Part shown: positions 1 through 64,000 of the stretch, piece after piece
Position numbering within the stretch: the stretch's first letter is position 1
Layout of the letters: the number at the start of each line of letters is the position of its first letter
Assembly: GCA_029266495.1 (NCBI GenBank)
Contig: JAQSWS010000004.1
Location: 1-64,000, forward strand
Reading direction: 5' to 3'
Length of the DNA: 64,000 nt
Source of the DNA: Rariglobus sp.
GTDB taxonomy: Bacteria; Verrucomicrobiota; Verrucomicrobiia; Opitutales; Opitutaceae
The notes under the pieces: model-generated
Told to the model about the DNA's origin: nothing
Seen by the model: the letters and a program-made list of their open reading frames with translations, nothing else
Databases searched by the model: none
Program-made: the position numbers and the translations under genes

Positions 1-299
1 TCCGCCTTGGGGGCTTCCTTGGCTGCGGCGGGTTTGCCGGCGGGGGCCTCGACGGTTTCGCCAGGCTTGCCCACCGCGCAGAGCGGTTCACCAAGGGCGA
101 CTTGCGAGCCGGCTTCGGCAAAAATTTTCAAAATGATTCCATCGAAGAAGCACTCGAGCTCCATGGTCGCCTTGTCGGTTTCGACCTCGGCGAGAGTGTC
201 GCCGGATTTGACGGCGTCGCCTTCTTTTTTGAGCCACTTGACCAGCGTGCCCACCGTCATGGTGTCGCTGAGTTTCGGCATTTCGATGATATTGGCCAT
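1..299 (-). CDS. pdhC: Pyruvate dehydrogenase E2 (dihydrolipoyl acetyltransferase), N-terminal part
   Basis: The gene runs off the left edge, so only about 99 N-terminal residues are visible. The protein starts MANIIEMPKLSDTMTVGTL and forms a lipoyl domain with the lipoylation motif ETDKATME, Lys43 being the predicted lipoyl-lysine. An Ala/Pro-rich flexible linker begins around residue 85. E2 carries the acetyl group made by E1 to coenzyme A in the cytoplasmic pyruvate dehydrogenase complex. It lies downstream of E1alpha and E1beta on the same strand, the usual pdhABC order. A 2-oxoglutarate dehydrogenase E2 would look similar in this segment, but the adjacent two-subunit E1 argues for pyruvate or a related 2-oxoacid. 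Confidence 0.9.
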   Translation of the reverse strand, partial: MANIIEMPKLSDTMTVGTLVKWLKKEGDAVKSGDTLAEVETDKATMELECFFDGIILKIFAEAGSQVALGEPLCAVGKPGETVEAPAGKPAAAKEAPKA

Positions 300-326
300 G
301 GGGAGGAAAATTTCGGAATCGGAGTT

Positions 327-405
327 TTAACGCAAAGGCGCAAAGACGCTAAGCTCGGAGTGCAATGGGCTTCGCGGCCTTTGCGACTTGGCGTCTTTGC
401 GTTAA
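327..405. repeat. Inverted pair of period-8 repeats between E1beta and E2
   Basis: The segment has perfect 11-bp terminal inverted repeats, TTAACGCAAAG at 327-337 and CTTTGCGTTAA at 395-405. The left arm reads as 8-bp units (GCAAAGGC, GCAAAGAC, GCTAAGCT). The right arm reads as related units in opposite orientation (GCCTTTGC, GACTTGGC, GTCTTTGC). It fills the gap between the E1beta stop and the E2 start, so it would be transcribed as a hairpin inside the pdh operon. Confidence 0.75.
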
Positions 406-410
406 ATAAG

Positions 411-1388
411 TCACGCGACGGCGGCGAGGGCGGCTTTGAGGACGCGCTGGGGGTTGGGGAGCTGTTCGACCTCGACGGGCGGGCTGTAGATCGCAGGTGC
501 GTCGATGGTGGCGAGGCGGTGGATGGGACCGTCGAGCTCATCGAACGCTTCGCGCTGGATCATGTAGGCGAGCTGGGATCCGACGCTGGCGAAGGGCTTC
601 TGCTCTTCGACGATGAGCACGCGATGGGTTTTCTTCACCGAGGCGAGCACGGTGTCGATGTCGAGGGGGCGAATGGTTCGCAGATCGACGACCTCCACGG
701 AAATATCGTGTTCTTTTTCGAGAATGCTCGCGGCGGCAAGGGAGTGGAGAACGGAACGGCCGTAGGTGACGATGGTGAGATCGGTGCCTTCGCGTTTGAT
801 GTCGGCAACGCCGAGGGGAATGACTTCCTCGGTGTCCGGAACCTCGCCTTTTTCGCCGTAAAGGAGCGTGTTCTCGAGGAAGAAGCACGGGTCGTTGTCG
901 CGGATGGCGGCCTTGAGGAGGCCCTTGGCGTCGCGGGCGGTGGAAGGAACGATGACCTTCACCCCGGGATGGTTGGCGAGGACGTTCTCAGGCGTATGGG
1001 AGTGGGTGGCGCCGACGTTGGTGCCGCCATTGGCCGGACCGCGGATGACGATCGGACAGTTGATGAGACCGCCGGACATATAGCGGACGTTGGCGGCGTT
1101 GTTGAGGATCTGGTCGAAGGCGACGGAATAAAAGGACCAGAACATGAGCTCCATCACGGGACGGATCCCGAGCATCGAGGCGCCGACGCCCATGCCGATG
1201 AAGCCGGCCTCGGAGATGGGGGTGTCGACGATGCGGTCGGGACCGAATTTTTCGAGGAGACCCTCGGAGACTTTGTAGGCACCGTGGAACTGGGCGACTT
1301 CTTCACCCATGAGGACGACGTTTTCGTCGCGGGTGAGTTCCTCGGCAAGGGCGGCGCGGATGGCTTCGCGGTAAGTAAGGACGGCCAT
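411..1388 (-). CDS. pdhB: Pyruvate dehydrogenase E1 component, beta subunit
   Basis: This 325-residue protein has the normal length for an E1beta subunit. It begins MAVLTYREAIRAALAEELTR and has the family segments LMGEEVAQFHGAYKVSEGLL, DTPISEAGFIGMGVGASMLG and VVDLRTIRPLDIDTV, covering the transketolase pyrimidine-binding and C-terminal domains. With E1alpha it decarboxylates pyruvate using thiamine diphosphate and reductively acetylates the E2 lipoyl group. The gene lies between E1alpha, 54 bp upstream, and E2, 111 bp downstream, on one strand, so one operon is likely. Acetoin dehydrogenase beta subunits are close relatives and cannot be fully excluded. Confidence 0.93.
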   Translation of the reverse strand: MAVLTYREAIRAALAEELTRDENVVLMGEEVAQFHGAYKVSEGLLEKFGPDRIVDTPISEAGFIGMGVGASMLGIRPVMELMFWSFYSVAFDQILNNAANVRYMSGGLINCPIVIRGPANGGTNVGATHSHTPENVLANHPGVKVIVPSTARDAKGLLKAAIRDNDPCFFLENTLLYGEKGEVPDTEEVIPLGVADIKREGTDLTIVTYGRSVLHSLAAASILEKEHDISVEVVDLRTIRPLDIDTVLASVKKTHRVLIVEEQKPFASVGSQLAYMIQREAFDELDGPIHRLATIDAPAIYSPPVEVEQLPNPQRVLKAALAAVA

Positions 1389-1392
1389 GGAA

Positions 1393-1427
1393 GAATGAAA
1401 AGTTGAGAGCTGAAAGTTGAGTGTTGA
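1393..1427. repeat. Five heptanucleotide tandem repeats between E1alpha and E1beta
   Basis: Five 7-bp units follow one another in exact register: GAATGAA, AAGTTGA, GAGCTGA, AAGTTGA, GTGTTGA. The array starts 4 bp upstream of the E1beta start codon and ends before the E1alpha stop. Two other heptamer arrays occur in this window, at 26886-26920 and 60578-60612. Confidence 0.7.
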
Positions 1428-1442
1428 GCGACCGGACCGGGA

Positions 1443-2546
1443 TTAATCGAAGAAGAGGCGGCCCTTGGAGGTGCGCTTCTCGGGATTATCAGTCTCCCAG
1501 TAGACGTCTTTCTGAATGTCGTCGGGGGTGGGGAAGGGGCTGGCTTCGGCGAAGTCGGCGGCGGGGTCGGCCTCGGCAAGGGCCTCGGCGTTGATCTGCT
1601 CGGCGAGGGCCTCGGTGAGGACGCCTTCGGCGAGGAGGGTATTTTGGAAGAGCTGGATCGGATCCTTCGTGCGCCGGTATTCCTCGATCTCCTCGCGGGT
1701 GCGGTAGGTCTTGTCTGGGTCGGCGACGGAGTGGCCGCGGTAGCGATAGGTGTCGATTTCGACGACCGCAGGCTGGTGCTTTTCGCGGGCGAGGGTGAGG
1801 AACTTGTCCATCGTGGCGCGGACCTCGTAAACGTCATGGCCGAAGCAGGTGCCCCAGTTCATGCCGTAAGCCTCGGCGCGTTGCGCGAGACCGGGACCGG
1901 CGGAGGAGCGTTCCTGGCTGGTGCCCATCGAATAGCCGTTGTTCTCAATGACGAAGATGACTGGCAGATTCCAGAGGGCGGCGAGATTGTAGGCCTCGTG
2001 AACGGCGCCTTGATTGACGGCACCATCGCCCATGAAGGCCATCGCGGCGCCCTTGAGTTTCTTATACTTGAGGGCGTAGGCGAGTCCGGTGCCAAGGGGG
2101 ATCTGGCCGCCGACGATGCCATGGCCGCCCCAGTAGTTAAGCGAGGGCGCGAAGTAATGCATCGAACCGCCCTTGCCCTTCGAGCAGCCGGTGATTTTGC
2201 CGTAGAGCTCAGCCATGAGGGCCTTTGTATCCATGCCGACGGCCATGGCGTGGCCGTGATCGCGGTAGGCGGTGATCACATGATCGTCCTTGCCCATCAG
2301 TGAGCAGCAGCCGACGGCAACGGCCTCCTGGCCGATGTAGAGATGAAGAAAGCCGCCGATCTTCTTGGACTGATAAGAACGCAAACTGCGCTCCTCAAAG
2401 CGGCGGATACGCACCATCTTTCGATGGAGTTCGATTTTCTCTTCCTTGGAGAGCTTTGCGTTGATCGGGGCCGTGGCGGACGGGCCGGGGCAGGCGACGT
2501 TGGCTGCGTCTTTCTGGTCGGCGGTAGGGACTGCTTTTTTGCTCAC
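1443..2546 (-). CDS. pdhA: Pyruvate dehydrogenase E1 component, alpha subunit
   Basis: The 367-residue protein carries the thiamine-diphosphate/Mg motif that starts at MGDGAVNQGAVHEAYNL and closes at VIENNGYS. It also has the phosphorylation-loop-like segment YRYRGHSVADPDKTYR typical of two-subunit 2-oxoacid E1 enzymes. The first 35 residues are a low-similarity extension before KIELHRKMVRIRRFEE. It forms the E1 heterotetramer with the downstream beta subunit and is the first gene of the visible pdh operon. The ATG at 2546 is used because no other start lies close upstream in frame. The 66-bp gap to the NUDIX gene holds no clear promoter that I can defend. Confidence 0.94.
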   Translation of the reverse strand: MSKKAVPTADQKDAANVACPGPSATAPINAKLSKEEKIELHRKMVRIRRFEERSLRSYQSKKIGGFLHLYIGQEAVAVGCCSLMGKDDHVITAYRDHGHAMAVGMDTKALMAELYGKITGCSKGKGGSMHYFAPSLNYWGGHGIVGGQIPLGTGLAYALKYKKLKGAAMAFMGDGAVNQGAVHEAYNLAALWNLPVIFVIENNGYSMGTSQERSSAGPGLAQRAEAYGMNWGTCFGHDVYEVRATMDKFLTLAREKHQPAVVEIDTYRYRGHSVADPDKTYRTREEIEEYRRTKDPIQLFQNTLLAEGVLTEALAEQINAEALAEADPAADFAEASPFPTPDDIQKDVYWETDNPEKRTSKGRLFFD

Positions 2547-2612
2547 AGGTAGAGTCGAGTTGAGTGTTAAAAGAAGAAGTCTTTGTGAGACCGTTAAGAA
2601 ATCAAGTGTTGT

Positions 2613-3140
2613 TTAAGCGGATACGGGGGCGAGTTGCGGGGCAGGCGTGATTTGTTCGACGATGACTTGCAATGGGGTCGAGGGGTGGCAATCGGCGCGG
2701 AGTGCAACGAAATGCGCGCGGTGCCGGTCATAGATCGGCCAGAGGGCGGTGCGGTCGGTCTCGGGGAGCGGGAGTTCGTCGATGTCCGCGCGTTGGAAAA
2801 AGCCGAATCGTCCCTCGGCCATCGCCGGCGGCAATGTCGCGATGGGGAGTTTACATTCAAAAAGAAAGAGCAGCCAGTGGGCTTCGCCCTCGTATGATTT
2901 TTCCGCGATCATTGCGAAGAGGTGCAGGTCCGCCGGGGTGATGAGATGGCCGGTCTCCTCGGCGGTCTCACGGGCGGCGCATTCGAAGGGTGATTCGCCG
3001 GTGGAGGTTTCGAGTTTGCCTCCGATCGGGCTCCATGCGCCCAGGTTGGGCGGCTTGGCCCGGAGGAGCAATAGATGCTCACCTTTGTCATTTTTAATGA
3101 ATACAAGGACGGCAATTTTGTAGGCGGGAGGGGAGGTCAT
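2613..3140 (-). CDS. NUDIX hydrolase
   Basis: The 175-residue cytoplasmic protein contains the NUDIX box core ESPFECAARETAEETGH, which fits the E-x7-RE-x2-EE-x-G part of the consensus. The loop before the first Glu is two residues longer than the standard GX5E spacing. NUDIX enzymes hydrolyse nucleoside diphosphates linked to another moiety; the exact substrate cannot be read here. The fold fills residues 8 to about 150, with an Ala/Pro-rich tail. It lies upstream of the pdh genes on the same strand and diverges from the pilus-like operon, with 102 bp between the start codons. Confidence 0.85.
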   Translation of the reverse strand: MTSPPAYKIAVLVFIKNDKGEHLLLLRAKPPNLGAWSPIGGKLETSTGESPFECAARETAEETGHLITPADLHLFAMIAEKSYEGEAHWLLFLFECKLPIATLPPAMAEGRFGFFQRADIDELPLPETDRTALWPIYDRHRAHFVALRADCHPSTPLQVIVEQITPAPQLAPVSA

Positions 3141-3242
3141 GGCCGCGGAGATATGTGTATTGAAAAAATATTATGCGTGTTGCCGAATTTGAGCGTGACG
3201 GAGGCGCCGCGATGCTCAATGTTTTGCCTCTCTTCCCCAAGC

Positions 3243-3872
3243 ATGAAACCCCTTACATGTGCCTTTCTTTGCATGGGTGTGATGGCGCTCGCGGCCATTT
3301 CGCCTCTAACCGCCCAGCCTGTGCCGCCTCCGCCCGTGGAGGTGACCAATGTTAAGTTCAATGCAGCCCGTGTTGATTCGGGGACCTGGTATGTCACCGA
3401 AATTGAGGTCCAGGGTCGTCCGGGCGCTGCGACGGACAACCGCAACTTCATCAATCGCGTCAAGGTCTCCCTTAACCTGGGCATCTTCAGCGTGAAGGCC
3501 CCGCAGGGTGCCAAGATTCCCGACACCTACTATCGCGCTTCTGCCGAAGCGGTGGCTGTGGACAGCGCTGGCGGCAAGGCGGTCTTCCGCTTTTATTTGC
3601 CCCCGGAGATTGTCAAACGTGACCAAATCACCGGCGATCAGAAGTTCTATTTGATCGAGCTGTTTGTGGACGGCAAGGCGCTGCCCCTGACCAAAAACCA
3701 TTTCACTGCCACTGCGCTGAGCAAACCGGAGTTCGTTGAAAGCTTCCGCTCAAAGGTATCAAGCGAGGCGGGCGTCAATGACGGCATCATGCTCCCGCAA
3801 TATCTCACTCCTTTTGCGTTCGCAGGCTCCCCTCCGCCACCTTCATTTATTCGCATCGAAAGCACGCGTTAA
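3243..3872 (+). CDS. Amuc_1102 family pilus-like protein
   Basis: This 209-residue exported protein has a signal peptide over residues 1-25 (hydrophobic CAFLCMGVMALAAI, cleavage near TAQP). A soluble domain follows, with the segments VEVTNVKFNA and WYVTEIEVQGRP. The ATG at 3243 was chosen because the signal peptide starts there, although the frame stays open further upstream. It is the first gene of a five-gene set in the order Amuc_1102, 1101, 1100, 1099, 1098 known from Akkermansia, where the products form a pilus-like envelope complex. The assignment rests mainly on position plus general character; sequence recognition for this small protein is moderate. A periplasmic accessory role is inferred. 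Confidence 0.72.
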   Translation: MKPLTCAFLCMGVMALAAISPLTAQPVPPPPVEVTNVKFNAARVDSGTWYVTEIEVQGRPGAATDNRNFINRVKVSLNLGIFSVKAPQGAKIPDTYYRASAEAVAVDSAGGKAVFRFYLPPEIVKRDQITGDQKFYLIELFVDGKALPLTKNHFTATALSKPEFVESFRSKVSSEAGVNDGIMLPQYLTPFAFAGSPPPPSFIRIESTR

Positions 3873-3936
3873 GCGTGATTGCTCAAATTCAGCTTGCTGA
3901 GTTTCGGCACTTCTGAAATCGACTCCCTCTTCCCCT

Positions 3937-5649
3937 ATGTCATCCCCCCGCGTCCTTGCTGTAGACAGCGGTGCTGGCCACGTTGCTTGCGGTGTATTTG
4001 CTTCCGCCAAGAACGGCCGGCTCGTGCTGGAACAGTTTGCCTTGGAATCCTTCAATCCTGACGCCTCCCTCGAGGCGCAATGGACTGAGTTGGTGGCCCA
4101 GTCATTGGCCGCGGCCGACAAACGTGCGGCCGCCTCCGGCTCGGCTGTCCTGTCGGTCCCCGGACACCTCACGCTTACCAAGTTCGTAAAGACGCCCGCG
4201 GTCGACAAGGCGAAGCGCGACAAGGTCATTCAGTTTGAGGCCCAGCAAAACATCCCCTATCCGCTGCCCGAAGTGGTGTGGGATTATCAGACGGTCAGTG
4301 ACGACAGCCTCGACCTCGAGGTCATGCTGGCGGCCGTGAAGCTGGACGTGGTCGAGGCCCTTTGCCACTCGGTGCGCGACGCCGGCGTGTCCCCCTCCGA
4401 GGTTCTGCCGGCGACGATCGCCCTGTATCGCTCCTTTAAATACAACTATCCCGACGCGGCCGGCACCTCGCTGGTCGTGAATATCGGCGCCCGTTCGACC
4501 AATCTCCTGTTCATCGATGGCGGGCGTTTTTTCATCCGCACGATCGCACTGGCCGGCAACAGCGTGACCCAGTCAATCGCCGACGAACTCAAGCAGGAGT
4601 TTTCGCACGCGGAGAGCCTCAAGCTTCAGGTTCTGGGCGGAACGAGCGATCTGCCCGAGTCTTCACCGGCCCGCACCACGGTCTTGAATGCGGCGCATTC
4701 ATTCATCGGGCGCCTGCACATGGAGATCACCCGTTCAACGGTGAACTACCGCCGCCAAAGCGGCGCGGAACAGCCGGCGGTCATTTACATCACTGGCGGC
4801 GGCTCCTTGGTGCCGGAGCTCATCGCCACACTCACGGACAAGCTCAAGACCCGGGTTGAGTCCTTCGATCCCCTGCGCAACGTCGAGGTGGCTCCCTCGG
4901 CCGCTGCGGCGCGCGACTATTCCGCGGTCCTCGCCGATCTGGTCGGTCTCGCGGTCGGAACCGGTGTCGGCGAAAAACGCTTCACGCTTCTGCCTCCGAC
5001 CATTGGCGAGGCCATCGCCTTCCGCAAGCAGCAGCCTTTTTATGTCGGTGCGGTCGCCGTGCTCGCCGTGGCTCTTGCGCTTCCCGCCGTTCATTTCCAC
5101 CAGCGTGCGTCCGTCGCGAACGAACAGGTCCGGTTGCTTGAAACCCGTATCCAACCGCTGCGTGCTCTGAAGGACGCCAACACAAACAACCTTCAGAAAA
5201 TCGAGACGCTTAAAAAGGAAATCGGCGCGATCCAGGGTCTGGTCGAATCCAAATCCAACTGGATTAATTTCTTCACGGATTTGCAGGAGCGCCTGATCAA
5301 AGTCGAAGACGTCTGGCTGGAAAAACTCCAGGTATTGCGTCCGGCGGCAGGAGAAGTTTCGCCTGCATCCGGCGGACCGATCTTCGGCCAGCCTGCGGCT
5401 ACGGGCGACACCGCACAGGCGCCGGCGCCTACCGTGCTTCGTCTTAATCTCAGCGGTCGGCTGTTGGACAGGGCCAATCCCACGTCGAAAGTCAGCCAGG
5501 AATCGTTGGATCGCGTGCGGTCGCTACTCGCGAGCTTTACCGATTCCCAGTTCATCTCCGCGAAGGAGAAGGAAACCTTTAATACCAACCAGCCGGGTAT
5601 CCTGAGCTTCGACTTCATCCTTGTCGTCGATCCCAAGAAACCGCTCTGA
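3937..5649 (+). CDS. pilM: Amuc_1101 family PilM-like protein with PilN-like C-terminal half
   Basis: Residues 1 to about 350 form an actin-like PilM ATPase. Visible motifs are phosphate-1 RVLAVDSGAGHVACGVF, phosphate-2 VVNIGARSTNLLFIDGG and the adenosine motif IYITGGGSLVPEL. A single membrane segment follows (YVGAVAVLAVALALPAV), then a coiled coil (VRLLETRIQPL, IETLKKEIGAIQGLV) and a PilN-like periplasmic domain containing WINFFTDLQERLIKVEDVWL. At 570 residues it is far longer than PilM alone (about 350), so it looks like a PilM-PilN fusion. It would link cytoplasmic ATP-dependent assembly to the periplasmic platform. It starts 64 bp after the Amuc_1102-like gene and 10 bp before the Amuc_1100-like gene, in one operon. 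Confidence 0.85.
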   Translation: MSSPRVLAVDSGAGHVACGVFASAKNGRLVLEQFALESFNPDASLEAQWTELVAQSLAAADKRAAASGSAVLSVPGHLTLTKFVKTPAVDKAKRDKVIQFEAQQNIPYPLPEVVWDYQTVSDDSLDLEVMLAAVKLDVVEALCHSVRDAGVSPSEVLPATIALYRSFKYNYPDAAGTSLVVNIGARSTNLLFIDGGRFFIRTIALAGNSVTQSIADELKQEFSHAESLKLQVLGGTSDLPESSPARTTVLNAAHSFIGRLHMEITRSTVNYRRQSGAEQPAVIYITGGGSLVPELIATLTDKLKTRVESFDPLRNVEVAPSAAAARDYSAVLADLVGLAVGTGVGEKRFTLLPPTIGEAIAFRKQQPFYVGAVAVLAVALALPAVHFHQRASVANEQVRLLETRIQPLRALKDANTNNLQKIETLKKEIGAIQGLVESKSNWINFFTDLQERLIKVEDVWLEKLQVLRPAAGEVSPASGGPIFGQPAATGDTAQAPAPTVLRLNLSGRLLDRANPTSKVSQESLDRVRSLLASFTDSQFISAKEKETFNTNQPGILSFDFILVVDPKKPL

Positions 5650-5659
5650 CCCCAGCCCC

Positions 5660-6658
5660 ATGGCCAGTTTCAAGTCCAATCCTGTCTATTACTCATTGCT
5701 CGGTATCCTTGGTCTGGTGGTCGCCGCCGCCGGATGGGGCATTTACAACCGCCATGCCGCCGCTGAAACCAGCGCGCGGCAGCTTGCGCAGAAGCGCAGC
5801 GAGTTGAACGCCCTCCAGGCGGTGAGCCCCGCGCCCACCCAGGAGAGCAAGGCCACTGTAGAGGCTGACCTGCGTCGAACGGAAGCCGCGCTGGCCACCA
5901 TGCACGAGGAGCTTCGCGGACGCGGTGCCGTTGCGGAAAATCTCCGCAAAACCCCCGTGCCCACCGAGCCGACCGACGTTTTCTTTAACTTGGAGACCTT
6001 TGTGGAAAAAATGCGCCAGAGGGCGCAGGCGTCGAACGTCAAGGTCAAGGCGGACGAGCGCTTTGGTTTTTACACCTACGCAACCTCGGGCCCTGAGCGT
6101 GACCTTATTCCGCAGGTCTTCCGTCAGCGTCAGATTTCCGAATACCTGATCAACGCGGTTATCGATGCGCGGCCCAGTGAACTGCTGTCTCTCCATCGAG
6201 AACGTCCTCTGACTAAAACTGAGCTCGACGCCATCGCCGCGGGCCAGCCATTGCCCGCTTCCTCGAGACCCGCCGCCCAAGGAGTCACCGATTTTTTTGA
6301 AATCGATCCACGAATCTCCGCCCGTGTGCCGGGTTTCGTAAGCGCCACGGCTTTCCGGCTGACGTTCGTCAGCGAGACCGGTTCGCTGCGTGCGCTGCTG
6401 AACAAGCTGGCGGAATTCGAACTCCCCCTCGTGGTGCGCAGTGTGGAGGTCGAGCCTGTGACCAAGTCCACGACCGCTGCGGCGGCTCCTCCAGCCAATA
6501 CACTCAGCGCAATCTTCGGCACGGCGGCGCCAGCGGCTCCCGTGGAGCCTGCCAAGCCTACTCCGATGGTTGAGAAGACCCTTTCCAAATTCACGGTCAC
6601 GGTCGAATTGATCGACTTGGTCGAAGCCCCCGCGACAGAAGCCACCCCGACTACCTGA
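5660..6658 (+). CDS. Amuc_1100 family pilus-like protein (PilO-like)
   Basis: The 332-residue protein has one N-terminal membrane segment (YYSLLGILGLVVAAAGWGIY), a coiled coil at about residues 35-95 and a periplasmic alpha/beta region. An Ala/Pro/Thr-rich linker near residues 280-308 and a final beta segment (LSKFTVTVELIDLVEAP) complete it. This layout matches the Akkermansia Amuc_1100 protein and is like PilO: membrane anchor, coiled coil, ferredoxin-like domain. It is expected in the inner-membrane platform with the PilM-PilN-like fusion. The ATG at 5660 places the hydrophobic segment close to the N-terminus. Family membership is supported by topology, size and position; receptor activity known for the Akkermansia protein should not be assumed here. 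Confidence 0.8.
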   Translation: MASFKSNPVYYSLLGILGLVVAAAGWGIYNRHAAAETSARQLAQKRSELNALQAVSPAPTQESKATVEADLRRTEAALATMHEELRGRGAVAENLRKTPVPTEPTDVFFNLETFVEKMRQRAQASNVKVKADERFGFYTYATSGPERDLIPQVFRQRQISEYLINAVIDARPSELLSLHRERPLTKTELDAIAAGQPLPASSRPAAQGVTDFFEIDPRISARVPGFVSATAFRLTFVSETGSLRALLNKLAEFELPLVVRSVEVEPVTKSTTAAAAPPANTLSAIFGTAAPAAPVEPAKPTPMVEKTLSKFTVTVELIDLVEAPATEATPTT

Positions 6659-6659
6659 C

Positions 6660-7583
6660 ATGGCCGCCAAATCCCAAGATAAAGTTTTCTTCGGCGTCGC
6701 GTTTTTCCTGTTGCTGGCCTCCGCCGGCTGGATGGCGCTGCAAAACTCGAAGCTCTCCTCGTTGCGCACCTCCTCCGAGGTGACCATCACGCCCTCCGCT
6801 TATGTGCCCGCCGGCATTGACGCTCCGAGCGTCAGCACGAAGACATGGCCGTCGCCCGTTGCCCAATCAAGCGGCCCGATGTGGGTGTATGACGTGTTTA
6901 CGCCACCGGAGATTTATTACCTCGAATCGACCAAGCAATTTAGCGTTACGCTGCCGCCCCCTCCGCCGCCCCCGCCGCCACCTCCTGAATCCCGCTTCGG
7001 CATTAATTTAGTTGGCATCAAGCAGGACTCCTTCCGTCTGCAGCTCGTCGGCTACACCGGCGGACCTGGCGATTATCGGGGTATGTTTGAAAACGCCCTG
7101 TCTGGCGACACCATCATCGGCCGCGCTGGAAAAACCATTCCCGACCTGGGCCTCACGATCAAGAGCTTTGACGTGAAGCGTAACAAGATTGAGAGCCCCG
7201 ACAGCATGGTGACCTATGATACCGAGGCGACCGCCATTGTGGTTGACGACAAGACTGGAGAGGAAATTTCGCTCACCAACAAACATCGGCGCATCAAGGG
7301 CGAGCCGTTCGCAATTCTACGGGCTGAGGGGGCCTCTGCCACGATCGAACACAAGGCGGGTGCCAAGTTTACGATCGGGGACGCCACTTATACCCTGCTG
7401 ACGATCACCGCCGAGCCGCCCTCAGTGGAAATCCGCAAGGAAGCCCCTGATTTGAAAGAACCCGAAACGAAGACCTTGACGCCATTCGTTCCTGTCGCCC
7501 CAGTGCCCGCTTCGCCTGCGCCGACCGATTCGGCTCCTCCCGCGCAGCCGGCTCCGGCGACTCCTTTCCCATTCGGCACCTAA
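6660..7583 (+). CDS. Amuc_1099 family pilus-like system protein (PilP-like)
   Basis: This 307-residue protein has one N-terminal membrane segment (VFFGVAFFLLLASAGWMAL) and a proline run at about residues 99-108. The central beta-rich domain contains FGINLVGIKQDSFRLQLVGY, which fits a PilP or Amuc_1099 role of joining the inner-membrane platform to the secretin. The C-terminus is Pro/Ala-rich. Its ATG follows the Amuc_1100-like stop codon after a single base, so translational coupling is likely. The secretin gene begins 52 bp downstream. Assignment comes from position, topology and the proline-rich architecture. Confidence 0.78.
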   Translation: MAAKSQDKVFFGVAFFLLLASAGWMALQNSKLSSLRTSSEVTITPSAYVPAGIDAPSVSTKTWPSPVAQSSGPMWVYDVFTPPEIYYLESTKQFSVTLPPPPPPPPPPPESRFGINLVGIKQDSFRLQLVGYTGGPGDYRGMFENALSGDTIIGRAGKTIPDLGLTIKSFDVKRNKIESPDSMVTYDTEATAIVVDDKTGEEISLTNKHRRIKGEPFAILRAEGASATIEHKAGAKFTIGDATYTLLTITAEPPSVEIRKEAPDLKEPETKTLTPFVPVAPVPASPAPTDSAPPAQPAPATPFPFGT

Positions 7584-7635
7584 TCATTTCCTGTATCCCT
7601 TAGTCTTATACCCAGTCCAGCAGAGCATCTCCTAA

Positions 7636-10276
7636 ATGAAAAAGCTAAAGCTCCCCAAATCGCTCCTTGTCACGTTGGCCACTCCCGCGCTTCTGGCGCT
7701 GGTCGTGCCCGCCGGGCACGCCCTCGCACAGGGCCAGACCGAGACGAAAATCCGTCTCATGGCTGATGCCCTTCGGGCGCGTGATAGTGGCGACCTTGAA
7801 ACCGCCAAGAAAAACCTGGAGGAGCTTCTCGCACTCGCCCCGAATGACGCGACCGTTCAGCGGCTGCTTTCCGGTGTGAATGCATCCATCGCCGCCCGTG
7901 CTTCGGGCGTCGCCGTAGTCGAGGCGGCACCCGCTCCCGCGTCTTCGGAGCCGGTCGAAGTGAGCATGCCTTCCGCTTCCAAGCCCGCCCCGAAGCCCGC
8001 TCCGGTGCAATCGCCCGAAGAGGCTGCGCTTTCACTGGCGGACGATCTCGCCAAGCAGGAGAACCTGCGTATCAAAGGGCTGATTGCCGACGCCCGTGCC
8101 AAGCGCGGCGAAGCTCGTGATCTCGCCAAGGACGGCCGTTTCGACGAAGCCACCGTTGTGCTCGAGGGTGCGATCAACTCGCTTCCCGCCAATCCGGCCA
8201 CTGCCGACATGATCGCCGATCTCCAGGCGGAGAAAAACGGTTTGCTGCTCGAGAAAGCCCAGTATGCGCACAAGAAGGGTGACACTGTCGCAGCCCGTGC
8301 GGCGCTCGAGGCCTATGCCTTGGCCTCCAACGACACCAAGCGGGTGGCGAAAGTCTCCCACGCCATCGATAAAACCGAACTCGATCCGCCTTTGCAGCCG
8401 ATCGAAAAAGTAAACCCCAAGTTTATCAGCGATCAAAAGGAGATCGCCAAGCTCGAGGCCAAGGGTCGCAGCCAATATCTGGCCGGCGACATTGAGGGTG
8501 CCCAGGAAACGTTCCGTTTGATCGAGTCGATCGATACGGGCAATCCCTTGGCCAAATCCATTCTTGCCCGCATTGCCACCGAGAAATCTGCGGTGGGTGA
8601 GCTCAACCGTTACAAGACCCGGGCTCAAATGCTCGAAGAGGTTGGTAATTCATGGCAGCGTCCGGGCGTTTATCTAGATCGGCCCGTTGAAACTGGTGGT
8701 GGTGGAGTTGTAGTCACGCCGCTCGCAAAGAAGTTAAACGACATTAAAATTCCCAACGTGAATTTCAGTGGCGTGGAACTCAGCCGCGTCATCAACACGC
8801 TTTCGGCCATCTCCGCCGATTATGACAAGAGCGAAGGCGCCAAGGGCGTGAACATCGTGTTGATCGACTCGAGCAACAAGAATCCCACTGTAAACATCAC
8901 CCTGCGTGATCTGTCCCTCCGCCGTATCCTCGACTTGATCACGGATGCAACGGGCTACCAATATGAGATCCAGCCTGACACCATCGTGGTGCGTCCGGGT
9001 GGAGAAGGCGGCGGTATTATCTTGGAAAATGCGTTTTTCCCGGTCACTCGCGCCACCGTCATCCGTATGACCGGCATCGGCGCAGCCGCGGCTACGACCA
9101 CTACTGCAGCAGATCCGTTTGCCGCTCCGAGCGCCGCGCCTAGTGGTAGCGGTGGCAGTGCGGGTGGCGAATCCGCGGCGCTGCAGTCGTTCCTCGAGCT
9201 ACAACGACGTCCGCCAGGTCGAGATCGAGGCCAAGTTCATGGATGTGCAGGAAGGCGTGTTGGAAGAACTCGGGGTAAACTGGAGTGCAAGCAGCGATCA
9301 TGGCACCTACCTTTCCGCGAATCGTTCGCTGGCATCTGTTTTCGGTGGCTCGGCCACCGGCGCAGCTGGCTCGATCTTGACCACGGATGGTTTGGGCGGA
9401 ACAACCGATCGTAGCATCCCCAACAGCCCCGCGGTGATTCCCGGCGCTCCGAACATCGGACTCACCACCACCAGCGGCAGCTTCACTAATCAAGATAACG
9501 AACTGGCTGTGATCACCGGTGTCATTGGCGAATTCGATGTCACCGCCACGATCCGTGCGTTGTCGCAGAAAACGGGGACTGACCTGCTGAGCTCCCCCAA
9601 GGTGACCGTGCTTTCCGGTAATCCGGCGAACATCGTCGTCGCGCAGGAACTCCGCTATCCGCAAAGCTACGGTGAGACGCAGAGCACCGTGAGCTCGGGT
9701 AATTCCGGCGGTTCGGCCATCAGTATCACCGCGGGCACGCCCCAAGAGTTCACCGTCCGCAATGTGGGTGTCGAACTCAAGGTCACGCCCACGGTTGAGG
9801 AGGATGATTACAGCATCAGCCTGGATCTGAATCCCAAGGTCACCGAGTTCGACGGATTCGTCGAATACGGCGGTCAGAGCGTCGCGTTGACCAGCTCGGG
9901 TCTGACCAGCACCACTGTCGCTTTGCCCTCCGGCTTCTACCAGCCGATCTTCTCCACGCGTGAAGTGACGACCAAGGTCACCGTGTGGGATGGCGCGACG
10001 TTGGTTCTCGGCGGATTGACTCGTGAAGAGGTCAAGAAGACCAACGACAGCATCCCGGTTTTGGGTGATATTCCGTTCCTTGGCCGGGCCTTCCGCTCCA
10101 AGGGCGAGACGTCCAGCAAGCGCAACTTGCTGATCTTCGTCACGGCCAACCTCGTCAGCCCCGGTGGTTCTCCGAAGAAGCAGCAGCTGAAGAGCGTGGC
10201 TCCTGCCTCGATGTTCCAGAACCCGACCATCGTGACCCCGGGCAGTGCCGAGTCGCGTGTTCGCGCCGGCAAATAA
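7636..10276 (+). pseudogene. Amuc_1098 family type IV pilus secretin, broken by a frameshift/deletion
   Basis: Two frames together encode one secretin. Frame 1 (7636-9414) gives a signal peptide, TPR-like helices to about residue 330 and an N-domain (KLNDIKIPNVNFSGVELSRV to IVRP). It stays homologous up to ALQSFLE and then runs into unrelated residues until its stop. Frame 2 (in-frame ATG at 9239, stop at 10276) resumes near 9191 with SSYNDVRQVEIEAKF. It carries the secretin beta domain, including LLSSPKVTVLSGNPANIVV, IPVLGDIPFLGRAFRS and LLIFVTANLVSP. The junction is at about 9190-9200. Members of this family normally have a further beta-alpha segment between these points, so DNA appears lost as well as the frame. 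Neither fragment alone should make a working secretin. It closes the Amuc_1102-1098 operon. Confidence 0.85.
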
Positions 10277-10302
10277 GCCATTCCTCCGGGCTTCTACTAT
10301 CG

Positions 10303-10334
10303 ACGCCGTCACCTTCGGGTGGCGGCGTTTTTTT
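10303..10334 (+). terminator. Rho-independent terminator of the pilus-like operon
   Basis: An 11-bp stem with one G-T pair (ACGCCGTCACC and GGTGGCGGCGT) closes a TTCG tetraloop and is followed by a run of T residues at 10328-10335. It begins 26 bp after the secretin stop and separates the operon from the exonuclease gene. Confidence 0.9.
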
Positions 10335-10381
10335 GGGCTTTATCTTTGCAATGAGCGAAGGCGCGTTCCTTGGTTTTCATC

Positions 10382-11269
10382 ATGGCTAAATGGCTTCTGA
10401 TCGACGGCTTTAATCTCGCCTACCGCTGCTTTCACGCGGTGCCCGAGCTGACGCGTGCAGACGGGTTTCCGACCAATGCGTTGCATGGCTGGGTGAAGTC
10501 GTTGTGGAAACTGGCCGATCAGGAAAAGCCGGACGGCACGCTTGTGTTTTTTGATTTGGGCGGTTCGCAGGACCGGCTGCTTTTGCTGCCCGAATACAAG
10601 GCCCAGCGTGAGGAGATGCCGGAGGCATTGTGCAAACAGATCGAGCCGATCAAGGCGCTCACGCGCGCGATGGGATTTGTAGGCATCGAAACAGATGGCG
10701 TCGAAAGTGATGACCTGCTGGCTTCACAGGCCGTTGCTTTGGCGGCGCAGGGCCACGAGGTGTTGATCGTCAGTTCCGACAAAGACTTCGCCCAGATCGT
10801 AAACAACCGGATCAAGATTCTTCTGCCGCCGCCCTCGGCCAACCCGAAGCTCGGCTGGCGTTTTCGTGACGAGGCGGGCGTGTTGGAAAAGTTTGGTGTG
10901 CCGCCAGCGCAGATCGCGGACTACCTGGCTCTGGTGGGTGACACTTCGGACAACATCCCCGGCATTTCCGGTGTGGGGCCGAAGACCGCGGTAAAATGGC
11001 TGCAGCAATATCACAACATCGAGGGTGTGATCGCCCATGCGGCGGAGCTCACGCCCGAGCGTTTCCGGGAGGCCGTGCGCGATCGCGCGGAGGATCTGCG
11101 GCGCAACTTGAAACTGACCACGTTGAATCTGTCCTTGCCGACCGTGGCCGCGGAGGCGCCCCGTATCATGGCGGAGGAGCTGTTTGCTCTGCTGGAGGGC
11201 TGGGAAATGAAATCGAGCCTCAATGAGGCGAGGGGACGCTACGGCCGGCAGCCGGAGTTTTTGTTCTAG
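10382..11269 (+). CDS. 5'-3' exonuclease / flap endonuclease (PolI N-domain type)
   Basis: The 295-residue protein is a stand-alone 5'-3' exonuclease domain. The N-terminus WLLIDGFNLAYRCFHAVPEL carries the first metal-binding Asp. The acidic clusters DGVESDDLLA and VSSDKDF and the helix-hairpin-helix region VGDTSDNIPGISGVGPKTAVKWL are all present. Such proteins remove RNA primers and 5' flaps, like the N-terminal domain of DNA polymerase I or ExoIX/Xni. The ATG at 10382 is preferred over a TTG 12 bases upstream because MAKWLLIDGFN is the normal beginning. The 5' side is a terminator, so the gene probably has its own promoter. Confidence 0.9.
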   Translation: MAKWLLIDGFNLAYRCFHAVPELTRADGFPTNALHGWVKSLWKLADQEKPDGTLVFFDLGGSQDRLLLLPEYKAQREEMPEALCKQIEPIKALTRAMGFVGIETDGVESDDLLASQAVALAAQGHEVLIVSSDKDFAQIVNNRIKILLPPPSANPKLGWRFRDEAGVLEKFGVPPAQIADYLALVGDTSDNIPGISGVGPKTAVKWLQQYHNIEGVIAHAAELTPERFREAVRDRAEDLRRNLKLTTLNLSLPTVAAEAPRIMAEELFALLEGWEMKSSLNEARGRYGRQPEFLF

Positions 11270-11309
11270 GCCGGTCTGGAATGCGGTCCGCCGGCTTTTG
11301 CTCAATTGG

Positions 11310-13661
11310 ATGAATCTCGAACCTGCCAGTTCGCGTCCTGCTTCGCCCAGGCGCCCATATGCCGGTTTACTGGTGTGGATCTGCGGTGTGTTGCTGGCCG
11401 CCAGTTTTGTCACGTGGCATGCCAAGGCGGTGGCACGTTATCTGGATCGAGTCACGGCCACGCGGTTTTCGGGCGATCCGATTGAGACACCCCTGCAACG
11501 TGTTCCGCAGGCGATAGCACCGGACGGGCAGGTGTGGGTGCGATATGCCATGGACATGGCGGAAGGCGGGAAGTGGCGCGTGCGCTCGACGGATATTGAT
11601 AACGCTCCGGAAGGGCGTCCGATCTACTGGAATTCGGCTTGGGCGCTTTGGCTGTCCGCCTGCGGTCGCCTGCGAATGGCGTTCACGGGCGAACCGCTGG
11701 CGAGGGCGATTGAATCGGCTTCGCTGTGGGCAAACCTGCCGGTGTTCTTTTTCGTGTTGATCCTGTTTTCCGGGTGGGTCTGGAGGCGTTGGGGCGGGGC
11801 GGCGGGGGCGCTTGCGGCGGTGGCGCTGGCCGGGCATCGCAAGTTTTACGAGGGATTCTATCCCGGTTACTGCGATCACCATGGGTTGATTAGCGCGGCG
11901 GTATTGGGGGTGGTGCTGGGCGCGGTTTTGGCGGGGGCGGGCTGGTGGAAAAAGGAGGCGGGACCGGGGTTCTCGCTGCTGCCGGAATCGGAACGCCAAG
12001 TCCGCCGGGCGCTGGTGATTTCGGCGGTATGCGGTGCATTGGGCCTGTGGGTGAGCGCGGCTTCGTTGGTGGTCACCATTGCGATTGTTGGAATTGCCGC
12101 GCTGTTGGTGGCGCTATTCAGGGGGCGTGCAGATGAGGCCGGTATTGCCTGCGTGTCGGGGACGTGGCGGCTTTGGGGACGGGTGGGCGGAGGGCTCAGC
12201 CTGGTCTTTTATTTGATGGAGAATTTTCCAGATCGTCTGGGGCTGCGCCTGGAGGCGAACCATCCGCTTTACAGTCTGGCATGGTGGGGGGCGGGCGAGG
12301 CGATCGCAGCCGTGCTCGTGTGGCGGACGGAATCACGTTCCGCAAGGTGGCTCGCCTCGCGCCTAAGCGGATGGGGGATCGCTGTGCTGGCGGCGCCGGC
12401 GGTCATCTTGACGAAAGGTGCGAAGGTCTTTGCCCCGCTGGATCCCTTCCTTGCTCGTATTCATGACTCAATACACGAGTTCGAGCCGTTGTGGGTGGCG
12501 ATTTCACGCGCGGGTTGGAAGCCGTATGGCGATCAACTTTTCATTTCACTGGTGATCCTGGTCCTTTGGGTGGTGTGGCGGGCGTGCAAGCCGTCCGTGT
12601 CGGAGAGGCTCGGGGTGGGATTCATCGGAGGCGTGGCACTGGCCGCCACCCTGCTGGGCTGGTATCAGAACCGCTGGCTGCTGACCGCGGCGGGACCGCA
12701 ACTTGTGCTGGTGATGGTTTTGCTGCTGGCGGTGACGGCGCGGTTCAGGGCCGGCTGGCGCGGCCTGGTGATCGTGGCGGTGGGGGCGTTGCTGTATGTG
12801 CCGGGCCCCTGGATTCTCGCCAGTGAACGCCGGCTGGTGGAACGGGTGCGGGACGTGCAATTGGGTGAAACCATGCAGTTGCTTTATCGCGACATTGCCG
12901 GGGCGCTGCTCAAAACCGGCGCGGATTCGCATTCAGTGGTGCTGGCCAGTCCCAATGCATCCGTTGGGGTGGGCTATTACGGACAATTGAGAACGGTCGG
13001 CACGTTGTATTGGGAAAACCGTGACGGGCTGCTGGTGGCGGCGGAGATTCTGGGAGCGCGGGATGACGCCGAGGCGGCGGCGCGTATTCATGCGCGTGGC
13101 GTCACTCATGTGGTGATGATTTCAAGTTACGACTTTCTGTCGGAATACCGCTTTGCGTTGCGTGGCGGATCGAACAGCCCGGAGGAATACCGGGTGGAGT
13201 TTGGGCATCGACTGCTTTACCAGCACCGCGTGCCGGTGTGGTTGGGACCGCTCGGTTATTCGGTGCCGGCTCCTCTGACCGGGCTGGGTTTCAGGGTGGC
13301 CCTGTTTGCCGTTGATTTTGAAACCCCCGTGTCCGTCGCGCACGAACGCATCGGGCGATATCAGCTGACGAAGGGCGAGCGGGATCTGGCGGAGGCGAGC
13401 TTCATGGCCGCGTTGACAGCGGACGCCTCGCGAGCGGAACCATGGCTTCTGGAGGGGCAGTTGATGCTGTCGGCAGGACGGGTGAATGAGGCCTACAATT
13501 TCATCCACGCTGGAATCGTTCGATCACCGGCAAGCCAGCGCGACGCACTGATCAAGGCGGCTGCGGCGGTATTTTCCCGGCACGGGGCCGAGGGCCGGGT
13601 TCACGTGCAAGCGCTACTTGATATGCTGAACGTAGATCGGCGGGCGGAACCGGCGAAGTAA
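11310..13661 (+). CDS. Multi-pass membrane protein, STT3-like (GT-C fold) with C-terminal TPR-like region
   Basis: The 783-residue protein has a membrane segment near residues 18-36 and roughly nine more up to about residue 525. A soluble C-terminal part ends in helical repeats (residues about 680-770). Two loops recall oligosaccharyltransferase STT3/PglB: RYAMDMAEGGKWR with Asp82 in the first periplasmic loop, followed by DNAPEGRPIYW, and FYPGYCDHHGLISAAV with Asp189-His-His, similar to the DHH motif of bacterial STT3 relatives. It could therefore move a lipid-linked glycan. No WWD-type acceptor motif was identified, so catalysis is inferred. The ATG at 11310 overlaps nothing and precedes the first membrane segment by about 17 residues. 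Confidence 0.55.
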   Translation: MNLEPASSRPASPRRPYAGLLVWICGVLLAASFVTWHAKAVARYLDRVTATRFSGDPIETPLQRVPQAIAPDGQVWVRYAMDMAEGGKWRVRSTDIDNAPEGRPIYWNSAWALWLSACGRLRMAFTGEPLARAIESASLWANLPVFFFVLILFSGWVWRRWGGAAGALAAVALAGHRKFYEGFYPGYCDHHGLISAAVLGVVLGAVLAGAGWWKKEAGPGFSLLPESERQVRRALVISAVCGALGLWVSAASLVVTIAIVGIAALLVALFRGRADEAGIACVSGTWRLWGRVGGGLSLVFYLMENFPDRLGLRLEANHPLYSLAWWGAGEAIAAVLVWRTESRSARWLASRLSGWGIAVLAAPAVILTKGAKVFAPLDPFLARIHDSIHEFEPLWVAISRAGWKPYGDQLFISLVILVLWVVWRACKPSVSERLGVGFIGGVALAATLLGWYQNRWLLTAAGPQLVLVMVLLLAVTARFRAGWRGLVIVAVGALLYVPGPWILASERRLVERVRDVQLGETMQLLYRDIAGALLKTGADSHSVVLASPNASVGVGYYGQLRTVGTLYWENRDGLLVAAEILGARDDAEAAARIHARGVTHVVMISSYDFLSEYRFALRGGSNSPEEYRVEFGHRLLYQHRVPVWLGPLGYSVPAPLTGLGFRVALFAVDFETPVSVAHERIGRYQLTKGERDLAEASFMAALTADASRAEPWLLEGQLMLSAGRVNEAYNFIHAGIVRSPASQRDALIKAAAAVFSRHGAEGRVHVQALLDMLNVDRRAEPAK

Positions 13662-13688
13662 CCGACAGGTGCCGGGCACCTGCGCGCC

Positions 13689-14429
13689 TTACTTCGCCTC
13701 CTCCTCGGGACCCAAAATGTAGCCGACGCCGTGAACCGTGCGGAAGGAATCCAGGCTGAGGCCGTTACGTTTGAACAGCTCGCGCACCTTGACGATATAT
13801 TGATCGAGGGAGCGGCTTTTCACATCCGCATGGATGCCCCAAACCGAATGAATCAATGCCTTGCGGGTAATGACGCTTCCGCGGTTCTCGTGAATGTAGG
13901 CAAGGATGCCGAGTTCCTTGCGGCCGATTTTTACGGATTTGGATCCAGGGAATTCGATTTCCAAGCGGATGGGAACCACTTGGGCGCCGCAGAACTCGAA
14001 CGGTGCGTCGATCACCCGCACGTTCTTGGTGAGATTTAAATCAGTGTTGGACTCCGCGCGGCGTAAAACTGCCCGGATGCGGGCAACCAGTTCAGGGAAG
14101 CCGAAGGGCTTTGTGATGTAGTCGTCGCCACCCAGTTCAAGCCCACGGACCTTGTTCACCTCAAGGGCGTTGCCAGTGAGGAAAATCGTCGGGACGTGGA
14201 TGTCGTTCGCCTTGAGCTCTTCAAGCAATGCGAAGCCCGATTGATCAGGAAGGTTGACGTCAAGAAGCAGCAGATTGGCGAAATTGCGTTTAAGGAAACG
14301 CAGGGCCAGGGCACAGCGATTGTAAACCTGCGTCTGCATGCCGGCTTCCTCCAGATGGAGGCAGATCAGTTTAGCCAGTTCCTCTTCATCCTCGATAACA
14401 AGAATCAGAGGTTTGGGTTCGGCGCGCAT
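13689..14429 (-). CDS. OmpR-family response regulator
   Basis: The 246-residue protein has an N-terminal receiver domain with the acidic pocket EDEEE (residues 13-17), phosphoacceptor Asp57 in LLLLDVNLPDQSG and conserved Lys107 in YITKPFG. A winged-helix DNA-binding domain follows at about residues 145-240 (RSLDQYIVKVRELFKRNGL, TVHGVGYILG). It is a phosphorylation-controlled transcription factor. I chose the ATG at 14429 because the receiver begins right after it; the open frame extends 24 codons further. No histidine kinase is adjacent, so it is an orphan regulator here. It faces the STT3-like gene tail to tail and diverges from hisG. Confidence 0.9.
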   Translation of the reverse strand: MRAEPKPLILVIEDEEELAKLICLHLEEAGMQTQVYNRCALALRFLKRNFANLLLLDVNLPDQSGFALLEELKANDIHVPTIFLTGNALEVNKVRGLELGGDDYITKPFGFPELVARIRAVLRRAESNTDLNLTKNVRVIDAPFEFCGAQVVPIRLEIEFPGSKSVKIGRKELGILAYIHENRGSVITRKALIHSVWGIHADVKSRSLDQYIVKVRELFKRNGLSLDSFRTVHGVGYILGPEEEAK

Positions 14430-14592
14430 GGGGAGATTAGAAAGGTAAACTAGGTATGAGTAATGACGGGGACGGGGAGGTTTTTTACAAATAGAGCGCA
14501 CTTGTCAAAAGAAACGTCCATGCAACCGGTGGGTAATTTAGGGTTGGAGAATAGACTTGAAGGGCTCCGGTGCGGCGTGTCCCTTGGCCGCT

Positions 14593-15477
14593 GTGTCTGC
14601 AAACGCTCCCCTGCTCATGCTCGGGTTGCCCAAGGGCAGCCTTGAGGAATCCACCAAGAACCTGTTCGCCAAGGCGGGCTGGAAGATCACCACGAGTTCG
14701 CGCTCCTACAAGCCGTCGATTGACGACCCGGAGCTCGACGGCCGCTTCGTGCGCGCGCAGGAAGTGAGTCGTTACGTTGAACATGGGTTTTTCGACTGCG
14801 GCCTGACGGGCTACGATTGGGTGCAGGAAAACAATTCCGATGTGATCGAGGTGTGCGACTTGGTTTACAGCCGCGCCTCCACGCTGAAATCCCGTTGGGT
14901 GCTTTGCGTTCCCGAATCCTCTTCGGTCCAGAAACCCGAGGATCTTGCCGGCAAGCGCGTGGCCACTGAGTTGATGAATACGACGAAGCGGTATTTTGCC
15001 GACAAGGGCATCGCCGCCGAAGTTGAGTTCTCCTGGGGCGCCACCGAGGTGAAGGTCCCCGACTTGGTGGACGCCATCGTCGACATCACTGAAACGGGCT
15101 CGTCATTGCGCGCGAACAAGCTGCGCATCGTCGATACGCTGCTTTACACCAACACCAAATTCATCGCGAACAAGGCCAGCTGGGCCAATCCGGCCAAGCG
15201 CAAGAAGATCGAGACCATTGCGCTTCTCCTGCGCGGCGCGCTCGAAGCCGGCAGCAAGGTCGGGCTTAAGCTCAATCTGCCGAAGACCTCGCTCGACGCC
15301 CTCATCAAGGCGCTCCCCTCGCTGCGCAACCCGACGATTTCCCCGTTAAGTTCGCCCGAGTGGATTGCGGTCGAGACGATCATCGACGAAAGTGTCGTTC
15401 GCGAAATTATCCCGCAATTGAAGGAACTCGGTGCCGAAGGCATCGTCGAGTATCCGCTCAACAAGGTGGTTTACTAA
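14593..15477 (+). CDS. hisG: ATP phosphoribosyltransferase (HisG, long form)
   Basis: HisG condenses ATP with phosphoribosyl diphosphate as the first step of histidine synthesis. The protein has the start motif [18 protein letters not shown], the PRPP-binding segment [18 protein letters not shown] and a C-terminal ACT-like regulatory domain, so it is the long homohexameric form (about 294 residues). The start is uncertain. A GTG at 14593 gives [16 protein letters not shown], while a TTG at 14557 has a better ribosome binding site (GGAG, seven bases upstream) and would add 12 residues. An aguB gene follows 13 bp downstream, so the two are probably cotranscribed. No other his gene is in the window. 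Confidence 0.93.
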
Positions 15478-15490
15478 GCGTCCTCACATC

Positions 15491-16378
15491 ATGCCCAAGC
15501 CCAAGACAGTCACGCTCGGTCTCCTTCAGCACGCCTGCTCGGCCGACCCAAAGACGAACCTCAAAAAGACGCTTTCTCTTGCCGAGAAAGCGGCGAAGCA
15601 GGGCGCTCAAATCATCTGCACGCAGGAACTCTTCCGCTCGCAGTATTTCTGCCAGGCCGAGGATCATAAGTATTTTGACCTCGCCGAGCCGATTCCCGGC
15701 CCGAGCACGGAAGCGTTCCAGAAAATCGCCAAAAAACACGGCGTCGTGATCATTGCCTCGCTCTTCGAAAAGCGCGCCAGCGGCCTGTATCACAACACCG
15801 CCGTGATCATTGACGCCGACGGCAAGCTGCTCGGCATCTACCGGAAAATGCACATTCCGGACGACCCGCTTTTCTACGAGAAGTTCTATTTCACGCCCGG
15901 CGATACCGGTTTCAAGGCGTGGGATACGAAGTTCGGCAAGATCGGCGTGCTCATCTGCTGGGACCAATGGTATCCCGAAGGCGCCCGCCTCACGGCCATG
16001 CAGGGCGCGGAGATCCTTTTTTATCCGACCGCGATCGGCTGGCATCCGTCCGAGAAAAAAGAATACGGCGTCAATCAGCACGGTGCGTGGGAAACCATTC
16101 AACGTTCGCATGCCGTGGCCAACGGGTGCTACGTCGCCGCCATCAACCGCGTGGGCCTGGAACAACCCATCGGCGGCGACGGCCTTGAGTTTTGGGGCCA
16201 GAGCTTCGTCGCCGGCACCAGCGGCCAGATTCTTTCCAAGGCCAGCGTCGACAAAGAGGAAATCCTGCTCGTTCCCGTTGAGTTGGGCAAGGTCGACGTG
16301 ACGCGCACGCACTGGCCGTTCCTCCGCGATCGCCGGATTGACGCTTACGACAACCTCACGAAGCGTTTCATCGACTGA
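15491..16378 (+). CDS. aguB: N-carbamoylputrescine amidase (nitrilase superfamily)
   Basis: The 295-residue enzyme hydrolyses N-carbamoylputrescine to putrescine, CO2 and ammonia. The nitrilase catalytic triad is visible: Glu46 in CTQELFRS, Lys119 in YRKMHIPDD and Cys156 in LICWDQWYPEGARL. Its length and the closing segment THWPFLRDRRIDAYDNL match the family. The next gene, aguA, starts two bases after its stop, and the pair forms the full agmatine-to-putrescine route. It follows hisG closely and is probably in the same transcript. Confidence 0.95.
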   Translation: MPKPKTVTLGLLQHACSADPKTNLKKTLSLAEKAAKQGAQIICTQELFRSQYFCQAEDHKYFDLAEPIPGPSTEAFQKIAKKHGVVIIASLFEKRASGLYHNTAVIIDADGKLLGIYRKMHIPDDPLFYEKFYFTPGDTGFKAWDTKFGKIGVLICWDQWYPEGARLTAMQGAEILFYPTAIGWHPSEKKEYGVNQHGAWETIQRSHAVANGCYVAAINRVGLEQPIGGDGLEFWGQSFVAGTSGQILSKASVDKEEILLVPVELGKVDVTRTHWPFLRDRRIDAYDNLTKRFID

Positions 16379-16380
16379 GC

Positions 16381-17433
16381 ATGGCCGCCAAAAAATCAAA
16401 GGAGACGCCCGCCGCGCTCGGCTTTCGCATGCCGGCCGAGTGGGCGCCGCAAACCGCCGTGTGGTTGTCGTGGCCGCATAAACGTGCCTCGTGGCCCGGT
16501 CAGTTTCGTCCGATCCCCTATGTGTTCGCCGGGATCGTCGCGCAGATAAGCCGTTTTGAGGAGGTGCGCATCAATATCGCCGCGCCACTCCAGAAACGCG
16601 CGTGGTCACTGATCACCAAGGCGGGCGCCGACCTGTCGAAGGTCACCTTCCACGACCATCCGACCAACGACGCATGGTGTCGCGACCACGGTCCGATTTT
16701 CGTCAAAAACCATAAGACCGGCGAACTCGCCGTCACCGATTGGGTGCACACTGCATGGGGTGGCAAATATCCGCCCTACGACCTCGACAACACGATCCCG
16801 CCGCTCGTCGCGAAGAAGCTTAAACTCCGCCGCTTCGAGAACGATATGGTGCTCGAAGGGGGCTCCATCGAAGTCAATGGCGAGGGACTGCTCCTTACCA
16901 GCGAGCAATGCCTGCTCAATAAAAACCGCAACCCGCATCTGACGCGCGATCAGATTGAGCAAAACCTGAAGGACTACCTCGGCATCACACAGGTCCTGTG
17001 GGTCGGCGACGGTATCATCGGCGACGATACAGACGGTCATATCGACGACATCACCCGGTTCTACAAACCCGACGGATTCATCACCGTGGTCGAGTCCAAC
17101 AAGCGAGATCCCAATCACAAGATCCTCTCCGAAAATCTGGAGCGACTGAAGGCCTTCCGCACCCCGAAGGGCAAGAAGTTCGATATCGTGGAGCTTCCCA
17201 TGCCGAAGCCGTTTGCATTTCAGGGACAGACGGTGCCGGCGAGCTACGCGAATTTTCTGATCATCAACGGTGCGGTGCTCGTGCCGAACTTCCGTCAGAA
17301 AAAACGCGATGCGGAGGCCAACGCGATCATCCGTGCATGCTTCCTTGGTCGTGAAATCATTCCGATCGACTGCTACGATCTCATTTGGGGCCTTGGCACG
17401 TTGCATTGTATTTCGCAGCAACAGCCGGCGTGA
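16381..17433 (+). CDS. aguA: Agmatine deiminase
   Basis: The 350-residue protein converts agmatine to N-carbamoylputrescine, the substrate of the adjacent AguB. It belongs to the PPADI/arginine-deiminase fold. Visible active-site parts are DAWCRDHGPIF, EGGSIEVN, DDTDGHIDD with Asp218 and His220, and Cys343 in GTLHCISQQ near the C-terminus. The start ATG lies two bases after the aguB stop. No arginine decarboxylase gene is in the window, so the agmatine source is not shown. Confidence 0.95.
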   Translation: MAAKKSKETPAALGFRMPAEWAPQTAVWLSWPHKRASWPGQFRPIPYVFAGIVAQISRFEEVRINIAAPLQKRAWSLITKAGADLSKVTFHDHPTNDAWCRDHGPIFVKNHKTGELAVTDWVHTAWGGKYPPYDLDNTIPPLVAKKLKLRRFENDMVLEGGSIEVNGEGLLLTSEQCLLNKNRNPHLTRDQIEQNLKDYLGITQVLWVGDGIIGDDTDGHIDDITRFYKPDGFITVVESNKRDPNHKILSENLERLKAFRTPKGKKFDIVELPMPKPFAFQGQTVPASYANFLIINGAVLVPNFRQKKRDAEANAIIRACFLGREIIPIDCYDLIWGLGTLHCISQQQPA

Positions 17434-17444
17434 GTTGCGATGCC

Positions 17445-17903
17445 ATGATTTTCCGGGCCTTTCTGGGTGTTCTTTTTGCCTTCGCGATCACCGGCTGCGA
17501 ATCGGTCCGCCGCGATTTCGGCACGGGTATTCGGGAGAAATTTACGGGGCCCGCCTACCAGACGCGCAGGTTCGGCGGCGAAGCCCGGGTGATTTTTGAT
17601 GCGGCCCGCACCTCGGCCGAGCAGCTCGGCTTTCGAATCACCCGCGCCGGACCTGCTCAAGGCGTGATCGAGGGCGTGAGCGGGCTGGCCAGCGACGATC
17701 GCCTCGAAGGCAGCCGGCAGCGCACGATCAAGATCCGCGTGGAACCGGTCGTCGACGGTGGCACGGAGCTGGGGGTTCTGTTTACGGAAATCGTTGAGGA
17801 TGATTTCAGCAAAGGCGCGGGGCAGGGGACTGAGGCCACCTTGCGCAACAGCTCGCTCTACGAGGCCTTTTTCAGCAGTGTGAACCACCTCTTGATTCGC
17901 TAA
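17445..17903 (+). CDS. Small putative lipoprotein
   Basis: The 152-residue protein starts MIFRAFLGVLFAFAITGCES, a lipoprotein signal with lipobox ITGC and modified Cys18. The mature part is soluble and contains VIFDAARTSAEQLGFRITRA and VEPVVDGGTELGVLFTEI. I do not recognise the family beyond a general resemblance to small envelope lipoproteins. It starts 11 bp after aguA and is followed by 216 bp before rpsA. The upstream open frame overlaps the end of aguA and is ignored because the signal peptide begins at 17445. Confidence 0.75.
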   Translation: MIFRAFLGVLFAFAITGCESVRRDFGTGIREKFTGPAYQTRRFGGEARVIFDAARTSAEQLGFRITRAGPAQGVIEGVSGLASDDRLEGSRQRTIKIRVEPVVDGGTELGVLFTEIVEDDFSKGAGQGTEATLRNSSLYEAFFSSVNHLLIR

Positions 17904-18119
17904 CGTTACCGGCCAGCGCGACCAACTTTACCCTTGCTGTCGCCCTCTGAAATGGGCGATCTTGACCGTTCGCGGCATTTGTTTGGCTCAGGCCGGTGTC
18001 GCCGCGACGCTCTCATCGGCCCTCAACGTCAGTGTAACCATCAACCCACGGCGCCTTTACCGGCGTCATCGCGGAAGATCGGCGCTTTGGAGCACGCGGC
18101 GGTTTTTCGTTCTGTTCAC

Positions 18120-19793
18120 ATGAGTTCTGTAATGCAAGAGCTGCTCGCTCAATCCGGTTTCGATAAGCTCAAAGAGGGCGCCATCGTTTCCGCCACGATC
18201 ACCGAAATCCGTCAGAACGACGTTGTCGTCGACATCGGTGGCAAATCCGAAGGCGTCATCCCCGCCAACGAGTTCATCGACATCGGTGACCTCCAGATCG
18301 GTTCCCAAATCGACGTCTACGTCGAGAAGCTCGAAGACAAGTCCGGCGCGCCGGTCCTCTCTTACGACAAGGCCGAACAAAAGAAGAACTGGGATAACAT
18401 TCTCACCAAGTTCCCCGAGGGCTCCATCGCCGCGGGTCGCGTCAAGGCCAAGGTCAAGGGCGGCCTGATCGTTTCGATCGGCGTCGACTCCTTCCTCCCT
18501 GCCTCGCACATCGACATTCAGCCTCCCAAGAACCTCGATCAATACGTCGGCCAGACCTACGATTTCAAGGTTCTCAAAATCAATCTCGACCGGAAGAACA
18601 TCGTTCTTTCCCGCCGCGAGCTCATCGAGGAACAGCGCGCCAACAAGCGCAAGAACCTCCTCGACTCCATCCAGCCCGGCCAGGTCCGCAAGGGCGTGGT
18701 CAAGAACATCACCGACTTCGGTGCGTTCATCGACCTCGACGGCATGGACGGTCTCCTCCACATCACCGACATGTCCTGGGGTCGCATCGCTCACCCGAGC
18801 GAGATCCTCAAGCAGGGTGAAGAGATCAACGTCATGATCATCGAAGTGAACCGCGAGAAAGAGCGCGTTTCCCTCGGTCTCAAGCAGACCACCAAGAACC
18901 CTTGGGACGAGATCGAGCACAAGTTCCCCGTCGGCGCCAAGGTTCACGGCAAAGTCGTCAACCTGGTTCCCTACGGTGCGTTCATCGAGATCGAGCCCGG
19001 CGTCGAAGGCCTCGTGCACATCACCGAGATGTCCTGGACCAAGCGTATCACCAAGCCCTCCGAGCTCCTCAAGGTCGGTCAGGAATTGGACGCGGTTGTC
19101 CTCGGCATCCAGAAGGAAGACCAGAAGATCTCCCTCGGCCTCCGCCAGCTCGAGCCCAATCCGTGGGACATGGCCCGCCACAACTACCCGATCGGCGCTC
19201 GCGTGCGCGGCAAGGTTCGCAACATGACCACCTACGGCGCCTTCATCGAACTCGAAGAAGGCATCGACGGTATGGTGCACGTCTCCGACCTCAGCTGGAC
19301 CCGCAAGGTCAACCACCCGTCCGAGATCCTCAAGAAGGGCGACGAAGTGGACGCGATCGTTCTCGATGTCGATGCTTCCCAGCAGCGCATCAGCCTCGGC
19401 GTCAAGCAGCTCGCCGTCGATCCTTGGACCGACATCGACGCCTTCTTCAAGATCGGCGACGTCGTCACCGGTGTTGTTTCGAAGATCACCTCCTTCGGCG
19501 CCTTCGTGGAGCTCAAGGACGGCATCGACGGCCTCGTGCACATCTCGCAGATCAGCGAGGAGCGCATCGAGAAGGTCAAAGATGTCCTCAAGCCCGGCCA
19601 GGAAGTCACCGCCCGCGTGATCAAGATCGATCGCGAAGAGCGTCGTCTGGGTCTCTCGGTCAAGGCCGCCAACTACTCCGAGCAGCAGCTCGCCGCCGAG
19701 ACTGCCTCGTTCGAGGCCCTCAACCGCGACAGCTCCGGCGACATGATGAACCTCGGCGACATCCTCGATGCCGCCTCGGACAAGAAGGACTAA
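18120..19793 (+). CDS. rpsA: 30S ribosomal protein S1
   Basis: The 557-residue protein has six S1 RNA-binding repeats, most showing the GxVxxxxxFGAFVEL-type pattern, for example NITDFGAFIDLDGMDGLLHI, NMTTYGAFIELEEGIDGMVH and KITSFGAFVELKDGIDGLVH. S1 delivers mRNA to the 30S subunit and supports translation of leaders with weak Shine-Dalgarno sites. The ATG at 18120 (MSSVMQELLAQSGFDKL) is chosen over upstream in-frame codons because the extension is not S1-like. The 216-bp upstream region is long for this genome and may hold the promoter and an autoregulatory leader, which I cannot prove. A strong terminator follows. Confidence 0.97.
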   Translation: MSSVMQELLAQSGFDKLKEGAIVSATITEIRQNDVVVDIGGKSEGVIPANEFIDIGDLQIGSQIDVYVEKLEDKSGAPVLSYDKAEQKKNWDNILTKFPEGSIAAGRVKAKVKGGLIVSIGVDSFLPASHIDIQPPKNLDQYVGQTYDFKVLKINLDRKNIVLSRRELIEEQRANKRKNLLDSIQPGQVRKGVVKNITDFGAFIDLDGMDGLLHITDMSWGRIAHPSEILKQGEEINVMIIEVNREKERVSLGLKQTTKNPWDEIEHKFPVGAKVHGKVVNLVPYGAFIEIEPGVEGLVHITEMSWTKRITKPSELLKVGQELDAVVLGIQKEDQKISLGLRQLEPNPWDMARHNYPIGARVRGKVRNMTTYGAFIELEEGIDGMVHVSDLSWTRKVNHPSEILKKGDEVDAIVLDVDASQQRISLGVKQLAVDPWTDIDAFFKIGDVVTGVVSKITSFGAFVELKDGIDGLVHISQISEERIEKVKDVLKPGQEVTARVIKIDREERRLGLSVKAANYSEQQLAAETASFEALNRDSSGDMMNLGDILDAASDKKD

Positions 19794-19830
19794 TCTCCTT
19801 CGTTCGTCAGAGTAAGCTCACGCTTAACGC

Positions 19831-19865
19831 AAAGCGCCCGGTCGAAAGACCGGGCGCTTTTTTTG
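19831..19865 (+). terminator. rpsA terminator
   Basis: A 12-bp perfect stem (AAGCGCCCGGTC and GACCGGGCGCTT) with a GAAA loop is followed by a run of T residues. It lies about 40 bp after the rpsA stop codon. Confidence 0.93.
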
Positions 19866-19942
19866 TGCGACACGGACTTCGCCCGCAGGCAGGGATCCTG
19901 TCGTTTGCCTGGCCGGGCGATCCTGGACGGCTCATCGGTCCG

Positions 19943-19976
19943 CAAAAAAGCCGCTCCGTTTTCACGGGGCGGCTTT
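19943..19976 (-). terminator. Terminator of the sigma-factor gene
   Basis: Read on the minus strand, AAGCCGCCCCG pairs with CGGAGCGGCTT (one G-T pair) and is followed by TTTTTT. It lies 27 bp beyond the stop codon of the sigma-factor gene and faces the rpsA terminator. Confidence 0.88.
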
Positions 19977-20002
19977 GGCACACACCACAAATTACTAGAC
20001 GC

Positions 20003-21082
20003 TCAGTTTCGCTGGTCTTCGGTTCCAGCGGACTTGGCGGTGATGAATTCACGAATGACCTCGTGGCGGGCACGGACTTGCTCCTCGAGTTCAATCTCCT
20101 CGACGGTGCGCTGGTGCTCGTGGCTGGCCATCGCCTTCCGCATCTTGGAGAGCGCGATGTTCTGGAGCTGGCGCACACGTTCGCGCGTGACCTTGAACTT
20201 CGCGCCCACCTCTTCGAGGGTGAGCTCGTCGCGCCCATCGAGACCGAAACGGTATTTGATGATCTCGGCCTCACGTGGTTCGAGGGAGCCGATCATGTCA
20301 TACAGGTCGGAATTGCGGGTTTTTTCGCGCAGGGAATCGAAGGGGCTGGTGGCATTGTCGTCGCCGACGATTTCACCGAACGTGCCGGAGTCGCCATCTT
20401 CGCCGATGGGCGCATCCAGCGAAGCCGGACGGACGCTCACGGACTTGAGGTGGGCGACGCGGCTGGTCGGGACCTGAAGCTCGATGGCGATCTCCTCGTC
20501 AGTGGGTTCGCGGCCGAATTCCTCGGTGAGCTTCATGGCCGTTTTCCGCATCTTGGAGATCTTGTCGACCAAGTGAACGGGCAGGCGGATGGTCTTCGAC
20601 TGGTTGGCAAGGGCGCGTTTAATCGACTGCTTGATCCACCAGGCGGCATAGGTGGAGAGCTTGCCACCCTTGCGCGGATCAAAGCGTTCGACGGCCTTGA
20701 TAAGGCCGATGTTTCCCTCGCTGATGAGGTCGAGCAACGGAAGGCCGAAGTCCTTGTAATCCATCGCAATTTTGACGACTAGGCGCAGGTTGGCCGAGAT
20801 CATGTGATCGCGGGCGGCCTTGTCGCCCTTGCGAATGCGACGGGCGAGTTTAACCTCTTCGTCGATGGTCAGGAGGGGAGTCTTGCCGATTTCCTGCAAA
20901 TAGAGCTGCAGGTTGCTGCGATCGGCGGGAGCGTAGTCACCGGCGGTGGCAGGCTCGGATTTCTCGAGGAAAGAGGGAGGAGCGTCGAGTTCGACGACAG
21001 CAACAGCGGGGGCCTCGCGAGGGACAGGTTCGGCTTCGTCGGCATCGTTGAACTTGCGAACGGATTTCGATTTGGTGGCCAT
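20003..21082 (-). CDS. RNA polymerase sigma-70 factor, RpoD/SigA family
   Basis: The 359-residue protein contains sigma regions 1.2 to 4 and lacks region 1.1. Region 1.2 begins at DRSNLQLYLQEIGKTPLLT and region 2.1 at ISANLRLVVKIAMDYKD. Regions 2.3-2.4 are KLSTYAAWWIKQSIKRAL, and the region 4.2 helix-turn-helix is LTLEEVGAKFKVTRERVRQL. The short size and the substitution in the FSTYATWWIRQAI-type region make it either the primary factor or a closely related group-2 factor; context does not decide. The ATG at 21082 gives MATKSKSVRKFN, a basic start followed by an acidic/Pro linker. It is a single-gene transcript ending in a terminator. Confidence 0.92.
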   Translation of the reverse strand: MATKSKSVRKFNDADEAEPVPREAPAVAVVELDAPPSFLEKSEPATAGDYAPADRSNLQLYLQEIGKTPLLTIDEEVKLARRIRKGDKAARDHMISANLRLVVKIAMDYKDFGLPLLDLISEGNIGLIKAVERFDPRKGGKLSTYAAWWIKQSIKRALANQSKTIRLPVHLVDKISKMRKTAMKLTEEFGREPTDEEIAIELQVPTSRVAHLKSVSVRPASLDAPIGEDGDSGTFGEIVGDDNATSPFDSLREKTRNSDLYDMIGSLEPREAEIIKYRFGLDGRDELTLEEVGAKFKVTRERVRQLQNIALSKMRKAMASHEHQRTVEEIELEEQVRARHEVIREFITAKSAGTEDQRN

Positions 21083-21197
21083 GATGGTAAAGAAAGGGTT
21101 TGAGCGTTGAACCGTCTCCCTCGGCCATCCGAGCCAGCGACGATTATTGAATGAGACTAGGGCCAGCTGGAAACGTTCCAACTAGATAAACGGTCAA

Positions 21198-21227
21198 CTA
21201 TAAGAGGGGGAAGCCCAATTTGTCCTC
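21198..21227 (-). promoter_or_regulatory. Possible sigma-70 promoter of the sigma-factor gene
   Basis: On the minus strand AGGACA (21227-21222) and TATAGT (21203-21198) are separated by 18 bp, a fair match to the -35/-10 consensus. It lies about 115 bases upstream of the start codon. Weak evidence in a GC-rich genome. Confidence 0.35.
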
Positions 21228-21337
21228 GTGGAGGCGTGACAAGATGGCCCGTCTTCTCGTGGTTTTATGGGGCGGGTGGCGCACCCTTGTCTCATCTTGA
21301 GGCTGATCAACATCGGAAAGGTCTTTGTTCGGGGCAC

Positions 21338-21370
21338 GAAAAAGGCCGGCCCTTAAAAGGGGCCGGCCTC
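21338..21370 (-). terminator. Terminator of the IPT/TIG lipoprotein gene
   Basis: On the minus strand AGGCCGGCCCC pairs with GGGCCGGCCT around a TTTTAA loop and is followed by TTTTTC. It lies about 30 bp after the gene's stop codon. Confidence 0.88.
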
Positions 21371-21397
21371 TTGGCGAACGAACGGTGTCGTTATGGG

Positions 21398-22312
21398 TTA
21401 CTTGACCGAGACAGGGACGGCGATTTCGCTGGAGCCGAAGCCCTTAAGGAAGAGGCTGCCGGTGCCGGGTTTGCCGCCCTTGACGTCCACGGTCGCGGTG
21501 GTGCTGCCGGCGGGCACGACCACCTCAGGCATGATCACGCTGTCGGGAGCATCGGTGGTGACGTCGAGAAGGAGGCCACCGGTCGGGGCGGGGTTGGAGA
21601 GGGTGAAGGTGAGCGTCTGGGACTGGCCTTGCGAGAGGCTCAGTTCAGAAGGTGTGACCGTGAGCGCAGTCGTATCGACGCGGAACGTGCCGACGGGGGA
21701 GGTGCCATTGGCTCCGGCGATCTCGACTTTATAGTTCCGGCCCGTTTCGACGGCAGGGACGAAGAAACTGATGGAGTTGGGAGAGTCGTAAACGGTGCGG
21801 GCGGGCGTGCCATCGAACGTCACGGTATCCGCGGCAGTGAAGCCGCGGCCCAGCACGCTGACGCGGGCGCCGACCGGGCCGCGGTTGGTCTCGAGCGAGA
21901 GGACGTAACGACCGAGGATTTTGGAGCGGATGACATCGGTGAACTCTTCACGGTCGATGATGATGCCTTGGTTCTCGTATTTGTAATTCACGAGGAAGTA
22001 GTAGGCGATTTCGGCGCGGCCGGCGGGGAGCTGGTAATCGAATTCGTAGATATCGGTGCCGAGGGGGCTCTTGCGCATCTCGAAGCTCTGCCCGTCGATG
22101 ATGATGCGAACCACCAGGCTGCCGGGCACGACGTTGACCGCTTTGGGCTTAACGCGGGTGGAGATCGTGTAGATCTGCGAGGGGTTTTCGGGCAGCACGC
22201 CCGGAGTGAGATTGGTGATACCGACATCGCAGCCGGTCAGGAAAAATAGACCGACGGCGGCCCCAAGTGCGAGAGCGAGGCTTTTGGCGCGGGTAAAGCG
22301 GGTGTTTTTCAT
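21398..22312 (-). CDS. Lipoprotein with IPT/TIG-like domain
   Basis: The 304-residue protein begins with a lipoprotein signal ending FFLTGC (lipobox LTGC, Cys28). An Ig-like N-terminal region follows. An IPT/TIG-type segment at about residues 145-225 contains GPVGARVSVLGRGFTAADTV, then SISFFVPAVETGRNYKVEI. A last Ig-like segment contains LTVTPSELSLSQGQSQTLTF. These are protein- or glycan-binding folds found at the cell surface. The frame stays open for more than 400 codons upstream, but that part is antisense to hemW; the signal peptide fixes the start at 22312. It diverges from hemW with 57 bp between starts. Confidence 0.82.
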   Translation of the reverse strand: MKNTRFTRAKSLALALGAAVGLFFLTGCDVGITNLTPGVLPENPSQIYTISTRVKPKAVNVVPGSLVVRIIIDGQSFEMRKSPLGTDIYEFDYQLPAGRAEIAYYFLVNYKYENQGIIIDREEFTDVIRSKILGRYVLSLETNRGPVGARVSVLGRGFTAADTVTFDGTPARTVYDSPNSISFFVPAVETGRNYKVEIAGANGTSPVGTFRVDTTALTVTPSELSLSQGQSQTLTFTLSNPAPTGGLLLDVTTDAPDSVIMPEVVVPAGSTTATVDVKGGKPGTGSLFLKGFGSSEIAVPVSVK

Positions 22313-22369
22313 TGGGATTTTCTGATTTAAAAGTCGGTGGATACGCAACAGAAACACCCCATCTTGGCA

Positions 22370-23557
22370 ATGAGCGAAATGAATTCCACGGTCGGCGAGG
22401 GGGACCGGCACGGTCCGCTGGGCCTTTATGTGCATGTGCCTTTTTGCGCGTCGACGTGTGATTTTTGCGCGTTTTACCAGACCACTCCGACGGCGGACGG
22501 GATATCCCGGTATATGCAGGCGATGGCTGACGAGGCGGCGTTGATCCCTTGGGCAGGACGCCGGGTTGAAACGGTGTTTTGGGGTGGCGGGACGCCGGGT
22601 TTGCTCTCGCCGAAGGACATCCGGCGGCTGGGGGAAATCGTGCGTGAGCGGCTGGGCGGTGGTCCGCGGGAATGGACCGTGGAGATGGCGCCGGCCTCGG
22701 TGACCGAGGCACGCCTGGAGGCGCTCAAGGAGATCGGTGTGACCCGCATTTCCATGGGCGCGCAATCGTTCCAGCCGGCATTGCTTGACGGGTTGGGGAG
22801 GCAGCACACCCGGGAGCAGATTTTTCGCGCTTACGAGCGCATCCGCGCGGCGAATTTTGAAAGTGTGAACATCGATATGATGTTTGCCCTGCCGGGGCAG
22901 GATGAGGCGGCATGGCTGACGGATCTGGGCGAGGCGCTCGCACTGGCGCCTGATCATCTTTCGACCTACTGCCTCACGTTTGAGGAGGATACCAAGCTGT
23001 GGGTGAAGTTGTCCAAGGGGCAGGTGAAGCTGGACGTCGAGCACGAGGCGCGGCTTTACGAAACCACCTGGGAGCGGCTGGGGGCCGCGGGTTACGCCCA
23101 ATACGAGGTGTCCAACTTTGCCCTCCCCGGCCACGAATGTCTCCATAACCTGAATACGTGGCGGATGCACGAATGGGCGGGACTCGGCCCGTCGGCCGCC
23201 TCGCAGCACGCGGGATGGCGGGGGGGGAATGTGGCGGACCTCGGGCAATGGCAGGCGAACATCGCCCGCGGCGACCGCGTGACCGAGGACCGCGTGGCGC
23301 TGACGCCGGCGTTGCTGGCGGAGGATGCCTTGATTTTTGGCGTGCGCATGAATGCGGGCGCCGACCTGGCGGAACTGCGCGGACGGTTTCCCTCGGCACC
23401 CTGGGAGGCGGTGAAGGTGGAGATTGCCCGATTGGCCGATGCGGGCGTGGCAGAGGTGCGGAACGGGCATTTGCGCCTGACCCCGCGTGGCCGAATCATC
23501 GCGGATACCGTGGGCGCGGAATTGATGCAGGCGTTCTCCGAGGCCACGGCCACCTGA
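22370..23557 (+). CDS. hemW: Radical SAM protein HemW-like (coproporphyrinogen III oxidase-like)
   Basis: The 395-residue protein carries the radical-SAM cluster motif in YVHVPFCASTCDFCAFY, with Cys26, Cys30 and Cys33. The spacing C-x3-C-x2-C fits HemN/HemW proteins. Further family segments are ETVFWGGGTPGLLSP and SVNIDMMFALPGQDEAAW. HemW proteins bind haem and act as haem chaperones; they are not the coproporphyrinogen dehydrogenase itself. The ATG at 22370 is preferred to a GTG 33 bases upstream because it leaves the usual short N-terminus. The next gene starts 87 bp downstream on the same strand. Confidence 0.9.
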   Translation: MSEMNSTVGEGDRHGPLGLYVHVPFCASTCDFCAFYQTTPTADGISRYMQAMADEAALIPWAGRRVETVFWGGGTPGLLSPKDIRRLGEIVRERLGGGPREWTVEMAPASVTEARLEALKEIGVTRISMGAQSFQPALLDGLGRQHTREQIFRAYERIRAANFESVNIDMMFALPGQDEAAWLTDLGEALALAPDHLSTYCLTFEEDTKLWVKLSKGQVKLDVEHEARLYETTWERLGAAGYAQYEVSNFALPGHECLHNLNTWRMHEWAGLGPSAASQHAGWRGGNVADLGQWQANIARGDRVTEDRVALTPALLAEDALIFGVRMNAGADLAELRGRFPSAPWEAVKVEIARLADAGVAEVRNGHLRLTPRGRIIADTVGAELMQAFSEATAT

Positions 23558-23644
23558 GCCGCGAGGCTCGGTCCTTGCCAACGAGGCGTGTCCTTCGCAT
23601 TGATGGGCGCCTGCGATTTTCTGTCCGCGATTTTTCTATTTTTT

Positions 23645-24154
23645 ATGAAACACCCCCTGATTTCCTGCCTTTTTATCTCCGTTGTGGCCGCTTTTGTCGC
23701 GGTCGTCGGATGCAACACCTCGACGAAGAAAAAAGACCACGCCACGACGGTGGCGCGTTTCTTCCTCGAGGCCAGCGAGGGTGACGCATTTGCATCGGTG
23801 ACGTTGCCGGTGAGCGGCGTTAAAATTGCGATCAACAACAAGCCGGTGATCACCGAGTATGATTTTACAGGCGTGCAGCTGGCTGAATCCGATCTCGGCA
23901 AGTTCCTTGTTTTCAGCCTGACGGGAGATGCCGCGAGGGATGTTTACCGCGTCACCGGCACCAACCAAGGCAAGCGCCTCGTGCTGTTTATCAACGACAA
24001 GCCGGTGGGAGCGCGGATCATCGACAAGGTGTTCAACACGGGGGCCATCTCCGTGTTTGCGGCCATTCCCGAGGAATTGCTGCCCGAACTCACGAAGAAT
24101 CTGAACGCCACGTCAGCGGACATTCAGGAGCAACTCGAAAAGGCAAAGAAGTAA
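23645..24154 (+). CDS. Putative lipoprotein
   Basis: The 169-residue protein starts MKHPLISCLFISVVAAFVAV and reaches a lipobox VVGC with Cys23. The mature part contains HATTVARFFLEASEGDAFAS and FLVFSLTGDAARDVYRV, and ends with a helical tail. The small domain around LVLFINDKPVGARIID resembles the domain of SecD-type or preprotein-translocase-associated proteins, but that is too weak for a call. Its stop codon directly abuts the GTG start of the M23 peptidase gene, suggesting translational coupling and a shared envelope role. Confidence 0.75.
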   Translation: MKHPLISCLFISVVAAFVAVVGCNTSTKKKDHATTVARFFLEASEGDAFASVTLPVSGVKIAINNKPVITEYDFTGVQLAESDLGKFLVFSLTGDAARDVYRVTGTNQGKRLVLFINDKPVGARIIDKVFNTGAISVFAAIPEELLPELTKNLNATSADIQEQLEKAKK

Positions 24155-25174
24155 GTGAACGGTCGCAGTTTCAGTTGGATCGGACTGCTGCTATTCCCGG
24201 CGGTGCTTGCGGCGGGTCCCCGCATTGAGCTGGTGTGGCCGACGCCGAACACCGCGTATATCGAAGGCAAGCCGCGTGATGCCTACCTGCAGCCGACGGT
24301 GTCCGGCGAGGTCGAATCGGGGCTGTTTGGCTGTGTGCGAAGCAGTGGTGCGCAATTCCACGAAGGGCTGGACTTGAAACCGGTTTCACGGGACCGGAAA
24401 GGCGAGCCCACCGATGAGGTGTTTGCGACGATGACAGGCGTGGTGAGGCATGTGAACCTGCGCGCGGGCGAGAGCAGCTACGGGCGTTATGTGGTCATCG
24501 AGCACCCCGACCTGAAGCCGGCGGTCTACACGCTTTATGCGCATTTGAGTGCGGTCGCCGCCGGCTTGAAGGCGGGTGATCCGGTCGCGCGCGGGCAGGT
24601 CATTGCCACGATGGGACGGTCGGCCGGAGGATATGCGATTCCCAAGGACCGCGCGCATCTGCATTACGAGATCGGGCTGGTGGCGACGCGCCGGTTTCAG
24701 TCCTGGTATGACTGGAAAAAATTCGGCAGCGCGAACGAACAAGGGCTCTACAACGGCATGAACCTGATGGGCGTGGACGCGCTGGATTTTTTCAACCGGT
24801 TCCGTGCGCGGCAGGTGAATAATTTCGAGGAGTATTTTGCGCAGCTGCCCGCGGTCGCCCGGGTGCATATCGCCACCAGCCAGGTGCCTGATTTTGTGCA
24901 ACGTTACCCGGAGCTGCTTACGGCGGAAGTGCCGGCGGCCGGGGTGTCCGGCTGGGCGATCAAGATCAACGCGACGGGCCTGCCGTTCTCGTGGACCCCG
25001 TTGACGGCGGCGGAAGTGATCGGGTTCCGCGCGAACGAGGTCCGGTTGTCCGAGGTGGATGCGGACGCGCTGAAACGGTTTCGCTGCAAGTCCATCGCGG
25101 TGTCACGACGCGGCGAATACACGGCGGGCCGCGACTTGGAAACGATGCTGCAGCTGGTGTTCGGGCTGCGGTAA
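24155..25174 (+). CDS. M23 family peptidase (LytM/murein DD-endopeptidase type)
   Basis: The 339-residue protein has a short signal peptide (SWIGLLLFPAVLAAGP) and an M23 domain over about residues 55-185. Metal ligands are visible in FHEGLDLK (HxxxD) and in AHLHYEIG (HxH); GVVRHVNLRAGESSYGRYVV and YTLYAHLSAVAAGLKAGD are typical. The C-terminal 150 residues are an extra domain of unknown role. Such enzymes cut peptidoglycan cross-links or act as regulators of amidases, in the periplasm. The start is a GTG immediately after the stop of the upstream lipoprotein gene. Confidence 0.9.
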   Translation: MNGRSFSWIGLLLFPAVLAAGPRIELVWPTPNTAYIEGKPRDAYLQPTVSGEVESGLFGCVRSSGAQFHEGLDLKPVSRDRKGEPTDEVFATMTGVVRHVNLRAGESSYGRYVVIEHPDLKPAVYTLYAHLSAVAAGLKAGDPVARGQVIATMGRSAGGYAIPKDRAHLHYEIGLVATRRFQSWYDWKKFGSANEQGLYNGMNLMGVDALDFFNRFRARQVNNFEEYFAQLPAVARVHIATSQVPDFVQRYPELLTAEVPAAGVSGWAIKINATGLPFSWTPLTAAEVIGFRANEVRLSEVDADALKRFRCKSIAVSRRGEYTAGRDLETMLQLVFGLR

Positions 25175-25178
25175 GCGC

Positions 25179-25898
25179 TTATCGAAAATCCGTCCAGTCA
25201 TAGATCGCGGCAACACCGTCGATCGTGGCTTCTACTCCGCTGCGATGACGGCTGCGGTTAAAGTGCAGGACGCGCATGCCCAGCTGACGGGCGGGTCGCA
25301 CGTCGAGATCATTACGATCGCCAATATACAGAACCCGACGGGCGTCCGTGACTGATAACCTCGCCTGTGCGAAGGCGTGATGAAAAATCCGGTGGTTTGG
25401 CTTTCTGTAGCCGAACTCAGCGCTGTCCACGACGAAGCGGAAATGGGATCGCATGCCGAAGCGCTCAAGATAGCTCTCTGGGCGTCGTGGCAGGAAAAAA
25501 TTTGAGACAACGCCGGTGGGCTTACGGGCTGACCAATAGGTCAGCATCTCACTCGCTCCCGGAGTTGGGCGGATCATGCGATGGTATTCTTCCTCCCACC
25601 GCTCTTGCATGCGAGAAACGGCGTGGGCGATTTCACCGACTTTGTGATGATGCGAGGTTAAGCTCAGTGCATGCGTGAGTCGCTCGGGTAACAGGGTCTC
25701 CCGACCGTCCTGGCGAAACGCACGAGCATGTGCGTAGGCGGCGACGAACGCGGCCGACGATACGAAAAAACCAAGTTCCACGGCTAGCGAAGGAAGTGAA
25801 CCTAGTCCGGATTCATCGCCGTGCTCATCGAAATCGTCGATGAGCGTGTTAAAACAATCGAAGAAGATCCAATCGAAGTCTTCGATGTTGATTTTCAT
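25179..25898 (-). CDS. HAD-family hydrolase
   Basis: The 239-residue protein has HAD motif I FFDCFNTLID with nucleophile Asp14, motif II near GVVSNFFLP, a Lys in FGYRKPNHRIF and motif III IGDRNDLDVRPARQLGM. The second Asp of the usual DxD is Phe, as in some haloacid-dehalogenase-like members; a helical cap domain lies between motifs I and II. It probably acts on a small organic or phosphorylated substrate that cannot be named. It begins three bases after nadA on the same strand, so it is likely cotranscribed with it. Confidence 0.85.
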   Translation of the reverse strand: MKINIEDFDWIFFDCFNTLIDDFDEHGDESGLGSLPSLAVELGFFVSSAAFVAAYAHARAFRQDGRETLLPERLTHALSLTSHHHKVGEIAHAVSRMQERWEEEYHRMIRPTPGASEMLTYWSARKPTGVVSNFFLPRRPESYLERFGMRSHFRFVVDSAEFGYRKPNHRIFHHAFAQARLSVTDARRVLYIGDRNDLDVRPARQLGMRVLHFNRSRHRSGVEATIDGVAAIYDWTDFR

Positions 25899-25901
25899 CG
25901 G

Positions 25902-26882
25902 CTACCGCTTGCTCCAGTCCAGCATGCGCTGGATGGGGACGAGCGCGGCGGATCGGGTGGGTTCGGGCACGTCGATGACGGGCGAGAGGTTTTTCAGGGC
26001 GTCGCGCACCTTCTCGATCGTGTTCATTTTCATAAAGCGGCAGTCGTTGCAGGCGCAGCTGTCGGTCGGGCCGGCGATGAAGGTTTTGTGGGGAACCTCT
26101 TTGCGCAGGCGGTGGAGCATGCCGCTTTCAGTCACGACGATGATTTCGCTGGCAGGGGTCTCTTTGGCGAATTTCACCATCAACTCCGTCGAGCACACCT
26201 CGTCGGCGAGGTCACGCACGGCCTGCACGCACTCGGGGTGGGCGACCACGGGGGCGTTGGGAAACCTGGCGCGGACTTTTTCAATCGCCTGCGTCGTGAA
26301 CATCACGTGGGCGTAACAGCTGCCGGGCCAGAGGCGCATTTTGCGGCCGGTTTGTTGCGACACCCACTGGCCGAGGTTCTGGTCGGGAACGAAGAGGATG
26401 TCTTTGTCGGCGGGGATCTGGTTGACGATCTTCACCGCGTTGCCGCTCGTGCAGATGACATCGCTCAATGCCTTCACGCCGGCGGAGCAGTTGATGTAGG
26501 CGACGACATAGACCCCGGGATTGGCGGCTTTGTAGGCGGCGAGACGTTCGGCGGGGCACGAGTCGGAGAGAGAGCAGCCCGCGTCGATATCCGGCAGGAG
26601 AACGGTGCGCGCGGGGTTCACGATTTTCGCGGTCTCGGCCATGAAATGGACGCCGCAAAACAGGATCACGTCGGCTTGCGCGGCCTGCGCCTGATAGGAA
26701 AGCCCGAGGGAGTCGCCCACGTAGTCGGCCACCTGCTGGATCGCCTCGATCTGGTAGTTGTGCGCGAGAATGACCGCGTTGCGCTCGCGTTTCAGCGCGA
26801 GGATTTCCTCCTGGATCGGCGTGAGCTTCGGCGGAGCGGAGCGGGGGGCGAGGACGAGCGGTTCGTAGTCGAGGGCGGGCAT
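25902..26882 (-). CDS. nadA: Quinolinate synthase
   Basis: The 326-residue enzyme condenses iminoaspartate with dihydroxyacetone phosphate to quinolinate in NAD synthesis. Family motifs include ILAHNYQIEAIQQVADYVGD, FCGVHFMAETAKI, PDIDAGCSLSDSCP and ACNDCRFMKMNTIEK. Cysteines in these segments can supply the three ligands of the 4Fe-4S cluster. The ATG at 26882 gives the normal N-terminus MPALDYEPLVL; the frame is open for 21 more codons but runs through a repeat array. The HAD gene follows immediately. No nadB or nadC is present in the window. Confidence 0.95.
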   Translation of the reverse strand: MPALDYEPLVLAPRSAPPKLTPIQEEILALKRERNAVILAHNYQIEAIQQVADYVGDSLGLSYQAQAAQADVILFCGVHFMAETAKIVNPARTVLLPDIDAGCSLSDSCPAERLAAYKAANPGVYVVAYINCSAGVKALSDVICTSGNAVKIVNQIPADKDILFVPDQNLGQWVSQQTGRKMRLWPGSCYAHVMFTTQAIEKVRARFPNAPVVAHPECVQAVRDLADEVCSTELMVKFAKETPASEIIVVTESGMLHRLRKEVPHKTFIAGPTDSCACNDCRFMKMNTIEKVRDALKNLSPVIDVPEPTRSAALVPIQRMLDWSKR

Positions 26883-26885
26883 TTC

Positions 26886-26920
26886 TGAAATGACGAATGA
26901 CAAATGACGAATGTCGAATG
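26886..26920. repeat. Five heptanucleotide tandem repeats upstream of nadA
   Basis: Five 7-bp units in exact register: TGAAATG, ACGAATG, ACAAATG, ACGAATG, TCGAATG. The array ends 3 bp before the nadA start codon when read on the gene strand, so it would form the 5' leader or carry the ribosome-access region. Confidence 0.75.
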
Positions 26921-26988
26921 CGAAGGTGAACCTTTTAGACGCCACTCGCCGGCGTTCGCGGCGATGTGTGCCAGCGAGTGACGTCGCC

Positions 26989-27357
26989 TCAGCTGTGGGG
27001 CTTGAGCTTGGAGAGGAGGGCCTTGAAGGCGGGGGAATTTTTCAGGCTTTCGAGATCGGGGTCCTGGGACATCCAGTCATAATCGGTGTAGCCGAGCTTG
27101 ACGGCCTCGAGCAGCGCGCGGAGGGCGTCGGCCTTGCGTTTGGAGAGGGCGAGGCTGCAGGCAAGATTGTAACGGGCGGTGGCGTTGGAGGGCTGCAGCT
27201 TGACGAGCTTGCGGTCCATCTTAAGGCCGTCGGCGATGCGTCCGGTCTTGGTGTAGAGGCCGCCGAGCAGCTCGATCACATCCTCGTAGCCCGGTTCGCG
27301 CTTGAGGACGGATTCGTAGAAGGCGATGTCGAATGCGGGGTCTTCTTTGCGGGACAT
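26989..27357 (-). CDS. Small TPR-repeat protein
   Basis: The 122-residue protein is almost entirely helical repeats. Visible TPR-like units are FYESVLKREPGYEDVIELLG, GLYTKTGRIADGLKMDRKLV and NATARYNLACSLALSKRKAD. It has no signal peptide and is expected in the cytoplasm as a protein-binding module. It starts 6 bp after the Fur-family gene, so the two are probably one transcript; the reason for the link is unknown. Confidence 0.85.
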   Translation of the reverse strand: MSRKEDPAFDIAFYESVLKREPGYEDVIELLGGLYTKTGRIADGLKMDRKLVKLQPSNATARYNLACSLALSKRKADALRALLEAVKLGYTDYDWMSQDPDLESLKNSPAFKALLSKLKPHS

Positions 27358-27363
27358 GGGCGA

Positions 27364-27825
27364 TTAAGCGTGATTCTTGCAGATGCCCGTTTGCTTGAGC
27401 ACGTCGCAGTGGGCGCTGACTTGCAGGCGCTGGGAAATCGGGGTGAGGCCGAGCTTGGTGGAAACGGTGCTGCCATACCATTCCATGAAGGGGGCGCTGA
27501 TCTCGAAGATCTTGTCGCAATCGACGCAAATCACCTGGGCGACCTGCGCGTTATTACTGGTGTTGGGCAGGTAGTATTTGAGATTGGTGCCGATATCCAC
27601 CTCACGCAGGAGGGCGCTTTCCGTCATGAGCGGGAGGGTGCGATAAACGGTGGCGCGCGAGACGGAATCGTCGATGGCGCGGGCGTGATCGAGGAGTTCC
27701 TCGGCGGTGAAGTGTTCTTTGCGCGCAAACGCCGCCTCAAAGATCGCGAGGCGCTGGTTGGTCATGCGCAGGCCTTTGCTGGCGAGGTAAACTTTAAACT
27801 TTTCGCGGGCCGCGTCGTTACTCAC
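27364..27825 (-). CDS. Fur-family transcriptional regulator
   Basis: The 153-residue protein has the Fur winged helix ([20 protein letters not shown] and [20 protein letters not shown]). It also has the metal-site elements CVDCDKIFE and [13 protein letters not shown], whose cysteine pairs probably hold structural zinc. The family members sense iron, zinc or peroxide (Fur, Zur, PerR); the metal cannot be decided. The start is a GTG at 27825, chosen because [20 protein letters not shown] is a normal Fur start, while the upstream frame overlaps the priA leader. It diverges from priA, with 109 bp between the two starts. Confidence 0.92.
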
Positions 27826-27934
27826 GCCAAAAATCTCAGTGGGGTGCCGGAGACTGTCAACTGGTTCGTCAGGCCGGCAAATTAGCGGTCCGGATGCTTG
27901 CACGCCCGCGGCGGTGAGTCCATCAACCAGCCCC

Positions 27935-30172
27935 ATGACGGTCGGTGTGCATCCCCTCGCGGGCTTCGACAAGCTTCTGCATTACAAGGTGCCGGAAACG
28001 CTGTGCGCGCAGATCTCGGTGGGATCGCTGGTGCGCATCCCCATCGTCAATCGTCTGCATCTCGGCATCGTGGCGGAAATCGACGCTCCGGTGGATTTTC
28101 CGCTCAACCGGATGAAGGCGCTCGCCGATGTCGTTTATCCGTTTCCGGCACTGCCTCCGGACCTGCTCGCGCTGGCCCGATGGATGTCGACCTATTATGC
28201 GGCCAAGCACGATGCGATCATCGAGGCGATGATGCCCGCGGCGGTGCGCACCGCCGCCAGCCTCAAGCAGGAAAAGCTCCTTTCCGCCGCCCGCATCCTC
28301 CCGGAGGACGAACTGGCTGCGCTTGCCAAACGGGCGCCGGCCCAGGCGAAGCTTTACCAGTTTCTCGCCCAGCAGTTCAAACCGCAGAAAAAGTCATTGG
28401 TGCTCGGCCGGCTGGGTGTCACCGCCGCCGTGGTCGCCGCGCTGGTGAAACGCGGGCTCGTTCACGAGGAAACCCGCCGGGTGGAACGCATCGCCTACGC
28501 GGATGATTGGTCCACGGGCGAGATCGTCGCGTCGCAGCCGCATGCGCTTAATTCCGGGCAGCAGGCCGCGGTGGAGGAGATTGCCGCGACGCTGGCGGAG
28601 GACAAGTTTGTGGTCACATTGCTCCATGGCGTCACGGGCTCGGGGAAAACCGAGGTCTACCTGCGTGCGATTCATGACGCCCTGGCGGCGGGCGGCGGGG
28701 TGATTTTTCTGGTGCCCGAGGTGGCGCTGACACCACAGACGGTGGCGCGTTTGCGTGGCCGGCTCGAAGCGATTGCGCCCGACCACAAGTGCGTCGTCTG
28801 GCACAGCCACCTGAGCGAAGGCGAACGGCTCGACGGCTGGATGTCGCTTGCGACCGGCGAGGCCCGGGTCGTGGTCGGGGCGCGCTCGGCGATTTTTGCC
28901 CCGGTGCAGAACCTGAAACTCATCGTGGTCGATGAGGAGCATGAGCCCGCCTACAAGCAGGACGAGACGCCCCGCTACCATGGCCGTGATGTCGCGGTGA
29001 TGCGGGCGAAGTTGAACAGTGCGCTCTGCCTGCTCGGCTCGGCGACCCCGTCCCTCGAAAGTTTCGCCAACGCCCAGGCGGGAAAATACCGCCTGCTGCG
29101 GCTGCCCGAGCGCGTGGACGCCCGCAAGCTTCCCTATATCGACATCGTTGACATGCGCATCGAGATCGTGCGCCAGCGCGGGTTCACCTCGCTCTCGCGC
29201 AAGCTCGTCGACGCAATGCATGCCCGGTTCGAGAAGCGCGAGCAGACGATTCTGTTTATCAACCGGCGCGGGTATTCGCCGTCGATGCAATGCACCAAGT
29301 GCGGCCATGTTGAGGAATGTCCGCATTGCAGCATCACGATGACCTATCACCGCAGCGACGAGCGGCTGCGCTGCCATTTATGCGGCCACGAGGCGGCGGC
29401 CCCGGCGCGCTGCCCGGCCTGCGGGGCGCCGGAGATCCGCTGGAAGGGGATGGGCACGCAACGCGTGGAGGAGTCCGTGCGTCGCGTGCTGCCCAAGGCG
29501 CGTCTCGAGCGGATGGATACGGACACGATGTCGAAGAAGAACCGGTTTCGTGAGATCCTTTCCGATTTTCGCGCGGGCAAGATCGATGTGCTCATCGGCA
29601 CGCAGATGATCGCGAAGGGACTGGATTTTCCGAATGTCACGCTGGTCGGCCTGATTGACGCGGACATTTCGATGCACATCCCGGATTTCCGGGCCAACGA
29701 GCGCACGTTTCAACTGCTCGTGCAGGTGGCGGGACGGGCGGGGCGCGGCGACCGGGCGGGCGAAGTCGTGGTGCAGACCTTCACGCCGCAGGCCGAGGCG
29801 ATTCAGTTTTCGAGACAGGCGGATTTCGAGGGGTTTGCGGCGAGCGAGCTCAAGATGCGGAAGGATTTTCGTTACCCGCCGTATCGCCATTTGATTCACC
29901 ATCTCTTTCGCGGGCCGAGCGAGGAGAAGCTCAAGTTTTTCACCGAGCAATGGACGCGGCACGTGGAGAAAGCCCTGGAGGGGCGGGTCGAGTTGCGCGG
30001 GCCGTCACCGTCGCCGATCGAGAAAATCAAGGACGAGTATCGTTACCAGGTGTGGTATTTTACCAATGGGGTGACGCGGGTGATTGCCGATTTGAATGCG
30101 TTGCGGACGGCCTTTGCGTGGCCCGATGACATCACGCAGGTCCTTGATGTGGATCCGGTGAACCTGACTTGA
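27935..30172 (+). CDS. priA: Primosomal protein N' (replication restart helicase PriA)
   Basis: The 745-residue protein has the PriA N-terminal DNA-binding domain, then superfamily-2 helicase motifs. The Walker A is [17 protein letters not shown] and the DEAH-type box is [20 protein letters not shown]. Zinc-binding cysteines occur in [18 protein letters not shown] and CPACG. Motifs V-VI are in [19 protein letters not shown] and [20 protein letters not shown]. PriA reloads the replisome at stalled forks. The ATG at 27935 is taken; a GTG 21 bases upstream is possible. The next genes lie on the other strand. Confidence 0.97.
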
Positions 30173-30208
30173 AACGAAGGTCGCCGGACTGGCGGCCCAC
30201 GTCCGGAA

Positions 30209-31093
30209 TCATTTCAGGCGGGTGAGGGCCTCGGTGGCCTCGGAGAAGGCGGGCTCGAGGGCGAGGGCCGCTTGATAGGAGCGACGGGCGTCGGCGGGGC
30301 GTTTGTCTTTTTCGGCGATGAGGCCCAGGCGATAGTGAACGGCCGCGTGGTCGGGTTCCTCGACGCGCGGAGTGAGTTCGAGGCAGCGGCGGAGGGCGGT
30401 TTCGCCGCGGACGGGATCGCGGTCGGTTTCGGAGACGATGCGGCCGAGTGTGTAGAGGGCGAGGTAGTGGTCGGGATGGTCGCGAAGGAAGGCTTCGCAG
30501 CCGGCGAGGGCCTCTTCGTAACGCTGGTCGGCGCAAAGGGTGTTCGCGCGAATGATCGCGCCGCGGGCGGGATCGCGTTTGGTGATCTCGTCGATGTGGG
30601 CGTAGGCGCGGTCGAAACTGCCGCCGGCGAAACCGGGGGCGCGCGTGTAGAATTGGACCAGGCCCTCGCGGTAGCCGATGATATCGGGGGCGAGCGTCAC
30701 GGCTTGCTCGAGGGCGTTGCGTCCGCGGCGGGCGAAGCCGATCGCGCGGAAGGAGACGCCCAGTTCGGTGGCGCGTTGAAAGCTGGCGCTGGCGTAGTCG
30801 GCGAGCAGTGCGTGGTTCCTGGGATCGAGTTCGACGGCCTTCGCGAAGGTGTCGGCGGCGGCTTCGCGATGGCGCATCTTGAGCTCGCAGAGACCGAGGG
30901 TCCGAAGGGCCCGGACGTTTTTGGGCTCGCGGGCAACGATGGCGACGAGTTGTTCACGGGCTTCGGGGACGCGTTTGGCCTCGAAAAGGGCGAGGGCGGT
31001 CTCGAGGGAAGGCGTGTCGGCGGCGTGGAGGAACGGAGTCGGAGGGAGAAAGAGAACGAGGAAGAGAGCGATCCGGGGGCGGGCGGAGATCAT
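30209..31093 (-). CDS. Exported TPR-repeat protein
   Basis: The 294-residue protein has a signal peptide (IALFLVLFLPPTPFLHA) and about six TPR-like repeats, for example ALALFEAKRVPEAREQLVAI and GLCELKMRHREAAADTFAKA. It overlaps the stop of the MacB-like permease gene by four bases (ATGA), so it is translated with that operon. It is likely a periplasmic scaffold or chaperone-like partner of the efflux system; no catalytic motif is seen. Confidence 0.85.
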   Translation of the reverse strand: MISARPRIALFLVLFLPPTPFLHAADTPSLETALALFEAKRVPEAREQLVAIVAREPKNVRALRTLGLCELKMRHREAAADTFAKAVELDPRNHALLADYASASFQRATELGVSFRAIGFARRGRNALEQAVTLAPDIIGYREGLVQFYTRAPGFAGGSFDRAYAHIDEITKRDPARGAIIRANTLCADQRYEEALAGCEAFLRDHPDHYLALYTLGRIVSETDRDPVRGETALRRCLELTPRVEEPDHAAVHYRLGLIAEKDKRPADARRSYQAALALEPAFSEATEALTRLK

Positions 31094-32298
31094 TCGAAGC
31101 GGAGGGCGTCGATGGGGTCGAGCTGGGCGGCCTTGTGGGCGGGATAGAAACCGAAGGCGATGCCGACCGCGCCGGAGAAGAGGAAGGCGACGATCACGGC
31201 GGTGGTGGAGACGAGCACGGGCCAGCCGTTGAGGTGGGAAACGAGTTGCGACGAGCCGATGCCGACGAGGATGCCAAGGGTGCCGCCCATGAGGCTGAGG
31301 ACCATCGCCTCGATGAGAAACTGGAGACGGATGTCGCGGTCGTGGGCGCCGATGGCGAGGCGGATGCCGATCTCGCGGGTGCGCTCGGTGACGGACACGA
31401 GCATGATGTTCATGATGCCGATGCCGCCGACGATGAGGGAGACGCCGGCGATGGCGCCGAGGAGGGCGGTCATGGTGCGCGAGGTGGCGGTGGCGGCCTC
31501 GGCGAGTTCGAGCTGGTTGCGCACGGTGAAGTCGGGGTCGCGCCCCTGGCGGCGCTGCTGGAGCAGGTCGGTAATTTCCTGCTGGATACGCGGCATTTGT
31601 TCGGGGGTGACGGCCTGGATCTGGATGGAATTCAGGTTGGTGCGGCGGGAGACGCGGCGCATGGCGCTCGTGTAGGGAATGATGACGGCATCGTCCTGGT
31701 CGGTGCCGAAATAGTTGAAGCCCTTTGCGGAGAGGACGCCGATGACCTTGAAGGGAATGTTGCGGATGCGGAGCGTCTTGCCGATCGGGTCGGTGCCGGA
31801 GAAAATCTGGTCGGCAATGGTCTGTCCGATGACGGCGACCTTGGCGGCGCTGCGGACCTCGGCTTCGTTGAACATGAGGCCATCGGCAAGGGCCCAGACG
31901 CGGATGCCGAGGAACTCCGGGGATTCGCCGTAGATGGTGGTGTTCCAGTTGAGTCCGTTGGCGAGCACCTGCTGGCGGTCGCGCACCTCGGCGCTGACGG
32001 CGACGACTCCGCTGATCTCGTTTTGAATGGCGAGGGCGTCCTCGGGGGTGAGGGAACTGGCGGAACCCCAGCCGCCGCGGGCGCCGCCGGAGGTGAAGTT
32101 GCCGGGAAAGACGGTGACGACGTTCTGGCCGAGGCTGGCGATGGAGGCTTCGACTTGGGATTTGGCTCCGTTGCCGATGCTGACCATGGCGATGACAGCA
32201 CCGACCCCGATGATCATGCCGAGGGCGGTGAGGACCGAGCGCATCTTGTTACGACGAAGCGCGCGGAGGGCGATGATGGTGGTGGCGACGACGCGCAT
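31090..32298 (-). CDS. MacB/LolC-type ABC transporter permease
   Basis: The 402-residue protein has the four-helix MacB topology: one N-terminal membrane segment (RSVLTALGMIIGVGAVIAMV), a large extracytoplasmic domain (residues about 45-270) and three C-terminal segments. The C-terminal block carries IVGGIGIMNIMLVSVTERTR and the family ending FYPAHKAAQLDPIDALRFE. Fused ATPase is absent; the ATP-binding subunit is a separate gene 120 bp upstream. With the MacA-like adaptor it should form an ATP-driven transporter working from the inner-membrane periplasmic face. Confidence 0.93.
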   Translation of the reverse strand: MRVVATTIIALRALRRNKMRSVLTALGMIIGVGAVIAMVSIGNGAKSQVEASIASLGQNVVTVFPGNFTSGGARGGWGSASSLTPEDALAIQNEISGVVAVSAEVRDRQQVLANGLNWNTTIYGESPEFLGIRVWALADGLMFNEAEVRSAAKVAVIGQTIADQIFSGTDPIGKTLRIRNIPFKVIGVLSAKGFNYFGTDQDDAVIIPYTSAMRRVSRRTNLNSIQIQAVTPEQMPRIQQEITDLLQQRRQGRDPDFTVRNQLELAEAATATSRTMTALLGAIAGVSLIVGGIGIMNIMLVSVTERTREIGIRLAIGAHDRDIRLQFLIEAMVLSLMGGTLGILVGIGSSQLVSHLNGWPVLVSTTAVIVAFLFSGAVGIAFGFYPAHKAAQLDPIDALRFE

Positions 32299-32418
32299 GA
32301 CTCAAATGACCAATGGGGCGGACGGGGGCGCCGCGGTGGCGATTGCCGCCAGGTGGGCGAGGCGTGGCGCGAGGGCCGGTCCTGCAGGGGGCGGAGATTT
32401 GGAGAGGGGCATGGGAGA

Positions 32419-33210
32419 TCAGTCCTCCGCGTTGGCGTGAGGGAAGAGGGCGTGGGTGAGTTTGGCGGCGGCCTCGGCTTCCGCGACCTTGAGCAGTTCT
32501 TCGGCCGCGAAGGAGCGGTCGTTGACGGCGGCGTCGCGCACGACGATGCCGTCGCGCACGATGAGGTTGCGCTTGCAGTAGCGGGCGATGTCGAGCTCGT
32601 GGGTCACCATCACGATCGTGATGCCCTCGTCGTTGAGTTTTTGGAACACGCCCATGACCTCGACGGACGTCTTGGTGTCGAGATTGCCGGTGGGTTCGTC
32701 GGCGAGGATGACCTGGGGGTTGTTGACCAGGGCGCGGGCGATGGCGACGCGCTGCTGCTGTCCGCCCGAGAGCTGGTTGGGCAGGTGATCGTAGCGTTTG
32801 GCGAGGCCGACGATCTCAAGGGCGTGCATCGCGCGGTCGCGCATCTCCTTCGCGGAGACGCGGCGGGGGGCGTAGAGCATGGGGAGCTCGACGTTTTCCA
32901 GCGCGGTGGTGCGGGAGAGAAGATTAAAGCCCTGGAAGACGAAACCGATCTTTTGGTTGCGGATGTCGGCGCGTTCGTTGCGGCCGAGGCTGGAGACGTT
33001 GATGCCGTCGAGGGAGTAGGTGCCGCTGGTCGGCCGGTCGAGGCAGCCGAGCGTGTTCATGAGCGTGGATTTGCCCGAGCCGGAGGCGCCCATGATGGCG
33101 ATGAATTCGCCCTTGTGGATGTCGAGGGAGATGCCACGGACGGCGTGGACCTTCACCTCGCCGCTGGCGTAGGTTTTGTGGATGTCCGTCAGCTTGACGA
33201 TGGGCTCCAT
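32419..33210 (-). CDS. MacB/LolD-type ABC transporter ATP-binding protein
   Basis: The 263-residue ATPase has Walker A GASGSGKST, Q-loop FVFQGFNLL, signature LSGGQQQRVAIARALVNNP, Walker B VILADEPTGNLDTKT and the H-loop MVTHELD. It belongs to the MacB/LolD subgroup, judged by LMNTLGCLDRPTSG. A roughly 30-residue tail after the domain is unusual for LolD. It sits between the MacA-like adaptor gene (18 bp upstream) and the permease gene, in one operon. Confidence 0.94.
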   Translation of the reverse strand: MEPIVKLTDIHKTYASGEVKVHAVRGISLDIHKGEFIAIMGASGSGKSTLMNTLGCLDRPTSGTYSLDGINVSSLGRNERADIRNQKIGFVFQGFNLLSRTTALENVELPMLYAPRRVSAKEMRDRAMHALEIVGLAKRYDHLPNQLSGGQQQRVAIARALVNNPQVILADEPTGNLDTKTSVEVMGVFQKLNDEGITIVMVTHELDIARYCKRNLIVRDGIVVRDAAVNDRSFAAEELLKVAEAEAAAKLTHALFPHANAED

Positions 33211-33228
33211 GGGCGGGGCGGGCGAAGA

Positions 33229-34581
33229 TCAGCGACGGCCGCCACCGCCGAAGGGATTGGGCGTGGAGGAACCGGTGCTGCCTTTGGCGCTGGGTTGAAA
33301 GGCGCTGGTGATGACCGAGTCGCCCTCTTCAAGGCCCTCGATGATTTCGGTGGCGCTGCCATCTGTGATGCCGGTCTTGATGGTGATCGGGATGACCACG
33401 GGGGAGGCGGGCGTGCCGCCGAGTTTGTAGACGGTGCGGGTGAGGACGCCGCCGGGTTCGTCGTCGCCGCTGCGGGTGAGGCGGGCGGGAAGTTCGAGGT
33501 GGCGTTCCTTGGCGAGCTGGATGAGGCGGGCGCGGACCTCGGGGGCGATGCGGCGGGAGCCGGGATTGGCCCCGGCCTCGGTCATGAGTTGCTGGATTTG
33601 TTCGCGGGTGGCGGGTTTGGCGGCATCGGCGGCGAGACTGGCCGAGGGGAGGAGGTTTTCGGGGATGCGGACGCGCAGAGCGCTGTTGGCGACACGGAGG
33701 ACATCCTCCTTGCGGGCGATGATGATGGAGACGTTGGCGGTCATGCCGGGCTTGAGCTTCAAGTCGTCGTTGTTGACATCAATGATGGTGACGTAGGTGA
33801 CGACATTCTGGACGATGACCGGGGAGTTGCGAATCTGTGAAACCTTGCCGCGGAACTGGCGGTTGGGGTAGGCGTCGACAGTGAAATTGACCGACTGGCC
33901 GATCTCGACGGAGCCGATGTCGCCCTCGGCGACGTCGGCTTCGATCTGCATTTTGGTGAGGTCGGCCGCGAGGGAGAACAGCTTGGGGGCGTTGAGGCTG
34001 GCGGCGACGGTTTTGCCGACTTCGGCAAGGCGGTCCATGACGATGCCGTCGATAGGGGCGTAGAGATTGCAACGGGCGAGATCGACCTCGGCGGTTTGCA
34101 CGGAGGCTTGCTGGATTTGCAACTGGGCCTCGGCCTGGGTGAGCTGGGCCTCGGCCTGATCGAGCTCCTGCTGGGAGACGAGTTGCTGGGCGCGGAGGGT
34201 GCGGGTGCGCTCGGTGTTGAGCTTGACGAGGTTGTAGTTGGCGCGGGTGTTGGCGAGCTGGGCCTTGGCCGAGTTCAGTCGGACCGCATAGGTGGCGGGG
34301 TCGATGCGGGCGAGGAGATCGCCCTGTTTCACCTGGGAGTTGAAATCCACGAGGACCTCCTGAATGAGGCCGGAAATCTGCGAGCTGATCTCGACGGTGG
34401 TGACAGGCTGGAGGTCGCCGGTGGCGGTGACGGACTGGACGATGTCGCTGCGCGAAATCGTGGCGGTGACGAACTCCGCGGGCGGGACGGCGCTGCGTTT
34501 GGAAAAGTAGTAGTAGCCACCGCCCAGCATCGCGAGGATGACAAGGACAAGCCAGAGTTTGAAGGAGCCGGGTTTCGCCAT
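33229..34581 (-). CDS. MacA-like periplasmic adaptor (efflux membrane-fusion protein)
   Basis: The 450-residue protein has an N-terminal membrane anchor (FKLWLVLVILAMLGGGYYYF). A lipoyl/barrel-sandwich half (TATGDLQPVTTVEISSQISG) leads into a coiled-coil hairpin at about residues 105-170. A beta-barrel and membrane-proximal region and a Gly-rich end with GGGG follow. These are the domains of MacA/HlyD-type adaptors that bridge a transporter to an outer-membrane channel. Residues about 300-370 contain an insertion rich in charged residues. The ATG at 34581 starts the membrane anchor; the open frame upstream is ignored. It is the first gene of the four-gene operon with the ATPase, permease and TPR protein. 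Confidence 0.92.
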   Translation of the reverse strand: MAKPGSFKLWLVLVILAMLGGGYYYFSKRSAVPPAEFVTATISRSDIVQSVTATGDLQPVTTVEISSQISGLIQEVLVDFNSQVKQGDLLARIDPATYAVRLNSAKAQLANTRANYNLVKLNTERTRTLRAQQLVSQQELDQAEAQLTQAEAQLQIQQASVQTAEVDLARCNLYAPIDGIVMDRLAEVGKTVAASLNAPKLFSLAADLTKMQIEADVAEGDIGSVEIGQSVNFTVDAYPNRQFRGKVSQIRNSPVIVQNVVTYVTIIDVNNDDLKLKPGMTANVSIIIARKEDVLRVANSALRVRIPENLLPSASLAADAAKPATREQIQQLMTEAGANPGSRRIAPEVRARLIQLAKERHLELPARLTRSGDDEPGGVLTRTVYKLGGTPASPVVIPITIKTGITDGSATEIIEGLEEGDSVITSAFQPSAKGSTGSSTPNPFGGGGRR

Positions 34582-34641
34582 GATGGGAAGTGATCGAGGT
34601 AAGTCGGAGACCGGACGCAGCGGAGCGCGCAGGGAAAGAAA

Positions 34642-34670
34642 AATTAATTCCCCTGACGGCGCTCGACGCA
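34642..34670 (-). promoter_or_regulatory. Possible sigma-70 promoter of the MacA/B operon
   Basis: On the minus strand TTGCGT (34670-34665) and ATTAAT (34647-34642) are 17 bp apart, about 61 bases upstream of the MacA-like start. The -10 is an imperfect match; the AT-rich patch is unusual in this GC-rich region. Confidence 0.35.
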
Positions 34671-34745
34671 ACGCCTGAATCCGCGGAGACGCGGGAAAGC
34701 GCGCGATGTTACGAGCCGCGCGTTAATATCGCCGGCAAGGACGGA

Positions 34746-35240
34746 TCACGCCTGTGCCGCCGGGCGAGGGAACGCGGCGGAGAGGGCGGCGGCAACGTTG
34801 GCCGGCACGAAATGCGAGATGTCGCCGCCGTAGCGGGCGACTTGTTTCACCAGGGAGGAACTGGTGTAACTGAATTGCTCGTGCGGCATCACAAAGAGCG
34901 TTTCGATCCGTGGCTGCAGGTGGCGGTTCATCAGCGCCATGTTGAACTCGAACTCGAAGTCGGAGAGGGCGCGCAGTCCGCGGATGATGGCGTCGGCTTT
35001 CTGGGCGACGGCAAACTCGACCAGCAGGCCGTCAAAAATGGTGGCGGTGACGTGCGGGTATTTGCCGAGGTTGGCCTGGACGAGGGCGAGGCGCTGTTCG
35101 GGCGAAAAGACGGGACCTTTGCCGGGATTGTGGGCGATGGCGACGGTGATGCGGTCAAAAAGCTTGGCCGCGCGGTCGAGGACATCGAGGTGACCGTTGG
35201 TAAGGGGATCGAACGTGCCGGGATAAATGCAGTGACGCAT
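34746..35240 (-). CDS. coaD: Pantetheine-phosphate adenylyltransferase
   Basis: The 164-residue enzyme makes dephospho-CoA from 4'-phosphopantetheine and ATP. It has the nucleotidyltransferase motif in IYPGTFDPLTNGHLDVLDRA (TxGH) and the C-terminal ATP-binding segment SYTSSSLVKQVARYGGDISH. Its length is normal. The ATG at 35240 is chosen; another ATG 12 bases upstream is possible. It lies upstream of the MacA operon on the same strand and diverges from pgsA. Confidence 0.95.
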   Translation of the reverse strand: MRHCIYPGTFDPLTNGHLDVLDRAAKLFDRITVAIAHNPGKGPVFSPEQRLALVQANLGKYPHVTATIFDGLLVEFAVAQKADAIIRGLRALSDFEFEFNMALMNRHLQPRIETLFVMPHEQFSYTSSSLVKQVARYGGDISHFVPANVAAALSAAFPRPAAQA

Positions 35241-35354
35241 GCGCTTGACCATCATCGATGGGCGCCGGACCGGGGCGAGAACCAAATCGTGGCGTTTACG
35301 GGGTTGCCTTTGATGAGGGGCGTCACTGTCTTCGGCGCAACCTCGTTTGGAACC

Positions 35355-35942
35355 ATGAACCTGCCCAATATCATCACCCTGTCGCGCATTCCGCTGATGT
35401 TCGTGGTGGTCTGGTTGATGTATCAGCAGTGGACGGGGGCGGCGACGCTGGCGTTCTGGTTGTTCATCGCCGCGGCGATCGGCGACTGGCTGGACGGCTA
35501 CATCGCACGCAAGCGCAACCTCATTTCGATTTTCGGCAAGTTCATGGATGCGCTGACGGACAAGATCTTCGTCGTGGGCATCATGATTGCGTTTGTGGAC
35601 AAGGACATCGTGCCGATCTATTTCGTGCTGATCGTGCTGTGTCGTGAGTTTTTGATCTCGGGCATGCGCATGATGGCGGCGGCCAAGGGCGTGGTGGTGG
35701 CGGCGGAGCGCGGCGGGAAGACCAAGACGCTTACGCAGCTGATCGCAGTCGGGTTTTTGTTGTTCGTGCCGATGCTGCAAGGCGACATCGCGCAGTGGGT
35801 CGCGTTTGATTTTTCGCCTTACAGCCAAGTGATCCATCACGTGGGTTTGTGGCTGTTCATCCTTGGGGTTTATTTCACGGTGCGCTCGGGCTGGGACTAT
35901 TTGTCGAAGTATCGCGGGGTGGTTTTTGAAGACGTGGGATGA
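35355..35942 (+). CDS. pgsA: CDP-diacylglycerol--glycerol-3-phosphate 3-phosphatidyltransferase
   Basis: The 195-residue integral membrane enzyme makes phosphatidylglycerol phosphate. The CDP-alcohol phosphotransferase motif is complete: GDWLDGYIARKR followed by GKFMDALTDK, giving DxxDGxxAR...GxxxDxxxD. It starts MNLPNIITLSRIPLMFVVVW and has about five membrane segments. Its stop codon overlaps the start of pgpA, the enzyme of the next step, by four bases. An upstream in-frame ATG (35313) is less likely because the N-terminus at 35355 is the normal one. Confidence 0.95.
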   Translation: MNLPNIITLSRIPLMFVVVWLMYQQWTGAATLAFWLFIAAAIGDWLDGYIARKRNLISIFGKFMDALTDKIFVVGIMIAFVDKDIVPIYFVLIVLCREFLISGMRMMAAAKGVVVAAERGGKTKTLTQLIAVGFLLFVPMLQGDIAQWVAFDFSPYSQVIHHVGLWLFILGVYFTVRSGWDYLSKYRGVVFEDVG

Positions 35943-36469
35943 GTGCGATGAAGCAACCGGTGTGGCCTCGGTTTCTGCCGACGGCGTGGGTGGTTTCGTG
36001 CGCCACGCTCGGACCGGTGGGGCGTATCCGCAGGGCTCCCGGGACCTGGGGTTCGGTGGCGGGCCTGTTGTATTTTATCACAGTATTTGCAGACCGGATC
36101 GGCAACGTGGGACTGGTGCTGTTCAGCCTGGCGGGGCTTTATTTCGCGGCCGCGATTTGCGGGGAGGCGGAGTTCCGGCTCGGCGAACGCGATCCGGGCA
36201 AGGTGGTGTTGGACGAGTTTGTGGCCATGCCGTTGTGTTTCATCGGCTGGGAGCGCTTGAAGGCCGGCGATGCCATGCCCACCTGGGCGATTTTCCTGAC
36301 CGGGTTCGCGTTGTTCCGGCTGTTTGATATCACCAAGCCTTTCGGGATAAAAAAGCTGCAAGACCTGCCCGGTGGCTGGGGCGTGGCGATCGACGACACG
36401 GCGGCGGCGCTGGCGGCATGTGCGACCCTGCACGCGGCGCATCTGGCGTGGATGCACTGGGGGGCGTGA
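35939..36469 (+). CDS. pgpA: Phosphatidylglycerophosphatase A
   Basis: The 176-residue membrane protein removes the terminal phosphate from phosphatidylglycerol phosphate, the product of PgsA. Family motifs are APGTWGSVAGLLYF, GERDPGKVVLDEFVAMPL and RLFDITKPFGIKKLQDLPGG, then GVAIDDTAAAL. The start overlaps the pgsA stop (ATGA), so the two consecutive steps are translationally coupled. Confidence 0.94.
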   Translation: MSAMKQPVWPRFLPTAWVVSCATLGPVGRIRRAPGTWGSVAGLLYFITVFADRIGNVGLVLFSLAGLYFAAAICGEAEFRLGERDPGKVVLDEFVAMPLCFIGWERLKAGDAMPTWAIFLTGFALFRLFDITKPFGIKKLQDLPGGWGVAIDDTAAALAACATLHAAHLAWMHWGA

Positions 36470-36504
36470 GGAAAAAACGTCAGGCGCGCCGCGACCCGGC
36501 GGTC

Positions 36505-37014
36505 CTATGGCAGCGGCTCGATGTTTTCGATGGACATGCAGACATGCAGTCCCTGCTGCAGGACATCCACCGCGACAATGATGCCTTTGGGATTGGCGGG
36601 GTCGTCGACCACGCCTTCGAGTCCCCACAAGGGACCGCTGGTCACGCGCACACGCGTGCCGCGCTGGATGAGCGGAAGGAGGGTGAGCTCGAAGCCGGAG
36701 GCGATGATGGCGCGCACGTCGGTCATCTGCTGCAGGAAGAGTGTTTCGTTGCCCACCGGAATGGCGCGGGCGAGCAGGTCCTGCTGGTAGATGCGGGGCT
36801 TGTCGCCGAGGAGAACCCGCGCGAAGACGTAGCCGGGAAACAGCGGTTTGGTGAAGCGCTTGGTCTGCTTGCCGTAGCGTTTCACGCTTTCGACGAGCGG
36901 GAGATAATGCTCGATTCCCTCCGCGGTGAGAAGGGAGGCGAATTTTTTTTCGCAGCGCGGTTTGGTGTGACACACAAACCACCGTGCATCGCCGGCGGCC
37001 GGGGTGTTGTTCAC
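36505..37014 (-). CDS. NusG-family transcription elongation factor paralogue
   Basis: The 169-residue protein has the NusG N-terminal (NGN) domain ([51 protein letters not shown]). A C-terminal KOW domain follows ([19 protein letters not shown]). General NusG sits with ribosomal genes; a separately placed copy with this sequence is more like the specialised RfaH/UpxY/LoaP group that promote reading of long operons. The gene start overlaps the aroQ stop by four bases. No surface-polysaccharide operon is visible next to it. The target operon is unknown. Confidence 0.88.
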
Positions 37015-37439
37015 CGTTTGAGAAGAAACCGCACGGCGGCGAAATAACCCTCCAGCCCAAGCCCGCTGATGACGGCGATCGCCACGGGCGCGGTGAGCGA
37101 CGTGTGGCGGAATTCCTCGCGCTTGTAGATGTTGGAAATATGGACCTCGACCGCCGGCAGGTGGGCGCCCGCGAGGGCGTCGCGGAGGGCGACGCTGGTG
37201 TGGGTGAGGGCGGCGCCGTTGATGACGATGCCGTCGAATTTTGCGTCGGCCAGAGCGGCGATTTTGTCGATGAGCGCACCCTCGTGGTTGGACTGGAAAA
37301 AATCGAGCGAGGTCGTCGCACCAAACTCCGCGCGCAACGACGCTTCCAGATCGGCGAGGGTGGTATGCCCGTAGATCTCGGGTTCGCGTTTGCCGAGGCG
37401 GTCGAGATTGGGGCCGTTGAGGATGGCGATTTTCTTCAT
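37011..37439 (-). CDS. aroQ: 3-dehydroquinate dehydratase, type II
   Basis: The 142-residue enzyme converts 3-dehydroquinate to 3-dehydroshikimate in the shikimate pathway. It has the start [20 protein letters not shown] with the catalytic Tyr in EIYG, the [14 protein letters not shown] segment and the His in [19 protein letters not shown]. The size fits the dodecameric type II family. It is cotranscribed with the NusG paralogue through a four-base overlap. Confidence 0.95.
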
Positions 37440-37485
37440 GGTGCGGGCGCTGAGGTGGCGAACTGTTGCGAACTTGCGACGGAAA

Positions 37486-38238
37486 TCAAAGCGGATTGTC
37501 GGTCGCGATGAATTCCCAGGGCAGGTTGAACTTCGCGGCGAGTTCGGCGGCGAGGGCTTTCACGCCATGGACCTCGGTCGCGTAGTGTCCGCAAAGGTAG
37601 AGATTGAGCCGCTGTTCCTGGGCGGTGTTGAACCATTCCTCGCGCAGTTCGCCGGTGACGAGCGTATCGACGCCCGCGGGCAGAAGCTCGGAGACGGCGC
37701 TGTTGCCGCTGCCGCTGCAGAACGCGACCGCCAGGGGGGCGTCGGAGCCGTATTCGATGGCGATGACGCGACCGTAGAGTTTTTCCAGTTGCGCACGCAG
37801 GGCCGAACGGGGGCCGGAGCGCGGGGCGATGCGGCCGATGGCCTCGCCATCCCTCACGAGAAACGGGCGGTCGGGGGTGAGGCCGAGCTGGCGGGCAAGG
37901 AGGGCGTTGTTGCCGAGTTCGGGATGACCGTCGAGGGGAAGGTGGTTGCTGTAGAGAGCGCAGTCGCCGCGGATGAGAGTCGACACGCGTTCGTAGACAG
38001 GGCCGGTGAGGGGGCGGGGCATGTCCCAATACATGCCATGGTGGACGATCAAAAAATCCACGCCGGCCGCCACCGCCTGTTTAAACGGGAGCAGGCCTGC
38101 GTCGACGGCGGCGCCGATTTTGGTGATGCGACCGCTATTGGCGAGTTGGAGGCCGTTGAAGGCTCCGGGCGCGTCCTTGTAGGCGGAGCGCCGGGTGCGT
38201 TCGTCGCAGTAGATGACGAGGTCTTGCAATGTGGCCAT
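37486..38238 (-). CDS. Nif3-like dinuclear metal centre protein
   Basis: The 250-residue protein has the Nif3/DUF34 features: [20 protein letters not shown] near the N-terminus, the metal-binding segment [14 protein letters not shown] and [16 protein letters not shown]. The C-terminal half has [20 protein letters not shown] and [21 protein letters not shown]. Members form hexamers with a two-metal site; the substrate is unknown, and the old GTP cyclohydrolase label is poorly supported. It lies 46 bp upstream of aroQ on the same strand. Confidence 0.9.
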
Positions 38239-38303
38239 GCGGGTTGATGAAGACGCGGATTCGGAGTGGCAATTTTCAAAACGCGGGCTACCGATTGGCG
38301 CAC

Positions 38304-38777
38304 ATGAGCGAACCGAGCTCCGCGGTCGATTTGATCGCCCAAGCCACCCAGCAGTTTACCGAACGTCCCTCATGGGACGACTATTTCATGGCGACCGCCG
38401 TGCTGATCTCCACGCGCTCGCCGTGCGAACGCCTTCATGTCGGTTGCGTGATCGTGAGCGGGGGCGACCGGCAAAACCGGCTCATCGCAGCGGGCTACAA
38501 TGGCTTTCTGCCGGGCACGCCGCATCTCTCGCGCCTGCGCGAAGGACGCGAGCAAGCGACGGTGCATGCGGAGCAAAACGCCATCGCCGACGCCGCCCGC
38601 CGCGGCAGTCCGGTCGAGGGGGGCGTCGCCTACGTCACCCATTATCCGTGCATCAACTGCGCGAAGATCCTCGCCGCCGCCGGCATCGCGGAGATCCGCT
38701 ATCGTTATGATTACAACAACGATTTGCTGGTCGGCCCCCTGCTGGAGGATGCCAACGTAAAAGTATTGAAACTTTAA
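38304..38777 (+). CDS. dCMP deaminase-like cytidine deaminase family protein
   Basis: The 157-residue enzyme has the zinc-binding motifs HAEQNAIADAA and YPCINCAKILAAAGI. Such enzymes deaminate deoxycytidylate to deoxyuridylate, feeding thymidylate synthesis, and the segment RLHVGCVIVSGGDRQNRLIA is typical of the dCMP group. The start ATG at 38304 gives MSEPSSAVDLIAQ; an open frame continues upstream over the Nif3-like gene's start and is not used. YqgE follows 27 bp downstream. Confidence 0.9.
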   Translation: MSEPSSAVDLIAQATQQFTERPSWDDYFMATAVLISTRSPCERLHVGCVIVSGGDRQNRLIAAGYNGFLPGTPHLSRLREGREQATVHAEQNAIADAARRGSPVEGGVAYVTHYPCINCAKILAAAGIAEIRYRYDYNNDLLVGPLLEDANVKVLKL

Positions 38778-38804
38778 GCCGCTCTTCGCTGTCGTTCCCC
38801 GCCG

Positions 38805-39365
38805 ATGTCCACCCGACATTCCGACCCCTCCGCCGTGCTTGGCGGCTCATTGCTGTTGGCCCATCCCTCGCTGCGCGAGGAGACGTTCAAGCACACGGTC
38901 ATTCTGATCGCTTCGCATGATGACGGCGGGGCGATGGGCGTCGTGCTGAACCGTCCGCTGGACAAGCGCCTCGGCGACCTCAACACGGAGTTTGGCTTGA
39001 GCGCGCTGGCCAACGTTCCGCTGTTCGCGGGCGGCCCCGTGCAACCGGCGCAGGTGATTCTTTGCGTCTGGCGCCCGCATCCCGACCACGACGGGTTTCA
39101 GCTCATGTTTGGCATCGATCCGCAACGTGCGGAGGAGTTGATGAACGAGGAAGGCGTGCACATGCGGGCATTCCTCGGCTACGCCGGCTGGACGGGCGGG
39201 CAGCTTGAGGACGAGTTGAGGCGGGACACCTGGGTGGTCAGCCCGCTGGTGGCGGATCTTCTGGAGGATTCGCCGGACGAACAGCTTTGGCGCGACCTCC
39301 TCGGGCAGATCGACGACGAGTGGAAGCTTCTGGCCAACGAGCCGGATGACCCGAGCGTGAATTGA
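38805..39365 (+). CDS. YqgE/AlgH family protein
   Basis: The 186-residue protein begins GGSLLLAHPSLREETFKHTV and has VVLNRPLDKRLGDL, PLFAGGPVQPAQVILCVWRP and FLGYAGWTGGQLEDELRRDT, all characteristic of the YqgE/AlgH (UPF0301) family. The fold is known but the biochemical function is not. It is probably cotranscribed with the deaminase gene 27 bp upstream. Confidence 0.92.
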   Translation: MSTRHSDPSAVLGGSLLLAHPSLREETFKHTVILIASHDDGGAMGVVLNRPLDKRLGDLNTEFGLSALANVPLFAGGPVQPAQVILCVWRPHPDHDGFQLMFGIDPQRAEELMNEEGVHMRAFLGYAGWTGGQLEDELRRDTWVVSPLVADLLEDSPDEQLWRDLLGQIDDEWKLLANEPDDPSVN

Positions 39366-39408
39366 GCGGCGGACGGGGGTGCGGACCCGACCGGCGGGCG
39401 GGCCTGCA

Positions 39409-40929
39409 TCAGCCGGCGAGCAGGCCTTCGATTTTTCGGGCGAGGGCGGCGGAGGATTCGTCGAGCCAGCGTTCGCCTTTGTCAGGTGTTGCGAGCGTGG
39501 CGTCGCCCATCACGCCGCTTTTGGAAACGTCGGAAGTCTTCCAGGCGAACACCGCCGCCGCGCCCTCGGGTCGCAACGTGCCCGGGGCATCGATGCGCGA
39601 GGGGTATTCGCAAACGGCGCGGTCCATGCGCACGAATTCGGGTGCGCCGGCGAGCATGAGGGACGTTTCCCATTCGCCCGCGTGAAAACCAAACGCCTGT
39701 TCCTGTGGCGCCTGCGCCGGACGATAGTGGCCGCTGAGCATGCCTGCGCGCAGGCCGAGTGTCGTCTGGATCTCGCGCAGCGTGGCGACGAGGGTGGCGC
39801 TGTTGCCGCCGTGGGTGTTGAGCACCGCGATCTGCCGGAAACCGAGGGCTTTCAATTCCGTGGCGATCGCGAGCAGCTGCCGGCGCAACGTCCGGGCCGA
39901 GATCGTGATCGTGCCGGTGAAGCCGAGGTGTTCGTTGCTTTTCCCGTAGGTGATCGGCGGGGCGACGAATACGGGAGCGTCCGGGGCGAGTCGTGGCAAT
40001 GCGCGGGCAAGCCAGAGCTTGTTGAGCATCGCATCGGTTCCGAGCGGGAGGTGGTGCCCGTGCTGCTCGATGGCGCAGGCCGGGATGATCACGAGCGCCT
40101 TCGATTTGCCGGCAATGGCCGTGAGTTGCTCCGCAGTCATCGAGGCGAGTTCGCGTCCCTGTTCAACGGTCACGGACGGTGGCATCGCCGGCGGGGGCAC
40201 GGCGGCGGGAGGTTCGTGAGGCGTGCCGTGGGCGAGGATTTCGTCGAGCAGTCCGGAGAGCATGGCGGATGCTTCGGAAAAGAGACGTTCGGGATCCAGC
40301 GACGGATCAGGTGAGGCCGGGGCCGGCTGACCAAAATAGCCGGGTCTGAAATCCGTGTCGCGCACGTCGGCCTGCGCGGAGGACTTCACGGGTGCCCGGC
40401 CGAGCAGGCGGGCGGCGACCGCCTGGGTGCGGACACGGTTGGGATCGGCGGGGTGGAACCCCAGGCCGATTCCCGCCGAGCCGATCACGTAGGCGCGCAG
40501 GTCGAGGGCGGTGCGGGCGTCGAGCGCGGCGGTGGACACGAGCTCGGCGTTCCAGGGGCTGGTGTTGAAAAACAACACGCGGGAAAACCCGGAGGCCTTC
40601 ACGCTGGTGACGATCTCGTTGAGAGTGTCGAGCGCGGTCTCTGCATCGACGCCGAAATGGGTATGCGAGTAAGGGGCGGCTCCGAAGCGCAACGGCGGGA
40701 GCACGAGGAGTTGTGTTTGCCCGACGGATGCGGCGACGGCGGCACGCAAGACGGCTGAACCGACCACTTCCTCGGCTTCGAGCGGAAGGCCGAGTCCGTG
40801 ATCGGCGAAACCATGGACGGGCAGCACTACCAGCATCCGTGATTTGTCCGGCCGGGTGAACAAGTCGCTCCAGGTGTGGTGGGCCCAGGCGGTCGCGGGG
40901 TCGGCGTTGGCGAGCCAGAGAAAAGACAT
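39409..40929 (-). CDS. Tandem creatininase-family protein with degenerate N-terminal half
   Basis: The 506-residue protein holds two creatininase-like domains. The C-terminal one (about 260-506) keeps the metal/active-site pattern: ACAIEQHGHHLPLGTDAML with Glu288, His290 and Asp299, NTHGGN (371-376) and FHAGEWE (415-421). The N-terminal one (about 30-235) aligns in order, but the matching places read VLPVHGFADHGLGLPLEAEE, FFNTSPWN and GFHPADPNR, so the Glu, His and Asp ligands are gone. The family includes creatinine, formamide and redox-cofactor amidohydrolases; the substrate here is unknown. The two halves are joined by a Pro-rich linker (about 236-252). It is a single-gene unit converging on YqgE. 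Confidence 0.83.
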   Translation of the reverse strand: MSFLWLANADPATAWAHHTWSDLFTRPDKSRMLVVLPVHGFADHGLGLPLEAEEVVGSAVLRAAVAASVGQTQLLVLPPLRFGAAPYSHTHFGVDAETALDTLNEIVTSVKASGFSRVLFFNTSPWNAELVSTAALDARTALDLRAYVIGSAGIGLGFHPADPNRVRTQAVAARLLGRAPVKSSAQADVRDTDFRPGYFGQPAPASPDPSLDPERLFSEASAMLSGLLDEILAHGTPHEPPAAVPPPAMPPSVTVEQGRELASMTAEQLTAIAGKSKALVIIPACAIEQHGHHLPLGTDAMLNKLWLARALPRLAPDAPVFVAPPITYGKSNEHLGFTGTITISARTLRRQLLAIATELKALGFRQIAVLNTHGGNSATLVATLREIQTTLGLRAGMLSGHYRPAQAPQEQAFGFHAGEWETSLMLAGAPEFVRMDRAVCEYPSRIDAPGTLRPEGAAAVFAWKTSDVSKSGVMGDATLATPDKGERWLDESSAALARKIEGLLAG

Positions 40930-40978
40930 GGGGTCAGAGGCTAGCCGGTAAGCATCGCGGGGTGCAAGAGCGCCTGCG

Positions 40979-41416
40979 TCACTTGCTCCGCACGGTGAGC
41001 AACCGGTCGACGACCTGGTTGACCACCTCGTCGACCTGGGTGGTGAAAGCGACCTGTTTTTGATACGACACCGACAGGTAGGGGAACACCGCCTGCGGAT
41101 CGCGGACGCCGATTTTCAGATAGACCATGTGATCGGAAAAATCCCACGCCCAGCGGTCTTCATAGAGGATCACGGCCTGCGCCGAGTCGGGCAGCAGGGT
41201 GATCGGGCCGCTCTCCGCCTCGAAACCGCGTGCCTGCAACGCGCGAACGATCCGCACGTCGATGCCGTGGTTTTCCTTGAGGTTGCGCACCACGAAAAAC
41301 CGCCGGACATCCCGCAGGTCGCGGTCTTTTTCGGAGACATGCGTCCGTGTTGAGGCACAGCCGGCGAACAGCGCGCACACCAGCAGCAGGATGATTGAAG
41401 GGACGGCGGACTTCAT
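40979..41416 (-). CDS. Small putative lipoprotein
   Basis: The 145-residue protein has a lipoprotein signal MKSAVPSIILLLVCALFAGC with Cys20. The mature part includes VRRFFVVRNLKENHGIDVRI and LYEDRWAWDFSDHMVYLKIG, which suggests a compact alpha/beta domain. I do not recognise a named family. The ATG at 41416 is taken; the frame runs 17 codons further. It lies between the creatininase gene (50 bp downstream) and the divergent CvfB-like gene. Confidence 0.75.
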   Translation of the reverse strand: MKSAVPSIILLLVCALFAGCASTRTHVSEKDRDLRDVRRFFVVRNLKENHGIDVRIVRALQARGFEAESGPITLLPDSAQAVILYEDRWAWDFSDHMVYLKIGVRDPQAVFPYLSVSYQKQVAFTTQVDEVVNQVVDRLLTVRSK

Positions 41417-41500
41417 GAAGTCACCAGCCACGACGGAAACGAGCCGCGCTGCAATCCTCAGTTGCATGGCGCGGCGACCGGGTCACCTTGGGAGCGACAC

Positions 41501-42355
41501 ATGGCCATCATCGGCAAACGCAACCAGCTCACCGTTCTCAAGTCCGCCCCTCCCGGGTTCTACCTCGATGGAGGATCGCACGGCGAATTGCTGCTGCCCG
41601 GCGCGCTTATCCCGCCCGGTGCGAAGGTGGGCGATGTGCTCGACGTCTTTCTATACCGTGACTCGGAGGACCGGCTCGTCACCACGACCGAAACACCGCA
41701 CGCGGAGGTGGGTGAATTTGCCTACCTGCGCGTCGTGAGCGTGGCGCCCCGCATCGGCGTGTTTCTCGACTGGGGCCTGAGCAAGGACCTGCTGCTGCCC
41801 ATCCGTGAACTCAAGCAGGGTGGCGTCGAGCGCGGAGACTGGATCATTGTTTACGTGATGCTCGACACGAAGACCGATCGCATCGTGGCGAGCGCGCGGA
41901 TCAACCGCCACATGAGCACCACTCCTCCCGTGTATGGCGAAGGCCAGGAGGTGAGCCTGCTCATCACGGGCGAGACGCCGCTCGGTTACAACGCGATCGT
42001 CAACAACGCGCATCGCGGCCTGCTTTATCACAGCGACCTCTCCGGGCAGCTTGGTGTCGGTCAAAAACTTGACGGGTTTGTGAACACGGTGCGCGAGGAC
42101 GGGAAGATCGACCTGCGGCTTGACCGTGCCGGCTACCAGCGCATCGCGTCGAACACCGACAAAGTCCTCGAGGTGCTCACGGCGGCGGGCGGACGGCTGC
42201 CGTTCAATGACGACAGTTCGCCGGAGGAGATCCGGGCGGCCTTTGGCATGAGCAAAAAGGCATTCAAGCAGGCGATCGGCTCGCTGTTCAAGGACCGCCG
42301 CATCGTGATCGCCAAGCATGGCATCCGCCAGGCGGACGTATCGGCCAAATCCTGA
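41501..42355 (+). CDS. CvfB/YitL-like S1-domain RNA-binding protein
   Basis: The 284-residue protein has three or four S1-like beta-barrels and a C-terminal winged helix. Typical CvfB features are GKRNQLTVLKSAPPGFYLDG at the start, FLDWGLSKDLLLPIRELKQG in the second barrel and MSKKAFKQAIGSLFKDRRIV in the winged helix. CvfB-type proteins bind RNA and affect expression of several genes in Firmicutes; the role here is inferred only from homology. The S4 gene follows after 14 bp. Confidence 0.9.
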   Translation: MAIIGKRNQLTVLKSAPPGFYLDGGSHGELLLPGALIPPGAKVGDVLDVFLYRDSEDRLVTTTETPHAEVGEFAYLRVVSVAPRIGVFLDWGLSKDLLLPIRELKQGGVERGDWIIVYVMLDTKTDRIVASARINRHMSTTPPVYGEGQEVSLLITGETPLGYNAIVNNAHRGLLYHSDLSGQLGVGQKLDGFVNTVREDGKIDLRLDRAGYQRIASNTDKVLEVLTAAGGRLPFNDDSSPEEIRAAFGMSKKAFKQAIGSLFKDRRIVIAKHGIRQADVSAKS

Positions 42356-42369
42356 TCCACTTTCAACTC

Positions 42370-42603
42370 ATGTCCGCTTCCGAAAACATGTCCCGCACCA
42401 TCACCGTGAGAGCCGAGCCCATCGAGCTTTGCCAGCTTCTGAAATTCGCCGGTCTCGCCGATAACGGCGGCGCCGCCAAGGCGATCATCAGCGAGGGGCA
42501 GGTGCTGCTCAACGGGGTCGTTGAAACGCAAAAGCGCAAGAAGGTCATGGGCGGCGATCGCGTCACGCTCGGTGACGAGACGATCGTCGTGAAAGTGGGT
42601 TGA
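42370..42603 (+). CDS. Small S4-domain RNA-binding protein
   Basis: The 77-residue protein is nearly all S4 domain: LLKFAGLADNGGAAKAIISE and QVLLNGVVETQKRKKVMGGD, the YaaA/YbcJ type. It should bind structured RNA, perhaps ribosomal. A second ATG at 42388 would remove six residues. It sits between the CvfB-like gene and an FKBP gene, all spaced under 20 bp. Confidence 0.88.
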   Translation: MSASENMSRTITVRAEPIELCQLLKFAGLADNGGAAKAIISEGQVLLNGVVETQKRKKVMGGDRVTLGDETIVVKVG

Positions 42604-42621
42604 TCGCGCCTGTTTTTCTTT

Positions 42622-42954
42622 ATGCCCAAACCCGAAATCAAGATTGAGCAACTCAAAGCCGGCGCCGGACGCACCCCGAAAAAGGGCGAGGCCGTGACCG
42701 TTCACTACACGGGCTGGCTCACCGACGGCAGCAAGTTCGACAGCTCGGTGGACCGGAACGACCCGTTCACCTTTGTGCTGGGCGCGGGCCAGGTGATCGC
42801 CGGCTGGGATCTCGGTGTCGCCACGATGAAAACCGGCGACAAGGTGAAGCTGACCCTTCCGCCGGAGCTCGCGTATGGAGCGGGCGGATACCCGGGGGCG
42901 ATCCCTCCCAATGCCACGCTGGTGTTTGATGTGGAACTGCTGAAGATCGGTTGA
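42622..42954 (+). CDS. FKBP-type peptidyl-prolyl isomerase
   Basis: The 110-residue protein is a single FKBP domain: [40 protein letters not shown] and [20 protein letters not shown]. It has no signal peptide, so cytoplasmic folding help is likely. It lies 18 bp after the S4 gene in the same direction. Confidence 0.95.
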
Positions 42955-42978
42955 TTTTCACCGGTTGAGGACGCACCC

Positions 42979-43665
42979 ATGAAAATCATCATCACCGGTG
43001 TCACGCGTGGCCTGGGCCGTGCGCTTGCCGAGGAGTTCATCCGGCTCGGCCACACCGTCATCGGTTGTGGACGCGGCTCCGAGGGTGTTTTTGACCTGCG
43101 CATGAAACACGGCGCACCGCACAGCTTCGATGTGGCGGACGTGTCCAACTCCACGAAAGTCGGCATGTGGGGGGCGCGGGTTCTGGGGTTTGGCGAGGTG
43201 CCGGATCTGCTCATCAACAATGCCGGGATCATGAACACCCCCGCGCCGCTCTGGGAGGTGCCGGCCGAGGAATTCGCCTCGCTCGTCAACGTCAACATCA
43301 CCGGCGTGGCCAATGTCATTCGTGAGTTCGTGCCCGCGATGGTTGCGGCGAAAAAAGGCGTGATCGTCAATCTGAGCTCAGGCTGGGGACGCAGCGTGTC
43401 GCCGGAGGTCGCCCCGTATTGCGCGAGCAAATGGGCGATTGAGGGGCTCACGAAGGCGCTGGCCGGGGAATTGCCCGCGGGCATGGCGGCGATCCCGCTC
43501 AACCCCGGGGTGATCGATACCGACATGCTTCGCCAGTGCTGGGCGGATGAGGCGGGCAGCTACCCGAAGGCCGAGGCATGGGCCAGGGTCGCGGCGCCCT
43601 TCATCCTGCAACTCGGTGCCAAGGACAACGGGAAGAGCCTCACCGTGCCGGGCTTTGAGGGTTAG
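42979..43665 (+). CDS. Short-chain dehydrogenase/reductase (SDR) family protein
   Basis: The 228-residue protein has a Rossmann cofactor motif (ITGVTRGLGRALAEEF), the NNAG motif, a catalytic Ser in VNLSSGWG and YCASK with the YxxxK pair. The substrate is unknown. It lies 24 bp after the FKBP gene and could be the last gene of that short run. Confidence 0.92.
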   Translation: MKIIITGVTRGLGRALAEEFIRLGHTVIGCGRGSEGVFDLRMKHGAPHSFDVADVSNSTKVGMWGARVLGFGEVPDLLINNAGIMNTPAPLWEVPAEEFASLVNVNITGVANVIREFVPAMVAAKKGVIVNLSSGWGRSVSPEVAPYCASKWAIEGLTKALAGELPAGMAAIPLNPGVIDTDMLRQCWADEAGSYPKAEAWARVAAPFILQLGAKDNGKSLTVPGFEG

Positions 43666-43703
43666 GAGGCGCACGGCTGCTTGCGAGCCATCGTGATTTA
43701 TAC

Positions 43704-44345
43704 ATGATCGCGAACATCATGAACCGCACCTTATCCCTTCGGGTGGCGTTGATGCTCGGTTTTGCCTCCTGTGCTTCAGCGCTGGAACTGGGTCAGACGC
43801 TGGCTGACGTTGAGGCCGAGCTGGGTGAACCTGCCGGTAAACTGGTGAGCGCGCAGCGGAGCATTTACCGGTGGCCGGATGTGGAGGTCACCTTGGACGA
43901 AGGGCGGGTGAGCCGCATTGTTTATCGCGATCGGGTGGGCGAGGCCGCCACCGGCGAACGCAGGCGGCGCTCCCTTGAGGCGGCGCAGAAGATCCGCGAC
44001 GACGCCATGCGGGTTGCGGACGAACGTGAAGCCGAGCGTGTGGCACAGGAGGAGCGTGAGCGTCCCGAGCGGGAACGCCGGGCGCAGGCGGAGAAAATCG
44101 CCGCGCTCGAAGCGGCCCTTGAATCCCAGCGCGCCGCCTTGCAGGCCGAGCTGGCGCAAGTGGCGCAACAACGTTCTGAAGAACGTGCGGCGCGCTTGCG
44201 TTCGCTTGGCAAGGAACTGAGCTCGCTCCGGCTTGAGATCGAGCATGCTCGCACCGATGGCGATTCCGAGCGGGTGACGCGACTGCGAGGTGTCCTGCTG
44301 GCAAAGGCCCAGGAATTCAAGCGCGTCGAACGACAGGCTCCTTAA
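43704..44345 (+). CDS. Exported coiled-coil protein
   Basis: The 213-residue protein has a signal peptide (RVALMLGFASCASALELG) and a short globular part with VEAELGEPAGKLVSAQRSIY. A long charged coiled coil then runs from about residue 85 to the end (QKIRDDAMRVADEREAERVA, ESQRAALQAELAQVAQQRSE). The globular part resembles small periplasmic domains of the SmpA/BamE type, but this is weak. The DUF4337 gene follows eight bases later. No function is assigned. Confidence 0.7.
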   Translation: MIANIMNRTLSLRVALMLGFASCASALELGQTLADVEAELGEPAGKLVSAQRSIYRWPDVEVTLDEGRVSRIVYRDRVGEAATGERRRRSLEAAQKIRDDAMRVADEREAERVAQEERERPERERRAQAEKIAALEAALESQRAALQAELAQVAQQRSEERAARLRSLGKELSSLRLEIEHARTDGDSERVTRLRGVLLAKAQEFKRVERQAP

Positions 44346-44353
44346 TTTACGTC

Positions 44354-45160
44354 ATGGCAAAATCCACACCGCTCGAGAAACTCAAAGACGAAGCCGGACT
44401 CCCCGACAACAAGTGGGGGAAGTTGCTCGGGGCGACGCCCGTCATCATGACGGTCATCGCCACATTGCTGGCGGGTCTCGCCTCCAGTGAGATGACCAAG
44501 GCGCAATACGAGCGCGCCTATGCCGCTCAACTCCAGTCGCGCGCGGGCGATCAGTGGGCGTTTTTCCAGGCGAAACGCCTGCGTGGCGAGATGCAGCGCA
44601 ACACGCTCGACTTGCTGATGGCGCAAGCCGGCGCCGGCGCACCGGCCGCCGAGGACGCGCCGCCTCCGCCGCCTGCTCCCGAAATCGCGCCCGAGCTCGC
44701 CGTCGTTCTTCAAGCCATGCGCGATGATGCGCCGGACGAGACGCTCGCCCCGCTCCTGTTGCGGCTCCCGCCCGCGATGCTGGCCGGGGCCCAGCGCGTG
44801 GCGAAGGACCACGCGGCGGGCTATGACGCGATCACCCGGCCCCTGCTTGAAAAAATCGAGGCGGGTGGATCCGTGGCCGGGCGCCTCCGTTTTAATACGA
44901 CCCGCTACGATCACGAGGCCCAGCTCAATGCGGCGATCGCCCGGCTCTACGAAGTGCAGGTGCGCAAGACCAACTTCCAGGCCCAGCGGCATCACACGCG
45001 CAGCCAGCGTTTTTTCTTCGGCATGCTCGCAGCGCAGATGGGCGTGATCATCAGCACCCTCGCCATGGCCGCAAAAAAGCGAAACCTGCTCTGGTCGCTC
45101 GCCGCCGGTGCGGGCCTGGTCGCGATCGTGTTTGCGATCTACGTTTATCTCTACGTCTGA
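44354..45160 (+). CDS. DUF4337 family membrane protein
   Basis: The 268-residue protein has one membrane segment near residues 28-45 (VIMTVIATLLAGLASSE) and two at the C-terminus (FFFGMLAAQMGVIISTLAMA, AAGAGLVAIVFAIYVYLYV). A soluble helical middle and a Pro/Ala-rich stretch (about residues 96-112) lie between. This is the DUF4337 layout, including the QYERAYAAQLQSRAGDQWAF segment; the function of the family is unknown. It is the last gene of the run before the KaiC region. Confidence 0.82.
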   Translation: MAKSTPLEKLKDEAGLPDNKWGKLLGATPVIMTVIATLLAGLASSEMTKAQYERAYAAQLQSRAGDQWAFFQAKRLRGEMQRNTLDLLMAQAGAGAPAAEDAPPPPPAPEIAPELAVVLQAMRDDAPDETLAPLLLRLPPAMLAGAQRVAKDHAAGYDAITRPLLEKIEAGGSVAGRLRFNTTRYDHEAQLNAAIARLYEVQVRKTNFQAQRHHTRSQRFFFGMLAAQMGVIISTLAMAAKKRNLLWSLAAGAGLVAIVFAIYVYLYV

Positions 45161-45216
45161 ACCGGGGAGGTGGCGTCTCGCCACCCTCGGATCGGGAAAT
45201 TTCGACCCCGGGCATT

Positions 45217-45244
45217 TTGCATACGGGTGGGAGGCGTGTAAAAT
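45217..45244 (+). promoter_or_regulatory. Possible sigma-70 promoter of the KaiC operon
   Basis: TTGCAT at 45217-45222 and TAAAAT at 45239-45244 are 16 bp apart and lie about 107 bases upstream of the KaiC-like start. It is in the only AT-rich stretch of the 190-bp gap, where I see no gene. Confidence 0.45.
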
Positions 45245-45350
45245 AGTTGAAATTGTCTTACCCTTTGTTGCGCACTTTCCCTGAGGCTGGCTGTCGGGCC
45301 TACAGGCGAAAATAGCCATCCAGCACTTCAACCCCAAATCATACCTACTA

Positions 45351-46838
45351 ATGAAACCAACGTTAGCGTCTGAAACCTGCGCCACCGGCGTGGAGGGATT
45401 GGATGAAATTCTCCGGGGAGGCCTGCCTTCCCAGCGTTTGTATCTCCTGAAGGGCAACCCGGGCGTGGGCAAGACGACGCTCGCGCTGCAGTATTTGATC
45501 GAAGGCGTCAGGCGAGGCGAACCAGGGTTGTATATCACGCTTTCGGAAACGCGGGACGAAATTAACTCGGTCGCCCGGTCCCATGGCTGGAGCCTTGAAG
45601 GGCTTGCCATTTTCGAGTTGTCCGCACTCGAGCATCAACTGGCGCAGGAGTCGCAGAACACGGTGTTCCGTCCCTCGGAAATCGAATTGAACAAGACGAC
45701 CGACATTCTGCTGGGCCGGATCGACGAGGTGAAGCCGAAGCGGCTGGTGATCGACTCGCTCTCGGAACTCCGGCTGCTCTCGGACACGCCGCTTCGCTAT
45801 CGCCGGCAGATGCTGTCCCTCAAACAATTTCTCAGCGTGCGCGATGTCACCGTGATGTTGCTGGACGACCATGCGGCGGACGGGGGCGACCTGCATGTGC
45901 AGAGCATCGCCCACGGGGTGATCACCATCGAGCAGCTGGAGTCCGACTACGGTGCCGAGCGGCGCCGGGTGAAGATCAACAAGCTGCGTGGAATTAATTT
46001 TGCCGGCGGTTTTCATGATGCGGTCATCGTGGAGGGCGGCTTGAAAATCTTTCCGCGTCTCGTGGCGGCGGAGCATGGCGTTCCGTTTGAAGCGGGGATC
46101 GCGCAAACGGAAATCCCTGCGCTGGACGCGCTGGTGGGCGGCGGACTCGACCGGGGCACCAGCTGCCTTTTGCTGGGGCCGGCCGGCACGGGCAAGTCCA
46201 CCATCGCCCTTCAATTTGCGGTGGCCGCGGCGCAGCGGGGTGAATCGGTGCTTCTCTGCCTTTTCGAGGAGAATGCCCGCACCCTGGTGGCCCGGGCGGA
46301 CTCGGTGAACATGCCGGTCAAGGCGCTGGTGGATTCCGGTCTGATCGAGATCCGGCAGGTGGATCCGGTGGAACTCGCCCCGGGTGAGTTCGTGAACATG
46401 GTTCAGCAGCGGGTTCAAAAGGACCGCGTGAGCATGGTCATCGTCGACAGCCTCAACGGCTACCTGCAGGCGATGCCGGACGTGAAATTTCTCAACATCC
46501 AGCTGCATGAGCTGCTCGCGTTCCTCAGCCACCATGGAGTGGTCACGATCATGACCGTCGCGCAGCATGGCATCGTGGGCCAGATGAACACGCCGATCGA
46601 TCTGACCTATCTGGCGGACACGGTGATGCTCCTTCGTTATTTTGAGCAGGAGGGGCGTATCCGGAAGGCAATTTCCGTGGTGAAAAAACGCATGGGCCGG
46701 CATGAGGACACCATTCGGGAACTCAAGATGAGCAACATGGGCATCCGGGTCGGGGAACCGTTGGAGAAATTCCATGGGGTGCTGACCGGGGTTCCCACAT
46801 TTCAAGGCAAAGCGGCTGACATGCTGCCCGAGACGTGA
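45351..46838 (+). CDS. KaiC-like double RecA-fold ATPase
   Basis: The 495-residue protein has two KaiC domains. CI has Walker A LLKGNPGVGKTTLALQYL (Lys41) and Walker B RLVIDSLSELRLLSD. CII has Walker A LLLGPAGTGKSTIALQFA (Lys282) and Walker B MVIVDSLNGYLQAM. In cyanobacterial KaiC each domain carries a Glu pair after the third strand. Here CII keeps it (CLFEENARTLV) but CI reads ITLSETRDEI with one Glu. I do not see a clear Ser-Thr pair equivalent to the phosphorylated KaiC sites. Bacterial KaiC relatives without KaiA/KaiB pair with histidine kinases, as here: the kinase gene overlaps by four bases. A signalling role rather than a circadian clock is the safer reading. Confidence 0.9.
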   Translation: MKPTLASETCATGVEGLDEILRGGLPSQRLYLLKGNPGVGKTTLALQYLIEGVRRGEPGLYITLSETRDEINSVARSHGWSLEGLAIFELSALEHQLAQESQNTVFRPSEIELNKTTDILLGRIDEVKPKRLVIDSLSELRLLSDTPLRYRRQMLSLKQFLSVRDVTVMLLDDHAADGGDLHVQSIAHGVITIEQLESDYGAERRRVKINKLRGINFAGGFHDAVIVEGGLKIFPRLVAAEHGVPFEAGIAQTEIPALDALVGGGLDRGTSCLLLGPAGTGKSTIALQFAVAAAQRGESVLLCLFEENARTLVARADSVNMPVKALVDSGLIEIRQVDPVELAPGEFVNMVQQRVQKDRVSMVIVDSLNGYLQAMPDVKFLNIQLHELLAFLSHHGVVTIMTVAQHGIVGQMNTPIDLTYLADTVMLLRYFEQEGRIRKAISVVKKRMGRHEDTIRELKMSNMGIRVGEPLEKFHGVLTGVPTFQGKAADMLPET

Positions 46839-48076
46839 GCCGCGCTTCCCGAGTTCAATTCGAAGACCGTGTGCTGATCGTGGCACCGTTGGGGGCGGAC
46901 GCGCGCAATATCAGCGAGGTGCTGGCCGGGGCCGGCTGCGATCCACTGGTCTGTGGCAATATCGAGGAGATCGCGCGTGAGTTCGCGCACGGTTGCGGCG
47001 CGATGGTGATGACGGAGGAGGCCATGGATTCACACGATCATCTGCTTCTATCGTCGGAGTTGAAGGGGCAACCGCCCTGGTCGGACGTGCCGATCGTCCT
47101 GATCACCACGGGTGGCGGCACCGTGAGTGTGAACACCACGCAGACCATCGAATGGATGGGCGCCCGGGCAAATCTGACATTGATCGAGCGTCCGCTGCGG
47201 GCCTCGACCCTGGTGGCGGCGGTGACGACGGCGTTGCGCGCACGGGCCCGGCAATATGAGATCCGCGACTTGCTCGCGGATCGGGAAAAGCTCCTCGCGT
47301 CACTTGAAGTGCGGGTGGCGGAGCGCACGGTCAAACTTCAGCAGATGGTGGAGGAACTGGAGGCGTTTTCCTACAGTGTGTCGCACGATTTGCGCGCGCC
47401 CTTGCGCGTGCTGGACGGCTATGCCCAGGCGCTGATCGAGGATTACGGCGCTTCGCTGGAGCCGGGCGCGAAGGAGTTGCTGGACCGGATTTCCCGGACG
47501 GCGCAACGCATGGATCGTCTGACCCAGGACGTGCTCGCCTACACCCGGGTGTCGCGTGCGGAGCTGGTGCTGGAGCCGATCGAGTTGGAATCGATGTTGC
47601 GCGCGGTGATCGAGCAATACCCGTCGCTCATTGCATCCAGCCATCTCATCCACGTGCACGCGCCGCTCGGCACGGTCCTTGGGCATGGGCCTTCGTTGAT
47701 CCAATGTTTCTCCAACCTGCTGGAGAACGCCCTTAAATTTGTTCGCGACGGAGAGCTTCCCCAGATCGACATTTATGCGGAGCCGCGCGGGGATCGCATC
47801 CGGGTGACCGTGCAGGACCACGGGGTCGGGATCAGTCCGGCGCACCAGGACCGGATTTTCAACATGTTTGAACGGGCCGCCGCGCACAAGCACGTTCCCG
47901 GCACGGGCATCGGCCTGGCCATCGTGAAAAAAGCGGCGGAGCGAATGGGCGGTTCCGTGGGCGTCCAGTCGGAGCCGGGCAACGGTTCCCGTTTCTGGCT
48001 CGAGCTTGCGCGCGCGGATCTGAGTGGAACGCCCGGCGAAAACGCCGCGTATGCAAACCCGGTCACAGGCATTTAA
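46835..48076 (+). CDS. Sensor histidine kinase with pseudo-receiver N-terminus
   Basis: The 413-residue protein starts with a GTG that overlaps the KaiC-like stop (GTGA). Residues 10-130 resemble a receiver domain (RVLIVAPLGADARNISEVLA), but the phosphoacceptor position reads MVMTEEA, with no Asp, so it is a pseudo-receiver. A coiled coil follows (residues about 140-175), then the HisKA H-box FSYSVSHDLRAPLRVLDGYA (His184) and an HATPase domain with LLENALKFV, VQDHGVGISP and GTGIGLAIVKKAAERMGG. It has no membrane segment and should be cytoplasmic. The likely partners are the KaiC-like ATPase before it and the response regulator after it. Confidence 0.9.
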   Translation: MSRASRVQFEDRVLIVAPLGADARNISEVLAGAGCDPLVCGNIEEIAREFAHGCGAMVMTEEAMDSHDHLLLSSELKGQPPWSDVPIVLITTGGGTVSVNTTQTIEWMGARANLTLIERPLRASTLVAAVTTALRARARQYEIRDLLADREKLLASLEVRVAERTVKLQQMVEELEAFSYSVSHDLRAPLRVLDGYAQALIEDYGASLEPGAKELLDRISRTAQRMDRLTQDVLAYTRVSRAELVLEPIELESMLRAVIEQYPSLIASSHLIHVHAPLGTVLGHGPSLIQCFSNLLENALKFVRDGELPQIDIYAEPRGDRIRVTVQDHGVGISPAHQDRIFNMFERAAAHKHVPGTGIGLAIVKKAAERMGGSVGVQSEPGNGSRFWLELARADLSGTPGENAAYANPVTGI

Positions 48077-48113
48077 GATAAACGTCGCCCCACTATTTTC
48101 TCTTTCGGCTACC

Positions 48114-48545
48114 ATGACCCCTCCAATGACAGTTCTCCTCGCCGAGGATAATGAAGATGACCTGTTTCTCACCAAGCGCGTGTTGACGAAGGCGGGCGTC
48201 GCCCCGGTCTTTCACGTGGCGGATGGAAAAGAGGCGATGGATTATCTGGCGGGGCTGGGGACTTACTCGGACCGCGTGCGCTACCCGCTGCCGGATGTCG
48301 TGCTGCTCGATTTGAAGATGCCGGTTTACACCGGTCACGAAGTGCTGGAATGGCTCCGCGAGCAGCCTGGATTGGAGGACTTGAAGGTCTATGTGCTGAC
48401 CTCTTCGGATGAAGAGCGGGACCGCGAACGGGCCAGGAAAGCCGGTGTCCACGGGTATCTTGTGAAGCCGCTGTCGCCGGCCCACCTTATGACGGTTTTC
48501 GACGGCAAGGCGATTGGGTTGAACGGCCGGGATAAATGCGCGTGA
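48114..48545 (+). CDS. Single-domain response regulator (Rcp1-like)
   Basis: The 143-residue protein is one receiver domain with acidic residues in LLAEDNEDDLFL, phosphoacceptor Asp66 in VVLLDLKMPVYTG and the conserved Lys in GYLVKPLSP. There is no output domain. The Rcp1 type is common next to phytochrome and KaiC-associated kinases. The ATG at 48114 lies 37 bp after the kinase stop; two codons later a second start (MTVLL) is also possible. It may take phosphate from the adjacent kinase. Confidence 0.9.
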   Translation: MTPPMTVLLAEDNEDDLFLTKRVLTKAGVAPVFHVADGKEAMDYLAGLGTYSDRVRYPLPDVVLLDLKMPVYTGHEVLEWLREQPGLEDLKVYVLTSSDEERDRERARKAGVHGYLVKPLSPAHLMTVFDGKAIGLNGRDKCA

Positions 48546-49166
48546 TTACCGCGCGGGTGAAGGCCGGAGCCGCATCATCCGCTGATGCTGGCGTTGACGC
48601 GCCTCGTTGCGCTGTTCTTTGGATGCCCAGGTGTCCAGCGGAGCGATGGCCAGACGGATGGTCTCGTCGGAGAATTTATCGGCCAGCAACACGGCGCGGG
48701 CTTTTGAGGCAACGTCATCCCAATGTCCGGAGCGATGGACGCGGACGAGAACGTCGAGCAGGCGGCGGGTGACGTCGTCGAGGCGCGGGCGAAGCTCGGT
48801 TCGCAGATCAAACGGAGGGCCGGGAGGCACCGGAACACCCTTGGCCCAGCCGGCGAGGAGCTCGGTTTGAACCTGGCGCGAGGCCGTGATTTGCGCGGTG
48901 AAAAACAATTCGGCGTCATCCCGGGGAAGGCCCTTGCCGGTCGCCTGGGCGGTGAGCGTGGCGAGAATCGCGGCTTCCCGTGCCGGATCGTGCACCGGTG
49001 CTCCGGAGTGTTGTTTGGCGCGGGCCACTTCGCGGGCGAGTGCGAGGCGTTCAGACATGAGCAGGCCCAATTCGGAGCGGTCAGCGGGAGATTGGGGCCG
49101 TGTTGCGCAACCCGCGAACAAGGTTGCGATGAGTGCGCAGGCGAGAGCTCCCCGGAGGAAATACAT
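48546..49166 (-). CDS. Exported gamma-type chorismate mutase, probable lipoprotein
   Basis: The 206-residue protein has a lipoprotein signal (YFLRGALACALIATLFAGC, Cys20) followed by a secreted AroQ-gamma chorismate mutase pattern: LLMSERLALAREVARAKQHS, VHDPAREAAILATLTAQA and ELFFTAQITASRQVQTELLA. These residues match the helical core of periplasmic chorismate mutases, which convert chorismate to prephenate outside the cytoplasm. The C-terminal region is a second helical repeat as in that group. Its stop abuts the response regulator stop, tail to tail. The start at 49166 is chosen for the signal peptide. Why a lipoprotein form is exported is unknown. Confidence 0.75.
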   Translation of the reverse strand: MYFLRGALACALIATLFAGCATRPQSPADRSELGLLMSERLALAREVARAKQHSGAPVHDPAREAAILATLTAQATGKGLPRDDAELFFTAQITASRQVQTELLAGWAKGVPVPPGPPFDLRTELRPRLDDVTRRLLDVLVRVHRSGHWDDVASKARAVLLADKFSDETIRLAIAPLDTWASKEQRNEARQRQHQRMMRLRPSPAR

Positions 49167-49226
49167 CCGCTCAACCACGCGGAAAATCACCGGCTTGGCA
49201 ATCGAGAGCATGGGCCGCGGGACGGG

Positions 49227-52139
49227 TTATTCGTAGGAGATGCGGAGACGCAGGAAACGGCGGGGCGAGTCGGAAAGGCTGACGGCGTCGGTGACCGTGA
49301 CGGGGGTGGTGATGCTCACGGAGCCCGGGTTGGTGGCGAGCGTGCTCCAGGCTGCCAGATCGGAGCTGGCTTCGACGGTGTAATCCAATTCGGAGCGGAC
49401 GCGAAAAAAAGAAAGCTGAAGATGGGAACCTGAAACCTGCGGGACGGGTGCGGGGGCGCTGGCGGCGTTGATCGGATCGCCACCGACCGCGTATTCAAGG
49501 AGATTGGACAAGCCGTCTCCATCAGGATCGAAGGTGTCGGCGGCCACGCCGGTGTTATCGGTGGTTCCAAAGTGAGTCTGGCGCCAGCTCGCGAGGGGCG
49601 AGTAGTTCACCGTGACGGTGGCAACAGGCGACCACTCGCGCCACACCGAGTCGGAATAGGCGCGCACGCGATAGCGCCAGGACGAGCCGTCGGTTTTACC
49701 GGCAATGGTATGACCGGTCACGGTGAGATCAGCAGAGATCGTCGTCCAACTGGTGGCGTCGCGCAGGATTCCGGTGAGCTCGATGTCATCAAGCGCGTAG
49801 CCGTAGGCGGGAAACCCGGACCAGCCCCAGAGTTGTTCGCTGGTCGCGAGGAAACGCAGGCGGCAAACGTCACCGGCGGAAAAGCCGGCGGACTCGAGCA
49901 GGGCGTAGGTGAGGGTGACGGTTGTCCACGCCGTCACGAAGCCGTCGTAGGTGGCGAGCGTGGTCCAGGTGAGGCCGTCGTCCCGGGTGAGCTGGATGCG
50001 GAGATCGCCGCGGCCACTGGCGCGTTGAGAAAGGAATTTGAAGCTCAGTGCGGAGGAGGCGGTGAGGGTGAAGGGGGCACGCAGGGCGAGGCCTCGATAT
50101 TCGGGCATGAAATAATCATCGGTCGTGTTGATGAGGGCATCGGGGCCGGGAAGTTTGGAGGCGAGTTCATAACAGGCGGTTCCCCCGGGAGTGGCATTGC
50201 CGAGGGTGCTGTGTCCGACGGCTCCGAAAATCTGCCAGTGGTCACGCAGGGCGGCGAGGGACTCGGCGTCATCGAAAAACGTGGTGACGGTCGTGGCGGT
50301 GCCTTCCTGGAGTTCATAGGAGGTGGCGGCCGAGGCTGCGGACCACGTGACGGTGTAACTGGAAGCCGGGGCGACCGCGGGTTCAATGGTGGGCACGCGC
50401 GTTTGCAACCGGTAGGTCATGAGTGCGCCGGCCGGAGAAAAATCGGTGACGACGATGCCGGTGTGGAATGCGGGATTGTCGGTGCGCGTATACGGATAAG
50501 TGCCGCCTGCCTGGTAACGCATGGCATTGGTTTCGGGGTCTCCGGTGATGTCGCGAAAGCCACCGGCCAGGCCATTGGTGGCGGTCCACACATGGGCCGT
50601 GCTGGCGATGGCCGAGGTGCGCAAGGTGTCGCCGCCATCGGCTTCTTCGACGCGGATCGCAGGAGTTTCGAAGAGGGAGGAATTGTTGGCGGCGGTGACG
50701 ACACGGGCGTCGATATGCGTGATGAGAAGGCCCGAGGGGAGACCGGCGTCGAAACCCGAACCGCCGCGGTTTTCGATCAGGAAATACTCGGGATCCTCGC
50801 CGCTGCCGCGCAACACGTGGGCCGAGGGGGAGGAGGCGAGACGGGGCAGGGAGTGTTCGGCGCAGGAATGGGCGGGCTGCGGGTCGAGGTAACCGAGGAG
50901 CATTTTGGAAAATGCCTCCATGTGGGTGGGGCGACTTTCGGTGGCGGAACCGCCGCTGGCACCCCAGCCGCCGTAGCCCATGAGTCCCCACGCGCCGATG
51001 CCTTTGGTCACACTCCCAAGATCATAAAGATCGGAGAGGCCGAACAGGTGTCCCATTTCGTGGACCAGGGTGCCGATGCGCATGATGCCGGTGGAGGAGC
51101 TTTGCAGGCCGCGCATGGCGCTGGTGATGGCAAAGGCGCTCATTTTTTTGCCATCACGCGTTTCCATCGCGGGCAGCGACCATTGCCGGGGCCAGACGCA
51201 GGTGGACGGGTTGGCCGGGATCGCCTCGGAGAAACCGGAGTAGATCACGACCACCAGGTCCGCCCAGCCGTCGTTGTTTCCGTCACCTGCGGAGAAATCA
51301 AACCCGGCGGTATCCGCCGCGGCGAGGGCATCGGCGGCGAGGTTTCGGGCGCGTCCCGCGCCGGAGACTTCGTTGGCATTGTCGCCGTAGTAGGCTTCGT
51401 TTTGCGGCAGTTGCACCCAGTCGCTGACGATGAAGGTGATGTCGGTGCGGCCATAGGACACTTCATGATAATAGTCGCGAGCGGATCCGGTGGCCCCGTC
51501 TCCGCTGTAGCCGGGAGTGTTGAACAAGGCGTCGTAGTCGGCGCGGGGTTTCCCGCGCGAAGTGAGCGGGGCGGAGGTGCCTGCATCCCAGTGATCGGCA
51601 AAGGAGGCGAGGATGACGATGCAGCGCAGGTTGTTTGAGGCGGGCGGGGCGGGTGATGGAGGCGGGGAATCGCCGACCGATGCTTCGGGTCCGGTCTGCG
51701 CGGAGGCAGAGGCTGCTGTTCCGGAGGAGAGAAGGGCGCGTGAAAACGGGCGGCCGGGGTCGCGCAACGTGCGCAAGCGCTCGTGGATGAGTGCGCGGGG
51801 CGGCAGGTCGTGTCGGCGCAGGCCGAGTGCGGCGGGGTTCAACTTGCCGACCGGCGCGTCGGGAACGAAGTCGAAGGCTGCACGATCCTGGCGCGGACGG
51901 CGGTATTTCCAGCGGCCATCGGTGTCTTTGCCGATGACGTAGCCGTCCTCGGTCTCGTTCCAGTTGAACCATTCGTCTCCTTGCAGGCGTGCGCGAAAGC
52001 GACTGCCGTCGGGCTGGGTGAGTTCGGCCACCTCGTTTGAAGCGGGGCCGCCCCGGCAGGGAGGGATCATCCCCGCGCCGAGTGAAAGACCGAGGAGCAG
52101 TCGGGCAATGGGTGTCGAGAGAGGAACGTGGGATCGCAT
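49227..52139 (-). CDS. Secreted M6-family metalloprotease
   Basis: The 970-residue protein has a signal peptide (LLLGLSLGAGMIPPCRGGPA), then a propeptide-like region containing WFNWNETEDGYVIGKD. The peptidase domain carries the zinc motif HEMGHLFGLSDLYD around residue 359, and ASFADHWDAGTSAP marks its start. The later part has fibronectin/MAM-like beta domains (residues about 590-860), and the C-terminus has the DPDGDGLSNLLEYAVGGDP segment common in verrucomicrobial exported proteins. It would degrade extracellular protein. A long terminator-like hairpin lies upstream, so it is a separate transcript from the symporter gene. Confidence 0.88.
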   Translation of the reverse strand: MRSHVPLSTPIARLLLGLSLGAGMIPPCRGGPASNEVAELTQPDGSRFRARLQGDEWFNWNETEDGYVIGKDTDGRWKYRRPRQDRAAFDFVPDAPVGKLNPAALGLRRHDLPPRALIHERLRTLRDPGRPFSRALLSSGTAASASAQTGPEASVGDSPPPSPAPPASNNLRCIVILASFADHWDAGTSAPLTSRGKPRADYDALFNTPGYSGDGATGSARDYYHEVSYGRTDITFIVSDWVQLPQNEAYYGDNANEVSGAGRARNLAADALAAADTAGFDFSAGDGNNDGWADLVVVIYSGFSEAIPANPSTCVWPRQWSLPAMETRDGKKMSAFAITSAMRGLQSSSTGIMRIGTLVHEMGHLFGLSDLYDLGSVTKGIGAWGLMGYGGWGASGGSATESRPTHMEAFSKMLLGYLDPQPAHSCAEHSLPRLASSPSAHVLRGSGEDPEYFLIENRGGSGFDAGLPSGLLITHIDARVVTAANNSSLFETPAIRVEEADGGDTLRTSAIASTAHVWTATNGLAGGFRDITGDPETNAMRYQAGGTYPYTRTDNPAFHTGIVVTDFSPAGALMTYRLQTRVPTIEPAVAPASSYTVTWSAASAATSYELQEGTATTVTTFFDDAESLAALRDHWQIFGAVGHSTLGNATPGGTACYELASKLPGPDALINTTDDYFMPEYRGLALRAPFTLTASSALSFKFLSQRASGRGDLRIQLTRDDGLTWTTLATYDGFVTAWTTVTLTYALLESAGFSAGDVCRLRFLATSEQLWGWSGFPAYGYALDDIELTGILRDATSWTTISADLTVTGHTIAGKTDGSSWRYRVRAYSDSVWREWSPVATVTVNYSPLASWRQTHFGTTDNTGVAADTFDPDGDGLSNLLEYAVGGDPINAASAPAPVPQVSGSHLQLSFFRVRSELDYTVEASSDLAAWSTLATNPGSVSITTPVTVTDAVSLSDSPRRFLRLRISYE

Positions 52140-52210
52140 GACGAAGGGCGCCTGCGATGCGAACCAGGCAATCCACCTGGCAGCGAAAGGGCCGCCGATG
52201 CGGGTGCATG

Positions 52211-52240
52211 AAAAAGGCGCTACGCGGGACGTAGCGCCTT
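52211..52240 (-). terminator. Terminator of the symporter gene
   Basis: On the minus strand AAGGCGCTACG pairs with CGTAGCGCCTT around a GTCCCG loop and is followed by TTTTTC. It lies about 89 bp beyond the symporter stop. Confidence 0.85.
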
Positions 52241-52265
52241 CGAGGATGAATTTGATCTGTGGTTC

Positions 52266-52322
52266 CCGGACTTGAAGTCCCGGTCCGCTCGTGCCGGGTT
52301 TTCCCCAAGGAGAAAACCCGGT
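52266..52322. repeat. Two neighbouring hairpins beyond the symporter gene
   Basis: CCGGACTTGAAGTCCCGG at about 52267-52283 is a short imperfect hairpin, and CCGGGTTTTC pairs with GAAAACCCGG across 52294-52321. The second has no T tract on either strand, so it looks like a repeat-type hairpin and not a second terminator. Confidence 0.55.
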
Positions 52323-52328
52323 CGCCCC

Positions 52329-54623
52329 CTAGTCCTGCTTCTCGTGCGTCTTGGCCTCGAAGATGGCCTTGTCGGCGAGGGACACGTGGCCCACGACCTG
52401 TCCATTGTCCAAGGGGTTGTCCACGCGAGCCTCGAGGTCCTTGAAGAGACGCTTCATATCGATGATGCCGCCGATCAGGAACCAAAAGGTGGACACGATT
52501 CCGACCACGCCGGTGACGCACAGGCTGGTGATGAAGAAGTAGGTGCTCCACCAATGCGTCGGCCAAGGCGAGATCATGTTCCAGATCAGCACGGCGACGA
52601 AGCAGAGGCCGAACTTGTAAACGATGGCGTAGCCGACCACCGACCAGGCGATGATCTTGTCTCCGCGGGTGTATTCCGGCGTGATGCCGACCAGTGCCTT
52701 GGCGACGTTGCCGGGCGTCCACTTGAACGCCGGTTTGACCTGTCCTTCGACATCGTAAATCCCGCGGTGGAGCAGACGGTCCAGATTGTAGGGTTTCTTG
52801 TAGGTGACCAGCGAACCGACGACGTAGGCGATGATGCCGGCGATCATCGACATGAAATAAAGCTCGTAGGAGTTGATGGGGAACTTCACCGGATCCATCG
52901 TCCACATGACGTAGGGATTGAACGGGGAGGAAACCGCCTCGAGGAAACTGCCGAAGGGAACGTCCCAGCCCTGGGTGTGGAGCCAGGGGTAAAGGCTGGA
53001 CGCCCAGCTGCGCTGAACGATCAGGCCGCCGATGGAGAGACCGGAGCCGAAGATGAGCGAGCAAAAGGCCCCCGTGGTCGTGCCGAAGCGGCTGTAGAGG
53101 CCGAAAATCATGATCGGGCCGGCGCCACCGAGCCACATGCCGGTCATGATCGTGGTGAACATATTGATGTAGTCGAGCTGCACGAAGAACAGCGACACCA
53201 CGAAGAAGAAGACGCACACCCCGGTTGAGCAGAGGCGCAGGGCCAGGAGGTGCTGCTCCGGAGTGAAGCCATTTTTGAGAAATGGCATCACGATGTCCTG
53301 AATGATCGTCGAGGAAGCGTTGAACACGCGCGAGTCGTCGGTGGACAGCATCAGCATGATCATCAGCAGGCAGAAGAGGCCCATGAGACCGACGGGGAGC
53401 AGGTTCTTGATGGCCACCGGCAGCATCATCTGCTGATAAAGCGTGCGGTATTTTTGGAACTGGACGTTGCCCTCGGGGGTGTTGCCCAGCGTGTCACGGG
53501 CGGTCTGGAGGTAGGGCGTGTCGATGTTGTCCTGGCGCGAAAGCGGCGTGTCGACGCCGATTTGGTGCGCGGACACCGGGATGGCCGCGATGTTGGCGTC
53601 GAGCCGGGCTCGCATCGCGGGGTCAAGGACCGCCTCCGCCGCGACCTGCTTCGAAAGCTGATGACGGATGTCGTGCGCCTGGTTCGCGAAGCTCCGGTGG
53701 GTCATCAACGTGATGATCATAACCGCGACCAGCAGCAGCATGAGGTTGGAGTAAAGGGTGCGCCAGGTGCCGAGAATCCCGGCCATCTTTTGCTCGTGCG
53801 GCGTGCGTCCGCAATTCGAGGTGTCGTTGCCGATCCAGCTGGCCCGGTTGAGGATGCTGCCCATGACCGTCACGAAGAGAGCGAAGATGTTAAAGTCCCG
53901 CAGTTTCTCGATGTCGAAGGGGTTGATGAAGTTCTCGCCGTCGACGCGGTCCATCATCACGGGCGCGATCGTGTCGTGCCACCCAAAGTGCAGGAAGATG
54001 TAGCCTGCGATGATGACGAAAATCGGATAACTGATGAGGCCTTGGAAGGCGTCGGTGATCAGCAGCGAGATGCGGCCGCCCGGCCAGATGACGAGCATGC
54101 ACAGAACCAGCGAGGCGCCCACCAGCAGGCCGAACATGGGCAGCGCCAGCCCGAAGATCATGATCTTGTGGGGCAGACCGAGGAAATAGATGAAGAAGTT
54201 GGCCGCGATGGCGGGACCGATCGCGTTGGTCAGCATCTCCGAGAGCGTGCGCAACGATGCCGCGACGATACGGAACGAACGGCTGTAGCGCATCTCCAGA
54301 AACTGGCCGATCGAAAGGGAGCGCGTCGCCCGGAAACGATAGACGCAGTAGCCGGTCAGACTCATGGCAATGCCCACGGGAATCGTCAGGTATTCCCAAA
54401 AGGACAGCGCGTAGCCGACTTGATATTTGGATTCGACCAGTGCGACCAAGGCGATGACGCCCATACCGGAGGTCATGTCACCCGCCGAAAGCACGTAGCG
54501 ACCGGCCACGCGACCGGCCGCAAGGAAGTCGACGACTCCCCGGACATATTTTCGCGAATAAACCGCGAGCCAGAGAATTAATGCCACGGGCACAATGACA
54601 ATAAGCCAGTCGATCCAATGCAT
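52329..54623 (-). CDS. Sodium:solute symporter family transporter
   Basis: The 764-residue protein has many membrane segments, starting HWIDWLIVIVPVALILWLAV, with the SSS-family segment VDFLAAGRVAGRYVLSAGDM and further segments up to about residue 745. A soluble part of about 80 residues (about 320-390) sits between membrane segments, longer than in small SSS members. The substrate could be a sugar or organic acid but cannot be named. The start ATG is preceded by AGGACC as a ribosome binding site. It ends at a terminator and no partner gene is adjacent. Confidence 0.9.
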   Translation of the reverse strand: MHWIDWLIVIVPVALILWLAVYSRKYVRGVVDFLAAGRVAGRYVLSAGDMTSGMGVIALVALVESKYQVGYALSFWEYLTIPVGIAMSLTGYCVYRFRATRSLSIGQFLEMRYSRSFRIVAASLRTLSEMLTNAIGPAIAANFFIYFLGLPHKIMIFGLALPMFGLLVGASLVLCMLVIWPGGRISLLITDAFQGLISYPIFVIIAGYIFLHFGWHDTIAPVMMDRVDGENFINPFDIEKLRDFNIFALFVTVMGSILNRASWIGNDTSNCGRTPHEQKMAGILGTWRTLYSNLMLLLVAVMIITLMTHRSFANQAHDIRHQLSKQVAAEAVLDPAMRARLDANIAAIPVSAHQIGVDTPLSRQDNIDTPYLQTARDTLGNTPEGNVQFQKYRTLYQQMMLPVAIKNLLPVGLMGLFCLLMIMLMLSTDDSRVFNASSTIIQDIVMPFLKNGFTPEQHLLALRLCSTGVCVFFFVVSLFFVQLDYINMFTTIMTGMWLGGAGPIMIFGLYSRFGTTTGAFCSLIFGSGLSIGGLIVQRSWASSLYPWLHTQGWDVPFGSFLEAVSSPFNPYVMWTMDPVKFPINSYELYFMSMIAGIIAYVVGSLVTYKKPYNLDRLLHRGIYDVEGQVKPAFKWTPGNVAKALVGITPEYTRGDKIIAWSVVGYAIVYKFGLCFVAVLIWNMISPWPTHWWSTYFFITSLCVTGVVGIVSTFWFLIGGIIDMKRLFKDLEARVDNPLDNGQVVGHVSLADKAIFEAKTHEKQD

Positions 54624-55118
54624 GGGTTGGGGTCCTTTTATTATTACGTAGAACTATTCTGGATGAGCAAAGGGTGAGAGTTCCTGAAAATGATGAGCGA
54701 TGGCAATCTTTTAGTTATCATGCTGAATAATAGAATGTTTTGAATGAAAATGACCCTAGGATTACCTCTCATTCCTATTAGATCGGCTTCACTTTATGTC
54801 TGGATTAAGAAAGCCGTGGTGCTTGGCGTTGCCAATTGAGTTCGTTGGCGAACGCAGCGCCGGATTCGGGTGAATAGGCGGTGAGGAATCATGGCCTTGA
54901 TCAAGTAATCGCCGGGCGGAGAGGCGTGATCTGCACGTGGGTCTATCAGCAGTCCTTAAATTGGCCAAGCCCTGTCAGGAGAAAACCATACACAGTTCCC
55001 CGCGTCGTTTAACGGGGGCGATGGCTGTCGACTTCAGGCATTCCCTGAATTATTCGTTTTTGGCGCCCTACTAAGTTGAGGAGCTTCCTCTGCCCCGAAA
55101 TTCCACGGACGTCCCGCT
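54624..55118. other. Intergenic region between symporter and PAS kinase genes
   Basis: These 495 bases separate two divergent genes and are clearly less GC-rich than the genes around them, especially 54640-54800. I see no reading frame worth calling and no RNA gene. It probably holds promoters for both neighbours, but I cannot defend a single -35/-10 pair. Confidence 0.7.
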
Positions 55119-57422
55119 ATGAATTCCTCTTTGAGCGAAGCCGATCTGTTGCGCACCCGGCTGGAGACATCCCAGCGCATTGCGACGATCGGTGATTGGG
55201 AAAGCGATGCGCGGCACAGTGAACTGCAGTGGTCAAACGAAGTGTATGACATCCTGGGGGTTCCCCGGGGCGGCTCTGCCTTGACCGCGGAAAGTTTCTT
55301 CACCCGGGTTCATCCGGACGACCTCGAGGGGGTTCACCGTCGCAAGCAAACGTTGTCGCCGGCGTTGCGGCGGATCTCTTTTGACCATCGTATCATTCGT
55401 CCGGATGGCGAGGTCAGGTGTGTGCAGCAACGGTGTGAACTCATCGTGGATGCGTCCGGGCAGGCTTCGCGGGTGATCGGCACGATTCAGGACATCACCG
55501 AACTCAAGGCGGCGGAGGAGGAGCTGCGCGGGAAGACCGCGATTCTTGAGGCACAGCTGGACACGTCCATCGACGGTATCCTGATTGTGGATGCAGACGG
55601 ACGGAGCATCCTGCAGAACGACCGGTTTTCCGAGATATGGAAAGTTCCACCGCATCTGGTTGAGTTGGGCAACGACCGGGAGCAGGCGCAGCACGTGGTG
55701 ACCCGGGTGAAGAACCCCGAGGATTTTTGGGTCAAGATCACTCATCTGCATTCCCATCCCAAGGAAGTCAGCCGTGATGAAATCGAGATGAGCGATGGCG
55801 TGATTTTGGATCGTTATTCGGCTCCGGTGACCGGAAAGAACGGCCGCTATTACGGACGCATCTGGACCTTTCGGGACATCACTGCGCAGAAAACGTCCCA
55901 GGCTTCATTGGTTGCGAGCCAGGAACGGTTCAAACTCGTCGCCAAGACGATCGGTGACGTGATCTGGGATTGGAACCTGCGCACCGATGTTATCTGGCGG
56001 AGTGATGGTTTCGAGAACACCTTCGGGCTGGCCGCGTCCGAGGCGGATGAACTCCAAACCACCTGGGAGCGCTTGATTCATGAGGATGATCGCGAGCGCG
56101 TCGAAAGCAGCCTGAAAAAGGCAATCGAGGGCACCGGTCAGACGTGGACCGATGAATACCGGGTGTTGCGACGCGACGGCAGCCACGCCGTGGTGGAGGA
56201 TCGTGCGCAGATCGTGCGCGATGCCGCTGGCAAGGCCGTGCGCATGGTAGGCGGCGTCCGTGATCTCACCGAGCGGAAAAATTTCGAGGCCCGCCTTCTG
56301 CGCTCGCAGCGCATGGAGAGCATCGGGGTGCTGGCCGGCGGCATCGCGCACGATTTAAACAACGTTCTCGCGCCGATTCTCATGTCGGTCGACATCCTCA
56401 AGCAGGAGTCGGGGAGCAAGGAGCAGGCGCATCGGATGCTGGAGATTGTCCGGGTGAGCGCACAACGCGGCGCGGATCTTGTGCGGCAGGTCCTGACCTT
56501 TTCACGCGGGGCCGACGGCGAGTATATGGCCGTCAGCTTCCGGCATCTTTTTCACGAATTGCAAAGCATCGTGATGGAGACGTTCCCGCGTAACATTGAG
56601 ATCGAGTTCAACGCGGCGTCCAACCTCTGGCCGGTGATGGGCGACGCCTCGCAGTTGCACCAGGTGTTGCTGAACCTGGCCGTCAACGCCCGTGATGCCA
56701 TGCCGTTCGGCGGCACGCTGCATTTTGCCGCGAGCAACCAGGTTCTCGACGCGCAGTCTCCCGGCGCTCCTGCCGGGGCGCCGCCCGGTTCCTATGTTGA
56801 GTTGATCGTGACGGACACGGGCACGGGAATGACCCCCGAAGTGCGGGAGCGGATCTTCGAGGCCTTTTTCACTACGAAGGAGGAGGGGAAAGGGACCGGC
56901 CTCGGGCTGGCTTCGGTTCACGCGATCGTGAAGCACTATCATGGTTTCGTGAACGTCACGAGCGAGGTCGGGGCGGGGACGACGTTTAGGATCCATTTCC
57001 CGGTGGATTCGTCGCTCAGTTTCGACTCCCGCCCGCCGATGGTAATCGACAATCCGCGCGGCCGGGGGGAAACGGTGCTGTTGATCGACGATGAACGTTC
57101 GATTCGCGACATCGCACAGCAGACGTTGGAAGGATTTGGCTATCACGTGCTGGTCGCCGGCGATGGCATCGAGGGTATCGCGCTCTACATGCGCAACGCG
57201 AAGGCGATCAAGGTGGTCATCACCGATATGATGATGCCCAACTGCGACGGCGCCTCCACGATTCGCGCGTTGCTCGGCATCAATCCCGAGGCACGCATCA
57301 TCGCCGCCAGCGGGGAGGGGATTGATCGCGAGACAATCAAAGGTGTCAGCGATTTCCTCGGGAAGCCCTACAGCGCGGAAACAATGTTGAAACTGATCCG
57401 CGAAGTGTTGGACCGGCCGTGA
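55119..57422 (+). CDS. PAS-domain hybrid sensor histidine kinase with C-terminal receiver
   Basis: The 767-residue protein has three PAS-like domains: about 20-130 (SNEVYDILGVPRGGSALTAE), 150-260 (DTSIDGILIVDADGRSILQN) and 270-390 (VWRSDGFENTFGLAASEADE-like third fold). The HisKA H-box GGIAHDLNNVLAPILM has His411. The HATPase domain carries NLAVNARDAMPFGG, TDTGTGMTPEVRERIFEAFF and GKGTGLGLASVHAIVKHYHG. A receiver follows with LLIDDERSIRDIAQ, Asp703 in VITDMMMPNCDG and Lys in DFLGKPYSAE. It has no membrane segment. It is a single gene and its output target is not visible. Confidence 0.93.
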   Translation: MNSSLSEADLLRTRLETSQRIATIGDWESDARHSELQWSNEVYDILGVPRGGSALTAESFFTRVHPDDLEGVHRRKQTLSPALRRISFDHRIIRPDGEVRCVQQRCELIVDASGQASRVIGTIQDITELKAAEEELRGKTAILEAQLDTSIDGILIVDADGRSILQNDRFSEIWKVPPHLVELGNDREQAQHVVTRVKNPEDFWVKITHLHSHPKEVSRDEIEMSDGVILDRYSAPVTGKNGRYYGRIWTFRDITAQKTSQASLVASQERFKLVAKTIGDVIWDWNLRTDVIWRSDGFENTFGLAASEADELQTTWERLIHEDDRERVESSLKKAIEGTGQTWTDEYRVLRRDGSHAVVEDRAQIVRDAAGKAVRMVGGVRDLTERKNFEARLLRSQRMESIGVLAGGIAHDLNNVLAPILMSVDILKQESGSKEQAHRMLEIVRVSAQRGADLVRQVLTFSRGADGEYMAVSFRHLFHELQSIVMETFPRNIEIEFNAASNLWPVMGDASQLHQVLLNLAVNARDAMPFGGTLHFAASNQVLDAQSPGAPAGAPPGSYVELIVTDTGTGMTPEVRERIFEAFFTTKEEGKGTGLGLASVHAIVKHYHGFVNVTSEVGAGTTFRIHFPVDSSLSFDSRPPMVIDNPRGRGETVLLIDDERSIRDIAQQTLEGFGYHVLVAGDGIEGIALYMRNAKAIKVVITDMMMPNCDGASTIRALLGINPEARIIAASGEGIDRETIKGVSDFLGKPYSAETMLKLIREVLDRP

Positions 57423-57456
57423 TGGGGGCCACGCGAGGACCCCATGCCTTGCCCCC

Positions 57457-57522
57457 CAGGCTTCAGACTTCCGCCTGAGGCCTGTGGAGCGGCAGCGTTT
57501 GTGTGCCGCACGAAATTTTTTT
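57457..57522 (+). terminator. Two hairpins after the PAS kinase gene, the second terminator-like
   Basis: CAGGCTTCAG pairs with CTGAGGCCTG (57457-57484, one G-T pair). A second hairpin, GCGGCA with TGCCGC at 57489-57509, is followed by a T run at 57515-57522. Together they are a plausible end for the kinase transcript. Confidence 0.5.
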
Positions 57523-57632
57523 ATGCGGTCTGCGTTGTGAAGACCAAGCTGGCGGGGACGAAACGGGGCACTCCAAGTGGAGCAACCATTCGCTCCAGCC
57601 GGGCCGGGGTTCACGGGCTTGCGAAACGAGTG

Positions 57633-58022
57633 TCAGCCGCCCGTCTCTCCATTGATGCGCACACTGTGCACGCGCATGCATTGGCGACAGCCGACCGAGG
57701 CGCGTTTCATTGGAATCGGAAGTTTTAAAAGCATGCAAATAGCGCCGAACGCACTGAGGACGCGGATGTGGATATCCGGCGAGCCGCAGTGGGGGCAGGC
57801 GATCATTCCGACCGTGTCAGGCGGTAAGTCCAGCAGGGCGCGCGCTTCTCTCCAGTCTTCGTCGGCCACATCGATTCGCACCCCGCCCACGGCGGTAGAC
57901 GCGAGCCAGTTCAAGGTGACCATGTGTTCATCCCGGAGCACGGTTTTTACCCCCGCGCTTTCGAGCCGTGCCACCGCCAGATATGCCTCCATGGGCGTCG
58001 AAAAAGCGGCGAGGGTTTTCAT
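57633..58022 (-). CDS. DUF2007-type protein with zinc-ribbon-like C-terminus
   Basis: The 129-residue protein begins MKTLAAFSTPMEAYLAVARL, the DUF2007 (signal-transducing) fold that also appears with PII-like neighbours. Its second half has paired cysteines, MIACPHCGSPDIHI and VGCRQCMRVHSV, that look like a zinc ribbon, with a hydrophobic stretch between them. The function is unknown. Its start overlaps the stop of the small membrane protein gene by four bases. Confidence 0.82.
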   Translation of the reverse strand: MKTLAAFSTPMEAYLAVARLESAGVKTVLRDEHMVTLNWLASTAVGGVRIDVADEDWREARALLDLPPDTVGMIACPHCGSPDIHIRVLSAFGAICMLLKLPIPMKRASVGCRQCMRVHSVRINGETGG

Positions 58023-58249
58023 GTTTTTTCCGGGCTGGCCGGTTTGGAGTTCGGCAGCTTGGGCCAGGAAGCGACCATTTCATCGACCAGCTTGCCGAAG
58101 TGAATGAGCACGGTGTTGATCAGTGAAAGCGCCGCGATCCACCAAAACCATTTGGCGGCGCTGCCGATGGATGGATTGGCGGCCATGATGGATTTGCGAT
58201 CAATCGGGACGGAAAGAAGGCCGGGTTGTCCGGTGAAGGCGTTGGACAT
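58019..58249 (-). CDS. Small membrane protein
   Basis: The 76-residue protein has one membrane segment (AAKWFWWIAALSLINTVLIH) and a polar C-terminal tail rich in Pro, Ser and Lys. It has no recognised family. It overlaps the DUF2007 gene by four bases, which makes a coupled pair likely. Confidence 0.7.
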   Translation of the reverse strand: MSNAFTGQPGLLSVPIDRKSIMAANPSIGSAAKWFWWIAALSLINTVLIHFGKLVDEMVASWPKLPNSKPASPEKT

Positions 58250-58295
58250 AATTCAGAGCTGATGCGCGCCGATGATTTTTATGCGTTGCCGACTC

Positions 58296-59066
58296 TTAGC
58301 CGTAGGCGGGCTCGGGATGCAACAGAGGTTGCCTGGCTTTGTGGTGAATCATGTCCTCGGCCCAGTGCCACTCGTGGAGGATATTACGCATGACCAGTGC
58401 GTGATCGAAACAGACCGAGCCTTGGGGGAACCGGACTGGATCTTCAAAATAGCTGGAGTGCACGGAGGAGACCTCGAGCGCCCGCACGCGCCATTCGCTG
58501 GTGTGCAGAATCAGGCCGTCGGATTTTTCCGGGGTGTGGCTGGCCGAGTAGCCGAGGCTGCCGGCCTCGAAGAATGCCGATGCCTCCACCAGGGAGGCAA
58601 AGCACGAGGTCTTGGGGATCTCGTTGGCTTCGCTGCCGACCACGTTGATTGAGACTTCGCCGTCCCTTGATTGCATCGACAGTTCGATGTGGGAAATCTG
58701 ATCCATCACCGAAAACGTCGCCGCATGATGGACCCCGGGAAAAAGGCGTCCGCCGGCCAGTTGATTCAACCACGAACTGCTGTCGCGCCGGGGAATATAG
58801 ACGCCCTCGCAAAGGTTGCCCGAGGCATCATTCCACTGAACGGCGATGCGGTGGGCGGCGTTTTCGCTGGAGGCACCCAGAAAGCCGGGCAATGCTGCCG
58901 GCCGGATCTGTTCCAGGCGAATCAGACAGATGCCCACCAGAGCGAAACCCTTGTGCAGCTTCGGACGGAATGGAGCCGGAAGCAGGGGCTGGACGATCTC
59001 GGGTGAGGCGCGAAAATTCACCAGCAGCCGCCGTTTGATGACTCCTTTGATTTTAGGAATGCGCAT
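58296..59066 (-). CDS. DUF2071 domain protein
   Basis: The 256-residue protein has the DUF2071 pattern: KRRLLVNFRASPEIVQPLLP at the start, ALVGICLIRLEQIRPAALPG, AHRIAVQWNDASGNLCEGVY, and YFEDPVRFPQGSVCFDHALV near the end. The fold is like acetoacetate decarboxylase, without a known function. There is no signal peptide. The start ATG at 59066 fits; 46 bp separate its stop from the small membrane protein gene. Confidence 0.88.
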   Translation of the reverse strand: MRIPKIKGVIKRRLLVNFRASPEIVQPLLPAPFRPKLHKGFALVGICLIRLEQIRPAALPGFLGASSENAAHRIAVQWNDASGNLCEGVYIPRRDSSSWLNQLAGGRLFPGVHHAATFSVMDQISHIELSMQSRDGEVSINVVGSEANEIPKTSCFASLVEASAFFEAGSLGYSASHTPEKSDGLILHTSEWRVRALEVSSVHSSYFEDPVRFPQGSVCFDHALVMRNILHEWHWAEDMIHHKARQPLLHPEPAYG

Positions 59067-59527
59067 TTATTACAGAGGCTGTCCTGACGACCGGTGAGAT
59101 TGGGTGGTTTTAGGTGTTCGCCCAAGTGGTAAATACCACCCTTCCGCCTTCATCGAAGTAGATGATCAAGTTTCGTGGCGGGTATCCCATATAGAAAACT
59201 CAGAGTATTAGCCAACCGGCGCTTATCTGAATGCAACTGCAAGCTAGCGTCCCGTCATCCAAGTTCGTTGAGAAAATACCTCGGAGGGATGGCCACAAAA
59301 AATCACAAAAATTCGAAAAGCGTATGCACCGTTAAAGGCGCCTATAGGCGCGCGGGAGAGCAACAGTGGCAGGATCGGCGATTTTTGCGTCTTTTTGCGG
59401 CGAACATTCCGACTGAATTACAAAGAAAACTTCAGGGATGGGACACGAGCGGTCTTCCCGAAGGTCTGGCTCGACCGGTGTCGGGTTTGGGATACCAAGA
59501 GGACGCCTCATTTTTGATCTATCATTT
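59067..59527. other. Intergenic region with period-10 inverted repeats
   Basis: These 461 bases between divergent genes are AT-richer than the surroundings. An ORF can be drawn over part of them, but it has no recognisable domain and runs through simple repeats. The main structured element is described separately at 59290-59405. The rest shows nothing I can name. Confidence 0.65.
59290..59405. repeat. Period-10 repeats in inverted pair
   Basis: The left part reads CACAAAAAAT, CACAAAAATT, CGAAAAGCGT as 10-bp units. The right part (59378-59405) reads GGCGATTTTT, GCGTCTTTTT, GCGGCGAACA. The two halves are imperfect inverted copies, with the T runs of one facing the A runs of the other. It has the same general design as the period-8 pair at 327-405, with different units. 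Confidence 0.6.
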
Positions 59528-60577
59528 ATGTCACCCCCTTCATTCATCGCAGGTGTCGCCACAGACATCGGTCATCTGACCAGCCGGGACAAAGAGCTGA
59601 TGCACGCCGCCGGTATTCGCGGCCTGCGCACCGGTAAACTTCATTTTGATCAGGAGAAATTTCTCGCGGGCGAACCTCAGTCCGAAAAATTCGTGGCGAT
59701 CAAGGATCGGATGATCGGGCTGCGGAACGAAGGGTTTCGGTTTACGGCGCTCACACCAGGTCCGTTCGAGATGGTGGCGAAGGCGGGCGCGCCGGGGTCG
59801 GCGGAATACTTGGAGAACTACCGGCGCATGTGCGTGTTTCTCGCCACCGAATTCGAGGGACTGGTGGATTATTGGCAGGTCGCCAATGAACTGGATATCT
59901 GGATTTTTCGCGCGACGCTCACGCTGGATCAATCGGTCGCGTTTTTGAAGGCCGGGATCCAAGGCATTAAATCCACGGGGACGCGCGCGAAGGTTGGAAT
60001 CAATATCACGCTTTTTCCCTCATTGCCCGGCGAGGTGGACGGGAACACCGAGCTGCATGAAGGCGTTCATATCGCGAAAGGTGTTTATGGTGATCCGGAG
60101 CTGGATCTCGATTACGCGGGTTTCGACAGTTATCCGGGGACGTGGAGAAGGGGAGGCGCGGAGAGTTGGGACGCGTATCTGGACGAGTTTTACGCGCTCA
60201 CCCGGAAGCCGATCATCATTCAGGAATTCGGTTATTCGTCGGCCGGGGGAATGATGACCCCGGAGGAGGACGCGAGCGGGATCTATCCCTGCAAGGCGGG
60301 CAAGTGGCGGTTTTCGTCGGGTGGTCGCGGGCATACGCCGGAGGCACAGGCGAAGTTTATCGAGGAGTCCTTTGAGGTTTTTGCGCGGAAACCGTTTGTG
60401 ATCGGGGCAACCTATTATCGTTGGACGGACCAAGCGGTGTGCTGGCAGTGCAAGCAGCCCGGTTGTCCGGTTGAGACCGCGTGGGGGTTGCTGGATCTGC
60501 AGCATCAACCGAAGCCGTCTTATCACTGCTACAAGGCGACGATGAAGCGGTTGTATGGGGCGGGGGAAGGGCAGTAA
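59528..60577 (+). CDS. Glycoside hydrolase-like TIM-barrel protein
   Basis: The 349-residue protein has a clan-A glycosidase layout: YWQVANELDIWIFRATLTLD contains the Asn-Glu acid/base pair and KPIIIQEFGYSSAGG the likely nucleophile Glu. Other barrel segments include NFRRMC-like FLATEFEGLVDY and ARVGINITLF-like KVGINITLFPSLPGEVDG. Glu-Asn spacing and size resemble families 5, 53 or 113, but I cannot assign one. There is no signal peptide, so it may be cytoplasmic. The ATG at 59528 gives MSPPSFIAGVATDIGHLTSR. It is a lone gene followed by the heptamer array and a hairpin cluster. Confidence 0.75.
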   Translation: MSPPSFIAGVATDIGHLTSRDKELMHAAGIRGLRTGKLHFDQEKFLAGEPQSEKFVAIKDRMIGLRNEGFRFTALTPGPFEMVAKAGAPGSAEYLENYRRMCVFLATEFEGLVDYWQVANELDIWIFRATLTLDQSVAFLKAGIQGIKSTGTRAKVGINITLFPSLPGEVDGNTELHEGVHIAKGVYGDPELDLDYAGFDSYPGTWRRGGAESWDAYLDEFYALTRKPIIIQEFGYSSAGGMMTPEEDASGIYPCKAGKWRFSSGGRGHTPEAQAKFIEESFEVFARKPFVIGATYYRWTDQAVCWQCKQPGCPVETAWGLLDLQHQPKPSYHCYKATMKRLYGAGEGQ

Positions 60578-60612
60578 GTCGATAGTCTAGAGCTGAGAGT
60601 CTAGAGTTTCGG
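60578..60612. repeat. Five heptanucleotide repeats after the glycoside hydrolase gene
   Basis: Five 7-bp units in register: GTCGATA, GTCTAGA, GCTGAGA, GTCTAGA, GTTTCGG. It begins directly after the stop codon. Confidence 0.65.
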
Positions 60613-60641
60613 AGGAGGGCCGCGCTTATTTGGGCGGGCGG

Positions 60642-60672
60642 AAAAAAGGCGCTGCATGTTTTGCAGCGCCTT
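60642..60672 (-). terminator. Distal terminator after ilvD
   Basis: On the minus strand AAGGCGCTGCA pairs with TGCAGCGCCTT (loop about five bases) and is followed by TTTT. It lies 125 bp beyond the ilvD stop as a second terminator. Confidence 0.8.
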
Positions 60673-60690
60673 CGAGGGGATCGGAGGCGG

Positions 60691-60710
60691 AGCGCCAGCG
60701 AGCTGGCGGC
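60691..60710. repeat. Short hairpin between the two ilvD terminators
   Basis: CGCCAG and CTGGCG pair around a CGAG loop. It has no T tract and lies in a 130-bp stretch that is almost all inverted repeats. Confidence 0.5.
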
Positions 60711-60733
60711 CTACCGCGATGACGATTGGCGCG

Positions 60734-60764
60734 AAAAAGGCGCCGCGGTTGGCGGCGCCTTTTT
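60734..60764. terminator. Bidirectional terminator after ilvD
   Basis: A perfect 13-bp stem, AAAAAGGCGCCGC and GCGGCGCCTTTTT, with loop GGTTG can end transcription from both sides. It lies 33 bp beyond the ilvD stop. Confidence 0.9.
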
Positions 60765-60767
60765 CGG

Positions 60768-60793
60768 AGTGCGGGGAACGGAGTCCCCGCACT
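60768..60793. repeat. 10-bp stem hairpin next to the ilvD stop
   Basis: AGTGCGGGGA and TCCCCGCACT form a perfect 10-bp stem around a six-base loop. It lies 3 bp beyond the ilvD stop codon on the gene strand. Confidence 0.7.
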
Positions 60794-60796
60794 ACC

Positions 60797-62518
60797 TCAG
60801 AGGTATTTGTCCGTCACGGCGCCTTCGGAGGCGGTGCTGACGAGCTTGGCGTATTTGGCCAGCACGCCGCGGGTTTCCTTCGGGGGGAGCGGCTTGTAGG
60901 CGGTCATGCGGGCCGCGTATTCGGCGTCGGGGATGAGCAGGCTGATGGTGTTTTTCACCGCGTCGATCTCGATGAGATCGCCGTTGCGCACGATGCCGAT
61001 CGGGCCGCCGCGGGCGGCTTCAGGGGTGATGTGGCCGACGTCGAAGCCGTGGCTGCCGCCGGAGAAGCGGCCGTCGGTGATGAGGGCGACCTCTTTGATG
61101 AGACCGCGGCCGGCGACAGCACTGGTGGGAGACAACATTTCGCGCATGCCGGGACCGCCGACGGGACCTTCGTTGCGAATGACCACGACGTCACCTTTGA
61201 CGACGTCGCCACGAAGGATGCCTTTGAGGGCATCCTCTTCGCCCTCGTAAACCTTGGCGGTGCCTTTGAAGTAGAGGCCTTCTTTTCCGGTGATCTTGCC
61301 GACGGCGCCTTCGGGGGCGAGATTGCCGTGGAGGACGCGGAGGTGGGTTTCCTTTTTGATGGGCTGATCCCACGGGCGGATGATGTCCTGCTCGGACGGA
61401 TACGCGGGGTAGGGCTGCACGTCCTTGAGGGACTCGGCCATGGTTTCACCGGTGACCGTGAGGCAGTGGCCATGGAGCATGCCGCGGTCGAGGAGCATCT
61501 TCATCATGGGGCGGATGCCGCCGATGCGGATGAGATGGCTCATGCCGTATTTGCCGAAGGGCTTCACGTCGGCGAGGAGCGGGACTTTTTCGCCGATCGC
61601 CTTGAAGTCCTCCAGCGTAAGGGGGACGGCGGCGGAGTGGGCGATCGCGAGGAGATGGAGAATGAGATTGGTCGAACCGCCGAGGGCGAGGCAGACCGTG
61701 ATGGCGTTTTCGAAGGCGTGGCGGGTGAGGATGTCGCGGGGTTTGATGCCCTTTTTGAGCATGTTCATGACGGCGGCGCCGGCGCGTTCGCAGTCCTCGC
61801 GTTTCTCTTTGCCGACGGCGAGCTGGGCGCTGCTGTTGGGCAGGCTCATGCCGAGGGCTTCGATGGCGCTGGCCATGGTGTTGGCGGTATACATGCCGCC
61901 GCAGGAACCGGGGCCGGGAATGGCGCTTGCCTCGACATCGCGCAGGCCGGCATCGCTGAGTTCGCCCTTGGCGTGTTTGCCGACGGCTTCGAAGACGGAG
62001 ACGATATCGAGGGGTTTTTTATGGTCGCAGTCGTCGCGGGTGAAGCCGGGGAGGATGGTGCCGCCGTAGACGAACACGGCGGGGCGGTTGAGGCGGGCGA
62101 TTGCGATCATCGCGCCGGGCATGTTTTTGTCGCAGCCACCGATGGCGACGAGGCCGTCAAAACCTTCGGCGGCGACGGCGGTCTCGATGGAGTCGGCGAT
62201 GACATCGCGGGAGACGAGGCTGTAGCGCATGCCCTGGGTGCCCATGCTGATGCCGTCAGTCACGGTGATGGTGTTGAAGTAGACGGCCTTGCCACCGGCG
62301 GCGTTGACGCCTTTGCGGGCGTGCTCGCTGAGGTCGCCGAGGTGGACGTTGCACGGCGTCATGTCGCTGGCGGCGGAGGCGACGGCGATCTGGGGCTTGT
62401 GGAAGTCTTCGTCCGTGAAACCCACGGCGCGCAACATGGACCGGGCAGGCGCGCGGTCATTGCCGTCAACGACAACGGAGGAGTGGGGGCGGGGGAAGGA
62501 GGACGACGTTTGGCACAT
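60797..62518 (-). CDS. ilvD: Dihydroxy-acid dehydratase
   Basis: The 573-residue enzyme converts dihydroxyacids to 2-keto acids in branched-chain amino-acid synthesis. Cluster and substrate motifs are visible: ASDMTPCNVHLGDLSEHA, AIGGCDKNMPGAMIAIARL, PGPGSCGGMYTANTMASAIE and DGRFSGGSHGFDVGHITPEA. The ATG at 62518 is chosen because the preceding 80 codons are Pro/Ser-rich and lie on the opposite strand of the scpB leader. The long hairpin run after the stop supplies terminators. The start is 160 bp from the divergent scpB start. Confidence 0.96.
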   Translation of the reverse strand: MCQTSSSFPRPHSSVVVDGNDRAPARSMLRAVGFTDEDFHKPQIAVASAASDMTPCNVHLGDLSEHARKGVNAAGGKAVYFNTITVTDGISMGTQGMRYSLVSRDVIADSIETAVAAEGFDGLVAIGGCDKNMPGAMIAIARLNRPAVFVYGGTILPGFTRDDCDHKKPLDIVSVFEAVGKHAKGELSDAGLRDVEASAIPGPGSCGGMYTANTMASAIEALGMSLPNSSAQLAVGKEKREDCERAGAAVMNMLKKGIKPRDILTRHAFENAITVCLALGGSTNLILHLLAIAHSAAVPLTLEDFKAIGEKVPLLADVKPFGKYGMSHLIRIGGIRPMMKMLLDRGMLHGHCLTVTGETMAESLKDVQPYPAYPSEQDIIRPWDQPIKKETHLRVLHGNLAPEGAVGKITGKEGLYFKGTAKVYEGEEDALKGILRGDVVKGDVVVIRNEGPVGGPGMREMLSPTSAVAGRGLIKEVALITDGRFSGGSHGFDVGHITPEAARGGPIGIVRNGDLIEIDAVKNTISLLIPDAEYAARMTAYKPLPPKETRGVLAKYAKLVSTASEGAVTDKYL

Positions 62519-62678
62519 GGGATTAAAGGGTGGACGAAACCAAGCGGGGGAGGGTGGGGCAAGTCCGGAAGACGGAGGGACGGAAGGAGAGGGAGAACGA
62601 GGCGGAGGTGGCGAAGGCGGCAAATTTCCAGGGTTGCGTCGGGTTGGGGCGACCGCATCACTCTTCGGCTTCTTCCGC

Positions 62679-63644
62679 ATGGCGTTTAACCTCAAAAAAG
62701 TGCTCAAGGCGCTGCTCTTTTCGTCGAGCCAGCCTCTTTCGATCAAGGACATCCAGACGGCGTTCACGCGCTTTCATGATCAGGCCCTGCTGCCGAAGGC
62801 GGTGGTCGATCCGACCGTGGAGTCCGCTGCAGGCGAGGGGGAGCCCGCCGAGGTTCCGGCGGAGGAGCCGGCAGCGCCCGCGGCCGAAGGCGAGGTTGTT
62901 GAATCCTTGATTGCGGCGCCCTCCGAAACCGATGCGGAGCTGTATCAGGACGTGCCTTCGTTGATCACCGCCGCACAGATCCGCGAGGCGATGGACGAAC
63001 TTGCCGCCGAATTACGGGCGGCCAACGACATTTACCTGCTGATTGACGGAGCGAGCGGTTATCGTCTTGTGACCCACCCGCGTTTCGCCCGCTGGATTCG
63101 CATTCTGCGGGATGAGCCGGCACCGGCCAAGCTCACGCAGTCGGCCCTCGAAACACTCGCGATCATCGCTTATCGCCAGCCCGTCACGCGCACGGAGATC
63201 GAGACGATTCGCGGCGTGTCCGCCGAGGCGGGTCTCAACAAACTGCTGGAGCGCGAACTGGTTTACATTGTGGGTCGCGCCGACCTGCCGGGACGTCCGT
63301 TGCAATACGGGAGCACGGATAAATTTTTGGAGTTCGTCGGAGTGAAGTCATTGGTCGAGCTGCCGGCGTCGGATGTGCTTTCGCCGCGCCAGATCGACGA
63401 GTGGCTCAAGAATGCGATCAATGCCACGCCTCCGGCCGACGCCGAGATGGGACTGCCGCTGGAGGAAGGCGAAGGCGAGTCGCCGAATCTCGAACCGGTC
63501 GAGGTCGAGCATGTGCCGCTTTCCGCCGAATCCGCCGCGGAGGTGTTCGTTGCCGAGGGCGCCATCGAGCCCGCGGTCGAGGAACCCGCCGTTCCCGATG
63601 CTTCCGTTAGCGACGAAGATAACGATAAACCTGCTTCCGCCTAA
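62679..63644 (+). CDS. scpB: Segregation and condensation protein B
   Basis: The 321-residue protein is the winged-helix kleisin partner of SMC-ScpA in chromosome segregation. Family motifs are KKVLKALLFSSSQPLSIKDI, LAAELRAANDIYLLIDGASG, LTQSALETLAIIAYRQPVTR and GLNKLLERELVYIVGRADLP. An acidic/Ala/Pro-rich insertion (about residues 40-90) interrupts the first winged helix, and a tail of similar composition ends the protein. The stop codon TAA shares its last base with the left repeat of the 174-bp palindromic element. Confidence 0.93.
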   Translation: MAFNLKKVLKALLFSSSQPLSIKDIQTAFTRFHDQALLPKAVVDPTVESAAGEGEPAEVPAEEPAAPAAEGEVVESLIAAPSETDAELYQDVPSLITAAQIREAMDELAAELRAANDIYLLIDGASGYRLVTHPRFARWIRILRDEPAPAKLTQSALETLAIIAYRQPVTRTEIETIRGVSAEAGLNKLLERELVYIVGRADLPGRPLQYGSTDKFLEFVGVKSLVELPASDVLSPRQIDEWLKNAINATPPADAEMGLPLEEGEGESPNLEPVEVEHVPLSAESAAEVFVAEGAIEPAVEEPAVPDASVSDEDNDKPASA

Positions 63645-63817
63645 GGGTGTGTTTATGAAACATATCAGACCGTCGAACTCTTCGAGTGAACGGCAAACCC
63701 GGCTTGGCCGGCGTTGCCCTCGGTGGCACGGGCCGCTGGCCCGCCTCCACCTCGGTCGCCTTGGCCCAGCCGGGTTGTCCGCTCACGCCGGCCTGATCTA
63801 TTTCATAAACACACCCT
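63644..63817. repeat. 174-bp palindromic element with 17-bp terminal inverted repeats (MITE-like)
   Basis: Perfect 17-bp inverted repeats, AGGGTGTGTTTATGAAA at 63644-63660 and TTTCATAAACACACCCT at 63801-63817, flank an interior that is also self-complementary. AACCCGGCTTGGCC faces GGCCCAGCCGGGTT, and the apex is CGGGCC-GCT-GGCCCG (about 63729-63743). An 11-base bulge on the left arm is the main interruption. A frame of about 55 codons starting at 63655 crosses the element but resembles no protein I know. A non-autonomous insertion (MITE/REP-like) or a structured RNA are both possible; no clear target-site duplication is seen. Confidence 0.75.
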
Positions 63818-63824
63818 GATTTTC

Positions 63825-64000
63825 ATGTCCGATCCGCTTCAACCCATCCGGGAACAAATCGACGCGCACGACCGCCAGCTCGTCGAGTTGCTCAACAGCC
63901 GCCTCGCCCTCGCCGCCGAGATCGGCAAGCTCAAGCGCAGCTCCGGCGGACAGATCTACGTGCCGGAACGCGAGGACGCGGTGTTTCGCAAGGTCACGGC
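63825..64000 (+). CDS. pheA: Chorismate mutase / prephenate dehydratase (P-protein), N-terminal part
   Basis: The gene runs off the right edge, with 58 residues visible. They form an AroQ chorismate mutase helix: PIREQIDAHDRQLVELLNSR, LALAAEIGKLKRSSGGQIYV and PEREDAVFRKV, with the usual Arg, Lys and Glu positions. A fused prephenate dehydratase is expected downstream but not seen; a DAHP-synthase fusion or a free chorismate mutase would look the same here. The ATG at 63825 lies eight bases after the palindromic element, which occupies its whole leader. No clear Shine-Dalgarno sequence is present. Confidence 0.8.
   Translation, partial: MSDPLQPIREQIDAHDRQLVELLNSRLALAAEIGKLKRSSGGQIYVPEREDAVFRKVT

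Follow-up and report, generated by a model that had tools for sequence, protein, structure and literature searches.

The gene at positions 7636-10276 (forward strand) of the 64,000-nucleotide stretch of DNA from Rariglobus sp. analysed here, referred to as the window, is a disrupted copy of a known gene, a secretin gene related to those of Amuc_1098 and PilQ, which is written in two overlapping frames. At the junction of the two (9197..9200, forward strand), 116 bases are absent when compared with the closest relative found, as shown both by blastn and by a comparison of 80 loci. The indirect evidence on whether this is an artefact or a true loss of the pore leans slightly towards a wrong assembly, and we give about an even chance to the reading that the deletion is an artefact or a minority variant that most likely does not represent the organism at large. 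The genome to which the window belongs comprises 4,892,833 bases on 172 contigs and is 99.75% complete.

The first frame starts at 7636 and stays open to 9414. Its 5' part, which is in frame with the start (7636..9198, forward strand), codes for TPR-like repeats, an STN domain, a linker rich in Gly, Ala and Pro and the first half of the last N-domain. STN (PF07660) reaches 34.1 bits with a cut-off of 28.4, and the TPR matches are weak and lie below their cut-offs. Past the junction an out-of-frame tail (9199..9414, forward strand) runs to a stop in the list of open frames, and the gene as written gives a product of 592 residues from which the barrel is absent. The second frame is listed from a TTG at 9119 and is open to 10276; it contains the 3' part of the gene (9200..10276, forward strand) from the start of the secretin domain to the stop codon, with no further lesion. 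The secretin domain (PF00263) is recognised there with 130.1 bits at a cut-off of 27.5 and with positions 1-168 of the 169 of the profile, and N-domains and barrel are not found together in one open frame of the window gene. NF042912, the profile for Amuc_1098, stands first among the NCBIfam matches listed for either half (129.4 and 243.8 bits) and is matched at its positions 22-403 in the first frame and 458-803 in the second, while positions 404-457 are absent from both, which bears out the original prediction of a secretin in two frames with an N-domain segment missing from either. Downstream of the gene a terminator-like hairpin, a consensus match only, is located at 10302..10329 (forward strand); a consensus scan of 9100-10400 gave three such sites, with 1.3 expected from shuffled sequences.

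The secretin gene is the last of an operon (3243-10276) that is related to the Amuc_1098-1102 cluster of Akkermansia, and all genes named here are encoded on the forward strand. The first gene (3243..3872, start set by inspection) is an open frame for which no Pfam or NCBIfam family was found over 3192-3869. It is followed by a PilM-like gene (3937..5649), a relative of Amuc_1101 with a PilM_2 (PF11104) match of 95.9 bits at a cut-off of 27 and an NF045709 match of 361.8 bits (8e-108), which stays under the cut-off of 650 of that family. The third gene (5660..6658, start again by inspection) is a relative of Amuc_1100, in which NF038287 scores 77.6 bits (1.1e-21), under its cut-off of 180. The fourth (6660..7583) is an open frame without family matches, which takes the place of Amuc_1099 by position only. 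The earlier remark that these four upstream genes look intact is supported: all of them are open frames, and three gave dN/dS values against the closest relative of about 0.08 (PilM-like gene), 0.09 (Amuc_1100 relative, computed on 5642-6658) and 0.15 (fourth gene).

The secretin gene thus lies beside PilM-like and Amuc_1100-like genes, as is the case for the Amuc_1098 family. As a whole protein it does not reach the NF042912 cut-off of 750, its two pieces scoring 127.6 and 240.9 bits in the genome search; because the intact relative P0001 also stays below this cut-off with 444.8 bits, we refer to copies of the window type as relatives and do not call them members of NF042912. In the available part of its description, Amuc_1098 has 907 residues with a C-terminal secretin domain and N-terminal TPR-like repeats (PMC4960237). 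The window gene resembles this protein, the PilQ of Akkermansia muciniphila, in both of these features and in the PilM-like and Amuc_1100-like genes of the operon, but differs from the family in that it lacks 116 bases and is out of frame. There is also a likeness to the structures of GspD and PilQ, which the intact P0001 matches by sequence (5wq9 with 1.3e-21 and 6w6m with 2.3e-18) and a model of a fragment of a relative matches by Foldseek (5zdh with 2.3e-12, at low TM-scores of 0.34 and 0.30). The fragment model is, however, of low overall confidence, and the N-domain differs from these structures by carrying a long Gly/Ala/Pro linker. Judged by sequence, the family of the window gene would be a putative outer-membrane channel for type IV pili.

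At the junction, the in-frame GAG codon occupies 9196-9198, base 9199 is left over and the TAC of the second frame begins at 9200, so that the frame changes at 9197-9199. A break had been correctly recognised by the original prediction, although its position at 9190/9191 was off by a few bases. The best match outside the window's own genome (G000) among 56 genomes searched, G000 included, was G008 with 91% identity. In blastn, window positions 34-9197 align to contig C351 of G008, ending 39 bases short of the contig end, and the window from 9198 onward aligns to contig C158 from its base 100. Because 22 bases at the end of C351 recur identically at the start of C158, the number of bases absent from the window is 39 + 99 - 22 = 116. 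This alignment agrees with the earlier proposal of a deletion that removes N-domain residues and whose length is no multiple of three. With 116 bases absent, an error of a single base was rejected as the cause. Intact relatives, when inspected, leave the exact breakpoint free to shift by about 2 bases.

The missing stretch is predicted to encode, in the N-domain ahead of the secretin barrel, two strands and the greater part of the last helix. This assignment derives from a model of an intact relative's fragment, built from 34 sequences, which has a mean pLDDT of 57.5, with values of 82-88 in those blocks of ten residues that span 51 to 100. The order of elements in the model is strand-helix, linker, helix-strand-strand-helix, which we take to be the usual order of a secretin N-domain, and the missing residues are approximately 62-100. 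An intein or excisable element was rejected as an explanation because the missing part is conserved coding sequence and not an insert. The Gly/Ala/Pro linker, which splits the N-domain in the model, lies about 300 to 110 bases before 9200 and is the most G+C-rich and most foldable part that was scanned in 77 relatives.

For comparison, the best 80 of 132 confirmed secretin relatives were used as named loci; the titles of 77 of these start with MAG, and most are titled Opitutaceae, Opitutae, Opitutia or Verrucomicrobia. In 78 of the 80, the missing stretch is whole and in frame with the secretin domain, and in the other two (L042, which is the locus of G008, and L092) the contig begins inside the stretch. 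Divergence as the sole cause of the gap was rejected on these grounds. Neither the window's junction nor its two-piece arrangement occurs in any of these best 80 of 132 loci. The case that had been named beforehand as evidence against a deletion, a close relative that reads through an identical junction in a single open frame, was looked for and found in none of the 80. A 78-residue probe laid over the stretch matched 116 of 150 sampled family genomes at E <= 1e-6, a count that includes G000 itself and matches to paralogues, and 34 genomes gave no match. The exact 29-base junction sequence had no match in viral contigs, and among the papers listed in literature searches none had a title or opening of the abstract that dealt with a broken secretin from Opitutaceae. 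In one further genome (G013:C52, 7868-9091), two more secretin N-domain-like copies were seen about 1 kb apart, one of them in a frame with an internal TAG.

Compared with G008, the 5' part of the gene shows 80% amino-acid identity and a dN/dS of about 0.11, and the 3' part 91% identity and a dN/dS of about 0.06 (both by NG86); all dN/dS values given here are rough, as dS is above 1. No further stop or frame change was seen in the secretin gene. The signs of a pseudogene, relaxed selection and further lesions, are hence not found, though a very young pseudogene would look alike. As both halves appear constrained and a second lesion is lacking, the lesion should be either very recent or not real.

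Two clues lean towards a technical or minority-variant origin. One is that the secretin gene of G008 is split over two contigs which overlap by 22 bases inside the very same 116-base stretch; at the contig density of that genome the chance of a break inside the stretch is about 0.008, a coincidence noticed after the fact. The other is that exact 31-mer sharing between species peaks from the right breakpoint onwards, with a mean of 0.69 other loci per position at offsets 0-29 and 0.35 in the second-highest bin, as counted over 2.5 kb after 32 near-identical ordered pairs had been dropped. Of the window's 31-mers in this gene, 35 are found in any of the 79 other loci, and 16 of these start at 9198-9213, with the other 19 forming four clusters. 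Sequence stretches that are common to several species tangle metagenome graphs. What was promoted here might be a chimeric molecule, a slipped one or a minority variant, at a place where coverage of the intact path was poor or the path was tangled; the window's genome would then be an assembly from mixed DNA in which the same local difficulty acted as in G008. A plain repeat-induced misjoin does not explain the junction, because only about 2 bases of homology are possible there, and some molecule probably carried it.

An excess of contig breaks at this place across the family is weak or borderline by four counts. Of 24 contig starts in the 5 kb upstream, three lie no more than 130 bases from where the match begins (chance 0.025), which speaks for an artefact or minority variant. 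Against it, random placement brought three starts to within 37 bases of each other at some point of the 5 kb in 25% of trials. A contig break strictly inside the stretch was found in two of 115 matched genomes (G008 and G023), with 0.65 expected (P ~0.14), or in three of 115 (P ~0.03) when G104 is included, where the contig begins about 13 bases ahead of the stretch. A hairpin in the missing stretch as the cause of its drop-out was rejected, since no unusual folding was found in the 77 of 80 loci scanned, where the mean folding energy is unremarkable, and the window's junction region folds no better than shuffled sequences (z 0.74). In the available part of a study of pseudogenes in RefSeq assemblies (PMC11017572), many apparent pseudogenes are assembly errors that are linked to assembler, platform and coverage. 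The window gene is like the spurious pseudogenes described there in that it is conserved, carries one lesion and shows no decay elsewhere, but that part of the study counts frameshifts and internal stops, whereas the lesion of the window is a loss of 116 bases.

The main alternative, which in our estimate falls somewhat short of an even chance, is a real and very recent loss, in which the 116-base deletion became the majority form in the strain or population. It could have arisen through slippage or through end-joining at a microhomology of about 2 bases and would leave at most the 592-residue remnant without barrel, and an envelope complex without its outer-membrane channel. Loss of pili could pay where pili serve as phage receptors or are costly. 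A shade less probable in our view is the more specific proposal that a wild Opitutaceae-related population has just lost its pilus secretin by such a majority-allele deletion, for example under phage pressure, with the rest of the operon intact. A junction without long overlap fits a real loss as well, as it makes it probable that DNA molecules carrying it existed, and so does the finding that no second copy of the stretch was detected in the window's genome with a protein or a DNA probe. The compared part of the window showed no other clear break, and most pseudogenes are defined by a single mutation according to the available part of PMC11017572. Against a real loss stand the break of the closest relative's assembly in the same stretch, the wide conservation of this stretch in the sampled family genomes, and the finding that neither half, nor any of three genes of the operon, shows signs of relaxed selection, although a very young lesion would leave none.

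We consider it very improbable that the gene works in two pieces or in shortened form, with the second frame being translated from an internal start or by frameshift and its product either joining the N-terminal piece or acting alone. Each frame is indeed open over a long distance, and candidate starts such as the TTG at 9119 exist for the second, but both pieces lack two strands of the last N-domain and the greater part of its final helix, a consensus scan limited to the sigma-70 type gave no promoter-like site in 9100-10400, and no other locus among the best 80 shares the arrangement. Equally improbable is a reversible or recurrent switch, by which the stretch would be lost and regained by recombination, leaving part of the population without a pilus channel. 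Mixed forms might cause a break such as that in the G008 assembly; this break, however, lies 17-39 bases inside the stretch and not at the window's junction, where only the 2 bases of homology mentioned would be available. In addition, the intact relative L043 has no direct repeat of 9 or more bases flanking the stretch, and no donor copy was found, the nearest related place being a domain of 58% identity in a different protein, on contig C57.

The protein probe gave three matches in the window's genome, namely this domain on C57, the window itself to the right of the junction and a weak one of 33% identity on C110, and the DNA probe returned the same part of the window along with a further 15 short hits, each of them at an E-value over 0.3. 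Four other secretin-domain matches are present on C110, C142 and C92 (two), together with 12 matches to the type II/IV secretion ATPase family, so that pilus or secretion machinery is otherwise present. The C57 protein (L135:5952-8000) and its counterpart in G008 (L040:793-3927, on C58) combine STN/N-domains of secretin-like type with a von Willebrand factor A module and YfbK_C, with the STN score of the former slightly below the cut-off; the gene in G008 is preceded by a frame that looks sigma-factor-like by eye, and the one in G000 is followed by a frame of 1965 residues. On C92, two proteins about 6 kb apart (L004 and L005, at approximately 47.2 and 41.3 kb) have C-terminal secretin-like regions, which are preceded by a BlaR1-like region in one and a thioredoxin-like region in the other, all as matches under the curated cut-offs.

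When the window was compared with 26 loci of G008, with 49,478 bases matched and 57381-64000 outside the comparison, no other clear mid-gene break was seen on the window's side, so that the assembly is not generally poor in the compared part. In this comparison, 28 frames of G008 each match at least two window frames that lie on one strand; many of these G008 frames represent the same place in overlapping loci, and most, having a piece of moderate identity, were read as shadow frames or neighbouring genes. Such matches also occur at 38213-38299, near a gene start, and at 37391-37442, where they may reflect a start-site difference, a shadow frame or a real shift. At 34590-35942 the window's frame is open, and the counterpart in G008 appears to be split over two frames at about 35270-35350.

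Disrupted genes of this kind are common, and an artefact as well as a true loss would be ordinary and would change no wider picture. If the preferred reading of an artefact is true, the organism itself does not have the deletion. In annotation, neither the lack nor the presence of a pilus secretin should for the time being be ascribed to this genome. If the deletion is real, on the other hand, it would represent a snapshot of the loss of a pilus channel before the rest of the operon decays.
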